Source: Dechloromonas sp. | GTDB lineage: Bacteria; Pseudomonadota; Gammaproteobacteria; Burkholderiales; Rhodocyclaceae | Assembly: GCA_028689015.1 (NCBI GenBank) | Contig: JAQTXC010000003.1 | Span: forward strand, 37,694-101,693 | Reading direction: 5' to 3' | DNA length: 64,000 nucleotides | Shown: positions 1 through 64,000 of the stretch, piece by piece | How the letters are laid out: every line of letters begins with the position of its first letter | How positions within the stretch are numbered: position 1 is the first letter of the stretch | Translations under genes and position numbers: made by a program | Notes under the pieces: model-generated | The model's database searches: none | What the model was told of the DNA's origin: nothing | What the model saw: only the letters and a program-made list of their open reading frames with translations

Positions 1-2294
1 TTCTGCACCTGATTGTGCACAAAGAATTCCTGGATATCGCCCATCATCTTCAAGGCAAATTCAGTACTGAAGATGCAGGTGTTCTGGCCCTGGTCTTCCT
101 TCAGGATGTCGGCCTGCACCGTGCCGCGCACGGTCGACAGCGTCCATTCGCGGATTTTCTCGGCTTCGTCTTCGGTCGGCTGGCGACCGTTGTCGGCCTG
201 GAACTTGGCCAGTTGCTGGTCGATGGCGGTGTTGAAGAAACAGGCGAGGATGATCGGTGCCGGGCCGTTGATGGTCATCGAAACCGACGTAGTCGGGCAG
301 ACTAGATCGAAACCGTCGTACAGCACCTTCATGTCGTCGAGCGTGGCAATCGACACACCAGAATTGCCGATCTTGCCGTAGATATCCGGGCGCTCGTCGG
401 GGTCGCAGCCATACAGCGTCACCGAGTCGAAAGCCGTCGACAGGCGGTGTGCCGGCATGCCTTCGGAAACGCGCTTGAAGCGGCGGTTGGTGCGGAAAGC
501 GTCGCCTTCGCCGGCGAACATCCGGGTCGGGTCCTCGCCCTCGCGCTTGAAGGCGAAGACGCCGGCGGTGTAGGGGAAGGAGCCGGGAACGTTTTCCTTC
601 ATCAGGAAGCGCAGGATCTCGCCGTCATCGGTGAAGGTCGGCAGGATCACCTTGCGGATCTTCGTGCCGGACAGCGACTGGCTGGTCAGCTGGGTACGGA
701 TTTCCTTGTCGCGGATCTTCACGACGTATTCGTCGCCGCTGTAGGCTTCGACAGTCTGCGGCCACATGTCGAGCAGCTTCTTCGCCTTCGGGTCCTGCTG
801 GCTGTCCTTGAGCGCGGCCATTTCGTCAAAATCTGCGGTCGACTTGTCGCAGGCGGCAAAAATCCCCTTCGAAATGCGCAGCGACTGCCGCTCGCGGGCG
901 ACTTTCACCTGCTCGGCGGTGTGGGCGTGATAGCCCCGCACGGTGTCGGCGATTTCAGCCAGATAACGCACGCGCTGTGCCGGCACGATGGCGCGCTGAC
1001 TGGAAGACTGTTTGACCGTGACGATGGGCAGTTTGCCCGGCTTGAGGGACAAGCCCTTTTCGCTGAGCACCGGCACCAGCGCCTGATACAGCGCAGTCAC
1101 GCCGTCATCGTTGAAGCGGGCGGCCTGGGTGCCGAACACCGGCATCTCGTCGGTCGGCGTGGCGAAGGCTTCGCGATTGCGCTGGTATTGCTTGCGCACG
1201 TCGCGCAATGCGTCCTCGGCGCCCTTGCGGTCGAACTTGTTGATGGCCACGAAGTCGGCGAAGTCGAGCATGTCGATCTTTTCCAGCTGCGAGGCAGCAC
1301 CGAACTCCGGCGTCATCACGTACAGCGACAGATCAACAAAGGGCACGATGGCCGCGTTGCCTTGACCGATGCCGGAGGTTTCAACGATGACCAGATCGAA
1401 GCCGGCCAGCTTGCAGGCGGCGATGACCTCGGGCAGCGCGACCGAGATTTCAGAACCGGTATCGCGGGTCGCCAGCGAGCGCATGAAGATGTTCGGATGT
1501 TCGATGGCATTCATGCGGATGCGATCGCCCAACAAGGCGCCGCCGGTACGCTTGCGTGACGGGTCGATGGATATCAGGCCGATCTTGACCGTATCGCCCT
1601 GATCGAGACGGAAGCGGCGGACGATTTCGTCCGTCAGCGACGACTTGCCGGCGCCCCCCGTGCCGGTAATACCCAGCACCGGCGTTGCCAGCGCCGCGGC
1701 CGCCTTGAGCAGCGGCGCCTTGAGCGCCGGGGCTTCACCGTTTTCAAGCAGGGTAATCAGCCGTGACAGCAGTCGCTTGTCCCCCGCCTGCAAACCGGCC
1801 AGCGCCTGTTCCGCCGTCGGCACGCCCGCTTCGGCAAGGTCGAAATCCGATTTCTCGACGACTTCGTTGATCATGCCCTGCAGACCCATGTGCACGCCGT
1901 CTTCCGGTGCATAGATGCGGGTCACGCCGTAGTCGTGCAGTTCGCGGATTTCCGACGGCACGATCACGCCACCGCCACCGCCAAAGACCTTGATGTTGGC
2001 GCCGCCATTGGCCTTGAGCAGATCGATCATGTACTTGAAGAACTCGACGTGGCCGCCCTGATACGAAGTGATGCAGATGCCCTGCACGTCTTCCTGCAGC
2101 GCCGCATTGACGATTTCCTGCACCGAACGGTTATGGCCGAGGTGGATCACCTCCGAACCGGTCGATTGCAGAATCCGCCGCATGATGTTGATCGAGGCGT
2201 CATGGCCGTCGAAGAGCGAGGCCGCGGTCACGAAACGCACCTTGTTCTTCGGCTTGTAGGGGACAAGTTTCTTGGCTACTGAAAGATCGGTCAT
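1..2294 (-). CDS. icmF: Fused isobutyryl-CoA mutase IcmF (B12-binding domain + MeaB-like G-protein domain + start of mutase region), truncated by left window edge
   Basis: Reverse-strand translation from ATG at 2294: MTDLSVAKKLVPYKPKNKVRFVTAASLFDGHDASINIMRRILQSTGSEVIHLGHNRSVQEIVNAALQEDVQGICITSYQGGHVEFF (B12-binding, DxHxxG-type), then ITGTGGAGKSSLTDEIV P-loop of a MeaB-like GTPase; reading frame open to position 1. Confidence 0.88.
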   Translation of the reverse strand, partial: MTDLSVAKKLVPYKPKNKVRFVTAASLFDGHDASINIMRRILQSTGSEVIHLGHNRSVQEIVNAALQEDVQGICITSYQGGHVEFFKYMIDLLKANGGANIKVFGGGGGVIVPSEIRELHDYGVTRIYAPEDGVHMGLQGMINEVVEKSDFDLAEAGVPTAEQALAGLQAGDKRLLSRLITLLENGEAPALKAPLLKAAAALATPVLGITGTGGAGKSSLTDEIVRRFRLDQGDTVKIGLISIDPSRKRTGGALLGDRIRMNAIEHPNIFMRSLATRDTGSEISVALPEVIAACKLAGFDLVIVETSGIGQGNAAIVPFVDLSLYVMTPEFGAASQLEKIDMLDFADFVAINKFDRKGAEDALRDVRKQYQRNREAFATPTDEMPVFGTQAARFNDDGVTALYQALVPVLSEKGLSLKPGKLPIVTVKQSSSQRAIVPAQRVRYLAEIADTVRGYHAHTAEQVKVARERQSLRISKGIFAACDKSTADFDEMAALKDSQQDPKAKKLLDMWPQTVEAYSGDEYVVKIRDKEIRTQLTSQSLSGTKIRKVILPTFTDDGEILRFLMKENVPGSFPYTAGVFAFKREGEDPTRMFAGEGDAFRTNRRFKRVSEGMPAHRLSTAFDSVTLYGCDPDERPDIYGKIGNSGVSIATLDDMKVLYDGFDLVCPTTSVSMTINGPAPIILACFFNTAIDQQLAKFQADNGRQPTEDEAEKIREWTLSTVRGTVQADILKEDQGQNTCIFSTEFALKMMGDIQEFFVHNQVQ

Positions 2295-2306
2295 GGCCGG
2301 CGCCTC

Positions 2307-3521
2307 TTGCTAGATTCGAATGGATCGTCATCCTATGCCGCCCTGCAGCCGGCGCCATTGCCGGGCATGCCGACAATCATGCAAATTCCGCCAAAATGCT
2401 ATGCTGTTGCGGTCAACCTTCAATTCGAGAAAATATTGCAGCGCAACAAGGAATACGCCCAGCGACGCAGCAAATCCACGGTCGCCATGGGTTTCGTGAC
2501 CGGCATGCTGGCTGGAATGTCCCGCAACGGTGTGGACACTTCGCCTTTGCTGGTCGAGGCCGGCATTGATATTGCAGACTCCGCCACCCGCATCGGGATT
2601 GACCATTACGCCAATCTATACAACCGGATCAACCGGATGCTGGACGATGAGGCCTTCGGGCTGTTTTCGCAGCCCATGCGCTGCGGCAGTTTCGAATTCC
2701 TCTGCCGTGCCTGCATCAGCGCCCCGACCCTGGCCGAAGCCCTGCAGCGGGCCAGTCGCTTCCTGCGCATCGTGCTGCCCGATCTCGGGATCAGCATCCG
2801 CCGTCAGCGCAACCAGGCCGAACTGCTGATTGTCGAACGCCGCTCCCTGGCCGCCCGGGTGGACGACCCCGGTCGCGTCTTCGCCTTCGAATGGCTGCTC
2901 CGACTGCTGCATGGCCTGGCCTGCTGGCTGGCCGGCCGGGGCCTGGCGCTGGACAGCGTGATTTTTCCCTTCCCGCGGCCAGGCCATGCCGACGACTACC
3001 CGCTGATCTTTACCGAGGATTCCCGCTTTGCCCCAACCGTTCCCGGCGGCAACGCAACGCTGGTCGCCAGCTTCAAGGCCAACCTGCTCGACCTCCCCAT
3101 CCGCCGGGACGAAGCCGCCCTGGCCAGTTTTCTCGAGGGAGCCCCCGGCAAGATCACCACCCTCTATCGGCGGGATCGGGAAATGGTCATTCGGGTACGC
3201 GACCTGCTGCGGGTCGCCCTGCCAGGAACCCTGACCCTGGACGAAATCGCCGAGCGACTTTTCCTGTCCTCGCGGACACTGCACCGGCGGCTGGAAGATG
3301 AAGGATCGAGCTTCCGCGCCATCAAGGATGCCCTGCGCCGGGACATGGCACTGGCCCGGCTGGCCAAGACCGACGACCCCATCGCCCAGGTAGCCACCGA
3401 CCTCGGCTATGCCGACACCTCGGCCTTTTATCGCGCGTTCGTGGACTGGACGGGGATGGCGCCGTTGCATTACCGTCGCAGGATATCGGGCGATGCAGGC
3501 AGCAGTAACGCCAGCCACTAG
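2307..3521 (+). CDS. AraC family transcriptional regulator with N-terminal arabinose-binding-like domain (true start may be downstream, e.g. about 2487)
   Basis: ORF with C-terminal HTH: LTLDEIAERLFLSSRTLHRRLEDEGSSFRAIKDALRRDMALARLAKTDDPIAQVATDLGYADTSAFYRAFVDWTGMAPLHYRR. Confidence 0.85.
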   Translation: MLDSNGSSSYAALQPAPLPGMPTIMQIPPKCYAVAVNLQFEKILQRNKEYAQRRSKSTVAMGFVTGMLAGMSRNGVDTSPLLVEAGIDIADSATRIGIDHYANLYNRINRMLDDEAFGLFSQPMRCGSFEFLCRACISAPTLAEALQRASRFLRIVLPDLGISIRRQRNQAELLIVERRSLAARVDDPGRVFAFEWLLRLLHGLACWLAGRGLALDSVIFPFPRPGHADDYPLIFTEDSRFAPTVPGGNATLVASFKANLLDLPIRRDEAALASFLEGAPGKITTLYRRDREMVIRVRDLLRVALPGTLTLDEIAERLFLSSRTLHRRLEDEGSSFRAIKDALRRDMALARLAKTDDPIAQVATDLGYADTSAFYRAFVDWTGMAPLHYRRRISGDAGSSNASH

Positions 3522-3557
3522 GCGGATCCCGAAACCAACCATCGCAGGGAGCAGGGC

Positions 3558-4400
3558 ATGGACAAGCAGCAGGCATTTGCCTCGATGGCCGAGGATATCC
3601 GCAAGGGTGAGTTAGCCTTCCCCACCCATGTTCGGGTCTCCATGCGCTTGCGGGATGCACTCGCCGATCCGGATTGCCACGTCGAAACGGCCACCCGACT
3701 GGTTCAGGCCGAACCCGTGCTGGCCGCTCGCATCGTGGCCATGGCCAACAGCGTCGCCTACAACCCCTACGGCCGCGAAATCAGCGATCTGCGGACGGCA
3801 GTCACGCGGCTCGGTTTTTCCACCGTACGCACGCTGGCCATGGCCCTGGTCACGCGCCAGATGGCCGGCAACGCCCTGCCGGCTGCCAGCCAGGAAACGG
3901 CACGCCAGCTCTGGGAACATACGGCCCATGTCGCAGCCCTGGCCCGGGTCATCGCCCGGCGGGTCACCCGGGTCGACCCCGAAGCTGCCCTGTTCGCCGG
4001 CATCATCCATGAAGTCAGCGGCTTCTTCCTGCTTTCCCAGGCCGCCGACTATCCCGGTCTGGTCGACGGTGATTTCTCGCTATGGATGACCGAGGGCGAG
4101 CAACAACTGGGCAGGCCGCTGCTTGCGGCACTGGGCATTCCGCACAACATCCGGGAAGCGGTCGAATGCTATTGGGAAGGCTTTCTCGGGATGCCACCGG
4201 TCGGCCTGGGCAACACCCTGCTGCTGGCAGAAGAACTGGCCCCGGTGCCATCGCCACTGCACCAGACCGGCGAATCGATCGTCGCCTCCGGCATGTCTCC
4301 CGAGATCAACATGCTGATCGGTGAAAGCATGCTGTCGGAAATACTTGAAGAGTCACGGGAAGAGGTGGAATCCCTGCGTGAGGCACTGCAATTCAAATAA
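3558..4400 (+). CDS. HDOD domain-containing protein
   Basis: 280 aa; VQAEPVLAARIVAMANSVAYNPYGREISDLRTAVTRLGFSTVRTLAMALV and LFAGIIHEVSGFFLL are typical of HDOD domains. Confidence 0.85.
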   Translation: MDKQQAFASMAEDIRKGELAFPTHVRVSMRLRDALADPDCHVETATRLVQAEPVLAARIVAMANSVAYNPYGREISDLRTAVTRLGFSTVRTLAMALVTRQMAGNALPAASQETARQLWEHTAHVAALARVIARRVTRVDPEAALFAGIIHEVSGFFLLSQAADYPGLVDGDFSLWMTEGEQQLGRPLLAALGIPHNIREAVECYWEGFLGMPPVGLGNTLLLAEELAPVPSPLHQTGESIVASGMSPEINMLIGESMLSEILEESREEVESLREALQFK

Positions 4401-4444
4401 ACGCCATGCCGTAAAGCATTAACCCATGGTGAAAATCAGATTAA

Positions 4445-4473
4445 TTGAGAGAGTTGGCCACTGTTTGTACTAT
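4445..4473 (+). promoter_or_regulatory. Candidate sigma70-type promoter upstream of the chemosensory cluster
   Basis: TTGAGA (4445-4450) - 17 nt - TACTAT (4468-4473), in the 132-bp intergenic gap before the cheY-like gene. Confidence 0.5.
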
Positions 4474-4532
4474 AGTTTGGCTGTTTTTCTTGCATCAAAA
4501 CCAACCTTTTTGAACTTGAAATCGAACAAAAA

Positions 4533-4898
4533 ATGAAAACGATATTTCTGGTTGATGATTCCGCCACCATCCTTTTGAGCATTTCAAACATCCTGGGCAA
4601 GGCCGGCTATGCCACTGAAAAGGCCGCCAGCGGAGAAGAAGCCCTCAGGAAATTCCAGTCTGGCGTCAAGGTCGACCTGCTGATCACCGATCTGAACATG
4701 CCCGGCATCAACGGCATCGAATTGATTAAGGAGGTCCGCAAGCTGCCGACCTACAAATTCATGCCCATCCTTTTTCTGACCACCGAGTCACAACAGTCCC
4801 GCAAGATGGAAGCCAAGGCGGCCGGCGCATCGGGCTGGATCGTCAAACCGGCTACCGCCGATGATCTGCTGAACACCATCAAGCTCGTCCTGCGCTAG
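4533..4898 (+). CDS. CheY-like single-domain response regulator
   Basis: 121 aa; [26 protein letters not shown]...[18 protein letters not shown]...FLTTESQQ...[13 protein letters not shown]. Confidence 0.9.
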
Positions 4899-4906
4899 GA
4901 GTCACC

Positions 4907-6184
4907 ATGCCAGTGAGCCAACTGCTCCAGCGGACCCTTATCGTCACCACGCTCATTGCCATTGCCGCTTTTTTCACGGTGCTGATGCTGAATGACTGGT
5001 TTCACAACACCTTTCTGCCGCATGCCAACATCCAAGAGCCTTTTGGCGATGCCGTCGGTACGGTCATTGTCATTTTCGTCGTCTATATCGCCCATCGCAT
5101 GCTGTCCATAGCCTTTTTCAAGGACATGATGTACGGCCTGGCCAGACAGCAACAACAGGTCTTTAGCAAGGTGAGCGATGTCGAAAATGTGGGCGACGAA
5201 GTCGCCCGGGAACTGGGCCAGGTCCGCAATTTCAACAATGTGCTCACGGGGCAACTCAACTCGATTGTCGGCTCTACCGAACAAGCCGCCTACGACATCA
5301 CCGATCGCCTGCAGGCAATCGATGCCGTCGTCACCCGCCTGGATAATTTCGTTGCCAAGGTCTCCCTGGACTCGTCGGCCATTGCCGCCACCTCCCAAAA
5401 AGACATCGACAGCAACAAGGCGCTGATTGCCCGGATGGACCAGTATGTGAAGCGCCGGATTGACGAAGCACTCCATGACCAGGCGCGCATCGAACAAGTG
5501 GTCAAGGAAGCACAGGATCTGGGCACGCTGGTCCGCCTGATCCGGGACATTTCCGGGCAAACCAACCTGCTGGCCCTGAATGCCACCATTGAGGCAGCCC
5601 GGGCGGGCGAAGCAGGGCGCGGCTTTGCGGTGGTCGCTGACGAAGTTCGCAAACTGTCTACCGAAACCGATGTCGCCGTCGGAAAAATCAACGACGGCAT
5701 CAATCAGGTCGCCAATTCGATCAGACAGCAATTTCAGGACAAGCTCGAATCCAGCAACGTGGATGCCGAGCGGGCTGCGCTTAAAGAGTTTTCGACCCAG
5801 CTTTCCAAACTCGGGGCCGGTTACGAAAGCTTGCTTGAACACGACATCAGGGTACTGAACACCGTCACCGAAGCCAGCCGGGACTTGGGACAGATGTTCA
5901 TGGAAGTACTGGCCAGCGTCCAGTTCCAGGACATCACCCGGCAACAGATTGAACAGGTGACAAAAGCACTTGAACAACTGAGCACGCATGCCGAAACCCT
6001 GTCTGCCCGCATCACCTCGTCGGAGCAGGAGGGCTTCACATTTACGCCGCTCGCCCAGCATCTTGATCAACTGTACGGCAACTATGTGATGGACACGCAG
6101 CGAGCCACGCACCAGCAGGTGCTGCATCAGGCCGGCAAGCAATCTCCAGCCGCTGGCGGCGGTAGCAAGATCGAACTGTTCTGA
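4907..6184 (+). CDS. Methyl-accepting chemotaxis protein with short membrane-anchor region and C-terminal CheZ-like FQDITRQQ segment
   Basis: Two N-terminal hydrophobic segments; MCP hairpin tip [43 protein letters not shown]-terminus GGGSKIELF. Confidence 0.9.
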
Positions 6185-6194
6185 GGACTCCCCC

Positions 6195-6500
6195 ATGTCG
6201 GCAGCGAAACGTCTCGTCCTGAAGGACGACCTGACCATCTACCATGCCCTCGACCAGAAACACATGCTGATCGATAGCCTGGCCGGCACGCCCAGCCTGG
6301 AACTGGATCTATCACAGGTGACCGAGATCGACACCGCCGGACTGCAACTGCTGATCCTCGTCAAGCGCGAAGCCGCCCGGCACGGCAAGGAGCTGGCCAT
6401 CGTGGCGCATAGCCCGGCCGTACGCCAGACCCTCGATTTCTGCAATCTGGCCACCTACTTTGGCGACCCGGTACTCATCACCGCTCACGAACAAGGCTGA
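6195..6500 (+). CDS. STAS domain protein (anti-sigma factor antagonist-like)
   Basis: 101 aa; LELDLSQVTEIDTAGLQLLILVKREAARHGKELAIVAHSPAVRQTLDFCNL. Confidence 0.82.
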   Translation: MSAAKRLVLKDDLTIYHALDQKHMLIDSLAGTPSLELDLSQVTEIDTAGLQLLILVKREAARHGKELAIVAHSPAVRQTLDFCNLATYFGDPVLITAHEQG

Positions 6501-6505
6501 CGACC

Positions 6506-8716
6506 ATGGATGAACTGACCAGCGTTTTTATACAGGAAGGCCGCGAGCAGCTGCAGGCAATGGAAAACGGCCTGCTCGACCTGGAGCAGGACCCGGACAA
6601 CCATGACAACATCAATGGCATCTTCCGCGCCGCCCACACCATCAAGGGGGCATCCGGCGTCATCGAGTGTCACTACATCGAAAATTTCATGCATCGGGTT
6701 GAGAATGTTCTCGACCGTTTGCGTAACGGAGAAATTCATGTCTCCGGCGACCTGACCGGCCTGCTGCTGCGCTGCTGCGACCAGTTGGGGCGACTGATGG
6801 ACGTCCTGGAGGCCGGCGACCCCGAACCGTCGGCGGAAGTACAAGCTGCCGGGGAGTCGCTGCAGATCGAACTCAACACCTATACGGCACACGCTGCGCC
6901 TGTCGCCGGTGGCGCCATCGTGGAAGTGGAAACCGATGCCGCCGGCGACGTTCACTCCTCCGGCGGCGGCGTGGTCAACACCGACAGCTGGCACATTTCC
7001 GTCCGCTTTGGCCTGCACATGCTGCGCGGCGGCATGGACCCCCTGTCTTTCATCCGTTTTCTCGGTTCGCTGGGTGAAATCATTGCCCTGGAAACCGTGC
7101 CGGATGTCATGCCCCCTGCGGCCGAGATGGATCCGGAATCCTGCTACCTGGGCTTTGAGATCCGCTTGCAAACCCGTTCCAGCAAGGCCGACATCGAACG
7201 GGTCTTTGACTTCTGCCGCGACGATTGCGAACTGCGCATCTTGCCGCCGAACAGCAAGCTGCACGAATACCTCAAGCTGATTCACGACCTGCCCGAAGAC
7301 GACATGCGCCTGGGCGAAATCCTTGTCCGCGCCGGGGCGCTGACCCAGGCCGAGCTGGACGAAGGTCTCCGCGCCCAGTTGCAGGTCCGCCTGCCCGGTG
7401 CAGAGGGTGCAGCCGAAAGCACGCCGATCGGCGAGATCCTGGTCGACAAGAAGGTGGTGCACAAGGAGGTCGTCGAGGCGGCCGTGCACAAGCAGACACA
7501 ACTGTCCGAAAAGAAAGCCGTCGAAGCCCGGCTGATCCGCGTTCAGGCCGACAAGCTCGACCAACTGATCGACCTGGTCGGCGAACTGGTCATTGCCGGC
7601 GCCTCGGCCAACCTGCTGGCCCAGCGCAGCGGCCAGAGTGAGCTCGTGGAATCGACCTCCATCCTGTCGCGTCTGGTAGAAAACATCCGCGATTCGGCCC
7701 TGCAATTGCGCATGGTCCAGATCGGTGAAACCTTCACCCGTTTCAATCGCGTTGTCCGCGATGTCTCGAAGGAACTCGGCAAGGAGATCGACCTGATCAT
7801 TACCGGCGCCGACACCGAACTGGACAAATCCGTCGTTGAAAAAATTGGCGACCCCCTGATGCACCTGGTGCGCAATTGCATGGATCACGGCATCGAACCG
7901 GCCGCAGTGCGGGAAGCCCGGGGAAAATCCCGCCGCGGCACAGTTGAACTCAATGCCTACCACGACTCCGGCAGCATCGTGATCGAGGTGGTCGATGACG
8001 GCGGCGGCCTGCCGCGCGACAAGATCCTGCAAAAAGCCATCGACAAGGGGATGGTCCAACCCACCCAGACGCTGACTGATCAGGAAATCATCAACCTGAT
8101 CTGGGAGCCCGGCTTCTCAACCGCCGATCAGGTCACCAATCTATCCGGCCGCGGCGTTGGCATGGATGTAGTCAGACGTAACATTCAGAACCTGCGGGGC
8201 AGTTGCGAGGTTAACTCAACCGAGGGCGAAGGCTCCAAATTCACCATCCGCCTGCCGTTGACCCTGGCCATCATCGATGGCTTCCTGGTCGGTGTCGGCA
8301 AGGCAGCCTACGTCATCCCGCTGGACATGGTGGTCGAGTGCATCGAACTGAAATCGAACACCGCCGACCGCGATTTCCTCAACCTGCGCGGCGAAGTCCT
8401 GCCTTTTGTCCGTCTGCGTGAATTGTTCGAAATCGACGGCGAGCAACCGGCGCGCGAGAACATCGTCGTCGTCCAGCATGCCGGACAGAAAGCCGGCATC
8501 GTCGTGGATCAGCTGATGGGTGAATTCCAGACCGTCATCAAACCTCTGGGCACCATTTTCCGCCATCTGCGCGGCATTGGCGGCTCGACCATCCTGGGCA
8601 GCGGCGACGTCGCGCTGATTCTCGATGTGCAGTCCCTCATCCATCGCAAGACCCGCCAGGAGGAGCGCAGCATGCACGCCAACAGCGCCTTGCCACGGTC
8701 GACCCAGGCCAACTGA
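6506..8716 (+). CDS. cheA: Chemotaxis histidine kinase CheA
   Basis: 736 aa; Hpt FRAAHTIKGASGVI, dimerisation/HATPase region (LVRNCMDHGIEPAAVREARGK...DDGGGLPRDKI...GRGVGMDVVRRNI), C-terminal CheW-like domain. Confidence 0.95.
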   Translation: MDELTSVFIQEGREQLQAMENGLLDLEQDPDNHDNINGIFRAAHTIKGASGVIECHYIENFMHRVENVLDRLRNGEIHVSGDLTGLLLRCCDQLGRLMDVLEAGDPEPSAEVQAAGESLQIELNTYTAHAAPVAGGAIVEVETDAAGDVHSSGGGVVNTDSWHISVRFGLHMLRGGMDPLSFIRFLGSLGEIIALETVPDVMPPAAEMDPESCYLGFEIRLQTRSSKADIERVFDFCRDDCELRILPPNSKLHEYLKLIHDLPEDDMRLGEILVRAGALTQAELDEGLRAQLQVRLPGAEGAAESTPIGEILVDKKVVHKEVVEAAVHKQTQLSEKKAVEARLIRVQADKLDQLIDLVGELVIAGASANLLAQRSGQSELVESTSILSRLVENIRDSALQLRMVQIGETFTRFNRVVRDVSKELGKEIDLIITGADTELDKSVVEKIGDPLMHLVRNCMDHGIEPAAVREARGKSRRGTVELNAYHDSGSIVIEVVDDGGGLPRDKILQKAIDKGMVQPTQTLTDQEIINLIWEPGFSTADQVTNLSGRGVGMDVVRRNIQNLRGSCEVNSTEGEGSKFTIRLPLTLAIIDGFLVGVGKAAYVIPLDMVVECIELKSNTADRDFLNLRGEVLPFVRLRELFEIDGEQPARENIVVVQHAGQKAGIVVDQLMGEFQTVIKPLGTIFRHLRGIGGSTILGSGDVALILDVQSLIHRKTRQEERSMHANSALPRSTQAN

Positions 8717-8773
8717 TTTTTTCTCATTTTTAAATCTCGATATCACCGCACCGAAGTTTCACAGGAGGTAAAC

Positions 8774-10669
8774 ATGTTGAACAACATCAAGATCGGGCCA
8801 CGCCTGACAATGGGCTTTGCCATTGTGCTTATTCTGCTGGCACTCACCGCCGTCATCGGTGGAAACGCGCTGGGCAACCTGAACAACGAAGTCCAGAACC
8901 TGGTCAAGGACAAGTTCCCCAAGACCGTGCTGGCCACCGACCTCATTCGGGCCATCAACCAAATCGCCCAGATCAACCGGAATCTGCTGCTAATTTCCGA
9001 ACCGACGGAAGTCCAGAAACAGCTCAGCCGCCAGGAGGAACACCGCAAGAGCATCACCGAGATCATCGACAAGCTGGCCGCCACGATCACCTCGCCGGAA
9101 GGAAAAACCTTGCTGGCCCGGGTTCAGGACACGCGGACAGCCTACGTGGCGACCCTCGACAAGTTCCACGGCATGGTCAACCGTAACGAGCGCGATAATG
9201 CGGTCAAGTTGCTGTACGGCGATTTCCGTCCGGTCACCCAAAGCTACCTGAAGGCTATCGGCGAACTGAACGATTATCAGGATGACCTGATGCGAAAGGC
9301 GGGTGAGGAAGCCGAGGCTGCCTACAACAGCGCCCGCACCCTGCTGATCACCATCAGCCTGATCGCCATCGCCCTGGGCATTGTCATCGCCATCCTGATC
9401 ACGCGCAGCATTGTTCGCCCGGTGGGTGACGCCGTGCAAATCGCCGACAAGATTTCCGAAGGCGACCTCAGCGTCAAGATTGACACTTCCGCCAAGGACG
9501 AAGTCGGTATGGTGCTGAAGTCATTGGAACGTGCGGTCGCTGCCGTCAAGGCCATGAGTGCCGAGGCCGCCGGCTTGGCCCAGACAGCCGTCGACGGCAA
9601 GCTTTCCACCCGGGCCGACGTCACGAAATACCAAGGGGAATATCGCAAAATTATTGAAGGGGTCAACAGCATGCTTGATGCCGTCGTTGCCCCGATCCAG
9701 GACGTCCAGCGCGTCATGGGCGCCATGGAACAGGGCGACATGACCCAGACCATCCGCAAGCAATACCAGGGTGACTTTGCGGTACTGAAGGAGGCCATCA
9801 ACAACACCATCGGTAAGCTGTCGGAAACCATCGCCCAGATCATCACCGCCGCCGATGCGCTATCCAATGCCTCCGGCCAGGTCTCGGCCACGGCTCAGTC
9901 GTTGAGCCAGTCGTCGTCCGAACAGGCCGCCTCGGTTGAGGAAACGACCGCCTCGCTGGAGCAGATGACCGCCTCAGTCGCCCAGAACACCGAAAACGCC
10001 AAGGTCACCGACAACATGGCCTCCAAGGCGGCCAAGGAAGCTGGCGAAGGTGGCGAAGCCGTCGGCAAGACCGTCGATGCCATGCAGTCGATTGCCGACA
10101 AGATCGGCATCATCGACGACATCGCTTACCAGACCAACCTGCTGGCCCTCAATGCCGCCATCGAGGCCGCCCGGGCCGGTGAGCATGGCAAGGGCTTCGC
10201 CGTGGTCGCCGCCGAGGTCCGCAAGCTGGCCGAGCGGTCCCAGGTCGCAGCACAGGAAATTGGCAACCTGGCCGGTTCTTCCGTGAAAATGGCCGAGCGC
10301 GCCGGGCATCTGCTCGAGGAAATGGTGCCCTCCATCCAGAAAACCTCCGACTTGGTGCAGGAAATCGCCTCCGCCTCGCAAGAGCAATCGACGGGCGTGC
10401 TGCAGATCAACAACGCCATGGGCCAGTTGAACAAGGCGACCCAGCAAAATGCGTCGGCATCTGAAGAACTGGCTGCCACCGCAGAGGAACTCGGTGGCCA
10501 GGCCGGCCAGTTGCAGCAGCTGATGGGCTTCTTCTCGGTTGATTCAGGCACGATGGCGCGAAACTACAGTGCTGCGCCCCGGATGGCTTCGCCTAGCCGT
10601 CCAGCCCGCCAGACGAACAGCCGCGTCATCAACGCCGCGCTGGATGATTCTGACTTCGAGAAATTCTGA
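8774..10669 (+). CDS. Methyl-accepting chemotaxis protein (4HB-type periplasmic domain, HAMP, MCP signalling domain)
   Basis: 631 aa; TM1-periplasmic-TM2-HAMP architecture; [43 protein letters not shown]. Confidence 0.95.
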
Positions 10670-10686
10670 TCCGGGAGGTCTGAATC

Positions 10687-11238
10687 ATGGGACAAGTGGT
10701 CCAGAGTGCCGGCAAGGCCGGCACAGCGGTCCAGTCTGCCGCGGTCGACAACGGACCGCAGCAATATCTGACCTTCACGCTGGGCGGCGAGATGTTTGCC
10801 GTCGCCATTCTCAACGTCAAGGAAATCATCGAGTTCGGCTCAGTCACCGAAATCCCGATGACGCCCGCCTTCATTCGCGGGGTCATCAACCTGCGTGGTG
10901 CCGTCGTCCCGGTCATCGATCTCTCCTGCCGCTTTGGCGGCAAGAGTACCGAAGTGGCGCGGCGCACCTGCATCGTGATCATTGAACTGGTCGAGGGTGA
11001 CCTGAAGCACGATATCGGGATCATGGTCGATGCTGTTTCCGAGGTACTGGAAATCTCGCCCGCCGAAATCGAACCCCCACCCAGCTTCGGTGCCAAGATC
11101 CGTACCGATTTCATTTCAGGCATGGGCAAGGTGAATGGCAAATTCGTCATCATTTTGTCAATCAACAAGGTGCTTTCCGTCGAGGAAATCGCCATCCTTT
11201 CCCAGATGGGCGAAACCGGCAGCACTGAAAGCGTCTGA
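10687..11238 (+). CDS. cheW: Chemotaxis coupling protein CheW
   Basis: QQYLTFTLGGEMFAVAILNVKEIIEFGSVTEIPMTPAFIRGVINLRGAVVPVIDL. Confidence 0.93.
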   Translation: MGQVVQSAGKAGTAVQSAAVDNGPQQYLTFTLGGEMFAVAILNVKEIIEFGSVTEIPMTPAFIRGVINLRGAVVPVIDLSCRFGGKSTEVARRTCIVIIELVEGDLKHDIGIMVDAVSEVLEISPAEIEPPPSFGAKIRTDFISGMGKVNGKFVIILSINKVLSVEEIAILSQMGETGSTESV

Positions 11239-11326
11239 CACCGCCGGGCAGGCTTCATCACGGCCTGCCCGTTTCTGGCCCCGGACAGAACAAGCAAGAG
11301 ACAATCATGGCGCATGAACGCCCAGC

Positions 11327-11932
11327 ATGACCGACTACGCAGCCCTGTCCACCCGCGATATCGAACGCCTCTCCCGCAGCATCAAACCAGGAGAATGGGC
11401 GGTCGAGCACGAAAGGCCAATCTCCACCCTCCTCGGCTCGTGCGTTGCTGTCTGTCTTTACGACAGCGCCCTCCCCCTGGCCGGCATGAATCACTTCATG
11501 CTCCCTCAGATGAAACGCGGGGCGCATGCGGACGTGGATGTGCTGCTGGCGGGTGACGCCTGCATGGAAGCATTGCTCAACGCCATGCTGCAACGCGGTG
11601 CCGCCAAGCACCGGATACGCGCCAAGGCATTTGGCGGCGGCGCGGTCATCGACACAACCGCCCCCGGCCACCTGCAAGTAGGCAAACGCAATGCCGACTT
11701 TGCCCATGAATGGCTGCACCGCGAGGGGATTCCCCTGACTGCTTCTGATTTTCTCGGCCCATGGTCACGCAAGATACTGCTGGTGCCGTCGAACGGTGAC
11801 GCCTATTGCAAGCGGGTCACCTCCAGTCTGATCAGCCAGGAATCGCTGCGCCGCGAGGAGTTGGCCTATGCCGAATCGCTGCTCAACAAGGCCGCAGCTC
11901 CGATGACCGCCAAGAAGATTGAATTGTTCTGA
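11327..11932 (+). CDS. cheD: Chemoreceptor glutamine deamidase CheD
   Basis: STLLGSCVAVCLYDSALPLAGMNHFMLP with catalytic-type C and H; KAFGGGAVI; ends KKIELF. Confidence 0.9.
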   Translation: MTDYAALSTRDIERLSRSIKPGEWAVEHERPISTLLGSCVAVCLYDSALPLAGMNHFMLPQMKRGAHADVDVLLAGDACMEALLNAMLQRGAAKHRIRAKAFGGGAVIDTTAPGHLQVGKRNADFAHEWLHREGIPLTASDFLGPWSRKILLVPSNGDAYCKRVTSSLISQESLRREELAYAESLLNKAAAPMTAKKIELF

Positions 11933-12741
11933 TGACCGAATCTGCCATTACCGACCAGGAATTTGCCCTGTTCCAACGTCTGATCTACAAAATTGCCGGG
12001 ATCAGTCTGTCCGATGCCAAAAAAGTCCTGCTGGTCGGGCGTCTGCAAAAACGGCTACGCCACTACCAGATGGACACCTTTACCCAGTATTACCGGATGA
12101 TTTCCAGTGGCAATGACCCGGACGAGTTACAGACCATGGTCGACCTGCTGACGACCAATGAAACCTATTTTTTCCGCGAACCACAGCACTTTGCCTTCCT
12201 GCGTGACGAGATCCTGGCCAAACGGCGGAATCCTTCGAAATTTCGCGTCTGGAGTGCGGCCAGTTCAACCGGCGAAGAGGTCTATACGCTGGCCATGCTG
12301 CTGGCCGACCACAGCGAAACAGCTTGGGAAGTGCTTGGTTCCGACATCAGCACCCAGGTCCTGGCAAAAGCCCAGCGCGGGCATTACCCGCTGAGCCGCA
12401 ATGAAGGCATCCCGCCGGACATGCTGACGCGCTATTGCCTCAAAGGCGTACGCAGTCAGGCGGGCACGTTTCTCATTTCGCCCGCATTGCGCAAGCAGGT
12501 CAGCTTCCACCATCTCAACCTGACGCTGCCGATCACCGAAGATATTGGCAAGTTCGAGATCATTTTCCTGCGCAACGTCATGATTTATTTTGACATCGAC
12601 ACCAAGCGCAAGGTGATCGGCAATCTCCTGCCTCACCTGCTGCCCGGAGGTCACCTGATCATCGGCCACTCCGAAACCTTGAATGGCATCGAGAGCGGAC
12701 TAAGCCAAATTCGCCCGACCATTTACCGCAAAACGGCATGA
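11932..12741 (+). CDS. cheR: Chemotaxis protein methyltransferase CheR
   Basis: [22 protein letters not shown]...[21 protein letters not shown]...LRNVMIYFD; start overlaps the cheD stop by 1 nt. Confidence 0.93.
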
Positions 12742-13835
12742 GCAAGCCCATCAAGGTCATGATTGTTGATGACTCGGCGCTGGTCCGCCAGGTCGTTTCG
12801 CAAGCCCTGGCACGCGAACCCGGCATCGAGGTCATCGCCACGGCGGGTGACCCGGTGTTTGCCATCGGCAAGATGAAAGCGGACTGGCCGGATGTCCTGA
12901 TCGTTGATATCGAAATGCCGCGCATGGACGGCATTTCTTTCCTGCGCAAGATCATGAGTGAACGACCGACTCCGGTCATCATCTGCTCATCGCTCGCCGA
13001 AAGTGGCGCACAAGCCACCTTCGATGCCATGGCCGCGGGTGCCGTCAGCATCATCACCAAGCCCAAGGCCGGCCTGAAGAGTTTTCTCGAAGACGCCTCG
13101 AACGACATCGTCCAGGCCGTTCGGGCGGCCGCCCGGGCCAATCTACGCGCCCTACCCCGAGGCCAGGCAAGCGGGGTTGCGGTCAACGGCCTGAACCGGC
13201 CAAAACTGACGGCCGACGCCATGTTGTCCGCAACAGCGCCCAGCGCGATGGCCCGCACAACAGATCAACTAATTGCCATCGGCACCTCAACCGGCGGCAC
13301 CCAGGCGCTGGAAGCCGTACTCACCCGCCTCCCGTCCACCTGCCTGGGCATCGTCATCGTCCAGCACATGCCGGAAAAATTCACCGCCATGTTCGCCGAG
13401 CGGCTGAACAGCCTGTGCGCCATCGAGGTCCGCGAGGCGCGAAATGGCGACCGGGTGATGCCGGGCCGGGCATTGATCGCCCCCGGTGGCCGACACATGA
13501 TGCTCAAGCGCAGCGGCGCCCAATATCATGTTGAAGTAATCGATGGCCCGCTGGTCAATCGCCACAAGCCGTCGGTCGATGTCCTGTTCCGCTCGGTGGC
13601 CAAGTTTGCGGGCGCCAACGCCCTCGGCGTCATCATGACCGGCATGGGTGACGATGGTGCGCGCGGCCTGAAGGAAATGCACGACGCTGGCGCCAAAACC
13701 ATCGCGCAGGACGAGGCGACTTGCGTGGTCTTTGGCATGCCTATGGAAGCCATCAAGCAAGGGGGTGTCGACCAGGTACTGCCGATTGGCCAGATTCCCG
13801 ATGCCATGATCGCCTACACCCGAAAAGCCGGGTAA
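12738..13835 (+). CDS. cheB: Chemotaxis response regulator protein-glutamate methylesterase CheB
   Basis: REC domain ([17 protein letters not shown]) plus methylesterase ([16 protein letters not shown]...[16 protein letters not shown]...[15 protein letters not shown]); ATGA overlap with cheR. Confidence 0.95.
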
Positions 13836-13843
13836 TCCCGGCT
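13823..13843 (-). terminator. Candidate rho-independent terminator (for terC on the minus strand)
   Basis: Inverted repeat agccggg-taat-cccggct (13826-13843) followed on the minus strand by TTTT; lies at the convergent cheB/terC junction. Confidence 0.45.
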
Positions 13844-13847
13844 CTCG

Positions 13848-14621
13848 TCAAACGCCCTCGGTTTCTGCTTCCCGCGCATACGGCTCGCGCAAATCGACCG
13901 GCGCGATGGCTTTCTTGCGCATCCGGATATTGAGCATCTCGACGCCGACCGAGAAGGCCATCGCAAAGTAGATGTAGCCCTTGGGCACATGGTGGCCAAA
14001 GCCATCGGCAATCAGCACCACACCGACCACAACCAGGAAAGAGAGGGCCAGCATCTTGATGGTCGGGTGCTTGGAGACGAATTCACCGATAGGGCGGGCA
14101 AACAGCATCATCAGACCAACCGAAGCGACAACCGCTGCGATCATCACGCCCACCTGGCTGACCATACCCACCGCAGTGATGATCGAGTCCAGCGAAAAAA
14201 TCAGGTCAATCACCATGATCTGGGCAATCACGCCAGCAAAGCTGGAAGCCACTTTGTGTGATTCGCTACCTTCCTCGCCCTCCAGCAATTGGTGTACCTC
14301 GCCGGTACTTTTCCAGATCAGGAATAGGCCACCGCCGATCAGAATGATGTCGCGACCGGAAAAACCATAGTCGAACAAGGTCAGGACCGGCTCGGTCAGG
14401 CCGACAATCCACGACAGCACCAACAGCAGGCCGATGCGCATGAACATGGCGAGGAAGAGGCCGATACGCCGTGCCAGCTCGCGCTTTTCCGGCGGCAGCT
14501 TGTCCACCAGGATGGAAATGAAAATGATGTTGTCGATGCCCAGCACCAGCTCGAGCGCCGTCAGGGTGAAAAAGGCAATCCAGATTTCGGGCGAGAGCAG
14601 GAATTCGAACATGGCAGACAA
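13848..14621 (-). CDS. TerC family integral membrane protein
   Basis: 257 aa; FFTLTALELVLGIDNIIFISILVDKLPPEKRELARRIGL...VIDLIFSLDSIITAVGM. Confidence 0.9.
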   Translation of the reverse strand: MSAMFEFLLSPEIWIAFFTLTALELVLGIDNIIFISILVDKLPPEKRELARRIGLFLAMFMRIGLLLVLSWIVGLTEPVLTLFDYGFSGRDIILIGGGLFLIWKSTGEVHQLLEGEEGSESHKVASSFAGVIAQIMVIDLIFSLDSIITAVGMVSQVGVMIAAVVASVGLMMLFARPIGEFVSKHPTIKMLALSFLVVVGVVLIADGFGHHVPKGYIYFAMAFSVGVEMLNIRMRKKAIAPVDLREPYAREAETEGV

Positions 14622-14733
14622 TGGCAGTGGGCGAAAAGGCGGCTATTGTAGCGCCGGCCCCGCCGCCCCAAACTCTGGTTTGCCGGCAGCCTCGCTTCGA
14701 AAAACCGGAAGCATGCCGCCGGGTAACGCCCGC

Positions 14734-15810
14734 CTAATCGGCCAAGGCGGGGTAGTCGTTGTAACCCGCCCGACCGGGTGTGTAGAAAGTCGCCGGATCG
14801 GGCACATTCAATGACGCGGCGCGCTGGAGTCGTGCCGGCAAGTCGGGGTTGGCCAGAAAGGCCGTCCCGAAAGCCACAGCATCCAGTTGCCCGGCGGCCA
14901 GCGCGGCCGCCGCCTCGTCGGCGCCATAGCCCATATTGCCGATCAACACCCCACGGTAATGCTGGCGCACAGGGCTCACCACATCGCCGTGTTGCTGGCC
15001 AAAGAAGTCGGCCCGCATCAGGTGCAGGTAAGCCAGGTTAAAGTCGTTCAAACGCTCGGCCAGCCAGCGCGCCAGACCGAGCGGATCACGATCGATCATG
15101 CTATTGAAACTATTGAGCGGGGAAATGCGCAGGCCGACACGGTCGCTGCCATACACCTGGCAGACGGCAGCCAGCACGTCCAGCAACAGGCGGGCACGGT
15201 TTTCCAGTGGACCGCCGTAAGGGCCGGAACGCTGATTGCTGCCATCGCGCAGGAACTGGTCGAGCAGGTAACCGTTGGCGCCATGCACTTCGACCCCGTC
15301 AAAACCGGCCAAGCGGGCGTTGCGCGCCGCCTGCGCAAACCCTTCAACGATGGCCGGCAACTCGTCGTCACGCAAGGGCCGCGGTACGGTATAGGGCTGT
15401 TTGCCTTGAGGGGTATGGACTTCATCGTTGGTGATGGCCAGGGCGCTGGCCCCAACGGCTTCGCGACCGTCGTTGAGCAGCGGATGACAAGCCCGCCCAC
15501 CATGCCAAATCTGCAGGAAAATCCGCCCGCCAGCGGCGTGGACCGCGTCCGTCGTCTGCCGCCAACCCTCAATCTGCGCCAGGTTGTAAATCCCCGGCTC
15601 GTGCCAAAAGGCCGAGGTATCGGCCATCGCCATGGTCGCCTCGGCAATCAGCAGACCCGCACTGGCGCGCTGGGCGTAATGCTCGGCCATCAGCGCCCCC
15701 GGCACATGCCCGGCTTCGGCCCGGCAACGGGTCAGCGGCGCCATCAGGATGCGATTGGGTAAGGTCAGTGACCCCAGTTGCAAGGGTGAAAACAGGGTGG
15801 TCATGAACAA
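14734..15810 (-). CDS. Alkene reductase / Old Yellow Enzyme family (N-ethylmaleimide reductase-like)
   Basis: LFSPLQLGSLTLPNRILMAPLTRCRAEAGHVPG...FDGVEVHGANGYLLDQFLRDGSNQRSGPYGGPLENRARLLLDVL. Confidence 0.9.
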   Translation of the reverse strand: MFMTTLFSPLQLGSLTLPNRILMAPLTRCRAEAGHVPGALMAEHYAQRASAGLLIAEATMAMADTSAFWHEPGIYNLAQIEGWRQTTDAVHAAGGRIFLQIWHGGRACHPLLNDGREAVGASALAITNDEVHTPQGKQPYTVPRPLRDDELPAIVEGFAQAARNARLAGFDGVEVHGANGYLLDQFLRDGSNQRSGPYGGPLENRARLLLDVLAAVCQVYGSDRVGLRISPLNSFNSMIDRDPLGLARWLAERLNDFNLAYLHLMRADFFGQQHGDVVSPVRQHYRGVLIGNMGYGADEAAAALAAGQLDAVAFGTAFLANPDLPARLQRAASLNVPDPATFYTPGRAGYNDYPALAD

Positions 15811-15867
15811 GATTCCTTTTTGAAAAACCCATGTCGGGCAGGGTTGACCGTGATCAACCCCGGTCGT

Positions 15868-17508
15868 TCAACGACGACTCAGCAGGCTGTCATCCCAGGC
15901 GGGGTGCTTGTCGTATCCCAACAAATTGGCAACAGTCGCGGCAATATTCGACAAACCGGCCTGCGCCGTCTGGGTCAGGCCAAGGTGACCGCCGCTGGCG
16001 TAATCGGCCAGGATCAGCGGCACCGGATTCAGCGTGTGTGCCGTTTTTGCCCGGTACGAACCATCCGCATTCTGCGCCGGCTGCTTGGTCTTTTTATCAA
16101 GCTCGAACATTTCGTCGGCATTGCCGTGATCGGCGGTGATCAGGGCCACCCCGCCGGCCGCTTCAACCGCCCGCAAAAGTCGCCCCAGGGCGAGGTCGAC
16201 CGCTTCCACCGCCATCGTCGCAGCGCGGAAGTTGCCGGTATGACCCACCATGTCGCCATTGGCAAAATTGCAGCGCAACAGCGGGTACTGGCCGGAAGCA
16301 ATGGCCGCAATCATGGCGTCGGCGATTTCGGCGGCTTTCATCCACGGCCGCTGCTCGAAGGGCACGACATCGCTCGGCACTTCCTGCCAGGTTTCACCCT
16401 CGAAGCGGCCGGAGCGGTTGCCATTCCAGAAATAGGTGACGTGGCCGAATTTCTGCGTTTCGGAACAGGCAAACTGGGCCAACCCGAGCTTGCTGAACCA
16501 CTCACCCGAGGTGTCCTTGATGGCGGGCGGCGCCACCAGAAAGCGCTTGGGCAATTGCAGGTCACCGTCGTATTGCAACATACCGGCGTAGGTTACCTGC
16601 GGATAACGCTGGCGGTCGAACGGGGTGAATTCGGCCTCGACAAAGGCGCGGGTAATTTCGATCGCCCGGTCGCCACGGAAATTAAAAAAGACCACGGCAT
16701 CGCCGTCTTCGATGGTGCCAATGGGCTGCCCGGCATCGGCAATGACGAACTCCGGCAAATCCTGGTCGATGGTGCCCGGATTGAGCGCCCGCAGGCCGTT
16801 GACCGCGGCAGTGGCATTGGCGAACTGTGGCCCCTGCCCGAGCACATGGGTCTTCCAGCCTTTTTCGACCATCGACCAATTGGCATCGTAACGATCCATG
16901 GTGATGTACTGGCGACCACCGCCCGAGGCAATACGGGCATCGAAGCCATCGGTGGATAGTTCGGACAGGAAGGCCTCGAACGGCACGACATAGTCGAGCG
17001 CACTGGTTTCCGGGACGTCGCGACCATCCAGCAAGGCGTGGATACGTACCGTCGGCACCCCCTCGGCCTTGGCACGAACAACCATCGCCTGCAGGTGGTC
17101 AAGGTGGCTATGGACATTGCCGTCCGAAAACAGCCCGAGGAAATGCAGCACCCCCCGACCGGCCTTGGCGGCGGCGACCACCTGTTGCCAGGCCTCGCCC
17201 TGCCAGATCCCGCCATCCGCAATGGCGTTGGCGACCAGCGCCGCGCCCTGGCTATACACCTGACCAGCGCCGATGGCATTGTGCCCGACCTCGGAATTCC
17301 CCATGTCGTCATCGGACGGCATGCCAACTGCCGTGCCGTGCGCCCGCAAGCGGATGTTCGGACAGGTCGCGAACAGGCGATCAAGATGGGGTTTGCGGGC
17401 GGCAGCAATGGCGCTGCCCACCTCGGTGTTCGGCAGGCCGTAGCCATCCATGACAACGACAACAATCGGCCCGGAAACCGGCGAAAAGGCAGCGTTTTTT
17501 TGCAACAT
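15868..17508 (-). CDS. gpmI: 2,3-bisphosphoglycerate-independent phosphoglycerate mutase
   Basis: VVVVMDGYGLPNTEVGSAIAAARKPHLDRL...DDDMGNSEVGHNAIGAGQ...ITADHGNADEM; start placed at MLQKNAAF within the longer ORF (15868..17580). Confidence 0.9.
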   Translation of the reverse strand: MLQKNAAFSPVSGPIVVVVMDGYGLPNTEVGSAIAAARKPHLDRLFATCPNIRLRAHGTAVGMPSDDDMGNSEVGHNAIGAGQVYSQGAALVANAIADGGIWQGEAWQQVVAAAKAGRGVLHFLGLFSDGNVHSHLDHLQAMVVRAKAEGVPTVRIHALLDGRDVPETSALDYVVPFEAFLSELSTDGFDARIASGGGRQYITMDRYDANWSMVEKGWKTHVLGQGPQFANATAAVNGLRALNPGTIDQDLPEFVIADAGQPIGTIEDGDAVVFFNFRGDRAIEITRAFVEAEFTPFDRQRYPQVTYAGMLQYDGDLQLPKRFLVAPPAIKDTSGEWFSKLGLAQFACSETQKFGHVTYFWNGNRSGRFEGETWQEVPSDVVPFEQRPWMKAAEIADAMIAAIASGQYPLLRCNFANGDMVGHTGNFRAATMAVEAVDLALGRLLRAVEAAGGVALITADHGNADEMFELDKKTKQPAQNADGSYRAKTAHTLNPVPLILADYASGGHLGLTQTAQAGLSNIAATVANLLGYDKHPAWDDSLLSRR

Positions 17509-17668
17509 GCTCATTCCTGCAGGAAAAATAGACAAGATGCGGCGGCAATGACGCATCGCGTAGACTGCCCGCCAAACCAAAGCCGCATTTTACCCTCGTC
17601 AACTTGCTGTTATCCCGTCAACCAGCCAAACTTGCCCAGAGACCTTGAAAGCCGAGAGAAAACGCTGG

Positions 17669-20263
17669 ATGAGCGCCCCCCCTACCGAGCCGAGCATGCA
17701 CCGCCCCGTCGTCCTGGCGGTTGACGACAATCCGGCCAATCTCGCCTTGATCAGCGCCTTGCTGGAACCCCTCCCGGTCAGCATCCGGCTGGCCGAAAAT
17801 GGCCAGCAAGCCCTGACCGGTGCCACACAACTGCCGCAACCTGACCTCATCCTGCTTGACATCATGATGCCGGGCATGGATGGCCACCAAGTATTGGCCC
17901 ACTTGCGCGACAACCCCGACACTCGCCAGATCCCGGTCATTTATGTGACCGCGATGGACAGCTCCCAGAACGAGGAAGCCGGCCTGCAGGAAGGCGCGGT
18001 CGATTACATTACCAAACCGATCAAACCAGCGATTTTCCGGGCCCGCATCACGCAGCATCTGGCGCTAAAAAAAGCCCGCGATGCACTGGCCCGCCAGAAT
18101 GCCAACCTCGACACTGAAGTTAAGCGCCAAGTCGTAGAAAACACCCAACTCAGCACCCGCCTGCAACTGGCCTTGTCTGCCGCCCGCATCGGCATCTGGG
18201 AATTCCGACATGACACGCAGCAGTTGCAGTGGTCAGAAGATTTATGCACCCTCCTCGGACTCACCCAGGGCCCGGAAACCCTGGAACAGGCGGCTGAGCT
18301 ACTCGACCCGGCGGACCGCGCGCGCGTTTTGCAGGCCATCCTGTCACCCGTTGCCCCCGGACAGGATGTCACGATCGAAGAATTCCGCGCCCGCCACGCC
18401 AACGGTCGCTGGCTATGGCTGGAAGCCCGCGGCCGATCCGTCCAGTTCACTGCCGATGACCTGCCCTTGCTGACCGTGGGCACGATGAGCGACATCAGTC
18501 AGCGCAAAGCGGCCGAGCGCCGAATTGAACACCTGGCCAGCTACGACCAACTGACTGAATTGCCCAATCGCAGCCTGTTTGCCGACCGCCTGGTACAAGC
18601 CATCAACAGCACCCGCCGCCTGGGACGGCAAACGGCCCTGATCCAGCTCGATCTCGACCGTTTCCGCACCATTAATGAAACCCTCGGCCCACCGGCCGGC
18701 GACGCCGTGCTCTGCGAAGTCGCCCGCCGCCTGCGCTTGCAGATACGCGATGGCGACACCTTGGGCCGCCGCTCCGGCAACGAATTCGGCTTTGTGATGA
18801 CCAACCTGACCCAGGAGCGCGATGCGATCAGCCTCGCCCAGCGCCTGCTTGAGGCCATTGCCCAACCTTACGCCGTGGACGGTCAGACCGTTGCGCTCAG
18901 CGCCAATATTGGCATCGCCATTGCACCGCGCGATGGCGACTGCGCCGATGAACTGTTCAAGGCTTGCGACATCGCCCTGGCCAGCGCCAAGCAGGCGGGA
19001 CGCAATACTTTTCGTTTTTATGCTCCCGAGATGAATGCCGACGCGGCCCGCCGTCTGGGCCTGGAATCAGCACTGCGCGACGCCATTGCCCGCCAGGAAC
19101 TCAGCGTGGTCTACCAACCCCAGGTGAGCCTGGATAGCGGCAACATCATCGGCATGGAAGCCTTGCTACGCTGGCGCAACGCCGAGCTCGGTCAGATATC
19201 GCCCGCCGAATTCATCCCGATAGCCGAAGAATGCGGCCTGATCCTGCCGATTGGCGAATGGGTTCTGCACACCGCCTGCCAGCAAGCCCGCCGCTGGCTT
19301 GATCTGGGCTTCGCCCCCTTGCGTCTTGCGGTCAACGTCTCGGCACGGCAATTTGGCCTGCCCGATCTCGACCAGATTGTGCGGCGCACGCTGACCGACA
19401 CCGGACTGCCAGCCGCCAGCCTGGAACTGGAAATCACTGAAAGTGCCTTCATCGACAACGTCGACGAAGCCGTCGCCATGTGTCGCAAGCTCAAGACACT
19501 GGGGGTCATGCTCTCGCTAGACGACTTTGGCACGGGCTATTCGTCGCTGTCCTATTTGTCGCGCTTCCCGTTCGACAAGATCAAGATCGATCAGAGCTTT
19601 ATTCGCGACATCATCGAAAACCCGGTCAATGCGGCGATCGCCACCTCGACCATCGTCATGGGCCGCAGTCTCAACCTGGCCGTGCTCGCTGAAGGGGTGG
19701 AGACCGAGGCGCAAGCCAGCTTCCTGCGCGGCCGGCGCTGCGATGCCATCCAGGGTTACCTGTTCAGCCACCCCTTACCAGCCGCTGAGTTCGAACGCCT
19801 GCTGGCCGGCCGCCACCGCCTCCCGCTGAGCGACTTGCCAGCCGAACACGGGCAGACCCTGCTGATCGTCGATGACGAGCCCAATATTCTCAATGCGCTG
19901 ACCCGCCTGTTGCGCCGCGAGGCTTACACCATCCTCAGCGCAACCTCACCCAGCCAGGCCTTTGAACATCTGGCCCGCCAGCCGGTCCAGGTCATCCTCT
20001 CTGACCAGCGCATGCCGGACATGTCGGGCACCGAGTTTTTTGCCCGGGTACGCCAGCTTTATCCGCACACCATCCGTCTCGTGCTGACCGGCTACACCGA
20101 TCTGGAATCGGTGACTGAGGCGATCAATCGCGGCGCCATTTACAAATTTTTGACCAAGCCCTGGGACGACGACCTGCTACGCGAACAACTGCGCGAAGCT
20201 TTTCGCCTGAGCAAGGAACAACGCATCACAGCCGAATGCCAGCCTGCCACACCCCATGACTGA
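17669..20263 (+). CDS. REC-PAS-GGDEF(degenerate)-EAL-REC multidomain response regulator / predicted c-di-GMP phosphodiesterase
   Basis: N-terminal REC (VVLAVDDNPANLALI...LILLDIMMPGMDG), GGDEF-like domain with SGNEF in place of GGDEF, EAL signature EALLRW plus DDFGTGYSSLSYL and AEGVETE, C-terminal second REC (LLIVDDEPNILNALTRLL...KPWDDDLL). ORF opens at 17645. Confidence 0.9.
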   Translation: MSAPPTEPSMHRPVVLAVDDNPANLALISALLEPLPVSIRLAENGQQALTGATQLPQPDLILLDIMMPGMDGHQVLAHLRDNPDTRQIPVIYVTAMDSSQNEEAGLQEGAVDYITKPIKPAIFRARITQHLALKKARDALARQNANLDTEVKRQVVENTQLSTRLQLALSAARIGIWEFRHDTQQLQWSEDLCTLLGLTQGPETLEQAAELLDPADRARVLQAILSPVAPGQDVTIEEFRARHANGRWLWLEARGRSVQFTADDLPLLTVGTMSDISQRKAAERRIEHLASYDQLTELPNRSLFADRLVQAINSTRRLGRQTALIQLDLDRFRTINETLGPPAGDAVLCEVARRLRLQIRDGDTLGRRSGNEFGFVMTNLTQERDAISLAQRLLEAIAQPYAVDGQTVALSANIGIAIAPRDGDCADELFKACDIALASAKQAGRNTFRFYAPEMNADAARRLGLESALRDAIARQELSVVYQPQVSLDSGNIIGMEALLRWRNAELGQISPAEFIPIAEECGLILPIGEWVLHTACQQARRWLDLGFAPLRLAVNVSARQFGLPDLDQIVRRTLTDTGLPAASLELEITESAFIDNVDEAVAMCRKLKTLGVMLSLDDFGTGYSSLSYLSRFPFDKIKIDQSFIRDIIENPVNAAIATSTIVMGRSLNLAVLAEGVETEAQASFLRGRRCDAIQGYLFSHPLPAAEFERLLAGRHRLPLSDLPAEHGQTLLIVDDEPNILNALTRLLRREAYTILSATSPSQAFEHLARQPVQVILSDQRMPDMSGTEFFARVRQLYPHTIRLVLTGYTDLESVTEAINRGAIYKFLTKPWDDDLLREQLREAFRLSKEQRITAECQPATPHD

Positions 20264-22484
20264 ATTACCCCTGCTGCTCCTTGTCACGCTCTTGATCGTC
20301 AGCGCCTTGTGGCTACGTAGCGAGTTCAGCCAGCGCTTAGGCGAACAGCGGGCCAATGCCTTGTTCAACAACACCCTGATCGGCATGGCACGCATCAGCC
20401 CTCATGGCCGATGGATCGCCGTCAACCCCACCCTGTGCCGTATTTTGGACACCCCTGCCGGGCAATTGATTGGCCGACACTGGTTAGATATCCTCGATCC
20501 GGATGAACGCGCTATTGCAGAACAGCGCTTCGCTGAAGCCTGTGCCCTGCCCGGGAGCGAGTTTACCCACACGCACCGCCTGAAACAGGCCGGCCCGATT
20601 GCCCGCTATGTCTCGCTGGCCTTCCAGCCGGTGTGGGACAAAAAGAGCGAAATTTCCTATTTCACCCTCTTGATCGAGGACATCACGGCCCGCCACGAAG
20701 CCGAGCGCAAGCTATCCCGCCAGGTGGCCCGCTCGGAAGCCATGGTCGAACTGCCACAGCGGGCTGAAACCCTGTCCGAACCAACCTTCATGCAATACGC
20801 AACGGGCGAGGCAGAGCGCCTCACCGGCAGCCAGATTGCTTTCATGCATTTCGTCAACGACGATGAAGAGAGCATTGAACTGGTTGCCTGGTCGAACAAT
20901 ACCCTGGCCCATTACTGCCATGCCACGTACCAGAGCCATTACCCGGTCAGTGAGGCCGGCATCTGGGCCGACGCCATTCGCCAACGCGATGTGGTCATCG
21001 TCAATGATTACGCCCAGGCCAGCAACCGGCGCGGCCTGCCGGAAGGCCACTCACCACTGCACCGCCTGCTCTGCGTTCCCGTTATCGAAAACGGCAAGGT
21101 CTGCATGGTGACCGGCGTCGGCAACAAGAGCACGCCTTATGGCGAAACCGATGTCGACACCGTGCGCCTGATCGGCAACGAAACCTGGCGCATTGCCCGT
21201 CGCGCCCGGGTGGACAAAGCACTGCAACTGGCCATGCAAGTGGTTAACGCCAGCCCAGTCGTCTGCTTTCGCTGGCAGGCCAGCAACGGCTGGCCCGTCG
21301 TATTCGTATCGGACAATATCCGGCAGTGGGGCTACACCCCGGAACAGTTGATCACTGGCCAGCCGCTTTTTGCCGATATCGTGCACCCTGAGGATCTGCC
21401 CCGGGTGGCTGATGAGGTCATGCGCCACACGGCCAGCGGCTGTAGCAATTACGAACAGGAGTACCGGCTGATCACGGCGGAAAAACAGCTGATCTGGGTG
21501 GTCGACCGCACACAAGTCATCCGCGACACCATGGGCCTGCCGCTGTTTTACGACGGCGTGCTGACCGATATTACTGACCGCAAGACACAGCAACTCCTGC
21601 TCGCCGACAACCTGAAACAGCAGCAGGCATTGAACAAGCGTCTGGAAGAAGCCAACAACCAGTTGCTGCAATCCGAAAAAATGGCCTCCATCGGCCAGTT
21701 GGCGGCCGGTGTCGCCCACGAACTGAACAACCCGATCGGCTTCGTTCACTCCAACCTGGGCACCCTCGACGGCTATCTGCACGACCTGATGGCCATCATC
21801 GACGGCTATGAGCAGGCCACGACCGAGCACTGTACCGACCCCGCCGTCCTTGGCAAGATCTCACGCCTGCGCGAGGAACGCGATTTCGCTTTCCTCAAGG
21901 CCGATATTTTCAGCCTGGTCGCTGAGTCGAAAGATGGCCTGAACCGTGTCAAGAAAATCGTCCAGGATCTAAAAAGCTTCTCGCGCGTTGGCGAACAGGA
22001 ATGGCAGGAAGCCGACTTGCACCAGGGGCTGGAATCGACACTCAACATTGTCTGGAACGAACTCAAGTACAAGTGCCAGATCATCAAGGATTACGGCGAT
22101 TTACCGCCGGTTTATTGCCTGATTTCGCAATTGAACCAGGTATTCATGAACCTGCTGGTCAATGCCAGCCAAGCCATCGACAAACAGGGGACCGTCACCT
22201 TGCGCACCTGCTGCCTGGACAACGACAAGGTCTGCATCGAAATCAGCGACACCGGCTGCGGCATCCCGGCCGAACACCTGAGCCGCATTTTCGACCCCTT
22301 CTTCACCACCAAACCGGTCGGCCAGGGCACCGGCCTCGGCCTTTCGCTGTCCTACAGCATCGTGCAACGCCATCAGGGACAACTGACGGTCCGCAGCACG
22401 CCAGGCCAGGGCACAAGCTTCCGCGTAATCCTGCCCATTCACCCGTCGACCGCAAGCACACCCGCCCCGGAGGCTGCCCGATGA
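20256..22484 (+). CDS. PAS-GAF-PAS sensor histidine kinase
   Basis: 742 aa; N-terminal TM segment; [32 protein letters not shown]-box; [39 protein letters not shown] HATPase. Confidence 0.9.
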
Positions 22485-23797
22485 GCGACCCCTCGCAAGC
22501 ACCCACCCTGCTCTTCGTCGATGACGAACCTGGCATTCTGTCGGCCCTGCGCCGCCTGTTCCGCCCCCATGGCTACCGTATTTTCATTGCGGAGGGCGGC
22601 GCCGCCGGCCTGGCTGTACTTGAACAAGAAAACGTCGATCTCGTCATTTCCGACATGCGCATGCCGGAAATGGATGGGGCCGCCTTCCTCAAGCAGGTCC
22701 GCGAACGCTGGCCCGGCATCATGCGCATCCTGCTGACGGGCTATGCCGACATCACGTCGACGGTTTCAGCGATCAATGAAGGACAGATCTATCGCTACGT
22801 CGCCAAACCCTGGGACGACAACGAAATCCTTGGTGTCGTCCGCGAAGCCATCGAGCGCCAGCGCCTGGAGGCCGAAAACCAGCGGCTCAATACGCTGATC
22901 CAGGCCCAGAACGAAGCGCTTAAGCAACTCAATGCCAGCCTGGAACACAAGGTTGCCGAACGTACCGCCGAACTACGCCAGGCACTCAGTTTTGTCGAGC
23001 AGGCGCATGGCGAACTGAAAAAATCCTTCCTGACCAGCGTCCATGTTTTCGCCGGGCTCATCGAACTGCGCAGCGGCCCGGCCGGCAAGCAACTGAGCGG
23101 CCATGGCCGCCGGGTGGCCGAACAGGCCCGCGCCCTGGCCCTGCGCATGGGAGTCGCCGACAACGAGGTCCAGAACATCATGCTGGCCGGCCTGCTGCAC
23201 GACATCGGCAAGCTGGGCCTGCCAGACGACCTGCTGAGCAAGCCTTTCAACACCTTGACCGTCGAACAACGGGCTGCCGTGGTCAAACACCCAATCATCG
23301 GCCAGAACATCCTGATCGGCATCGCCAAGTTCAAGGAAGCCGCGCTGATCGTTCGCCACCACCACGAGTGTTTCGATGGTAGCGGCTATCCCGATCACCT
23401 GGCCGGCATCGCCATCCCGCAGGGCAGCCGCATTCTCAGCGTCGCCAACGATTACGACGCCCTACAGATTGGCACCCTGGCCCAGCGCCCGCTGAAAGCG
23501 AGCGAAGCCGCCACCTTTCTGGTCGAAAATCGCGGCAAACGTTACGACCCGACGGTGGTCGACCATTTCATCCGCCAACTCGCCGACAGCCAGAAATCGG
23601 CGATCAGCGAAATGCCCTTACGTTCGATCCACCTCAAGCCCGGCATGGTGCTGAGCCGGGAGCTGACGCACAAGGATGGCTATCTGCTACTCGCCAAAGG
23701 TAGCGTGCTCAGCGGCGAAATCATCGGCCAGTTGGTCAAAATGGAAGAAGCCGAACAGCACCCGGTCACGCTTTATATCCGCCAGGAGGCCGCATGA
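22481..23797 (+). CDS. REC-HD-GYP response regulator (c-di-GMP phosphodiesterase)
   Basis: Start ATG at 22481 (ATGA overlap with upstream kinase); TLLFVDDEPGILSALRRLF...KPWDDNEIL; LLHDIGKLGLPDDLL and HHHECFDGSGYPDHLAG. The track ORF (22001..23797) extends upstream spuriously. Confidence 0.92.
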   Translation: MSDPSQAPTLLFVDDEPGILSALRRLFRPHGYRIFIAEGGAAGLAVLEQENVDLVISDMRMPEMDGAAFLKQVRERWPGIMRILLTGYADITSTVSAINEGQIYRYVAKPWDDNEILGVVREAIERQRLEAENQRLNTLIQAQNEALKQLNASLEHKVAERTAELRQALSFVEQAHGELKKSFLTSVHVFAGLIELRSGPAGKQLSGHGRRVAEQARALALRMGVADNEVQNIMLAGLLHDIGKLGLPDDLLSKPFNTLTVEQRAAVVKHPIIGQNILIGIAKFKEAALIVRHHHECFDGSGYPDHLAGIAIPQGSRILSVANDYDALQIGTLAQRPLKASEAATFLVENRGKRYDPTVVDHFIRQLADSQKSAISEMPLRSIHLKPGMVLSRELTHKDGYLLLAKGSVLSGEIIGQLVKMEEAEQHPVTLYIRQEAA

Positions 23798-24360
23798 GCC
23801 GCATCCTCATCCTTGATGACGAAGCCCCCATCGTCAACGCCTTGCAACGCCTGTTACGCCTGGCGCCCTGCCATTACGGCGGGCAGACCTTCCCGCTGGA
23901 AGTGAGGGCCTGCACTTCGCCCCTGGCCGCCCTGGCCCTGGCCGAGCACGAAGAATTCGACCTGTTCATGAGCGACTACCGCATGCCAGAAATGGACGGC
24001 ATCGAATTTCTGAAGGCGAGCAAGCGCCTGCAGCCGGATGCCGCCCGCCTCATCCTGTCTGGCTACGCCGACCTCAACGCCTTGGTGCGCGCGGTCAACG
24101 AGGTTGGGATCGAACGTTTCATTGGCAAGCCATGGAACGACTACGACCTGATGTCGGCCATCGCCCAGGCGCTGGCCCATCGCAACCTGCTACTCGAAAA
24201 TCGCCAGTTGGCCAATCTGGTCCGCCTTGAAATGGGTGACATGACCGCCGAGCAACTGGAGGCGGAACGTCTTGAGCGCCTCGAACCGGGGATCACCACA
24301 GTCAATTGGGGCCCCGATGGTTCGGTCCTCCTCGACCCCGAATTACTGAAAAACGACTGA
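23794..24360 (+). CDS. Stand-alone response regulator (HupR/RpfG-type REC)
   Basis: 188 aa; ILILDDEAPIVNALQRLL...LFMSDYRMPEMDGIEFLKAS...LSGYADLNALVRAVNEVGIERFIGKPWNDYDLM; ATGA overlap. Confidence 0.88.
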   Translation: MSRILILDDEAPIVNALQRLLRLAPCHYGGQTFPLEVRACTSPLAALALAEHEEFDLFMSDYRMPEMDGIEFLKASKRLQPDAARLILSGYADLNALVRAVNEVGIERFIGKPWNDYDLMSAIAQALAHRNLLLENRQLANLVRLEMGDMTAEQLEAERLERLEPGITTVNWGPDGSVLLDPELLKND

Positions 24361-24368
24361 GCCCCATC

Positions 24369-25013
24369 GTGCCCGACCTCAGCGGCCAGACCCTGACCTT
24401 CAAGCTGGTGTATTACGGCCCGGCACAGAGCGGCAAGACCACGAACTTGCTACGCCTGCATGACCAACTGGCCCCGGCGATGAAGGGCGAACTCATGACC
24501 ATGGAAACCAAGGACGACCGGACCTTGTTCTTCGACCTGCTGCCGCTCGGTTTTCGCGCCCCTTCCGGCCTGCTGCTCAAGTTTCGTTTGTTCACCGTAC
24601 CCGGCCAGGTGGCGCACGATGGCACCCGCAAGGCTGTGTTGTCGCGCGCCGACGGCGTCGTTTTCGTCGCTGATGCGGCGCGCAACCAGGAAAGCAACAA
24701 CGCCGAGTCTTTCCGCAGCCTGGCAGAAAACTGCGCCCGCGTCGGCCTCGACTTCGAGCACCTGCCGCTGGTCGTCCAGTTCAACAAATGCGACCTGCCG
24801 GACGCCGTGCCTGAAGCGGAAATCCGTGAGCGCTGGGCTAGCGCGCCCTGGCCGCTGATTTTTTCAGTGGCCATCCACGGCCAGGGCATCCGTCCGACTT
24901 TCGAAAATCTGTTGCGCGCGGTCTACCGACGTTTTGCCACAGAATTCAGCCTGGCCGAAACCCACCGACTGGACGAAAACCAATTTGTCGCACACACCCT
25001 GGGACAGCCATGA
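24369..25013 (+). CDS. MglA-like small Ras-family GTPase
   Basis: GTG start at 24369; VYYGPAQSGKTTNLLRLHDQL (P-loop), FRLFTVPGQVAHDGTRKAVLSRADGVVFVADA, VVQFNKCDLP (NKxD). Track ORF begins upstream in-frame at 24306. Confidence 0.85.
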   Translation: MPDLSGQTLTFKLVYYGPAQSGKTTNLLRLHDQLAPAMKGELMTMETKDDRTLFFDLLPLGFRAPSGLLLKFRLFTVPGQVAHDGTRKAVLSRADGVVFVADAARNQESNNAESFRSLAENCARVGLDFEHLPLVVQFNKCDLPDAVPEAEIRERWASAPWPLIFSVAIHGQGIRPTFENLLRAVYRRFATEFSLAETHRLDENQFVAHTLGQP

Positions 25014-26215
25014 ACGCCGGCTTTGACCACGAATGGACGCTGGCCGAATTGCTCGATGACGGCCTGGTCGACCGTAGCGCCCGGGCCCTGGCCCCTTTGC
25101 TGGGCGGCGACGTCGCGATCAGCCATGCCGACGGCCGAATCGCCTGGGGCCTGCTCAACGCCCACAGCCGTGGCGAACCGCTGATCGTCGAACTGGAAGC
25201 GATCGGTTATCTCCATAGCCACAGCGCCAGCCCAACCGCCCTGCGGGCCGGCCGCGACCTGCTGCTCACCTTGCTGCGCGCCCAGATGCGTTTCAAGATG
25301 GCCTCGACGCTGCATCTCGAAGCGGTCGCCGAAGATTTCGAATCACTCAAGCGCGAGCACGCCCGTCTACTCGAATCGGAAAGCCGCTATCGCAAGCTGT
25401 CCGAAGAACTGGAGGGCCGCGTTCGCCAACAAGTGGCGCAATTGCAAGAGCGCCAGCAAATGCTCTACGAGGCGGAAAAACTGGCCTCGGTCGGCCAACT
25501 GGCGGCGGGCATGGCACACGAAATCAACAACCCGCTCGGTTTCGTGCGCAGCAACCTGGGCAGCTTCGAAAAATACCTGCGCGCCTTTACTCAACTCAAA
25601 GCCCAACTCGATCCACCCGGCCAGGCCGTCTGGCAAACCCTCGACCTCGACTTCATGCTCGACGACGGTCAGGCACTGCTTGAGGAAAGTGCCCGTGGCC
25701 TGGAAAGAATTGCCCGTATCGTGGCCGATTTAAAGGCGTTTTCCAACGTCGACCGCGCCAGCGAGGAGGTGATCGATGTCAACACCTGTATCCGCGAAGC
25801 GGCCCAGATGCTGACCACCCAGCAACCGGCCGGCATCAGTCTGCAGTTTGACCTGTTACCCCTGCCTGGCCTGTTCGGCCTGCCCGGCCACCTGAACCAG
25901 ATGTTCTTCAACCTGCTGCGCAATGCCCAGCAGGCGATCATCGATGCTGGGCGTCCCGGTGAAATCCAGATCAGCTCGGAGGCCACCGAGGCCGGCATTT
26001 TCATTCGCATTCAAGACAACGGGATTGGCATGACCGATGAACAAATCAGCCATGCGTTCGAGCCCTTCTACACCACCCGGGCGGTGGGTGCCGGGGTCGG
26101 CCTGGGCCTGGCCACGGCCCGCAACATCGCACTCGCTCACAGCGGCTCGATCCAGTTGCGCAGCCAGTCCGACCTTGGCAGCACCGCCACCGTCTTCTTT
26201 CCAACCCCGCCATGA
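25010..26215 (+). CDS. Sensor histidine kinase with uncharacterised N-terminal domain
   Basis: 401 aa; EKLASVGQLAAGMAHEINNPLGFVRSNLGSF H-box; DNGIGMTDEQISHAFEPFYTTRAVGAGVGLGLATARNIA; ATGA overlap with the MglA-like gene. Confidence 0.88.
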   Translation: MNAGFDHEWTLAELLDDGLVDRSARALAPLLGGDVAISHADGRIAWGLLNAHSRGEPLIVELEAIGYLHSHSASPTALRAGRDLLLTLLRAQMRFKMASTLHLEAVAEDFESLKREHARLLESESRYRKLSEELEGRVRQQVAQLQERQQMLYEAEKLASVGQLAAGMAHEINNPLGFVRSNLGSFEKYLRAFTQLKAQLDPPGQAVWQTLDLDFMLDDGQALLEESARGLERIARIVADLKAFSNVDRASEEVIDVNTCIREAAQMLTTQQPAGISLQFDLLPLPGLFGLPGHLNQMFFNLLRNAQQAIIDAGRPGEIQISSEATEAGIFIRIQDNGIGMTDEQISHAFEPFYTTRAVGAGVGLGLATARNIALAHSGSIQLRSQSDLGSTATVFFPTPP

Positions 26216-28452
26216 CTGACTACAGCGCCCTGTTCACTGGCAAGTCCAACACCGCGCAAGCCCCGGCGGCCCATCTGACGCCGCCGCGTTATCGTCTGCT
26301 GCTGGTTGATGACGAGCCCGGCATCGTCAAGGCCCTGAGCCGCGTTTTCCGCCAGGAAAACTACGAGGTAGTGACCGCCGGCAACGGCGAGGAAGGCTTG
26401 CGCCTTCTGGCCGCGCACACGGTCCACTTGGTCATTAGCGACTTTTTGATGCCTGGGATGGACGGCGCCCGCTTCCTGCGCGAAGTCAAAAGCCGCTCCC
26501 CCGACACCCTGCGCATCATGCTGACCGGGCACGCCAACACCGATGCGGTGATGGGCGCGATCAACGAGGGTGCGGTCTACAAATTCATTCTCAAGCCCTG
26601 GAACGATGACGACCTGCGGGTGACGGTTGCCCTAGCCTTGGAACAGTACGATCTGATCACCCGCAACCGGGCATTGAAAGCAGAGAACGACAAGAAAACC
26701 AAGGAAATTTCCGCCCTGGCCAAGCTGGCCGCCACGCACCGCAGCCGTCTCGGCATCATGCTACACAAGCACAATCTGCTCACCGCCGCCCAGGTGCAGG
26801 AACTGAGCATGCAGCAGGAAAAGCGCAAGGAACCCTTGATCAGCATCCTGCTCGACAAGGACTGGGTGCCCGAACGCCGCATCCGCGATCTGCTCAAGCG
26901 TGAAATGCTGATCGACGACGTGCAACTGCCGGAATTTGCTATTGATCCGGCCATGGCCGACCTCATTCCACACAGCTTCTGCGCCCGCCAACTGGTTGTC
27001 CCGCTCAAGCTCGATGGCCGGCGTCTGATGCTGGCCATGGCCGACCCGCTGGATGAAGGCCTGCTCGACGAAATCCGCTTCACCGCCGGACTGGAAATCA
27101 ACGCCGTGATGGCCGACGCGGCCGCCATCCGGCAGAAAATCGACCAACTGTACGGCACGGGCAATGTCGATTTCCGTGAACTGGAAACCTTCGCGTCCTC
27201 GCCCGACCCCTACGAGGGGATCGAGATCGTCATCGAGGATGATAACGATACCAAGCTCGAAGACCTGCTGCGTGACACCGAGGCGCCGCCGGCCATTCGC
27301 CTGGCCAACGCCATCATCATCGAAGCGATCCGCCTGGGCGCTTCCGACATTCACATCCAGCCGCGCACCAAAAGCGTCATCGTCCGTTACCGCATCGATG
27401 GCGTCCTCTCGGACAAGATCGGCATCCCGCACCAGTTGCATCAATCGCTGGTCTCGCGCTTGAAGATCATGTCGGAACTTGATATTTCCGAACGGCGCCG
27501 GCCACAGGATGGCCGCATCACCGTCAAAACACCCATGCGCATGGTCGATCTGCGCATCTCGACGCTGCCGACGATCAATGGCGAAAAAATCGTGATGCGC
27601 CTGCTCGACCGCAACTCTGCGGTCCATAGTCTGGACAAGCTGGGTTTCGCCGCCGATGACCTGCTGCGTGTCGCCAACATGGTGGCCAAGCCGCAGGGTA
27701 TCATCCTGGCCACCGGCCCGACCGGCAGCGGCAAGACCACCACCCTCTATTCACTGCTGCAGCACGACGCTACGCCCGACAAAAACTACGTCACCATTGA
27801 AGACCCGGTCGAGTACTACCTCGACATGGCGGGCCAGGTGCTGGTCCGCGAGAAAATCGGCCTGACCTTCCCGTCCGTGCTGCGCGCCCTGCTGCGCCAG
27901 GACCCGGACGTCATCCTGCTCGGCGAGATTCGTGATTTCGAAACCGCTGAAGTGGCCTTCCACGCCGCCCTCACCGGCCACCTCGTCTATTCAACCCTGC
28001 ACACCAACTCGGCGGTCGCCACCATTGCCCGCTTGTTCGACCTCGGCCTCAAACCCTACGTCGTCGCCACCGCCCTGGAAGGCATCATCGCCCAGCGCCT
28101 GGTCCGCCGCATTTGCCCGGCCTGTCGTGAAGAAATCGCACCCAATCGCGAACTGCTGGCCCGCCTCGGCGCGGAGTTCACGGCGATCAATCAGGCTTGG
28201 CGCGGGCGCGGCTGTCATGAATGCCATGGCAGTGGCTACAAAGGACGGCAAGGGATCTATGAAGTGCTGTCCCTGAACGATAATTTACGCGACCGCATCG
28301 GCAGCGGCGCCAGTGTCCTGGAAATTCGTCGCACCCTGCGTGAGCAGGGTGTTCATGGTATCGCTCGCGATGCTGCGCTACGCGTCATTGATGGCGCCAC
28401 CACACTGGATGAGATCCTCCGTGTGCTGGGCCCCCAAGATGGAAAGGAATAA
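26212..28452 (+). CDS. REC-MshEN/T2SSE_N-PilB/GspE-type ATPase fusion
   Basis: N-terminal REC (LLLVDDEPGIVKALSRVF...KPWNDDDL); T2SSE_N/MshEN-like segment; ATPase Walker A GPTGSGKTTTLYSLL, LLGEIRDFETAEVAFHAALTGHLVYSTLHTN, tetracysteine CPAC...CHEC. Confidence 0.92.
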   Translation: MTDYSALFTGKSNTAQAPAAHLTPPRYRLLLVDDEPGIVKALSRVFRQENYEVVTAGNGEEGLRLLAAHTVHLVISDFLMPGMDGARFLREVKSRSPDTLRIMLTGHANTDAVMGAINEGAVYKFILKPWNDDDLRVTVALALEQYDLITRNRALKAENDKKTKEISALAKLAATHRSRLGIMLHKHNLLTAAQVQELSMQQEKRKEPLISILLDKDWVPERRIRDLLKREMLIDDVQLPEFAIDPAMADLIPHSFCARQLVVPLKLDGRRLMLAMADPLDEGLLDEIRFTAGLEINAVMADAAAIRQKIDQLYGTGNVDFRELETFASSPDPYEGIEIVIEDDNDTKLEDLLRDTEAPPAIRLANAIIIEAIRLGASDIHIQPRTKSVIVRYRIDGVLSDKIGIPHQLHQSLVSRLKIMSELDISERRRPQDGRITVKTPMRMVDLRISTLPTINGEKIVMRLLDRNSAVHSLDKLGFAADDLLRVANMVAKPQGIILATGPTGSGKTTTLYSLLQHDATPDKNYVTIEDPVEYYLDMAGQVLVREKIGLTFPSVLRALLRQDPDVILLGEIRDFETAEVAFHAALTGHLVYSTLHTNSAVATIARLFDLGLKPYVVATALEGIIAQRLVRRICPACREEIAPNRELLARLGAEFTAINQAWRGRGCHECHGSGYKGRQGIYEVLSLNDNLRDRIGSGASVLEIRRTLREQGVHGIARDAALRVIDGATTLDEILRVLGPQDGKE

Positions 28453-28456
28453 AAAC

Positions 28457-29893
28457 ATGCAAGCCTTTGTCTGGGATAAGCGTTTCGAAACCGGCATCGA
28501 CGTTGTCGACCGCCAACATCGGCAATTGGTTGATGCGACCAATGAACTGGGCGACGTCCTCGTCCTCGGTGACGTGTCTGATGAACAGTTGCAACCTATT
28601 TTTCATCGCCTGGCCGACTATGCGCGTCGTCACTTCGCTGACGAAGAACAACTGATGCACACCCGGCAGGTGGCGGCACAGCACACTCAGGAACATATTG
28701 CCCACCACCATCAGTTCATCGAGCAGGTGCTGACGCTGTGGCGCTCGCGCAGCACGATGAAAAATCCGGCCGAAACATTGCATGGCTTTCTCACCGCCTG
28801 GCTGACAGTGCATATTCTGGGCGAGGATCAGGCCATGGCCCGGCAAATTGCCCGCATTGAAGGCGGCCAGTCGGCACCAGAGGCTTACGCAGCAGACCAG
28901 GCGGCCGGCGACCCGATCAACGGTATTCTGCTGGAGGCGCTAGGGCGACTTTACGGCCTGCTGAGCGAGCAAAACTATAATCTGGCACAAATCAACAATT
29001 CGCTGGAGCAGCGTGTCAGCGAACGAACGCAGGACCTGGCTTCGGCCAATACCCAGTTAGTACACGAACGGGCTGAACTGACCCGTCTGCTACACAAGGT
29101 CGAGGAGGCTCAACAGCAATTGCTGCAATCGGAAAAAATGGCCGCCATCGGCCAACTGGCGGCCGGCGTGGCGCACGAAATCAACAATCCGGTCGGCTTC
29201 GTCAATTCCAATCTCGGCACCCTGAAAACCTATATCGATCGCCTGATGTCGCTGGTCGACGCCTACGAAAAGAATGACCCAACTCTGATCAAACAATGCC
29301 GCCAGGCGGCCGATATCGATTTTCTGCGTGAAGATCTGCCGTCTCTGGTCGACGAATCCCGAGAGGGCCTGTCACGAGTCACCAAGATCGTCCAGGACTT
29401 GAAGGATTTTTCGCGAGTCGACCAGGCCGAGTTGCAAGCCGCCGACCTCAATGCCGCGCTCGAAAGCACACTCAACGTGGTCTGGAACGAACTCAAATAC
29501 AAAGCCGACATTGTCCGCCAACTAAGCGACCTGCCCGACATCGTCTGTGTTCCCGCTCAAATCAATCAGGTTTTCATGAACCTGCTGCTCAATGCCGCGC
29601 AGGCCATCCCGCAACACGGCACGATCACCTTACGCTCCGGCCTGGACAATACACACGCCTGGTTTGAAATCGAGGACACCGGCAGCGGCATGAGTGAGGC
29701 GGTGCAAAAACGCATCTTCGAACCTTTCTACACCACCAAGCCCGTCGGCAAGGGCACCGGTCTCGGGCTGTCCATTTCCTACGACATCATCGTCAAGAAA
29801 CACCATGGCCGCATGGACGTGCGCAGCACCGTGGGGAAAGGCAGCTGTTTCCGCATTTGCTTGCCACGCCAGCCATCCGTCGAGCTCACCTGA
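28457..29893 (+). CDS. Bacteriohemerythrin-histidine kinase fusion
   Basis: N-terminal hemerythrin motifs (DVVDRQHRQLVDATNEL, YARRHFADEEQLMH, HTQEHIAHHHQFIEQ, WLTVHILGEDQAMA) followed by [31 protein letters not shown] and an HATPase domain. Start reset from 28313 to ATG 28457. Confidence 0.9.
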   Translation: MQAFVWDKRFETGIDVVDRQHRQLVDATNELGDVLVLGDVSDEQLQPIFHRLADYARRHFADEEQLMHTRQVAAQHTQEHIAHHHQFIEQVLTLWRSRSTMKNPAETLHGFLTAWLTVHILGEDQAMARQIARIEGGQSAPEAYAADQAAGDPINGILLEALGRLYGLLSEQNYNLAQINNSLEQRVSERTQDLASANTQLVHERAELTRLLHKVEEAQQQLLQSEKMAAIGQLAAGVAHEINNPVGFVNSNLGTLKTYIDRLMSLVDAYEKNDPTLIKQCRQAADIDFLREDLPSLVDESREGLSRVTKIVQDLKDFSRVDQAELQAADLNAALESTLNVVWNELKYKADIVRQLSDLPDIVCVPAQINQVFMNLLLNAAQAIPQHGTITLRSGLDNTHAWFEIEDTGSGMSEAVQKRIFEPFYTTKPVGKGTGLGLSISYDIIVKKHHGRMDVRSTVGKGSCFRICLPRQPSVELT

Positions 29894-30894
29894 TGGCGCA
29901 GCGGACGCCCAGCCAACTGGTCCAGCAACTCGACCAGACGGTCATTGGCCAGGACAGTGCCAAACGCACGCTGGCCGTGGCCTTGCACACCCATCGTCTG
30001 CGCCTGGCCCAGCTCGCGGTCAACCCGCTGTCGATCGACAAAAGCAATGTCCTGCTGATCGGCCCGACCGGCACCGGCAAGACCTTGCTATGCGAAACCC
30101 TGGCCCGCCTCAGCGACCTGCCCTTTGTCACCGCCGACGCCACGGCCCTGGCTCAAAGCCAGTTTGTCGGCAACGAGGTCGAAGCCCTGCTGCAACGTCT
30201 GGTCGACCGCGCTGCGGGCCAGATCGCGCAAGCCGAACAGGGCATCGTCTTCATCGATGAAATCGACAAACTGAAACAAGCCAGCGGCAATCCGCTGTCC
30301 AGCCAGGGCGAACGGGTCCAGCATGCCCTGCTCAAGATCATGGAAAGCGCACTGGTCCGCCTGCCCGACGGACGCAGCATCGACACCAGCCAGATCCTGT
30401 TCATTTGTGGCGGCGCCTTTGTCGGCCTCGATGGCATCATGGAGCGTCGGCACAGCTTCGGTTTCATCGCCACCGACCAGCGCGACGACAGCCGCATTCT
30501 GGCGCGACTCAATGCCCGGGTGAAACCAACCGATTTGCTGGAATTTGGCCTGATTCCCGAGTTTGCCGGCCGCCTGCCGGTCGTTGCCCGACTACACGAC
30601 CTGACGGTCGATCACCTGATGCGGATTCTGGTTGAGCCGCGGCAGGCCTTGTACCGGCAGTTCCAGGCCCTGCTGGCGGCCAGCGGTGTCGAACTACGGA
30701 TTGCTCCGGGTGTTTTTCGGCAAATGGCTGAACTGGCGGTCGAATACAAGGCAGGGGCACGCAGCCTGCGCGGCATTTTCCAGGAAATGATGACCGACGT
30801 GCTGTACACCTTGCCTGACCAAACGGCGGTGCGTCGGGTCAGCATTCGCTCGCTGTTCGAGGCGCCGGTCTTTGAAACGACCATTCCCGCTTAG
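29893..30894 (+). CDS. ClpX-like AAA+ ATPase lacking the N-terminal zinc-binding domain
   Basis: 333 aa from ATG 29893 (TGATG overlap); LIGPTGTGKTLLCETLARL, GIVFIDEIDKLK, ILFICGGAFVGLDGIMERR, FGLIPEFAGRLPVVARL, GARSLRGIFQEMMTDVLYTLP. Confidence 0.88.
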   Translation: MAQRTPSQLVQQLDQTVIGQDSAKRTLAVALHTHRLRLAQLAVNPLSIDKSNVLLIGPTGTGKTLLCETLARLSDLPFVTADATALAQSQFVGNEVEALLQRLVDRAAGQIAQAEQGIVFIDEIDKLKQASGNPLSSQGERVQHALLKIMESALVRLPDGRSIDTSQILFICGGAFVGLDGIMERRHSFGFIATDQRDDSRILARLNARVKPTDLLEFGLIPEFAGRLPVVARLHDLTVDHLMRILVEPRQALYRQFQALLAASGVELRIAPGVFRQMAELAVEYKAGARSLRGIFQEMMTDVLYTLPDQTAVRRVSIRSLFEAPVFETTIPA

Positions 30895-31967
30895 AACAAT
30901 TCGGTATCGCCGTAGCTGGGTGCCGGGAAAACCCCTCGCTCGACCAGCTCGCTGAAATCATAGACCCGGTTACGCCCATCCTGCTTCGCCTGGTACAAGC
31001 TACGATCAGCCCGACTGAGCACTTCAACTGGCAACAAATCGGGATCCACCTCGCAATAACCGATGCTCACGGTCAACCGCTCGATCCGCGGAAAAATGTG
31101 TGCTTCTATGGCCAGCCGAACCCGCTCAAAGACATTGCGGGCCAGCGCCTCACTCTCGGCCGAGACGATAGCGACAAACTCCTCGCCACCATAGCGATAG
31201 ATCAGATCACTGGAGCGGAAGGTGATACCCATCAAGCGCGACACCAGCAGCAGGATTTCGTCGCCGACCATATGACCAAAGGTATCGTTGACCCGTTTGA
31301 AATGATCGACGTCGATCATCGACAACCAATAACGCCCCGACGGCTGGGCACGACGCCCACCTTCCCGCTCGGAAAAACGGTCTGGTCGCGTCATGGCCGA
31401 CCAGATGCGCTCGAAATTGCTTTCCAGCGCCTGACGATTCAACAAGCCGGTCAACCGGTCGCGCTGACTGATATCCAGCAGTGCGTAGTAATTGGAAAAA
31501 ACTTCCAGGACGCCGCGAATCATCGCGTCCTCGCTAGGCGAAGCCTCGCGATCACGTTCAAAGACGAAGAAACCAGCCACTTCGTCGCCGCCAAAGAGCG
31601 GGTAGGCGACCAGCATGCCGCCCTCGACCGAACGTGTGCAAGGCTTACCGAGCAAACGGACATTTTCAGTGAGCTGAATGACCTGACGGGGGACGTCGCC
31701 CAGATTGACCACCTCTTCAACACGCTCCAGCATACGCGCCACGCCATCCGACGCCTGCACTTCAGAGCGGTGATAATGCATGGCCCGAGCCAGTAACTGG
31801 GTATCGTCAACCCGATAGAGCGAGGTGTCGAGCACGCCCAACAAGGGCCCCAGTGTGCGCAGCAGGCTCTGCTCTAGCAACTCAGTATCGCGAATCGACG
31901 TCATGGCACCCAGCTTGCCAAGCAAACCGGGGGCCCTGACCTGGGACGATGGCGTCAACATCCGCAT
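30891..31967 (-). CDS. GGDEF domain diguanylate cyclase with N-terminal GAF-like region
   Basis: 358 aa; DRLTGLLNRQALESNFERI...MIDVDHFKRVNDTFGHMVGDEILLLVSRLM...IYRYGGEEFVAIV (intact GGEEF). Confidence 0.9.
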   Translation of the reverse strand: MRMLTPSSQVRAPGLLGKLGAMTSIRDTELLEQSLLRTLGPLLGVLDTSLYRVDDTQLLARAMHYHRSEVQASDGVARMLERVEEVVNLGDVPRQVIQLTENVRLLGKPCTRSVEGGMLVAYPLFGGDEVAGFFVFERDREASPSEDAMIRGVLEVFSNYYALLDISQRDRLTGLLNRQALESNFERIWSAMTRPDRFSEREGGRRAQPSGRYWLSMIDVDHFKRVNDTFGHMVGDEILLLVSRLMGITFRSSDLIYRYGGEEFVAIVSAESEALARNVFERVRLAIEAHIFPRIERLTVSIGYCEVDPDLLPVEVLSRADRSLYQAKQDGRNRVYDFSELVERGVFPAPSYGDTELF

Positions 31968-32036
31968 ATCAATGTCCGTTCAGTGCCACAAAAAATAAGC
32001 TGGTCATAATACCGCTTCCGGGAGGACACATCGCGG

Positions 32037-33383
32037 TCAACGCCCGGCCGGGGACGATTTTTTCCTGCCGCCGGGGCGCGCGCCGCTGCCGCGCCGCCGG
32101 TCCGGGGCCGGCCCGCTATCGAAGCCCACCCAGTTGCCCGGAGTGCCCTTGCCGCCGACCTTCGCTGCTTTCGGTTTTTTCGGTTTCTTGATCGCCCCGA
32201 CGGCTAGTTGGGTTTGCGGCACCCGATGCGCCGGTTCGAAACCCGGTTCTTCCTCACGCGCGATCAACTGACCAATCAGGTTTTCGATGGCGACCAACTG
32301 GGTCACCTCGTCGGCACAAACCAGTGAAATTGCCTCGCCTTCGGCGCCAGCTCGTCCGGTGCGGCCAATGCGATGGATGTAATCCTCCGCCACAATCGGC
32401 AAATCGAAATTGACCACCTGCGGCAAGGCTTCGATGTCCAAGCCGCGGGCGGCCACATCCGTGGCCACCAACACCTGCACCTCACCCGCCTTGAAGCAAT
32501 CGAGCGCCCGTTGCCGGCTGGCTTGTGCCTTGTCGCCATGAATGGCATCAGCGGCAATCCGCTTGTCTTGCAACAAGGCCACCAGTTGCTCGGCCCCTTT
32601 GCGAGTCTTGACGAACACCAGCACCTGGCCCCAGCGTCGATTTTTCAACAAATGACAGAACAGGGCCGCCTTCTTTTTCTTGTCCACCGGCACCAGCCAC
32701 TGTCGGATCTTGCCGACCGTGCTGTTAGGCCGCGACACCTCGACGCTGAGCGGCTGCACCAGCAAGGCCGCCGCCATCGTTCGGATGGCCTCGGAGAATG
32801 TCGCCGAGAAAAGCAGCGTCTGCAACCGCTTGGGCAGTGCGGCGAATACCGCGTCCAACTCACGCGAAAACCCAAGATCGAGCATGCGATCCGCTTCATC
32901 GAGGACTAAAGTCTGGACCTGACCCAACTTGACGGCGTTCTGGCGATGTAGATCGAGAAGCCGCCCAGGCGTCGCCACCAGCACGTCGACCCCTTTGCGC
33001 AAGGCCATCATCTGCGGATTGATGCTAACCCCGCCGTAAGCTGCATAGGTGCGCAGGACCAGATACCGGCCATACGCCTGAAAACTGGCATGAACCTGTT
33101 CGGCCAGCTCGCGGGTCGGCACCAGAACCAGCACCTTGACGCTATTGGGCTGGACCTGAATCGGGTCGCCGCTCAGGCGGTGCAACAATGGCAGGGCAAA
33201 GCCACCGGTTTTGCCCGTGCCCGTCTGCGCCGCTGCCATCAGGTCACGCCCAGCCAGCACCGCAGGAATGGCCTCAATCTGGACCGGTGTCGGCACGCTG
33301 TAGGCCAATTCGGCCAGGGCCTCGCACAGCGGCTCGTTAAGCCCGAGGTCAGCGAAATGAACGGCTTGCCGGGGGTCGCTCAT
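32037..33383 (-). CDS. rhlE: DEAD-box RNA helicase (RhlE-like)
   Basis: AAQTGTGKTGGFALPLL, LVLDEADRMLDLGF, SATFSE, HRIGRTGRAG; basic C-terminal tail. Confidence 0.9.
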   Translation of the reverse strand: MSDPRQAVHFADLGLNEPLCEALAELAYSVPTPVQIEAIPAVLAGRDLMAAAQTGTGKTGGFALPLLHRLSGDPIQVQPNSVKVLVLVPTRELAEQVHASFQAYGRYLVLRTYAAYGGVSINPQMMALRKGVDVLVATPGRLLDLHRQNAVKLGQVQTLVLDEADRMLDLGFSRELDAVFAALPKRLQTLLFSATFSEAIRTMAAALLVQPLSVEVSRPNSTVGKIRQWLVPVDKKKKAALFCHLLKNRRWGQVLVFVKTRKGAEQLVALLQDKRIAADAIHGDKAQASRQRALDCFKAGEVQVLVATDVAARGLDIEALPQVVNFDLPIVAEDYIHRIGRTGRAGAEGEAISLVCADEVTQLVAIENLIGQLIAREEEPGFEPAHRVPQTQLAVGAIKKPKKPKAAKVGGKGTPGNWVGFDSGPAPDRRRGSGARPGGRKKSSPAGR

Positions 33384-35431
33384 TCGTCGTCTTCGTGCAA
33401 CTGGAAGCGGCTGGCCAGTTGTTGCTGGACCTGCGGCGGCACTGCCGCATATTGGGCAAACTCGATCCGGTAACTGCCCTGGCCACCAGTCAGCGACTTG
33501 AGGCGCGATTGGTAATCGTTGAGTTCTGCCAGCGGCACCTCGCCACTGATCAAGGCCATCCCAAAGCCACGGCCATCGGTCCCGGTAATGTGGCCACGTC
33601 GCCCGGCCAGATCACCGCTCAAATCGCCAATCGCCGCTTCTGGCACAAGGATTTCGATGCGCACGATCGGCTCAAGCACAATCGGCCTGGCCGTGCGAAT
33701 GGCCTCGACCACCGCCTTGCGCGCAGCCACGGTAAACGCCACTTCCTTGCCGTCGACCGCATGCGTCTTGCCGTCGAAAACCGTCACTTTCAGGTCGTCG
33801 ACCGCGTAACCGGCGATCACACCGGCATCCAAGGCCTGACGGACACCTTTCTCGACCGCCGCCATGAACACGCCGGGAATGACCCCGCCCTTGACCGCAT
33901 CAACAAATTCAAAGCCTTCACCGCGCCCTTTCGGTTCGATCCGCAAGTGCACCTCACCAAACTGCCCAGCCCCCCCCGACTGCTTCTTGTGGCGATACAT
34001 CGCCTCTGCCGGGCCGGTGATTGTTTCGCGATAGGGAATGCGCGGCGGCTGGGTATCGACCTCCAGTTTGTACTGGCTTGCCATCCGGGCCAGCTTGGCC
34101 TTCAGATGCATTTCGCCCAGGCCGCGAATCACCGTTTCGTTGCTACTCGGGTGACGCTCGACCACGAAGGTCGGGTCCTCCATGGCCAGCTTGGCCAGCA
34201 CGTCAAACAGACGCTGCTCATCACCCTTTTTCTTCGTCTCAACCGCCAGACCGGCCATCGGCACAGGAAATGCCAGCGGCGTCAGATGAATATGGTCCTC
34301 ATCATGCGAATCGTGCAGCACGCTGTCAAAGACGATCTCGTCCACCTTGGCAATGGCGCCCAAATCACCCGGTAGCAGTTGCTCGACCTCAAGGGTGTCC
34401 TTGCCTTGCAACTGGTAGAGATGCGCCACCTTGAACGGCCGCTTGCCATCACCAACGAAGAGTTGCATGTCTTTCTTGAGCGTTCCCTGATGTACGCGGA
34501 AGACGCTGATCTTGCCTAGATAGGGGTCGGCCACCACCTTGAACACATGAGCCAGGACATGCTGATCAGGATCCGGTACGGCCTGAAAAACGACCGCCTC
34601 ATCGCCCGGCGCCCCTTTGTAGAAAGGTGGCGGGTTGCCCTCGGCCGGATTGGGAGCCAGGGAGGCCAGCACCTGTAGCAATTGCTGAATGCCGGCTCCG
34701 GTTTTGGCCGAGGTAAACAGGATGGGGATCAGATGTCCGGCCCGTAAAGCTTTTTCGAATGGCGCATGCAGATCGGCCACAGCGGGGTCAGCGCCATCCT
34801 CAAGGTATTGCGCCAGCAGATTTTCGTCTTCCTCGATGATCTGATCGATCAACGCCCGGTGGGCCGCCGCCACCGAGGCAAAATCCGCATCGCCGGCGGC
34901 TTGCGCCAGCACCTCGACGACCTCGGCGCCCCCGTGCGTCGGCAGATCAAGCAACAAGCATTGCGGTCCAAAGCGGGCCCGAATATCGGCCACCAGGGCC
35001 GGCAGGTCGACATGATCCGCATCGATCCGATTAATGACGATCATCCGGCACAACTGCCGCTCACCCGCCTGCCGCATCAAGCGCTCGGTCATCAACTCGA
35101 CCCCGGCCTGGGCATCAATGACCACCAGCGCCGTATCCACAGCCGCCAGCGCCGCCAGCGCCTGGCCGGCAAAATCCGGCGTTCCCGGGGTGTCGACCGC
35201 GTGAATGCGGACGCCATCATGCTCGAAACTGACCAGCGCCGACTGCAGCGAATGGCCCGCCTCCTTTTCCTGCGGGTCGAAATCGCACACGGTATTGCCA
35301 CGGTCGACACTGCCCTGCTGCGGAATTTTCCCCACCGCCTGCAACAAAGCCTCGATCAGTGTGGTTTTTCCGGCCCCGGCATGACCGACCAGAGCCACGG
35401 CACGACGATTTTCCACCGAATGACTGGACAT
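33380..35431 (-). CDS. Elongation factor G-like translational GTPase paralogue
   Basis: 683 aa; ALVGHAGAGKTTLIEALL, DTPGTPDFAGQAL, VINRIDADH; EF-G domain IV/V-like C-terminus. Confidence 0.88.
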   Translation of the reverse strand: MSSHSVENRRAVALVGHAGAGKTTLIEALLQAVGKIPQQGSVDRGNTVCDFDPQEKEAGHSLQSALVSFEHDGVRIHAVDTPGTPDFAGQALAALAAVDTALVVIDAQAGVELMTERLMRQAGERQLCRMIVINRIDADHVDLPALVADIRARFGPQCLLLDLPTHGGAEVVEVLAQAAGDADFASVAAAHRALIDQIIEEDENLLAQYLEDGADPAVADLHAPFEKALRAGHLIPILFTSAKTGAGIQQLLQVLASLAPNPAEGNPPPFYKGAPGDEAVVFQAVPDPDQHVLAHVFKVVADPYLGKISVFRVHQGTLKKDMQLFVGDGKRPFKVAHLYQLQGKDTLEVEQLLPGDLGAIAKVDEIVFDSVLHDSHDEDHIHLTPLAFPVPMAGLAVETKKKGDEQRLFDVLAKLAMEDPTFVVERHPSSNETVIRGLGEMHLKAKLARMASQYKLEVDTQPPRIPYRETITGPAEAMYRHKKQSGGAGQFGEVHLRIEPKGRGEGFEFVDAVKGGVIPGVFMAAVEKGVRQALDAGVIAGYAVDDLKVTVFDGKTHAVDGKEVAFTVAARKAVVEAIRTARPIVLEPIVRIEILVPEAAIGDLSGDLAGRRGHITGTDGRGFGMALISGEVPLAELNDYQSRLKSLTGGQGSYRIEFAQYAAVPPQVQQQLASRFQLHEDDE

Positions 35432-35461
35432 ACGTTTCTCCCCGACTATTTTGTTAAACGA

Positions 35462-35785
35462 CTAGCGCAACTCGGCTGCTCGTTTGGCCTCTTCGAGCAA
35501 TTGCTGCGCGAAATACGGGCCATAGTGATAAATCAAGGCACTGGCCAGGCCAATCAAAACGCTGGCCAGCAATAGTTGCCAGAGCGAGCGCCGAAAAATT
35601 CCCCCTTGTTGCCAGGCAAACCAACACGGCCCGACGACCGGCAACAGCACCGTTGGCAACCAGATCCGCCAGCCAAAACTCAACGCCGCCGGCAGGGTGC
35701 CGATATAGCCAATCAGCAGCAACAAGCCGCCCCCGGCCAGCATCAAGGTGGTGCTGACCGCAAATGCAAAAAACCATCCATCCAT
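35462..35785 (-). CDS. Small predicted multi-pass membrane protein, function unknown
   Basis: MDGWFFAFAVSTTLMLAGGGLLLLIGYIGTLPAALSFGWRIWLPTVLLPVVGP...; several hydrophobic segments; start reset from 35833. Confidence 0.6.
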   Translation of the reverse strand: MDGWFFAFAVSTTLMLAGGGLLLLIGYIGTLPAALSFGWRIWLPTVLLPVVGPCWFAWQQGGIFRRSLWQLLLASVLIGLASALIYHYGPYFAQQLLEEAKRAAELR

Positions 35786-35868
35786 TATTTCTTCACCTTC
35801 TTGGGATAAAACACGACGGCCTGCCTGTCGCACACCGGCAGACCTTCGTATTCTCGCGCATCAGCCGT

Positions 35869-38800
35869 CTAGTCGCGAACAATTTCCCGCCAACTGACCC
35901 GCCGCGAACCGAAAGGTGGCGTCGTTTGCTGGCCGCTACTGGTCGTCGTCAAACTACCATCTGAGCCCGTAACCAGAATCTTGATGGTGCCGCTCGGCAG
36001 TTTGATCCGCCGGATACCGACCACCAGACTATTGCCCAGGGCGACGATGCTGCCTTGTTTGATTTTTGGATAATCATCGGCAACGGTACACGTGGACACG
36101 GGCAACTGGTAAAGCTTGCTACGCCCACTGGCCAAGCAGATACCACTTTCCGGGATGTTGGAAGCAAACGTCAGGATATTGCCTTCCAGAGCCGGATCGA
36201 CCAGGGAAATCCGTTCCGCCCCCCCGGCCGTCGGAATATCTGGCAAATCGAGATACCAGCCCCGTGTGCTGCCAGAATCGGACGTCCCGGCAACCGTGCC
36301 AGACGAACTCGCCAGTTGCTGCAGGCTGGTCTTGGGGCTACTCACCCCACCAAGATTCTCGTAATCATCGACCAGCCCGTAAAAAGTTTGCTGTGTCTTG
36401 TCGGTCATGTCAGACGCTTCAAGAAACTTGCCGCTGCCGATATAAATAGACGTCTTGCCATTACATACGGTCAATTCCGGCTCGGTTGTAAATGCCTGCC
36501 CACTCGCAGTCATGATTTTCAGGACCGTACCGGTATTAGGGTCAATCCGCCAGAGATTTCCCTCCAGGTCACCGCCATAAACCCGGGTCACCGTATGATC
36601 CTCACCGCCTTTGATCACTTGCGGCGAGAATCTGGAAAATCCGGTCGCGGTCGTGCTGATGCTGACATTACGAATCAAGGTGCCGGTGTACGCATCCAGC
36701 ATGAGCAGGTTGCTGCCGCCATTGGCCGGGTTGATCCCGGAGGAGAGGATGACCGACCAACTCAGACCGCCCACCGCATTTTTGACCTTGCCGATCCAGG
36801 GTCGCCCCAAGGCATAACCAACGTAGCCCCCAAGGCTGCTATCGGCGCTGGTCAATTCCCAGAGCAATGTCGGCGAGGCGGGCGTGGTGATATCCAGAGC
36901 GAAATAGCCGGACAACGGGCTGGCATTTTCCGGATCATTGCCTGGCGCGACGCCAGCACCCAGCGCGCCAACCAGGATCGTTTTCCAGACAGCCGCCGTC
37001 GTGTCACAGGCACTGATACAGACGTCCTCGACGGTCACGGCGCCATCGACAAAGAAGCGGTGATTCTTGACATAGGTCGTATCCGCCAGCCGCCACATTT
37101 CGCTCAAAACGGGGGTCGGCACATAGGCCCACAATTCAGCGCCGGTCGTCGCATTGAAAGCATGCAACATACCGTCATTTCCACCCGCATAAACCACCGG
37201 CGTACGGGCACAAGCCGTACCCGTCAACAAACTGGCCGAAAAGGTGTTGTAGCCAAGATCTGTGAATTTTCCACTCGCCTTGCAAACATATTTTGGTGCA
37301 GAGCCGACGAAATCGCCCAGAACCGACTCTCGCTCGCGAAACAGGCGATATTCGTTGCTGTCCCGCGTATCGAACCCAGTCTGCCCACGCAGAAAATTAA
37401 TGATTTTTTCAGCATTGGCCTGTGACTTGTAGTCATCCGACCACGTGGTGTACTGATTGAGTTTCGTAGCGTCGAACTTGCTCGTATGAGCAGATAGATT
37501 GCTCGAGGTGAAATTGGTCAGCGTGCCGCCGCTGTTGAAATAAATTTTCCGGCTATCGCTGGTCGCCCCCACCATGCTGGTCATGCTGCCCGTGCAGGCG
37601 GTGAGATTACGTGCCGGGTCGGCCGGAATGCTTTCAGCACACCAATAAGCCTGGGTACTGACATTACCGGTCAGCACGTCAATCGTCCGCGCCTCGAGAT
37701 TGCCAGTCCACTTACCGGTGGTGTAGGTCGCCACGTACATATAATTATCGCCATTGACCGGCTCGGCAGTACTGGTCGCGGCAGCTGAACCCGCACCATA
37801 TTGGGCGGAAATACTGGCCAATGCATCTTTCAAACTGGAGACCAGAACCGCTGGATCCTGGGCAGAAAAATACTGCCCACGACCGTTGACCGCAGCATGC
37901 CAAAGGTCGTCAATCGCTGCGGGCGAATCATTGCTTGGCGCCGGCCAGTTGGCCGAACCATTCTTGATATCGAAGTAATCACCACTGGTTGCCGTCTTGT
38001 AATCGCGCCGATAACGCAAATTGCCATCGATACCCAAACCAAGGGTGAAGGTGCTCATGTGCTGACTACTGTTTTTATCCTCGGCCGAAACCGGCACATT
38101 GTTGTCGCAGACATCGGCCCCGGTCAGCGGCGAAGTACAGTTACTCAAAGTACCGTCACGCAAATCGGTGTTGTAGTAATACATGGCCACATCCGATAGC
38201 GATGGCACGGTACCGGCTGAGGACCCTTGGTAATAGGGACGCGGCGTGCTGCCGCCATCCTGATCACCAAGGATATTGCCATCCACGTCGGTGACCCCAC
38301 TTCCGCTCGAGTTGCCGTTCCAGTAACCATCGGTCGTCAGCAAAGCGAAATTTTGTTGGCAGGAATACTGAACGGGATCGTCCACGCTTTCCCTGCCGGC
38401 AAAAACACGCCCGGCAAATGACAAAGCACCGCGCAAAGGTGTTCCGCCACTCGGACTAGCCGCCATCAGTTTGCTATACCAGGTTGTCCGCTGCCCCGAA
38501 TCGAAAGGCCGAACCGAAACGTAGGTCCCACTCGTGGATAACTTGTTGATCTGGGTATAACCGACCCGGAAACTACTATCAATATCCTTGAAGGCCTGAG
38601 AAGCGGACGACTTCATCATCAGAATTCGCGTCCGATAATAAGCATACCAATTCGCGAAATTGGTCATTTCCTCTGCGTAAGAACAACCATCGCTATAGGT
38701 CGTGCAATCCGTTCTCGCCGTGGGCTTGCCCCCAGCGACCTGATATTTGGCGGTGCTGGAAACAATATTCACCCGACTGAACAGCGACTGCCCTTCCATC

Positions 38801-39864
38801 CCTGAGATATCAAGCGTTTTATTACTGATTGTTGCGCTGCTCCCAGCACCCAAGACCAGTTTGCTGGCGTCATTGGCCCACACGCCCGGTTCTTTGGCAG
38901 TCAAGGTCACGACGCAGCTTGAATTGGTCAGGGTAAACTTGTTGACCGTGGTGGTGATCTGATTATCGACAATGGTCTGCGCCATGGCCCGGCAATTAGT
39001 GCTGTTGTTACCCACATCGTTTTGCGTCAATGTCAGGTTTTTCAGCAGTTCAACCCCATCGAACTTCAATGAAGTCACCGTCTTACTTCCCGAGCGCCAT
39101 CCGTCAACCGTAAAGCTCAAGACCGCTGCCACGCCCGTCTCTACTTGATTGAAACTGGGGTATCTATAGGGATATATTTTTTGGGCTTGGCAGGTCGTCA
39201 ATGCGGAGTTGCTGCACCAAAGGTAGGGAATTTCAACGGTGTAAGCCCCCCCTTTAGTCAAACTACAATTCGTCCCCGTATCATTAGTGCAGTAATACGG
39301 TTTCAAGTTGAAGTAATACGCTGCGGCACTGTTGCTAGTGCTCGACGAGATGTAGTTCGCATCCGGGTAGCGGTAGGTCGTATTTGTCTTGCAATCGCTG
39401 CCGTCGCACCATGAGCGTTCAGGATACTGACTCACCAGATTGCTGGTGCTACTCGACGACTTGTAGCCATCATCCGGCACTTTTGTCCAGGCCGTGCTGT
39501 TCCCCGAAGTCATGTCGGGATAACTGCTGCCATCTGCCTTGACCCCCGGCGTGTAGCGAATTTTTGGGTCGTAGTACTGCTTGTTAAACCCGCTGCTGAA
39601 ATAAGGCGGCATCCCGGCAGCACAACTGCTCAAACTGGTCGTCGATGTATTTTTACGGCAATAACTGTCATTCACATAATCTGGCGTGTAATCCCAGGCC
39701 ATGGACCCGGAGTCATCGAGAATGAACAGCAGATTGGGCGGCACTGGCTGAGTCGAGGCTTTGGCCAGCGGGATCTGCGACATTTTGACCGTGGCAGCAT
39801 GCCCGCCAGGAATAGCCAAGGCGGAACAGATCGCCATTGCAACAAACTTCCAGCCTCGGTTCAT
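35869..39864 (-). CDS. pilY1: Type IV pilus biogenesis factor PilY1
   Basis: About 1330 aa; signal sequence, VWA-like [22 protein letters not shown], C-terminal beta-propeller region ([27 protein letters not shown]); end of minor-pilin operon. Confidence 0.92.
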   Translation of the reverse strand: [1331 protein letters not shown]

Positions 39865-39887
39865 GATGTCTCTCCTGTACCGCATGA

Positions 39888-40430
39888 TTAATAACTGATG
39901 ACTTGGACAATCGACTCGGCGCGGCGCGGTCCCAGCGAGCGGATCGTGATGCGATATAACGGCGCCAAGCCCCCTGTGGCCAGTTGCTCGCCGGGCTTGA
40001 CCGAACCCTGGTTGATTGTGCTGCCGCTATCCGGGCAGCTACCCAGGGTGGGCGGGCCAATTTCATTACACAATCGATGGATCACCATCCAGAGCTCATA
40101 ACCATTCTGGTCAGCCAATTTAAGCGCAGCATTCGCCCAGTCGAGCGTCAGGATGTCGTCGTTAACCAAGCCAAATGAGCGTGTGGCGTAGTACCCCTCC
40201 GCCGCTCGGTGCCCCTCCAGATTGCCTGCGGTCGACAACCAGTTGATGCCAAATTCCACACCCACATCCGCAACCGCCACACCTTGTTGCCGAAAGCCGA
40301 TGTTGCCGGCTACGCCGGTCGCAGAATCGACACTGCGATACATTGCCAGCACGCCTAGCATCATCACCACCAGGGCGATGAGGGCGACAAACAATACAGC
40401 GCCGCATTGTTTTTTGGAGAAATCGTTCAT
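39888..40430 (-). CDS. pilX: Minor pilin assembly protein PilX
   Basis: MNDFSKKQCGAVLFVALIALVVMMLGVLAMYRSVDSATGVAGNIGFRQ; between PilW and PilY1; ATGA overlap. Confidence 0.82.
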   Translation of the reverse strand: MNDFSKKQCGAVLFVALIALVVMMLGVLAMYRSVDSATGVAGNIGFRQQGVAVADVGVEFGINWLSTAGNLEGHRAAEGYYATRSFGLVNDDILTLDWANAALKLADQNGYELWMVIHRLCNEIGPPTLGSCPDSGSTINQGSVKPGEQLATGGLAPLYRITIRSLGPRRAESIVQVISY

Positions 40431-41608
40431 GACGACATCCCCCAGACAATGTTTTTAAGGGGAATGACCACTTCCGTCGTGTTGTAGCGGTAGCTTTCCC
40501 AGTTGGCGACCGTGCCATCGAGTGAAATGGCTGTTTGCCCTCCCCACTGGGGTGCTACGGTTGTCGTTCCTGCGCCCGCGAGCTGTTGCGAACGGGCCAC
40601 CAAGGCAATTCTGATCACCCTGAGGTTTTGCCAGTCTGTGACACTGGGCACGCAGTTCGCGGCATTACAAACGCCTGTTCGCCAGGTATCCACTGCCGCA
40701 TTTTGTCCGCCGCTGGCAATCCCGAACTCGGCGCGCATCGACACCACGCCTTCGCTAACCGGCACCCAAACCTGATTATTCGCCAGATTGGCTGCACTGC
40801 TGCAATCACTGGCCTGGTGGTCACAGCGGGTCAGACGCCCCGAACGGATTGCATAATAGATTTGCGCCAGACCATCACGACGCCCCAGGTTGAACAAGCG
40901 GCCGGCGCTATAAGCAACCGTATTGACGCCCAAGCCCCCCGCTTTGTTCCGGGTAGGCGCAACAGCCGTGCATGCCTGATGCCGACTGGCATATTGGGCC
41001 TGCCCATACATCAATTGGGTCACGGTCCCGGCACCTGAACAATTAACCGCCCCGGGGCCGTCGGTAATTTCATAGATACTGCACGCCGTCCCCGCCACTG
41101 TCGGTACGGCCAAGACCAGGTCCCCAGCACTAAATCCACCCGAATTATTAACAGTGATTCCAGTCCCGTTATCCGTACCAATTTGCACACCATCGCCAGA
41201 TACACCAATGGCACTGTTGCCGAACAACACGCCGATGACATCCGTATTCGCATCACCCGCCGGGATCCCCGGCGGATTGATCGCGACCGGTGCAAAAGGC
41301 ACCGCATTGACCGCCATCAGCAGATCAACCGGCGCACGCTGGCTGTTATAGGCAACGACCGAGCCGCCCAAACAGAAATTGATCAAATTGGTGTCATTGC
41401 CAAAAACCGCATAACCCGCCATCCGCAAGTCACGCTCAACGATGTAGGTGGCAAATGCGCCATTGGACTGCGCATCGACACCCGATGTTGTCCCCCGCCG
41501 TTGCCCGTCGAAGAACATCATCGACTGCGTAATCGCCAGTATGGTGACCATGCCAATGACCGAGGCCACCATCAACTCGACCAGTGAGAATCCCCGCTCG
41601 CGCATCAT
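40427..41608 (-). CDS. pilW: Type IV minor pilin PilW
   Basis: MMRERGFSLVELMVASVIGMVTILAITQSMMFFDGQRRGTTSGVDAQSNGAFATYIVERDLRMAGYAVFG. Confidence 0.88.
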   Translation of the reverse strand: MMRERGFSLVELMVASVIGMVTILAITQSMMFFDGQRRGTTSGVDAQSNGAFATYIVERDLRMAGYAVFGNDTNLINFCLGGSVVAYNSQRAPVDLLMAVNAVPFAPVAINPPGIPAGDANTDVIGVLFGNSAIGVSGDGVQIGTDNGTGITVNNSGGFSAGDLVLAVPTVAGTACSIYEITDGPGAVNCSGAGTVTQLMYGQAQYASRHQACTAVAPTRNKAGGLGVNTVAYSAGRLFNLGRRDGLAQIYYAIRSGRLTRCDHQASDCSSAANLANNQVWVPVSEGVVSMRAEFGIASGGQNAAVDTWRTGVCNAANCVPSVTDWQNLRVIRIALVARSQQLAGAGTTTVAPQWGGQTAISLDGTVANWESYRYNTTEVVIPLKNIVWGMSS

Positions 41609-42054
41609 TTCTCCTCATTCCGAACGATATTGGCCACGTGCACATAACGATGCTCATCGGCCACCCCCGGGGTCTGCCATGTCAAGGTTATGGTCACCTG
41701 GGTGTTGTTAACCACAACGACTGCACTGCCGCTGGGCAAACTTTGTTGAATCCGCTCACCCCAGGGCGCGTTATTACAACCAGTCGATGAAGCATCATAG
41801 GTGCCTGCGCATTCAGCGAGTTGATTGGGTGCCAAGGCCCACAGATCGCCTACCATTTGATTGGCGACAAAGGCGGCGTCAGCCCGGGCACGCGCTTCAC
41901 CCTGCGCTTTGACCGCAGCCACCTGGAATCCCGCCAAACCCAGCAAGCCGACTGAAAAAACAAGCACCGCGATCAAGGCTTCCAGCAAGGCAGCGCCTTT
42001 CTGATTGACTGGCACGGCATGGCCTCCTGAGTTTTTCATCGTTAGCCTCAGCAC
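41605..42054 (-). CDS. pilV: Type IV minor pilin PilV
   Basis: QKGAALLEALIAVLVFSVGLLGLAGFQVAAVKAQGEARARADAAFVANQMVGDLWA. Confidence 0.87.
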   Translation of the reverse strand: MLRLTMKNSGGHAVPVNQKGAALLEALIAVLVFSVGLLGLAGFQVAAVKAQGEARARADAAFVANQMVGDLWALAPNQLAECAGTYDASSTGCNNAPWGERIQQSLPSGSAVVVVNNTQVTITLTWQTPGVADEHRYVHVANIVRNEEK

Positions 42055-42710
42055 TTTCTGGGATCTGTCGCACTACTCACATAGGGATCACACATTCGGG
42101 CCTGCCCACCGGTATTAATATTGATACGCAGGCAGCGGAGCTGACCACCGCTCGCCACACAGCCTTGCTCGGCATGCGTGACATTGATGCTCACCGAGCC
42201 ATTGCCGGCTGCCGGATCAATCGCATTGGCAGGGCAGTTCAAAGCCGTCGCACTGATTCGCCCCAAGCCCGAGTAGCACAGCGCCGAACTATTGGCCAGA
42301 TCCAGCAGCACGCGGTCATCGACATCGAAAGCGCCTTTGGCCAGAATCACCGGAACAGCGCCGTTACAACTGGCCGGAGGCGCCGTTTGCTTATCAATTG
42401 CTGCCCCACAGGCAGCGACAGCCGAGCAGTGGCTGACAACCCAAAAGCGCCCGGCCGTGCTGAGTGAACAACTATTATCCAGACTATCCACCACCTGCAG
42501 AACCACCGTGTTGTTGCTACGCACCGCTTCACCACGTGCTGTTTGCAAGGCGGTCAGCACGCTTTCAGCCACTGTCCGGATCGACAAGCTGTTCAGATAG
42601 TTGTTGTAGGACGGTAAAGCAATGGAAGCGATGATTGCCATGATGCTCACCACCACCATGGCCTCAACCAGCGTAAACCCCCTCATCCAACGGTGGGGAT
42701 GATTCAGCAT
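42048..42710 (-). CDS. FimT/FimU (GspH-type) pseudopilin
   Basis: [58 protein letters not shown]; start placed at [12 protein letters not shown]. Confidence 0.85.
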
Positions 42711-43132
42711 TCGTCCCCCTTGACCAGCCAGCAAGTTTTGGCAACAGCGCCGCCCTTGAAGACAGTCGTCCCCTTCTGATTGCCCTCGCGCAGGGTGTAA
42801 CCCCCTTCGTTGTTAATCTGGGCCGTGGCCGTCAGGGTAAAACCTTGGCCGCCATTGGTCAGGGCACAGGCCATGGCATAGTCAGCGAGCGTCGGGGCCG
42901 CGATGCGGCAGGCTCCCGCCCCATAATTGCGGTTATCAAGATAAGACTGCTCCATCCGTGCCGCCCAACTGGACAACTCTCCCAAGGCACTGGCCGCCCG
43001 CGAACGGCGGACATAATCGGTGTAGGACGGAATGGCGATACTGGTCAGAATGCCGATGATGACCACGACAACCATCAATTCGATCAGCGAAAAACCCTGC
43101 TCGCTGCCTATCCGTTTGCTTTGGCATTTCAT
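42704..43132 (-). CDS. Type IV pilin PilE-like
   Basis: [72 protein letters not shown]-terminal cysteines. Confidence 0.87.
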
Positions 43133-43306
43133 GACGCGCTTCTCCATTTGACTTATGGACAAGCGTGGCCTGATCAAGCCCCAAAATCAAAGGTTCACAG
43201 ACTAACGGCGGAGGCGAGCCTACGAGCGGTCACCAAGCGCCGAAAACCACGCCAAGCGCGGACACTGGCCCAGATCAAGCAAACTGCCGCCAGGATCAGG
43301 CTGGCG

Positions 43307-44665
43307 CTATTTCTTCACCTTCTGCGGCCGTTGCCAACCAGTCAATGTCAGCTGTTTGGCCCGTGACACGGTCAACGCGTCCGGCGGGGCATTTTTAGTC
43401 AAGGTTGTCCCGGCCCCCAAGGTCGCCCCCCGCCCAACCGTAACCGGCGCCACCAGTTGCGTATCCGAACCAATGAACACATCGTCTTCGATGATGGTCT
43501 TGAACTTGTTGGCACCGTCGTAATTGCAGGTAATGGTCCCCGCCCCGACATTGACCCGCTGACCGATTTCAGCATCGCCAATATAGGCCAAGTGATTGGC
43601 CTTCGACTGGGCGCCGATCATGCTTTTCTTCACTTCGACGAAATTACCGATATGGACTTCTGGGCCGAGCTCCGTACCGGGTCGCAGGCGGGCATAGGGT
43701 CCCAGCACGCCGTCCGGGCCGATGATCGCGTCCTCGAAATGGCAAAAGGCGGCAATGCGCGTTCCTGCACCGACTTTGACGTTTTTCAGTACACAATACG
43801 GGCCCACCTCGACCGCATCCGCCAGGTCGACCGCACCTTCAAAAACACAGCCGACATCGATCGCCACATCCCGACCGTGGCGCAGCGTACCGCGTACGTC
43901 GATGCGTGCCGGGTCGGCCAGACGAACGCCGGCCAGCAGCAGCCCATCGGCGATATTACGTTGATGCTGGCGCTCCAGTTCGGCCAGTTGCACCTTGCTA
44001 TTCACCCCCAGCACCTCCCATTCACCCTCTGGCTGAGCGGTGCGCACCGGCAAGCCTTCGTCCACAGCCAACGCCACAATGTCGGTCAGGTAATACTCCC
44101 CCTGGGCATTGTTGTTTTTCAAATTTCCCAGCCAATCGGCCAGACGCGCCGTCGGGATGACCATGATCCCGGTATTGACTTCACGCACCGCCTTCTCTTC
44201 GGCCGTGGCGTCTTTTTCTTCAACGATGCGTTGAACGTGCCCGAGCTCATCGCGCACGATGCGACCATAACCAGTCGGACAGGCGAGATCAACGGTGAGA
44301 ATCGACAAAGCATCCTTGCCGGCTTGTAACAAGCGCTGCAAGGTGGCGGCGCTGGTCAGCGGCACATCACCGTACAACACCAGGGTCTGCGGCGCTGCCG
44401 ACAGTAGCGGAATCGCTTGCGCCACGGCGTGACCGGTCCCCAACTGCTGCGCCTGTTCCGCCCACAGAATATCGTCCGCCGCCAGGGTCGACTGCACGAC
44501 TGCCCCCCCATGACCATGGACCACAATCAGCTTTTCTGGCTGCAGTGTGCGCGCCGTATCAATGACATGTTGTGCAAGCGCCTTGCCAGCCACCGGATGG
44601 AGAACTTTCGGCAGATTGGAGTGCATGCGCTTGCCCTGGCCGGCAGCGAGAATGACGATATTCAT
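43307..44665 (-). CDS. glmU: Bifunctional UDP-N-acetylglucosamine pyrophosphorylase / glucosamine-1-phosphate N-acetyltransferase
   Basis: [34 protein letters not shown]; left-handed beta-helix C-terminus ([66 protein letters not shown]). Confidence 0.96.
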
Positions 44666-44777
44666 GGGGTTGGAATCGTAGTTGGGCAAGGTCTGATTTT
44701 TACATGATCATCCAGGCCTGTCGAAGACAAAATATGGAAAACCGGCTGTTGACCGCGGTCAACCCGCTGTCACTGTC

Positions 44778-44815
44778 AAAAACGAAAGCCCCGCGCACCT
44801 TGCGGTGGGCGGGGC
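44778..44815 (-). terminator. Rho-independent terminator downstream of gltD
   Basis: Stem gccccgcgcacc / ggtgggcggggc (44788-44799 / 44804-44815) followed on the minus strand by TTTCGTTTTT. Confidence 0.75.
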
Positions 44816-44837
44816 CTGGTACCGTACTGCGAGTGCC

Positions 44838-46304
44838 TTAGCGCGGCAGGATCGTCGCCCCCATCAGGAACTGATCGACCTCCCGGGCGGCCTGGCGGCC
44901 TTCGCGAATCGCCCACACCACCAGCGACTGACCACGGCGCACGTCACCAGCCGCATAGACCTTGTCGACATTGGTCTTGTAGCAGCCTTCACCATCCGTC
45001 GTCGCCTTGGCATTCTGGCGCGCATCCTTCTCGACACCGAAAGCGTCGAGCAATGAGCCCACCGGATTGGTGAAGCCCATGGCCAGGAAAGCAGCATCGC
45101 AGGGGATTTCGAACTCGGAACCGGCGATTTCGCTCATCTTGCCGTCGATCCATTCCAGGCGAACACCTTTCAGCGCCTTGACATTGCCTTGGTCATCACC
45201 AATGAAACCCTTGGTCGCGACGGCAAAATCACGGACACAACCTTCGTCATGCGAAGAAGAGGTGCGCAGCTTGTACGGCCAGTATGGCCAGGTCAGCGCC
45301 TTGTTTTCCTGCTCGGGCGGCATCGGCATCAGTTCGAACTGGGTCACCGAGGCAGCGCCATGGCGGTTGGAGGTTCCGACGCAGTCAGAACCGGTATCCC
45401 CCCCGCCGATAACGACGACGTGCTTGCCCTTGACGTTGACCGGATTGGCCTTGCCTTGCTGGACTTCCTTGTTTTGTGGAATCAGGAATTCCAGAGCAGC
45501 GTAGACGCCCTTGAGTTCACGCCCCGGCACTGGCAAATCGCGCGGAACTTCCGACCCGGCGGCGAGAATGACAGCGTCGAAATCCTTCTTCAACTGATCG
45601 GCAGAAAGCACGTCGCTGGCATCGTTATTGATACCGGCCGGCAGATTTTTGTCACCGACGACCACCTTGGTCCGGAAAGTAACGCCTTCCGCTTCCATCT
45701 GCGCGACGCGACGGTCGACCAAGGTCTTTTCCATCTTGAAGTCCGGGATACCATAGGCCAGCAAGCCGCCGAGGCGGTCACTCTTTTCGAACACCGTGAC
45801 ATCATGGCCAACCCGCGCCAATTGCTGCGCGGCTGCCAGACCGGCCGGACCGGAACCGACGATGGCAACCTTCTTACCCGTCTTGCTCTTGGGCGGTTGC
45901 GGCACCACCCAGCCCATATCCCAGCCCTTGTCGATAATCGCATGCTCGATCGACTTGATGCCGACCGGCGCGGCATTGATGCCAAGCGTACAGGCCGCCT
46001 CGCAAGGTGCCGGACAGATGCGGCCGGTGAAGTCGGGGAAGTTATTGGTTGAGTGCAGCACATCCAGCGCCTGCTTCCAGTTGCCGCGATAAACCAGATC
46101 ATTCCAGTCGGGAATGATGTTGTTCACCGGGCAACCGTTGTTGCAGAAGGGAATGCCGCAATCCATGCAGCGTGCGCCCTGGGTCTTGGCATCGTCATCC
46201 GCCAGTGTCTGGACGAATTCCTTGTAATGCTTCAGACGCTGTTCAACCGGTTCGTAGCCTTCGGAAAGGCGCTCGAATTCCATGAATCCAGTCGGTTTGC
46301 CCAT
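44838..46304 (-). CDS. gltD: Glutamate synthase (NADPH) small subunit
   Basis: [63 protein letters not shown]. Confidence 0.95.
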
Positions 46305-49300
46305 TATGCGGCCTCCTTCTGTGCAGCAGCGGCCATTTCAGTCAGGGCGCGCTTGTATTCGTGCGGATAGATTTTGACAAATTTCTCGCGGTACACATCC
46401 CAATTGGCCACAATTTTCTTGGCGATGGCGCTGCCGGTGTATTCAGCATGCCGAGTCACGATTTCGCGCAATTGTGTTTCATCGGCCAGGCCGCGATGCA
46501 GCGGTTCGCCAGTCGCATGACGCCCCGCCGGAATCACCTTCTCCAGCGCCACCTGGGCCAAGTTGCAGCGCTGTTTGAAGCTGCCATCCTCGTCCAGAAC
46601 ATAGGCAATTCCGCCCGACATGCCCGCCGCGAAATTACGCCCGGTCATCCCCAGAACCACTACCGTGCCCCCAGTCATATATTCGCAACCATGGTCACCC
46701 ACGCCTTCGACGACTGCCGTCGCCCCGGAGTTGCGAACACAGAAACGCTCACCACCAACGCCCGAGAGGAAAGACTCGCCATCGGTCGCGCCGTACATAA
46801 CGGTGTTGCCGACGATGATGTTTTCCTGCGTGTCGCCACGGAAATCCGGGCTTGGCTTGATGATGATGCGACCGCCCGACAGCCCCTTGCCGACGTAGTC
46901 ATTACCTTCGCCAGTGAGCTCCAGTGTGACGCCCTTGGCCAGGAAGGCACCGAAAGCCTGGCCGGCAGTACCAGTCAGTTTGACGTGGATGGTATCGTCC
47001 GGCAGGCCGGCATTGCCATAGCGCTTGGCGACTTCGCCGGAGAGCATGGTGCCGCAGGTGCGATTGACGTTGATGATCCTGGTCTCGATCTGGACCTTCT
47101 GGCCCTTTTCGAGTGCCGGCTTGGCCGCCTTGATCAACTGGTGATCCAGCGCCTTGTCGAGACCATGGTCTTGCGTGTCTACGTGGCGACGCGACACTTC
47201 CGGCGGCACATTCGGCTGATAGAAGACCTTGCTGAAATCCAGACCCTTGGCCTTCCAGTGTTCAATTCCCGGGCGGGTGTCGAGCAAATCGGCACGGCCG
47301 ACCAGATCATCGAACTTGCGGATGCCCAGCTGGGCCATGATTTCGCGGACTTCCTCGGCGACGAAGAAGAAATAATTGACCACATGTTCGGGTTGACCGC
47401 TGAAGCGCTTGCGCAACTCCGGATCTTGCGTGGCGACGCCTACTGGACAAGTATTCAGATGGCACTTGCGCATCATGATGCAGCCCTCGACAACGAGCGG
47501 CGCAGTCGCGAAACCGAATTCGTCGGCACCGAGCAAGGCACCGATGACGACATCGCGGCCGGTCTTCATCTGGCCATCGACCTGAACGCGGATGCGCGAC
47601 CGCAACTGGTTGAGCACCAGCGTTTGCTGGGTTTCGGACAGTCCAAGTTCCCACGGCGTACCGGCATGCTTGATGGAAGAGACCGGAGAGGCACCTGTGC
47701 CACCGTCAAAACCAGCGATCACCAGATGATCTGCCTTGGCCTTGGCGACACCGGCAGCCACCGTGCCGACGCCGACTTCCGAGACCAGCTTGACCGAGAT
47801 CGATGCCGTCGAATTGGCATTCTTCAGGTCGTGAATCAGTTGAGCCAGATCCTCGATGGAGTAGATGTCATGGTGCGGAGGCGGCGAGATCAGCGTGACG
47901 CCCGGCACCGAATGACGCAGCTTGCCGATGTACTCGGACACCTTGGCGCCCGGTAACTGACCGCCTTCACCCGGCTTGGCACCCTGCGCCATCTTGATCT
48001 GGATCTGGTCGGCATTGACCAGGTATTCGGTAGTCACACCGAAACGCCCGGATGCCACCTGCTTGATCGCCGAACGCAGGGAATCGCCTTCCTTGAATTC
48101 GTAATCACGCTCGATACGCGATGCACCGATCACTTCCGACAACTTCTGGCCAGCCTTGAGCGGCAGGAAGCGCTTGGCATCCTCACCGCCTTCACCGGTG
48201 TTCGACTTGCCGCCGATGCGGTTCATCGCCACAGCCAACGTGGTGTGCGCCTCGGTCGAGATCGAGCCGAGGGACATGGCGCCGGTAGCAAAGCGTTTGA
48301 CGATTTCCTTGGCGGATTCGACTTCATCCAGCGGAACGGCCTCACCTTGCGACTTGAATTCAAACAGGCCGCGCAGAGTCAAGTGACGCTTGGTCTGATC
48401 ATTGATCAGCTTGGCATACTCCTTGTAGGTCTCGTACTGGTTCGAGCGCGTGGCATGCTGCAACTTGGCGATCGAATCCGGCGTCCACATGTGCTCTTCA
48501 CCACGGATACGGAAGGCGTACTCGCCGCCGGCATCGAGCATGTTGGCCAGCACGGGATCTGGCGAGAAAGCATCGCTGTGCAGGCGAATGGCTTCCTCGG
48601 CCACTTCGAACACACCGATCCCCTCGATGTTCGACGGCGTACCGGTGAAATACTTTTCGACAAATTCCTTCTGCAAGCCGATGGCTTCGAAAATCTGAGC
48701 ACCGGTGTAGGACATGTAGGTCGAGATGCCCATCTTGGACATAACCTTGCACAAACCCTTGCCAATCGCCTTGATGAAGTTCTTGACGTACTTCTCGGCC
48801 TTTTCGGCATCACCCTTGGCAAAGCCCTCGATGGTTTCCAGTGCCAGATACGGGTGGACCGCTTCCGCACCAAAACCGCCAAGCAGGGCGAAGTGATGAA
48901 CTTCACGCGCCGAACCTGTTTCGACCACCAGGCCCGTGCTGGTGCGCAGACCCTGCTTGACCAGATGCTGGTGAATAGCCGAAGTGGCCAACAAGGCCGG
49001 AATGGCGAGATGTTCGGCGTCGACCTTGCGATCGGAGACGATCAGGATGTTGGCCCCCGAGCGAACCGCATCTTCAGCGTCCGCAGCCAGCGAGGCCAGG
49101 CGCGCTTCGATGCCTTCCTTGCCCCAGGCGACCGGATAGCAGATATCCAGTTCGAAGGAACGGAACTTATTCGAGGTGTACTTCTCGATGTTGCGCAGCT
49201 TTTCAATGTCCGTGCAGGTCAGCACCGGCTGCGACACTTCAAGACGGATCGGCGGATTGACGTCGACCGTATTCAGCAGATTGGGCTTCGGCCCGATGAA

Positions 49301-50941
49301 GGACACCAGCGACATGACCAACTCTTCGCGGATCGGGTCGATCGGCGGATTCGTTACCTGCGCAAACAACTGCTTGAAGTAGGTGTAGAGCGTCTTGTTC
49401 TTTTTGGACAACACCGGCAGGGCGGAGTCGGTCCCCATGGAGCCAGTCGGCTCCTCGCCATTCTGTGCCATGGGTTCCAGAACGACCTTGATGTCTTCCT
49501 GGGTGTAACCGAAGGCCTGCTGACGATCCAATTGCGAGGCAGGCGGCACGGCGCACTTTTCGTCGGCAGCCGGCACTTCGTCGAGCTTGATACGGATTTT
49601 TTCAATCCACTCACGATACGGCCGGGCGTTGGCTAACGAATCCTTCAGCTCCTTATCGTCGATGATGCGGCCTTGCTCCATGTCGATCAGGAACATCTTG
49701 CCCGGCTGCAGGCGCCATTTCTTGACGATCTTCTTTTCCGGAATCGGCAACACACCAGATTCGGAGGCCATGACCACGAAGTCGTCATCGGTCACCAGGT
49801 AGCGGGCTGGGCGCAGGCCATTCCGGTCGAGCGTGGCACCAATCTGACGGCCATCGGTAAAGGCCACTGCCGCGGGGCCATCCCATGGCTCCATCATCGC
49901 CGCATGGTATTCATAGAAAGCACGACGACTTTCATCCATGGTCGTATGTTTTTCCCAGGCTTCCGGGATCATTAACATGACCGCCTGGGCCAGCGAGTAG
50001 CCACCGCCCATGACCAGCAGTTCCAGGGCATTGTCGAAGGCCGCCGAGTCGGACTGGCCGGGATAATGCAGCGGCCAGACTTTCTTTAGATCGTCACCGA
50101 GGATGGGCGAAGAAATCGCCTGCTCACGCGCCTTGAACCAGTTGACGTTGCCACGGACGGTATTGATTTCACCGTTGTGGGCAATGTAGCGGAATGGGTG
50201 GGCGAGATCCCAGGTCGGGAAAGTGTTGGTCGAGAAACGCTGGTGCACCAGCGCCAGCGCAGACACCGCCCGCTTGTCTTCCAGATCCTTGTAATAGACG
50301 CCGACCTGATCCGCCAGCAACAGACCCTTGTAGTTGATGGTCCGGGCAGAGAAGGACGGGACGTAGAATTCCTGACCATGCTTGAGCTTGAGCCCCTTGA
50401 TGGCGTTCGCGGCACGGCGGCGGATGATGTAAAGCTTGCGTTCGAAGGCATCGGTCACAAACACATCCGGCCCGCGCCCCACGAAGACCTGGCGAATGAC
50501 CGGCTCCGTGGCACGCACCACCGGCGACATCGGCATCTCGGCATTGACCGGCACATCACGCCAGCCCAGCAGGCGCTGGCCTTCGGCTTCGATGGAGCGC
50601 TCGATCTCTTCCATGCAGGCATGGCGGGAAGCGGCTTCGCGCGGCAGGAAGACCATGCCGACGCCGTACTCACCGACCGGCGGCAGTTCGACGCCTTTTT
50701 TGGCCATTTCCTCGCGGTAGAGCTGATCCGGAATCTGGATCAGGATACCGGCACCGTCACCCTGCAGGGGATCGGCACCTACGGCACCGCGGTGATCGAT
50801 ATTTTTCAGGATCAACAAACCCTGCTCGACGATGCTATGACTTTTCTGGCCTTTGACATGAGCCACAAAGCCCACGCCGCAAGCGTCGTGCTCGTTGGCG
50901 GGGTCGTACAAACCCTGCCGATCAGGTACTGCCGGTTCCAT
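46304..50941 (-). CDS. gltB: Glutamate synthase large subunit
   Basis: [62 protein letters not shown]-binding/GXGXG C-terminus; start chosen at MEPAVPDRQ within ORF 46304..50977. Confidence 0.95.
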
Positions 50942-51047
50942 CACACGCGTTCCTTCATATAAGCTGGCCAAAAACACTCGACCACTGATGAAAAAAGCCG
51001 AGCATCATAAAAAAGCGCTTCGGCCTGTACGAAAATTTGAGGCAACC

Positions 51048-51075
51048 ATTAAATATACTGGCAAACCCCTGTCAA
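51048..51075 (-). promoter_or_regulatory. Candidate sigma70 promoter for gltBD
   Basis: On the minus strand: TTGACA (51075-51070) - 16 nt - TTTAAT (51053-51048), just upstream of gltB. Confidence 0.65.
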
Positions 51076-51129
51076 TTCAAGATGCTGCAATGCACCAGAA
51101 TGGCCAAATAACGGCCATGTCACCACCAA

Positions 51130-52227
51130 TCAGGTGCATCTGGCATCAATTGCGACCGCCATCTGCACCTCGCTAGCCAGCTCTGAAACCACGGCCCGCC
51201 CCACCGCCTCCAGCAAGACAAGACGCATGCGACCATCAACTACTTTCTTGTCGTGGCGCATCAATTCAAGGAACCGCGCCGCCGCCATGGCAGGACCACG
51301 TACCGGCAAACCCGCCTGGTCAAAGATTGCATCAATGCGGTCAACATCCGCCTGCGTCAAAAAACCAAGATCACGGGACAATTCGGCAGCAATTAGCGTG
51401 CCGACCGCCACCGCCTCACCGTGCAGACAGATGCCATAACCCAAACCGGTTTCAATCGCATGCCCGAAGGTGTGCCCCAGATTGAGCAGAGCGCGTTCGC
51501 CTTGCTCACGCTCATCCGCTGCCACGACCTCGGCCTTATTGGCACAAGAGCGATAAACAGCCTCAATCAAGACGGCTTCGTCACGCGCCAGCAAACGTCC
51601 CATGTTCTGTTCCAGCCAGCAGAAAAAGGGCAAGTCGCGGATCAGGCCATATTTGATGACCTCAGACAAACCTGCTTTAAATTCACGATCCGGCAAGGTG
51701 GTTAGCGTTGATATATCGATCAGCACCCGCTGCGGTTGATAAAAAGCCCCGATCATGTTCTTGCCCAACGGATGATTGATCGCTGTTTTTCCCCCGACGG
51801 AGGAGTCGACCATGGACAGCAAGGTAGTCGGCACCTGCACAAAAGGCATGCCGCGCTGATAACACGCCGCAGCAAACCCCCCTATGTCGCCAATCACCCC
51901 GCCACCCAGGGCAAACAAGACCGTGCCGCGCTCACAATGCGCCCCAAGCAGGGCGTCAAAAATCAGATTCAGCGTCTCCCATGTCTTGTAGGCTTCACCA
52001 TCCGGCAAAATCACAGGCAACACCTTGGCCCCTGCCTCGGCCAAGGTTGCTGAAAAGGCATCCAGATACAGGGGCGCTACGGTTGTGTTACTGACCACTG
52101 CAACCTGTCGTCCAGCCAAACGGGGTGGTAACAAATCCGCCCGCGCCAGCAAACCACAGCCAATGTGGATCGGATAAGAACGATCACCCAGACTGACCTG
52201 CAAACTATCCACTAAACCTTGTTGCAT
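51130..52227 (-). CDS. aroB: 3-dehydroquinate synthase
   Basis: [10 protein letters not shown]...[62 protein letters not shown]. Confidence 0.95.
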
Positions 52228-52742
52228 AGACGCCCGTACTCCCTCAACAAATAATGAACGATACCCGAGGCAATCAAATGCGAGCCGTCGACCACCAAAT
52301 GCGCCGTTTCCCGATAGAGCGGGTCACGTTGCGCATGCAGTTCTTCAAGCCGGGCCAGCGGATCATCCACCTGCAGCAGCGGTCGGTTGCGATCATGGCG
52401 GGTCCGTTGAAACAGCATGACTGGCGGCACATTCAGATAGACCGCCCAACCGGTGTCATGCAACCTCTGGCGATTCTCTTCGCGCAAAACCACGCCGCCG
52501 CCCGTTGCCAAGACAATCCCATCACCCTCGGTTAACTCGGCAATCGTCTGCGCTTCGCGGCGGCGAAAACCGTCCTCACCCTCAATTTCGAAGATGGTGG
52601 GAATCGGCACCCCGGTTCGCTCAACGATTTCATGATCGGAATCATAGAACGGCCGCCCTAGGCGTTTGGCCAACTGACGACCCACCGTCGTCTTGCCGGC
52701 CCCCATCAGGCCGATCAAATAGATGTTTGTACGATTTTTCAC
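52212..52742 (-). CDS. aroK: Shikimate kinase
   Basis: [62 protein letters not shown]. Confidence 0.95.
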
Positions 52743-52776
52743 GACCGGATTTTAGCTGAGACACCCATCACCCGAC

Positions 52777-52804
52777 AAAAAACAAGGGCCGGCTAGGCCG
52801 GCCC
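52777..52804 (-). terminator. Rho-independent terminator downstream of pilQ
   Basis: Eight-bp GC stem (gggccggc / gccggccc, 3-nt loop) followed on the minus strand by TTTTTT. Confidence 0.75.
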
Positions 52805-52827
52805 CACGAAAACCACTCGCCGAAACT

Positions 52828-55026
52828 CTACTCCAGTCGCATCTTTTCGGAAATCACTCGTGGCGTGATAAAAATCAGCAACTCACGTCGCGACCCCAGA
52901 TCGTTCTTGTACTTGAACATCCAGCCCAGTAAGGGCAGATCACCCAGCAAAGGCACTTTCTCCACCGAGGTTTGTTGATTGGTGATGTAGACCCCGCCAA
53001 CAACCACCGTGCCGCCATTTTCGACCACGACATTGGTTTCGACCACCGAACTCTTGATCGGCGGATTCCCCAGCACCGCCCGCGTCCAGTCGGCCTCCTC
53101 CTTCTTGATCAGCAGCGCCATCTTGACCGTGCCCTCCGGCGTAATCTGCGGCGTCGCCTCCAAGGAGAGTTTGGCCGGCTTGAAAGCCACCGTCTGTGTC
53201 GTCACCCCTCCGCTGTTGGTGGTCGTGACATACGGAATCTCCGTACCGTCCTCGATTTTGGCTTTGACGTTATTGGCCGTAATGACACGCGGACTCGAAA
53301 TCAGCTTGCCAATCCCGTCCGATTGCAGCGCAGCAATTTCCAAATTCAGTATTCGGGTCAAACTGGAATTGAACAAGGAAAAAGCCAGGCTCCCCCCTTC
53401 CGATGTGTATGAGGGCAAATTGACACCCATCATGGGCGTCTGCGTTAAAGAAGGCGCAGTCCCTGTAACCGTAGCCACACCATCTTTAAAGGTTGCCGCC
53501 GCTGTGCCTGGCGAATAACTACCGCCCACAAAACCCACTCCACTGCCGCCCAGCTGGACCGATCTGGAATTGATAAGCCCAAGCTTCGTCCCCAGACTCT
53601 TGTTGAAATCATCGCTGGCCTCAACGACCCGTGCCTCAATCAACACCTGGCGCGCACCAACATCAATCGTCTTGATGAAGGCATTGATTTCCTCAAGCTT
53701 GCTCGGAATGTCATGGACAAACAGAATATTTGATTGCGGGTCAGCAACCGCACTTCCCCGCTTGCTGAGAATCCTCTGCGCTGCCGAATTGGCATTCGCC
53801 GCCGCCGGTTGCGCTGCGGCACCACCCTGCGCCCCGGTAACCGACAAGCCATTTAATAGGCGAGCCACGTCGACCGCCTTCTGATAATTCAGCGTGAACT
53901 GCTCCATTTTCAGCGGCTCAAGTTCGCTGATCTGCTGTTTCGATTCGAAATCCTGCTTCTCGCGGGTGGCAATTTCATCACGCGGGGCAATCATGATGAT
54001 GTTGCCCTTCTTGCGCATATCCAGCCCCTTTTGCTGGAAAATGATGTCGATCACCTGATCGGCCGGCACATCCTTAAGTACCAAGGTGGTAAAGCCGCTC
54101 ACCGTCTCGCTGATCACTGCATTGAGCCCCAATTCCTCAGCCATCAGGCGTAGCAAGGCACGAACGTCACCGTTCTGATAATTGATACTGACCCGCGGTC
54201 CCTGATAGCCGATCTTGCTGCCCTGCACCAGTTTGTTCGGATCTTCAATAATCTGCCGGACCTCGACCACAAACTGATTGTCACTTTGGTAGGCGTTATG
54301 CTCCCACAAACCCTTGGGCGTGATAGTCATGCGGACGTTTTCACCCAGGCTACGCGTTTCCACCCCCTCAACCGGCGTCGCGAAATCCAGCACATCGAGC
54401 TTGCGGGCCAGATGCTGCGGCAAGGCCGTTTTTATGAAATCCACGACCAACGAACTGCCTTGCTGGCGAATATCGATACCGGTTCCTGCATCACTGAGAT
54501 CAACCACGACACGCCCTTCGCCGCTCTTGCCGCGGCGAAAGACGACATCGCGAATGGCGTGTGCATTACCTACGGCGGTTTCTTCTACAAAACGTGTTGC
54601 TGCACCGGCAGTCGGTGCCGCCCCCGGCACCAACACTGGGGACAAGGTGACATAGAGCGACTTGCCCTCAAGACGCGTACGGTAATTCATGCTGTGCAAC
54701 AGATTGAGGACCAGCCGGGTCCGATCCGAAACTTCCACCACATTTAGGCTGCGCAAATCACCTTCATTGACCTGTTGCGAAGTTTTACCCAAGGCATTCG
54801 CGGTCAACGGAAAATCAAAGGCAATTTTCGCCGGATTGGCAACGGCAAAACCCGCAGGCGGCGCACTCAGGGCGTCTTTAAGGTCAATGCGCAAAGTCAC
54901 GTCGCTGCCTTGCTGTGCCACATTGATCGCCTCGATGGCATTGGCCGCCCAAGCGTGCGTCGACACGCCCGCCAGCAGTAGCACGCCAGTCAGTGCTCGC
55001 AGCAGCACACGATAAATGAATTTCAT
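52828..55026 (-). CDS. pilQ: Type IV pilus secretin PilQ
   Basis: Two AMIN-like N-terminal domains; VSINYQNGDVRALLRLMAEELGLNAVISETVSGFTTLVLKDVPADQVIDIIFQQKGL; secretin C-terminus VPLLGDLPLLGWMFKYKNDLGSRRELLIFITPRVI. Confidence 0.95.
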   Translation of the reverse strand: MKFIYRVLLRALTGVLLLAGVSTHAWAANAIEAINVAQQGSDVTLRIDLKDALSAPPAGFAVANPAKIAFDFPLTANALGKTSQQVNEGDLRSLNVVEVSDRTRLVLNLLHSMNYRTRLEGKSLYVTLSPVLVPGAAPTAGAATRFVEETAVGNAHAIRDVVFRRGKSGEGRVVVDLSDAGTGIDIRQQGSSLVVDFIKTALPQHLARKLDVLDFATPVEGVETRSLGENVRMTITPKGLWEHNAYQSDNQFVVEVRQIIEDPNKLVQGSKIGYQGPRVSINYQNGDVRALLRLMAEELGLNAVISETVSGFTTLVLKDVPADQVIDIIFQQKGLDMRKKGNIIMIAPRDEIATREKQDFESKQQISELEPLKMEQFTLNYQKAVDVARLLNGLSVTGAQGGAAAQPAAANANSAAQRILSKRGSAVADPQSNILFVHDIPSKLEEINAFIKTIDVGARQVLIEARVVEASDDFNKSLGTKLGLINSRSVQLGGSGVGFVGGSYSPGTAAATFKDGVATVTGTAPSLTQTPMMGVNLPSYTSEGGSLAFSLFNSSLTRILNLEIAALQSDGIGKLISSPRVITANNVKAKIEDGTEIPYVTTTNSGGVTTQTVAFKPAKLSLEATPQITPEGTVKMALLIKKEEADWTRAVLGNPPIKSSVVETNVVVENGGTVVVGGVYITNQQTSVEKVPLLGDLPLLGWMFKYKNDLGSRRELLIFITPRVISEKMRLE

Positions 55027-55568
55027 TGTTGAATTCCCTCCTTGCTCTGCAGCAACAGCGAGCTTAAACGCTCACTCCAGTCACCTGCCGAGTCTTGCAC
55101 CAGTTCCTTGACCTTGACTTCATTTTCGGTGATCGCCGTCACCACCCCGAAGTCCAGGCCGATATAGCCGCCCACCTTGACCTGACGTACGCGATCTTCG
55201 TATTTAATCAGCGCAATCGGTCGACCGTTGATCACCAAACGACCAATCATGGTCAGCGATTCAAGCGGATATTTTTCGAGCACTTCGTTACGCAAATCCC
55301 GAGCTTCGAAATCAGGCTGGAATGCGCCACCCTTGCCGTTACCCTGACGATACTTGGCATCGGGCTCAATCTTCGACGGCCGGAAGGGGTCGGTCAGCGA
55401 CTCCACCTCGTAGGGCACCGGCTGATACGGCAGCACTTCCGGTAATTTAGCAATCCGCCCACGCAGGTCACGCGAATTGTCTTCCATCCAGCGCCGAACA
55501 TCTTCGTGATCACCATCAGCACAGGCCGCCAGCATGGCGCACAGGGTCAACAGCAAAATTCGCTTCAC
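55023..55568 (-). CDS. pilP: Type IV pilus lipoprotein PilP
   Basis: Lipoprotein signal LLLTLCAMLAACADGDHEDVRRWM; KYPLESLTMIGRLVINGRPIALIKYEDRVRQVKVGGYIGLDFGVV. Confidence 0.93.
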   Translation of the reverse strand: MKRILLLTLCAMLAACADGDHEDVRRWMEDNSRDLRGRIAKLPEVLPYQPVPYEVESLTDPFRPSKIEPDAKYRQGNGKGGAFQPDFEARDLRNEVLEKYPLESLTMIGRLVINGRPIALIKYEDRVRQVKVGGYIGLDFGVVTAITENEVKVKELVQDSAGDWSERLSSLLLQSKEGIQQ

Positions 55569-56230
55569 TTCTTGGCTCCCGGACGGGGCTTCTTCTGCCG
55601 TGCAATTTCTTCTTCATCCAGGTAGCGGAAGGTTTTGATGGTGGCATCGAGCGACAGAGTGCCCGCATCCTTCAGCGGCAGGATACTGATGTTGTTCAAA
55701 GTCACGATGCGCGGCAATTTCGCAATATCTGCCGCAAAGGCACCAATGTCGTGATATGAGCCATTGATTTTCACCGCCACCGGCAACTCGGCATAAAAAT
55801 CCTTGATTGCCTCACTCCCCGGCCGGAACAATTCAAATTGCAGACCACGGCCCAAACCGGCCTGGTTGACTTCAATCAGTAACGCCTCGATTTCCGAACG
55901 ATTAGGCAATTGTTTGAGCAGAGCACCAAAGGAGCGGTCGATCTCGGCCAGTTGCTGCGTATAGAGATCAAGATTGACGGCTTGCCGCTTCTTGTCGATG
56001 AATTGCTGCTTCAGGGTTTGCTCGTCCTGCTGCTGCCGATCGAGATCAGCCAGTTGGTCCGACCAGACAAACCACCAGCCGGCCACCAGAACGAATACAA
56101 AAAAGCCGAGCAAGATCACCACTTTTGGAATCGTCGGCCATGCCCCCGGATCATTAGGGTTTATGTAGCGGAAGTCGTCGAGAATTCCCTCGATATCGAT
56201 CTTCGGCAGATTGAGCGACTTCATGCTCAC
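55565..56230 (-). CDS. pilO: Type IV pilus inner-membrane protein PilO
   Basis: 221 aa; single TM; QQLPNRSEIEALLIEVNQAGLGRGLQFELFRPGSE. Confidence 0.92.
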   Translation of the reverse strand: MSMKSLNLPKIDIEGILDDFRYINPNDPGAWPTIPKVVILLGFFVFVLVAGWWFVWSDQLADLDRQQQDEQTLKQQFIDKKRQAVNLDLYTQQLAEIDRSFGALLKQLPNRSEIEALLIEVNQAGLGRGLQFELFRPGSEAIKDFYAELPVAVKINGSYHDIGAFAADIAKLPRIVTLNNISILPLKDAGTLSLDATIKTFRYLDEEEIARQKKPRPGAKK

Positions 56231-56790
56231 TTTCCTTCCGTCTCCGATGAATTCCGGGTTAACTTGAAATTCATCGAAAATTCATTGATTCGCCGCGCAT
56301 TCAAGACCGATGCCTTGGTTTCAATGAGTTGCGGTTGCTCCAGCCAGGACGAATCGTCAATATTGCGCATCAACGCCGAAACACGGGCATTCGATTGGGC
56401 GTACCCCATCAACCCGACGTCGACACCGTTCTGCTTGATCGATTTCAGATACACCCCCTCCGGGACCTGCTTGACCAATTCGCTCAGCAAATAAACCGTT
56501 TCGCCGCGGTCACGCTGTAAGTCCTCAATCACCCGCTTGCGCGCCAGCAAGGCCTGGCTCTGCTCCTTGAGGCGTTTAATCTGTTCAAGCTGGGTATCAA
56601 GCTGGGCGATTTCCTGTTTTAGATAGGTATTGCGTCCGGACTGGGTGCTGACCCAACCATCAATCAAGGTGTATATCGCGAAAATAACCAGCACGGCCAG
56701 GACGAAAATCAGACCGGTCAGGACAAAAAACTGCTCGCGACGCTCCTTGCGTGCCGCTTCACGATGGGGCAGCAGATTGATGCGTATCAT
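56227..56790 (-). CDS. pilN: Type IV pilus inner-membrane protein PilN
   Basis: MIRINLLPHREAARKERREQFFVLTGLIFVLAVLVIF. Confidence 0.93.
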   Translation of the reverse strand: MIRINLLPHREAARKERREQFFVLTGLIFVLAVLVIFAIYTLIDGWVSTQSGRNTYLKQEIAQLDTQLEQIKRLKEQSQALLARKRVIEDLQRDRGETVYLLSELVKQVPEGVYLKSIKQNGVDVGLMGYAQSNARVSALMRNIDDSSWLEQPQLIETKASVLNARRINEFSMNFKLTRNSSETEGK

Positions 56791-57875
56791 GCCGGGTCAA
56801 ACCTCCGCAGAGCCAGGCCACAAGCCACCATCAAGGCAGATGAATCGGCCAGCAGATTGCGGGCACGGACACGATCAGACAACTCCATGTTGGCAAACGG
56901 GTTGGCGATCAGCGTATTGACCTGGGTGCGCGTCGCCACGACTTCATCGACACCGGGAATCACAGCACAACCACCCGCCAGAACAATGTGGTCTACCTGA
57001 TTGAACTGCGTCGAGGTAAAGAAAAACTGCAGGGCGCGCGACACTTCCAATGCCAGGCTCTCGACAAAAGGCGTCAGCAGTTCCAACTCGTAACCATCCG
57101 GTAGATTACCAGTGCGCTTGGCTGTCTCGGCCTCCTCGAAAGTCATGCCGTAATGACGGGTGATGTCCTGGGTCAACTGACTGCCACCAAAAGCCTGCTC
57201 ACGAGCATAAACTTGCTGACCGTTGCGCAGCACGGTCAGATTCATCACGCTAGCCCCAGCATCGATCAGGGCCACGATCTGGTTTCGTCCAGCATCCGGC
57301 AACTGCCGTTCGATCAGGGTGTAGGCTGACAACAGGGCAAAATTCTCGATATCGATGACCACCGCTTTCAAACCTGACGCATCGGCAATTGCCACCCGAT
57401 CTTCAACCCGCTCCTTCTTGGAGGCGGCAATCAGAATTTCGGCCTCATCAGGCGACGAAGGCGCAGGCCCGATCAACTGATAGTCAAGATTAACCTCATC
57501 AATAGCAAAGGGGATATATTGATTGGCCTCAGACTCAACCTGGGCTTCCAGTTCTTCGTCGCGCAAGCCGGCCTGGACGATAATTTTTTTGGTAATGACG
57601 GCTGAGGCTGGCAGTGCCATCGCCACATTCCGGGTCGATGTACCGAGTCGTTTCCAGGCTCTCCGCACGCAATCGACCACCACTTCGAGATTGGCAATAT
57701 TGCCATCCGATACGGCATCCTTGGGCAAGGCTTCGATGGTATAGCGCTCGACGCGATAGGCATCCTTGCCGTTGGCGGTTAGCTCAACCAGCTTGACAGC
57801 AGATGAACTGACATCCAGGCCAAGCAGGGGACGGGCCTTGGGACTGAACAACGCGGAGATATCAATACCCACCAC
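56787..57875 (-). CDS. pilM: Type IV pilus actin-like protein PilM
   Basis: ALFSPKARPLLGLDVSSSAVKLVELTANGKDAYRVERYTIEALPKDAVSDGNI. Confidence 0.94.
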   Translation of the reverse strand: MVGIDISALFSPKARPLLGLDVSSSAVKLVELTANGKDAYRVERYTIEALPKDAVSDGNIANLEVVVDCVRRAWKRLGTSTRNVAMALPASAVITKKIIVQAGLRDEELEAQVESEANQYIPFAIDEVNLDYQLIGPAPSSPDEAEILIAASKKERVEDRVAIADASGLKAVVIDIENFALLSAYTLIERQLPDAGRNQIVALIDAGASVMNLTVLRNGQQVYAREQAFGGSQLTQDITRHYGMTFEEAETAKRTGNLPDGYELELLTPFVESLALEVSRALQFFFTSTQFNQVDHIVLAGGCAVIPGVDEVVATRTQVNTLIANPFANMELSDRVRARNLLADSSALMVACGLALRRFDPA

Positions 57876-57994
57876 ACCCCCAAAAAAGTCCTTACGGATT
57901 ACGAAGTTAGAAGGAAAAGCAATAATTCACTTCAGATGCTAGCAACAAGCCCTTGCCCTGTAAAGCACTTTAACGGTGCCGCCTGGGGGCAGCG

Positions 57995-58000
57995 TATAAT
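57995..58000 (+). promoter_or_regulatory. Perfect -10 hexamer (TATAAT) upstream of PBP1A gene; -35 not evident
   Basis: TATAAT 30 nt upstream of the GTG start, in the divergent pilM/PBP1A intergenic region. Confidence 0.4.
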
Positions 58001-58029
58001 GCGCCGACCTCAATCAAACACACCGCACC

Positions 58030-60342
58030 GTGGCCTCTCTTCCCTTGGCGCTACGCCTGTTTCTATACCCGTTGATCGCTCTGCTTGGCCTGATCGCCAT
58101 GGGGATCGCCCTGGCGGCCATGGTCGTCGCCCTGGCCTACCCCAACCTCCCTTCGCTGGAAGTTTTGACCGATTATCGGCCCAAGGTGCCGCTGCGCATC
58201 TATACCGCCGACGGCTTCCTGATCGGCGAGTTCGGCGAAGAGCGACGCGCCGTGGTGTCGATTCACGAGGTTCCCGAAGTCATGAAGCAGGCTATTTTAG
58301 CGGCTGAGGACGACCGCTTTTACCAGCACGGTGGCATCGACTACCTTGGCATTCTTCGCGCGGCCAGTTCCAACCTGATGAGTGGTGGCAAACGTCAGGG
58401 CGCATCGACCATTACCCAGCAAGTCGCCCGCAATTTTTTCCTGACCACCGAAAAAACCTATACCCGCAAACTGTACGAAGCGCTGCTGTCACTGAAAATC
58501 GAACACAACCTGAGCAAGGATCAAATTTTCGAGTTGTACATGAACCAGATTTTCCTCGGCCAACGCGCCTATGGCTTTGCCGCCGCGGCACAGATCTATT
58601 TCGGAAAGCCACTATCGCAAATCTCAGTGGCAGAGGCCGCCATGCTGGCTGGATTACCCAAGGCGCCGTCGGCCTACAACCCGATCGCCAATCCAAAGCG
58701 CGCCCGCCTGCGTCAGCAATATGTACTGCGCCGCATGTTCGAACTGGGCCACATTTCCGAACAACAACGCGAAGCCGCACTGAAGGAACCGCTGATCATC
58801 AAGCGGGAATTGTCCGAGTACGCGGTCCACGCCGAATTTGCCGCAGAAATGGCCCGCCAGATTGCTGCCGAGCGTTTCCCGGAAGAGATTTATTCTCGCG
58901 GCATGAAGATTTACACCACCCTGATCAAGTCTGAACAGGAAGCAGCCTATCGCAGCCTGCGCCGTGGCGTGATGGATTACGATCGGCGACATGGTTACCG
59001 GGGCGCCGAATCCTATATCGACATGCGCACCATTCAGTCCGAGCAGGACGAAGCCATCGACGTCGCCCTGCAGGAGATCAGCGATGCCGACGACCTCATC
59101 CCGGCCATCGTGCTCGAAGCCGACAGCAAACGCCTCGTTGCCTACCGCAAGGGGGGCGAATCGGTCACGCTGACCGGCGACGCCCTGAAGTTTGCAGCCC
59201 GCATGCTGGATGACAAGGCGCCACCCAACAAACGGCTGAAACGCGGCGCCGTCATCCGCCTGCAAAAAGATGACCACAACAAATGGCAAATCAGCCAATT
59301 GCCAGAAGTCGAGTCCGCCCTGGTCGCCGTCTCGCCACACGATGGCTCAATCCGTGCTCTGGTCGGTGGTTTCGACTTCAATCGCAACAAGTTCAACCAT
59401 GTGACCCAGGCCTGGCGCCAACCAGGATCGAGTTTCAAGCCCTTTGTTTATTCTGCCGCACTGGAAAAAGGCTACTTCCCAGGCAGCATGGTGGATGACG
59501 CACCGATCGTCATTTCCGCTGCTGAAACCGGCTCGCAAGCCTGGGAACCGAAAAATTACGACGGCAAATACGACGGCCCGATGAGCTTGCGCACCGCGCT
59601 CGCCAAGTCGAAAAACATGGTCTCGATCCGCCTGATGCAAACCATCGGCCCCCAGTACTCGCAAGACTACGTCACCCGTTTTGGCTTTGAGGCCGACAAG
59701 CATCCGCCTTACCTGACCATGGCCCTGGGCGCCGGGTCAGCCACCCCATGGCAGATGGTGACCGGCTACGCGGTTTTCGCCAATGGCGGCTACCGGGTCA
59801 ACCCGCACATCGTGCGCGACATTCGCGACGAACGCGGCCAGATTCTAGCCCAGGCCGACGAACCTGCGGCTGGTGACGAAGCAAGCCGCATCATCGATCC
59901 GCGTAACGCCTTCATGATGGACAGCATGCTGCGCGACGTCACCCTCTACGGCACCGCCGCCCGGGCTACCGGCCAACTGAAGCGACGTGATCTGGCCGGC
60001 AAGACTGGCACGACCAACGAATATGTGGACGCCTGGTTCTGTGGCTACCAGATGACCACGGCCAGCTGTGCCTGGATTGGCTTTGACCAGCCCAAAAACC
60101 TGGGCAACAAGGAAACCGGCGGCGCGGCGGCGCTGCCGATCTGGATTGGCTACATGAAAGAAGCCCTGAAAGACACCCCGGAGCAAACACCCGAGCCTCC
60201 GGAAGGACTGACCCAGGTCACCATCCGAGGGCAAAGCCAGTGGGTCTATGCCGAGAACGTGCCACAAATCATGGCGCAGCAACCCCCCGAAGGGCCGACC
60301 GAGCCAGCAGGCGTCGACCTACTGAATTCGGCGGGTTATTAA
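58030..60342 (+). CDS. mrcA: Penicillin-binding protein 1A (transglycosylase/transpeptidase)
   Basis: GTG start; AILAAEDDRFYQHGGIDYLGILRAA, RQGASTITQQVARNFFLTTEKTYTRKLYEALLSLKIE, GSSFKPFVYSAALEKG, LAGKTGTTNEYVDAWFCGY. Confidence 0.95.
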   Translation: MASLPLALRLFLYPLIALLGLIAMGIALAAMVVALAYPNLPSLEVLTDYRPKVPLRIYTADGFLIGEFGEERRAVVSIHEVPEVMKQAILAAEDDRFYQHGGIDYLGILRAASSNLMSGGKRQGASTITQQVARNFFLTTEKTYTRKLYEALLSLKIEHNLSKDQIFELYMNQIFLGQRAYGFAAAAQIYFGKPLSQISVAEAAMLAGLPKAPSAYNPIANPKRARLRQQYVLRRMFELGHISEQQREAALKEPLIIKRELSEYAVHAEFAAEMARQIAAERFPEEIYSRGMKIYTTLIKSEQEAAYRSLRRGVMDYDRRHGYRGAESYIDMRTIQSEQDEAIDVALQEISDADDLIPAIVLEADSKRLVAYRKGGESVTLTGDALKFAARMLDDKAPPNKRLKRGAVIRLQKDDHNKWQISQLPEVESALVAVSPHDGSIRALVGGFDFNRNKFNHVTQAWRQPGSSFKPFVYSAALEKGYFPGSMVDDAPIVISAAETGSQAWEPKNYDGKYDGPMSLRTALAKSKNMVSIRLMQTIGPQYSQDYVTRFGFEADKHPPYLTMALGAGSATPWQMVTGYAVFANGGYRVNPHIVRDIRDERGQILAQADEPAAGDEASRIIDPRNAFMMDSMLRDVTLYGTAARATGQLKRRDLAGKTGTTNEYVDAWFCGYQMTTASCAWIGFDQPKNLGNKETGGAAALPIWIGYMKEALKDTPEQTPEPPEGLTQVTIRGQSQWVYAENVPQIMAQQPPEGPTEPAGVDLLNSAGY

Positions 60343-60343
60343 C

Positions 60344-60661
60344 TCAGCTGAGTTGTATGGTTTCGCCGGCCTGCTGGCTGGCGAGCACCGACAACTTCGC
60401 CATCAACTCGGCACCGTCGCGCGTATCGCGCCAGGCCGTGCCATCCCACCGAAAATGAAAACCACCGGCTCGGGCTGCCACCCAGATTTCCTTGGCGACG
60501 CCATGCCGATTGACGATGATCTTGCTACCGTCGTCGAATTCAATTTCCAGGACGCCGCCAGGCGCCAGTTCGACATCAAGCTCGGCCCCCGAGGTTTCGC
60601 AGGCACGGTCGATCCGGTTCAGAGTCGCTTCGGCCAAGGCGTTGAATTCGCTGTCTTCCAT
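60344..60661 (-). CDS. cyaY: Iron donor / frataxin-like protein CyaY
   Basis: MEDSEFNALAEATLNRIDRACE...DVELAPGGVLEIEFDDGSKIIVNRHGVAKEIWVAARAGGFHFRWDGTAWRDTRDG. Confidence 0.94.
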   Translation of the reverse strand: MEDSEFNALAEATLNRIDRACETSGAELDVELAPGGVLEIEFDDGSKIIVNRHGVAKEIWVAARAGGFHFRWDGTAWRDTRDGAELMAKLSVLASQQAGETIQLS

Positions 60662-60702
60662 CGTGTGCTACCATCCCGCTCTTATTTGACAGCCTGCTGA
60701 AC

Positions 60703-60867
60703 ATGTCCAGAATCGCTGCCTTGCTGATCACCCTGAGCCTTGCCGCCTGCGGCATGAAAGGCCCACTCGAACTGCCCCCTGGCCCACACCCAGAGCCTTT
60801 GCTCGGTAGTGGCCAGAAGGCGACAGCCAAGAATGTTAGCACGCCCCCTCCCGCCCGGAATCCATGA
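60703..60867 (+). CDS. lptM: Small LptM/YifL-like lipoprotein (54 aa)
   Basis: MSRIAALLITLSLAACGMKGPLELPPGPHPEPLLG...: lipobox LAAC followed by GxKGPL; ATGA overlap with lysA. Below the ORF-track length cutoff. Confidence 0.85.
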   Translation: MSRIAALLITLSLAACGMKGPLELPPGPHPEPLLGSGQKATAKNVSTPPPARNP

Positions 60868-62126
60868 CTGCCTTTACCCTGAAGAACGGCGTTCTCCACG
60901 CCGAAAATGTCGCCCTGCCCGCCATCGCTGAACAATTCGGCACACCGGCCTATGTTTATTCCCGCGCCGCGCTCAGCGAATCGCTGCAGGAATTCCAGGA
61001 TGTCCTCGGTGCCCACCCTACCGGCGCTAACGCGCTGGTCTGCTATGCCGTCAAGGCCAATTCCAACCTGGCCATTCTCAACCTCTTTGCCCGTCTCGGT
61101 GCCGGTTTCGACATCGTCTCCGCTGGCGAACTGCAGCGTGTGCTGGCCGCCGGCGCCGATCCCAAAAAGGTCGTCTTCTCCGGTGTGGGCAAAACCGCCG
61201 CTGAAATGAAACAGGCACTCGATGTCGGCATCTTCTGCTTCAACATTGAGTCGGCCCCCGAGCTTGAGCGACTCAACGAGGTTGCTGGCCAATGTGGCAA
61301 AAAAGCACCGATCAGTTTTCGGGTCAATCCCAATGTCGACCCCAAGACGCACCCCTACATCTCGACCGGCCTCAAGGAAGCCAAGTTCGGTATCGCCTAT
61401 GCGCAGTCGCTGGCCCTCTACCGCCGCGCCGCCGCCTTGCCGAATATCGAAGTGACCGGCATTGACTGCCACATTGGCTCACAATTGCTCGACCCGGCCC
61501 CCTTCGTCGAAGCCCTTGACCGCATTTTGGCTCTGGTCGACCAGTTGACCGCAGAAGGCATCACACTCCATCACCTCGACATCGGCGGCGGCCTCGGCAT
61601 CAAGTACAAGGCCGAACAAACGCAGCCAACCGTTGCCGCCTACCTCAACCCGCTGCTCGACAAGCTGGCCGGGCGTGGTTTGCAGATCGTCATGGAACCT
61701 GGTCGCCGCCTGGTCGGCAACGCCGGCCTGCTGCTGACCCACATCGAATTTCTCAAGGAAGGTGATGGCAAGAATTTTGCCATCATCGACGCGGCGATGA
61801 ACGACCTGATGCGCCCCGCCCTCTACGAAGCCTGGCACGACATCCACCCGGTCATGCCGCGTGACGGCGCCCCCCGCGACTACGACGTGGTCGGCCCGGT
61901 CTGCGAAACGGGCGATTTCCTTGGCCAGGCCCGTCCGCTATGCGTGCAACCGGGCGACCTGCTGGCCGTCATGTCGGCTGGTGCCTACGGCATGGCCATG
62001 GCCTCCAACTACAACACCCGGCCGCGCGCGGTGGAAGTCATGGTCGATGGCGATCAGGTGCACCGCATCCGTCAGCGCGAAACCGTCGAACAGCTTTACG
62101 CCGGCGAGCAGATGCTCCCCATCTGA
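60864..62126 (+). CDS. lysA: Diaminopimelate decarboxylase
   Basis: 420 aa; YVYSRAALSESLQEF, CYAVKANSNLAILNLFARLGAGFDIVSAGEL, GPVCETGDFLG. Confidence 0.95.
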   Translation: MTAFTLKNGVLHAENVALPAIAEQFGTPAYVYSRAALSESLQEFQDVLGAHPTGANALVCYAVKANSNLAILNLFARLGAGFDIVSAGELQRVLAAGADPKKVVFSGVGKTAAEMKQALDVGIFCFNIESAPELERLNEVAGQCGKKAPISFRVNPNVDPKTHPYISTGLKEAKFGIAYAQSLALYRRAAALPNIEVTGIDCHIGSQLLDPAPFVEALDRILALVDQLTAEGITLHHLDIGGGLGIKYKAEQTQPTVAAYLNPLLDKLAGRGLQIVMEPGRRLVGNAGLLLTHIEFLKEGDGKNFAIIDAAMNDLMRPALYEAWHDIHPVMPRDGAPRDYDVVGPVCETGDFLGQARPLCVQPGDLLAVMSAGAYGMAMASNYNTRPRAVEVMVDGDQVHRIRQRETVEQLYAGEQMLPI

Positions 62127-62497
62127 TGGGCGTTCGTGTCGACAAATGGCTGTGGGCGGCGCGCTTCTTCAAGACGCGCAGCCTGGCCAGCGATGCGGTC
62201 AGTGGCGGCAAGATCAAACTCAATGGCAGCGCCCCCAAGCCAGCGCGTGAGGTCAAGGTCGGCGACCGACTCGACATCAGCCACGGCGAAATGCGCTGGG
62301 AAGTCATCGTTCAGGGCTTGTCGGAAAAGCGTGGCCCGGCGCCAGAAGCCCGCCTGCTCTATGAAGAAACCGCCGACAGTCTCGCCGCTCGCTTGGCAGC
62401 GCAACTGCGCCGCCAGTTCGAACACGAACCCGCCGCGGAAATCCACGGCCGGCCGACCAAACGCGACCGCCGGCAAATGGACCGCTTCAGCGGCTGA
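62126..62497 (+). CDS. hslR: S4-domain RNA-binding protein (Hsp15/HslR-like)
   Basis: MGVRVDKWLWAARFFKTRSLASDAVSGGKIKLNGSAPKPAREVKVGDRLDI; TGATG overlap with lysA. Confidence 0.88.
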   Translation: MGVRVDKWLWAARFFKTRSLASDAVSGGKIKLNGSAPKPAREVKVGDRLDISHGEMRWEVIVQGLSEKRGPAPEARLLYEETADSLAARLAAQLRRQFEHEPAAEIHGRPTKRDRRQMDRFSG

Positions 62498-62533
62498 TTT
62501 TCAATTGCCGCGGGTGGTCGACCGTGATCGATT

Positions 62534-63427
62534 TCAATTTTTCAACACCCAGGCCAAGGCCAGCGGCAGGAAAATCAAGGCGGCCAGGTTGCCGATCAAG
62601 ACGATCGATGCCACACGCTGCGGCTCCTGCTGATAACGCTCGGCAAAAAGGAAATTGAGCACCGCCGGCGGCAAGGCACCAAAGACAAACAGCATCGCCG
62701 CATCGCGCCCACTCAGCCCCAGCAAGGTGATGACCCCAGCCGCAATGACCATGCCGGCCAGCGGTCGCAACACGGCACTGCCCACCGCCAGGCGCCACTC
62801 GCCAAAACTGACATCGGTCATCCGCACGCCAAGCGAGAACAACAGCAAGGGCACCGAAACATCGCCCAGCATCTTGATGGCGATGATCAGCGGCGTCCAG
62901 ACTGCGATATTGAGCAAGGCCACGGTCAACCCAGCGATCGCCGCAAAAACCACCGGAACACGCCACAAGGTCAACAAACGGGTTTTCGGGTCGAGCAGGC
63001 GTGCGCCAAAGGAAAAATGCAGCGTGTTCTCGACCATGAACAGGATCACCGCTGCAGGCAGTGCGCTCTCGCCCCAGGCCAGCACGGCCAGCGGCAGGCC
63101 GATATTGCCGGAATTGTTGAACAGCATCGGCGGCACCAGGGTTTTGGGCGCCACACCAATCAAGCGGGCCAGCGGCCAGGCCAGCAAGCCACAACTGGCC
63201 AACACCAGGAGTCCCCCCAAGGCCAGCGGCGCATAGGCCGCCAGATCAAAGGACTTCCCGGCCATGGCCGCAAAGACCAGGGCCGGCACGAAAACATCCA
63301 TGTTCAGGCGGTTGGCCACCGCCATTTCCGGCTTGTGTTTACGCCCGTAAAAAAACCCGGCCGCGACAATGCCAAAAATGGGAAACAGGATGGCGAGCAG
63401 GCGAAAACTCAGGCTCGATTCGTCCAC
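62534..63427 (-). CDS. AEC family (auxin efflux carrier-like) transporter
   Basis: 297 aa, about 10 hydrophobic segments; PPMLFNNSGNIGLPLAVLAWGESAL. Confidence 0.85.
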   Translation of the reverse strand: MDESSLSFRLLAILFPIFGIVAAGFFYGRKHKPEMAVANRLNMDVFVPALVFAAMAGKSFDLAAYAPLALGGLLVLASCGLLAWPLARLIGVAPKTLVPPMLFNNSGNIGLPLAVLAWGESALPAAVILFMVENTLHFSFGARLLDPKTRLLTLWRVPVVFAAIAGLTVALLNIAVWTPLIIAIKMLGDVSVPLLLFSLGVRMTDVSFGEWRLAVGSAVLRPLAGMVIAAGVITLLGLSGRDAAMLFVFGALPPAVLNFLFAERYQQEPQRVASIVLIGNLAALIFLPLALAWVLKN

Positions 63428-63504
63428 ACGACAATCCTCACAGGCAACTTAGAGCAAGCCACAGTACGGGCGGCCGGGCCGCCAGCCTAGTCGGGAATAC
63501 CCGC

Positions 63505-64000
63505 TTACAGCACGTAGCGCGACAAATCCTCGTCGGCGGCCACTTCACCCAGCTTTTCATTGACGTAGGCCGCGTCGACCGCGACGCCCGTCAATCCCGG
63601 CCGCCCAGCGTCGAAGGACACCTCCTCGAGCAACTTCTCCATCACCGTATGCAGACGACGCGCCCCGATGTTCTCGGTCTTTTCATTCACTTGAAAAGCA
63701 ATCTCGGCCATGCGGCGGATACCGTCTGCGGCAAATTCGACACGGACCCCTTCTGTGTCAAGCAATGCCTGATACTGCTTGGTCAGGCATGCATCCGTCT
63801 GGGTCAGGATGCATTCAAAGTCAGCGACCGACAGCGAATCCAACTCAACTCGAATCGGAAAGCGCCCCTGCAGCTCGGGTATCAGGTCGGAGGGCTTGGC
63901 CAGATGGAAGGCACCCGAGGCAATAAATAGAATGTGATCAGTTTTGATCATGCCGTACTTGGTCGACACCGTCGTCCCCTCAACCAGCGGCAACAGGTCG
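63505..64000 (-). CDS. hslU: ATP-dependent protease ATPase subunit HslU, C-terminal part (truncated by right window edge)
   Basis: [58 protein letters not shown]...[24 protein letters not shown]...LSRYVL. Confidence 0.95.

Follow-up and report, generated by a model that had tools for sequence, protein, structure and literature searches.

Nine open reading frames follow one another on the forward strand between positions 17669 and 30894 of the window, the stretch of 64,000 nucleotides from a Dechloromonas sp. analysed here, and ORF analysis shows that they form a coupled operon, whose genes we number g1 to g9. The overlap of g1 and g2 is 8 nucleotides long (20256-20263); overlaps of 4 nucleotides are found at g2/g3, g3/g4, g5/g6 and g6/g7; spacers of 8 and 4 nucleotides separate g4 from g5 and g7 from g8, respectively; and g8 and g9 have a single nucleotide in common, at 29893. 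The preliminary description of this DNA had proposed a nine-gene coupled operon with these junctions, all of which are borne out, and its domain order for the nine products agrees with Pfam and NCBIfam. Its starting point has to be moved: the operon stands, but ATG 17669 is preferable to TTG 17645 as the start of g1. A scan for promoters and terminators gave matches no more numerous than in shuffled sequence.

The product of the accessory gene g1 (17669..20263; Pfam, motifs) has the organization REC-PAS-GGDEF-EAL-REC: the GGDEF motif is degenerate and reads SGNEF, the EAL motifs are intact (EALLRW, DDFGTG), and the protein is, by these motifs, likely a c-di-GMP phosphodiesterase. The accessory sensor g2 (20256..22484; Pfam, motifs) is a PAS-GAF-PAS histidine kinase. 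Next come two near-core genes. The first, g3 (22481..23797; NCBIfam, neighbourhoods, motifs), encodes a REC-HD-GYP phosphodiesterase of the NosR family, which it matches with 560.8 bits against 400, and its HD-GYP motifs, HDIGK and HHHECFDGSGYP, are intact. The second, g4 (23794..24360; Pfam, neighbourhoods), encodes a lone receiver followed, outside the receiver domain, by a conserved C-terminal peptide, PGITxVxWGPDGSVxLD, a candidate docking motif.

The core consists of g5 (24369..25013; PDB matches, alignment), an MglA-family GTPase gene starting with GTG at 24369; g6 (25010..26215; neighbourhoods, AlphaFold2, Pfam), a cytoplasmic histidine kinase whose N-terminal domain is unrecognised; and g7 (26212..28452; Pfam, alignment, clade, motifs), a REC-MshEN-PilB/GspE-type ATPase. 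The recurrent sensor g8 (28457..29893; Pfam, motifs, neighbourhoods) is a hemerythrin-histidine kinase, and g9 (29893..30894; NCBIfam, neighbourhoods) is a short ClpX-like AAA+ ATPase (AAA_2). Each of the three kinases, g2, g6 and g8, carries the HE[IL]NNP motif and the ATP-binding boxes; among them, g2 alone has a clearly hydrophobic N-terminus.

Around the operon, a predicted diguanylate cyclase gene (GGDEF, 30891-31967) converges on g9, the two stops overlapping by 4 nucleotides; a chemotaxis cluster encoding CheA, MCP, CheW, CheD, CheR and CheB lies upstream on the forward strand (6506-13835), and an ORF of 370 residues with no Pfam match lies at 447-1559.

Neighbourhoods in other genomes were surveyed with g5 as the only query: it has 149 relatives in the genome collection, of which the best 80 were kept. 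In 78 of these 80 loci the genes g5, g6 and g7 are contiguous and in the same order, and the junctions often overlap: g5/g6 in 58 of 80, g6/g7 in 42 of 77, and g3/g4 in 27 of 56. The arrangement is thus not a product of chance. The preliminary description proposed a dedicated module, to be checked by its co-occurrence outside the genome of origin, and the conservation of the trio supports a signalling module that contains an MglA-like GTPase and a pilus-type ATPase fused to a receiver. As a rule, g3 and g4 lie ahead of the trio. With coverage above 60% required, g4 is present in at least 64 loci, g3 in 62, g1 in 36, g8 in 30 and g2 in 22, counts that are lower bounds because contigs are cut. 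The hemerythrin kinase, claimed from the start, is recurrent as well: it appears as one ORF in 25 of the 80 loci, nearly always directly after g7.

Records bearing the trio are titled Dechloromonas, Zoogloea, Aromatoleum, Sulfuricella, Methylobacillus, Rubrivivax and Chromatiaceae, among others. At several Zoogloea loci the trio is found without the other genes of the operon, and it therefore looks like the minimal unit. In the farthest relatives, whose g5 is 54-57% identical, the series from g3 through g6 to the beginning of g7 is still in order. The module is widespread but sparse: it occurs in 7 of the 276 genomes examined from the class, in 12 of 150 from the order and in 3 of 299 from the phylum. 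Gammaproteobacterial loci carry an extra receiver protein, an HDOD gene and more kinases upstream; at one of them (L043), a PilJ-type domain forms the N-terminus of the kinase encoded ahead of the HD-GYP gene, which is only suggestive. When flanking ORFs of the carrier loci are clustered, the recurrent extras are the HDOD gene, at 27 loci, and an ORF for a small protein (about 100 residues) that has no Pfam match and lies between the receiver and HDOD genes (L043:3136-3438 and ten other loci); neither pilin, PilC nor other pilus genes recur beside the module. The window itself encodes an HDOD protein at 3558-4400, 13 kb upstream of the operon, and at one locus (L077) the relatives of g1-g4 and g8 run in the direction opposite to the trio, as in a split or doubled module.

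Could all this be a loose cluster of two-component genes with no functional unity? The accessory genes g1, g2, g8 and HDOD do vary in presence and order, but even where g6 is only about 36% identical, the genes of the trio stay together with overlapping codons, and we hold this reading to be very improbable. The module is real and conserved, a new combination of parts of known kinds; a search of the open-access literature brought up no paper that describes this arrangement. Of the demonstrated facts, the strongest are the trio and the coupling of its genes, and the function discussed below is a model.

One gene does not belong. The preliminary description had counted a ClpX-like unfoldase as part of the module, and g9, though coupled here, is missing from all 80 loci. 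Its family, short ClpX-like proteins with 55-66% identity, has members in 15 further genomes of the order sample, which mostly lack the module; in the one genome of the same genus, the relative of g9 is on a different contig from the module, and the neighbours of the family are not conserved. Since it is absent from the loci and its family lives elsewhere without the module, g9 is rejected as a member and considered a passenger. Nor is it ClpX: it falls below both cut-offs (341.6 against 359 bits, and 314.5 against 370.75 bits), its match begins at position 60-68 of the ClpX profile, the N-terminal zinc domain being absent, and the true ClpX of the genome is a separate gene, 48% identical to g9. 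Such short ClpX-like AAA+ proteins lacking the zinc domain (g9, L095, L096) are scattered through the order.

The best PDB matches of g5 are the MglA proteins of Thermus and Myxococcus. Its residues R51, T76 and Q80 align without gaps with R53, T78 and Q82 of MglA, the arginine finger and the TVPGQ motif, and they are invariant in 29 g5 sequences. With a P-loop GPxxxGKTTNL, a TVPGQ motif with its Thr, the arginine finger and NKxD, g5 is, on its sequence features, a true MglA-family protein. Its usual partner is missing: no roadblock protein (MglB) was found in the genome of origin, where a hidden MglB outside the window was looked for as well, and 16 of 17 other carriers have none either, so that the roadblock is absent in 17 of the 18 carriers and present in one. 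The MglB roadblock GAP is coupled to 390 of 449 MglA proteins, and the remaining 59 are uncoupled, according to the accessible part of a survey (PMC4316618). Because that part lists uncoupled members, the missing MglB places g5 among the uncoupled MglA type, and its membership in the family stands.

About 130 residues precede the kinase core of g6. This N-terminal domain has no Pfam match, and beyond the kinase domains the 29 members show scattered weak matches only. AlphaFold2 predicts with high confidence a small domain of helix and four strands, followed by a long helix, and the matches listed by a Foldseek search with the g6 model are all kinase cores. The kinase NosK likewise has no recognised sensor domain and is under the control of a partner protein (PMC12570481); by analogy, it is reasonable to suppose that the GTPase controls g6.

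We now turn to the motor. The ATPase g7 has the Walker A and B motifs, the Asp and His boxes and the zinc motif of the broad PilB/GspE type, and its Walker A, GEIRD, His box and CxxC pair are intact and invariant in 28 sequences, as are the receiver residues D33, D34, D77, T105 and K128. It forms a clade of its own with respect to the PilB, MshE-type and orphan ATPases of the same genome, at identities of 35-38%. It scores 552.8 bits with the PilB profile (TIGR02538), under the equivalog cut-off of 675.65, and it is also under the GspE equivalog cut-off. The AlphaFold model of g7 is poor (pLDDT 68). Two further orphan ATPases of the PilB/GspE type, of 597 and 782 amino acids, are encoded in the genome (G000, contigs C10 and C5; L083, L085), the longer one with a long N-terminal part resembling a GAF sensor.

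The MshEN domain of g7 had been claimed to bind c-di-GMP. The receptor signature consists of two 24-residue motifs of the form RLGxx... (PMC5013675), and none of the 28 g7 proteins matches even the relaxed published motif, whereas the protein MshE_C1 of the same genome matches it twice. By this motif the domain is degenerate and is rejected as a c-di-GMP sensor, with the caution, given in the same paper, that imperfect motifs can still bind c-di-GMP. Since MshEN is degenerate in 28 of 28 sequences and the MshE of the genome is intact, receiver phosphorylation may have replaced c-di-GMP as the input of g7.

On which machine would this motor act? The reverse strand of the window encodes PilY1 and PilW (35869-41608) and a complete PilMNOPQ operon (52828-57875); elsewhere in the genome, names read from the sequences give pilBCD, pilT/U and two MSHA-like operons, which include ATPases of their own. 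PilM, the marker of the type IVa pilus (T4aP), is strong in all 18 sampled carriers; in the background it is present in 61 of 84 genomes sampled from the class and in 119 of 150 from the order (the latter tallied by hand from a listing at E < 1e-40), or 73-79%. A result of 18 out of 18 has a chance of about 1% if carriers are independent, which they are not, and because T4aP is common in the background we count it as mild support for the type IV pilus machine of the preliminary description. The pilus link of the module is plausible. The secretion system T2SS is disfavoured as the partner machine: its GspL is present in 11 of the 18 carriers and absent from the genome of origin and six others, and in a genome without GspL g7 does not qualify as the GspE of a T2SS.

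Three other readings of g7 bear on this question. It may drive MSHA-type pili or another type IV filament, the module switching that machine rather than T4aP: the genome has the two MSHA-like operons, and g7 is as near to MshE_C1 (38.1%) as to PilB (38.2%). Both operons already possess their own MshE, however, and T2SS, a related machine, is dispensable, so that we find this reading unlikely. A distinctly doubtful one makes g7 a regulator: controlled by its receiver, it would act on the pilus machine as a decoy or brake, in competition with PilB. The module indeed lacks genes for pilC, pilin and prepilin peptidase, and the genome already has a PilB; invariant catalytic boxes and zinc motif in 28 sequences would be needless for a mere decoy. 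Finally, the genes g5-g7 might control a process other than pili, DNA uptake or secretion for example, with PilM reflecting its background frequency. This we judge improbable: ATPases of the PilB/GspE type serve type IV filament machines, 7 of the 18 carriers lack T2SS, and DNA uptake through type IV pili would be a special case of a pilus motor.

The model that we prefer, and to which we give about an even chance, is that of a sensor-driven module in which phosphorylation of the receiver licenses an extra T4aP motor and the GTPase puts this motor in place or activates it; its phosphotransfer pairings, GTPase effector, action on T4aP and direction of response are what we infer from the parts. 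The kinases g8 (hemerythrin, for oxygen or redox state), g2 (PAS/GAF) and g6 would phosphorylate several receivers: those of the phosphodiesterases g1 and g3, the lone g4 and the one within g7. Phosphorylation of g7, rather than binding of c-di-GMP, would license an additional assembly motor on the T4aP machine of the cell. The MglA-type g5, whose constant partner is the kinase g6, would position or switch on this motor, g6 and the receiver g4 substituting for the missing MglB-type regulators. Meanwhile, g1 and g3 would lower c-di-GMP and disfavour the MshE-type pili also encoded in the genome, and, taken together, oxygen or redox state would tip the balance between adhesion and the activity of the pili. 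A bolder version, which we offer tentatively and believe somewhat less probable than its contrary, is that of an undescribed signalling module whose MglA-type GTPase, lacking MglB, is controlled by a dedicated histidine kinase, with the g6 N-terminus or the g4 tail as GTPase regulator, and directly gates a pilus motor that is switched by phosphorylation and has exchanged c-di-GMP for receiver control.

Several known systems share parts with this module. In the available portions of PMC7519303 and PMC7668184, the MglA-SgmX-PilB system of Myxococcus xanthus likewise has an MglA-family GTPase with arginine finger and TVPGQ, tied to receivers and to T4aP formation; unlike it, the module is beta- and gammaproteobacterial, has no MglB, and encodes GTPase, kinase and receiver-fused motor in one coupled operon. 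In the Streptomyces conservon CvnA-D, too, the gene of an MglA-family GTPase adjoins a dedicated histidine kinase, as the accessible part of PMC4316618 relates, but Pfam finds neither the roadblock CvnB nor CvnC among the nine genes, and the outputs here are receivers and a motor ATPase. That same part of the survey describes no pilus-motor operon. With NosP-NosK-NosR (PMC12570481) the module shares a kinase without recognised sensor, a HEINN motif and a NosR-family REC-HD-GYP partner; its HD-GYP motif is intact where that of NosR is degenerate, a GTPase and a motor are added, and Pfam gives no match to the FIST domain of NosP in the nine genes. The MshEN-T2SSE architecture of g7 is that of MshE-type ATPases, and MshEN-receiver combinations exist (PMC5013675), but both c-di-GMP motifs are degenerate in the g7 family. 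Like PilB, the T4aP extension ATPase, which provides its best PDB matches, g7 has all catalytic boxes and the zinc motif; unlike PilB, it begins with a receiver and has no pilC or pilD neighbours.

Control of polarity and pili by MglA-type GTPases is known mainly in deltaproteobacteria, in which the genes of the GTPase, the receivers and the motor lie apart. In the present case, parts of the same types form one coupled unit that is widely shared among beta- and gammaproteobacteria; some of its carriers, among Dechloromonas, Zoogloea and Aromatoleum, are cultured. The module may offer a compact system for studying how a bacterial Ras-like switch communicates with a pilus motor, how an MglA would function when MglB is absent, and whether a motor ATPase can be licensed by receiver phosphorylation instead of c-di-GMP.
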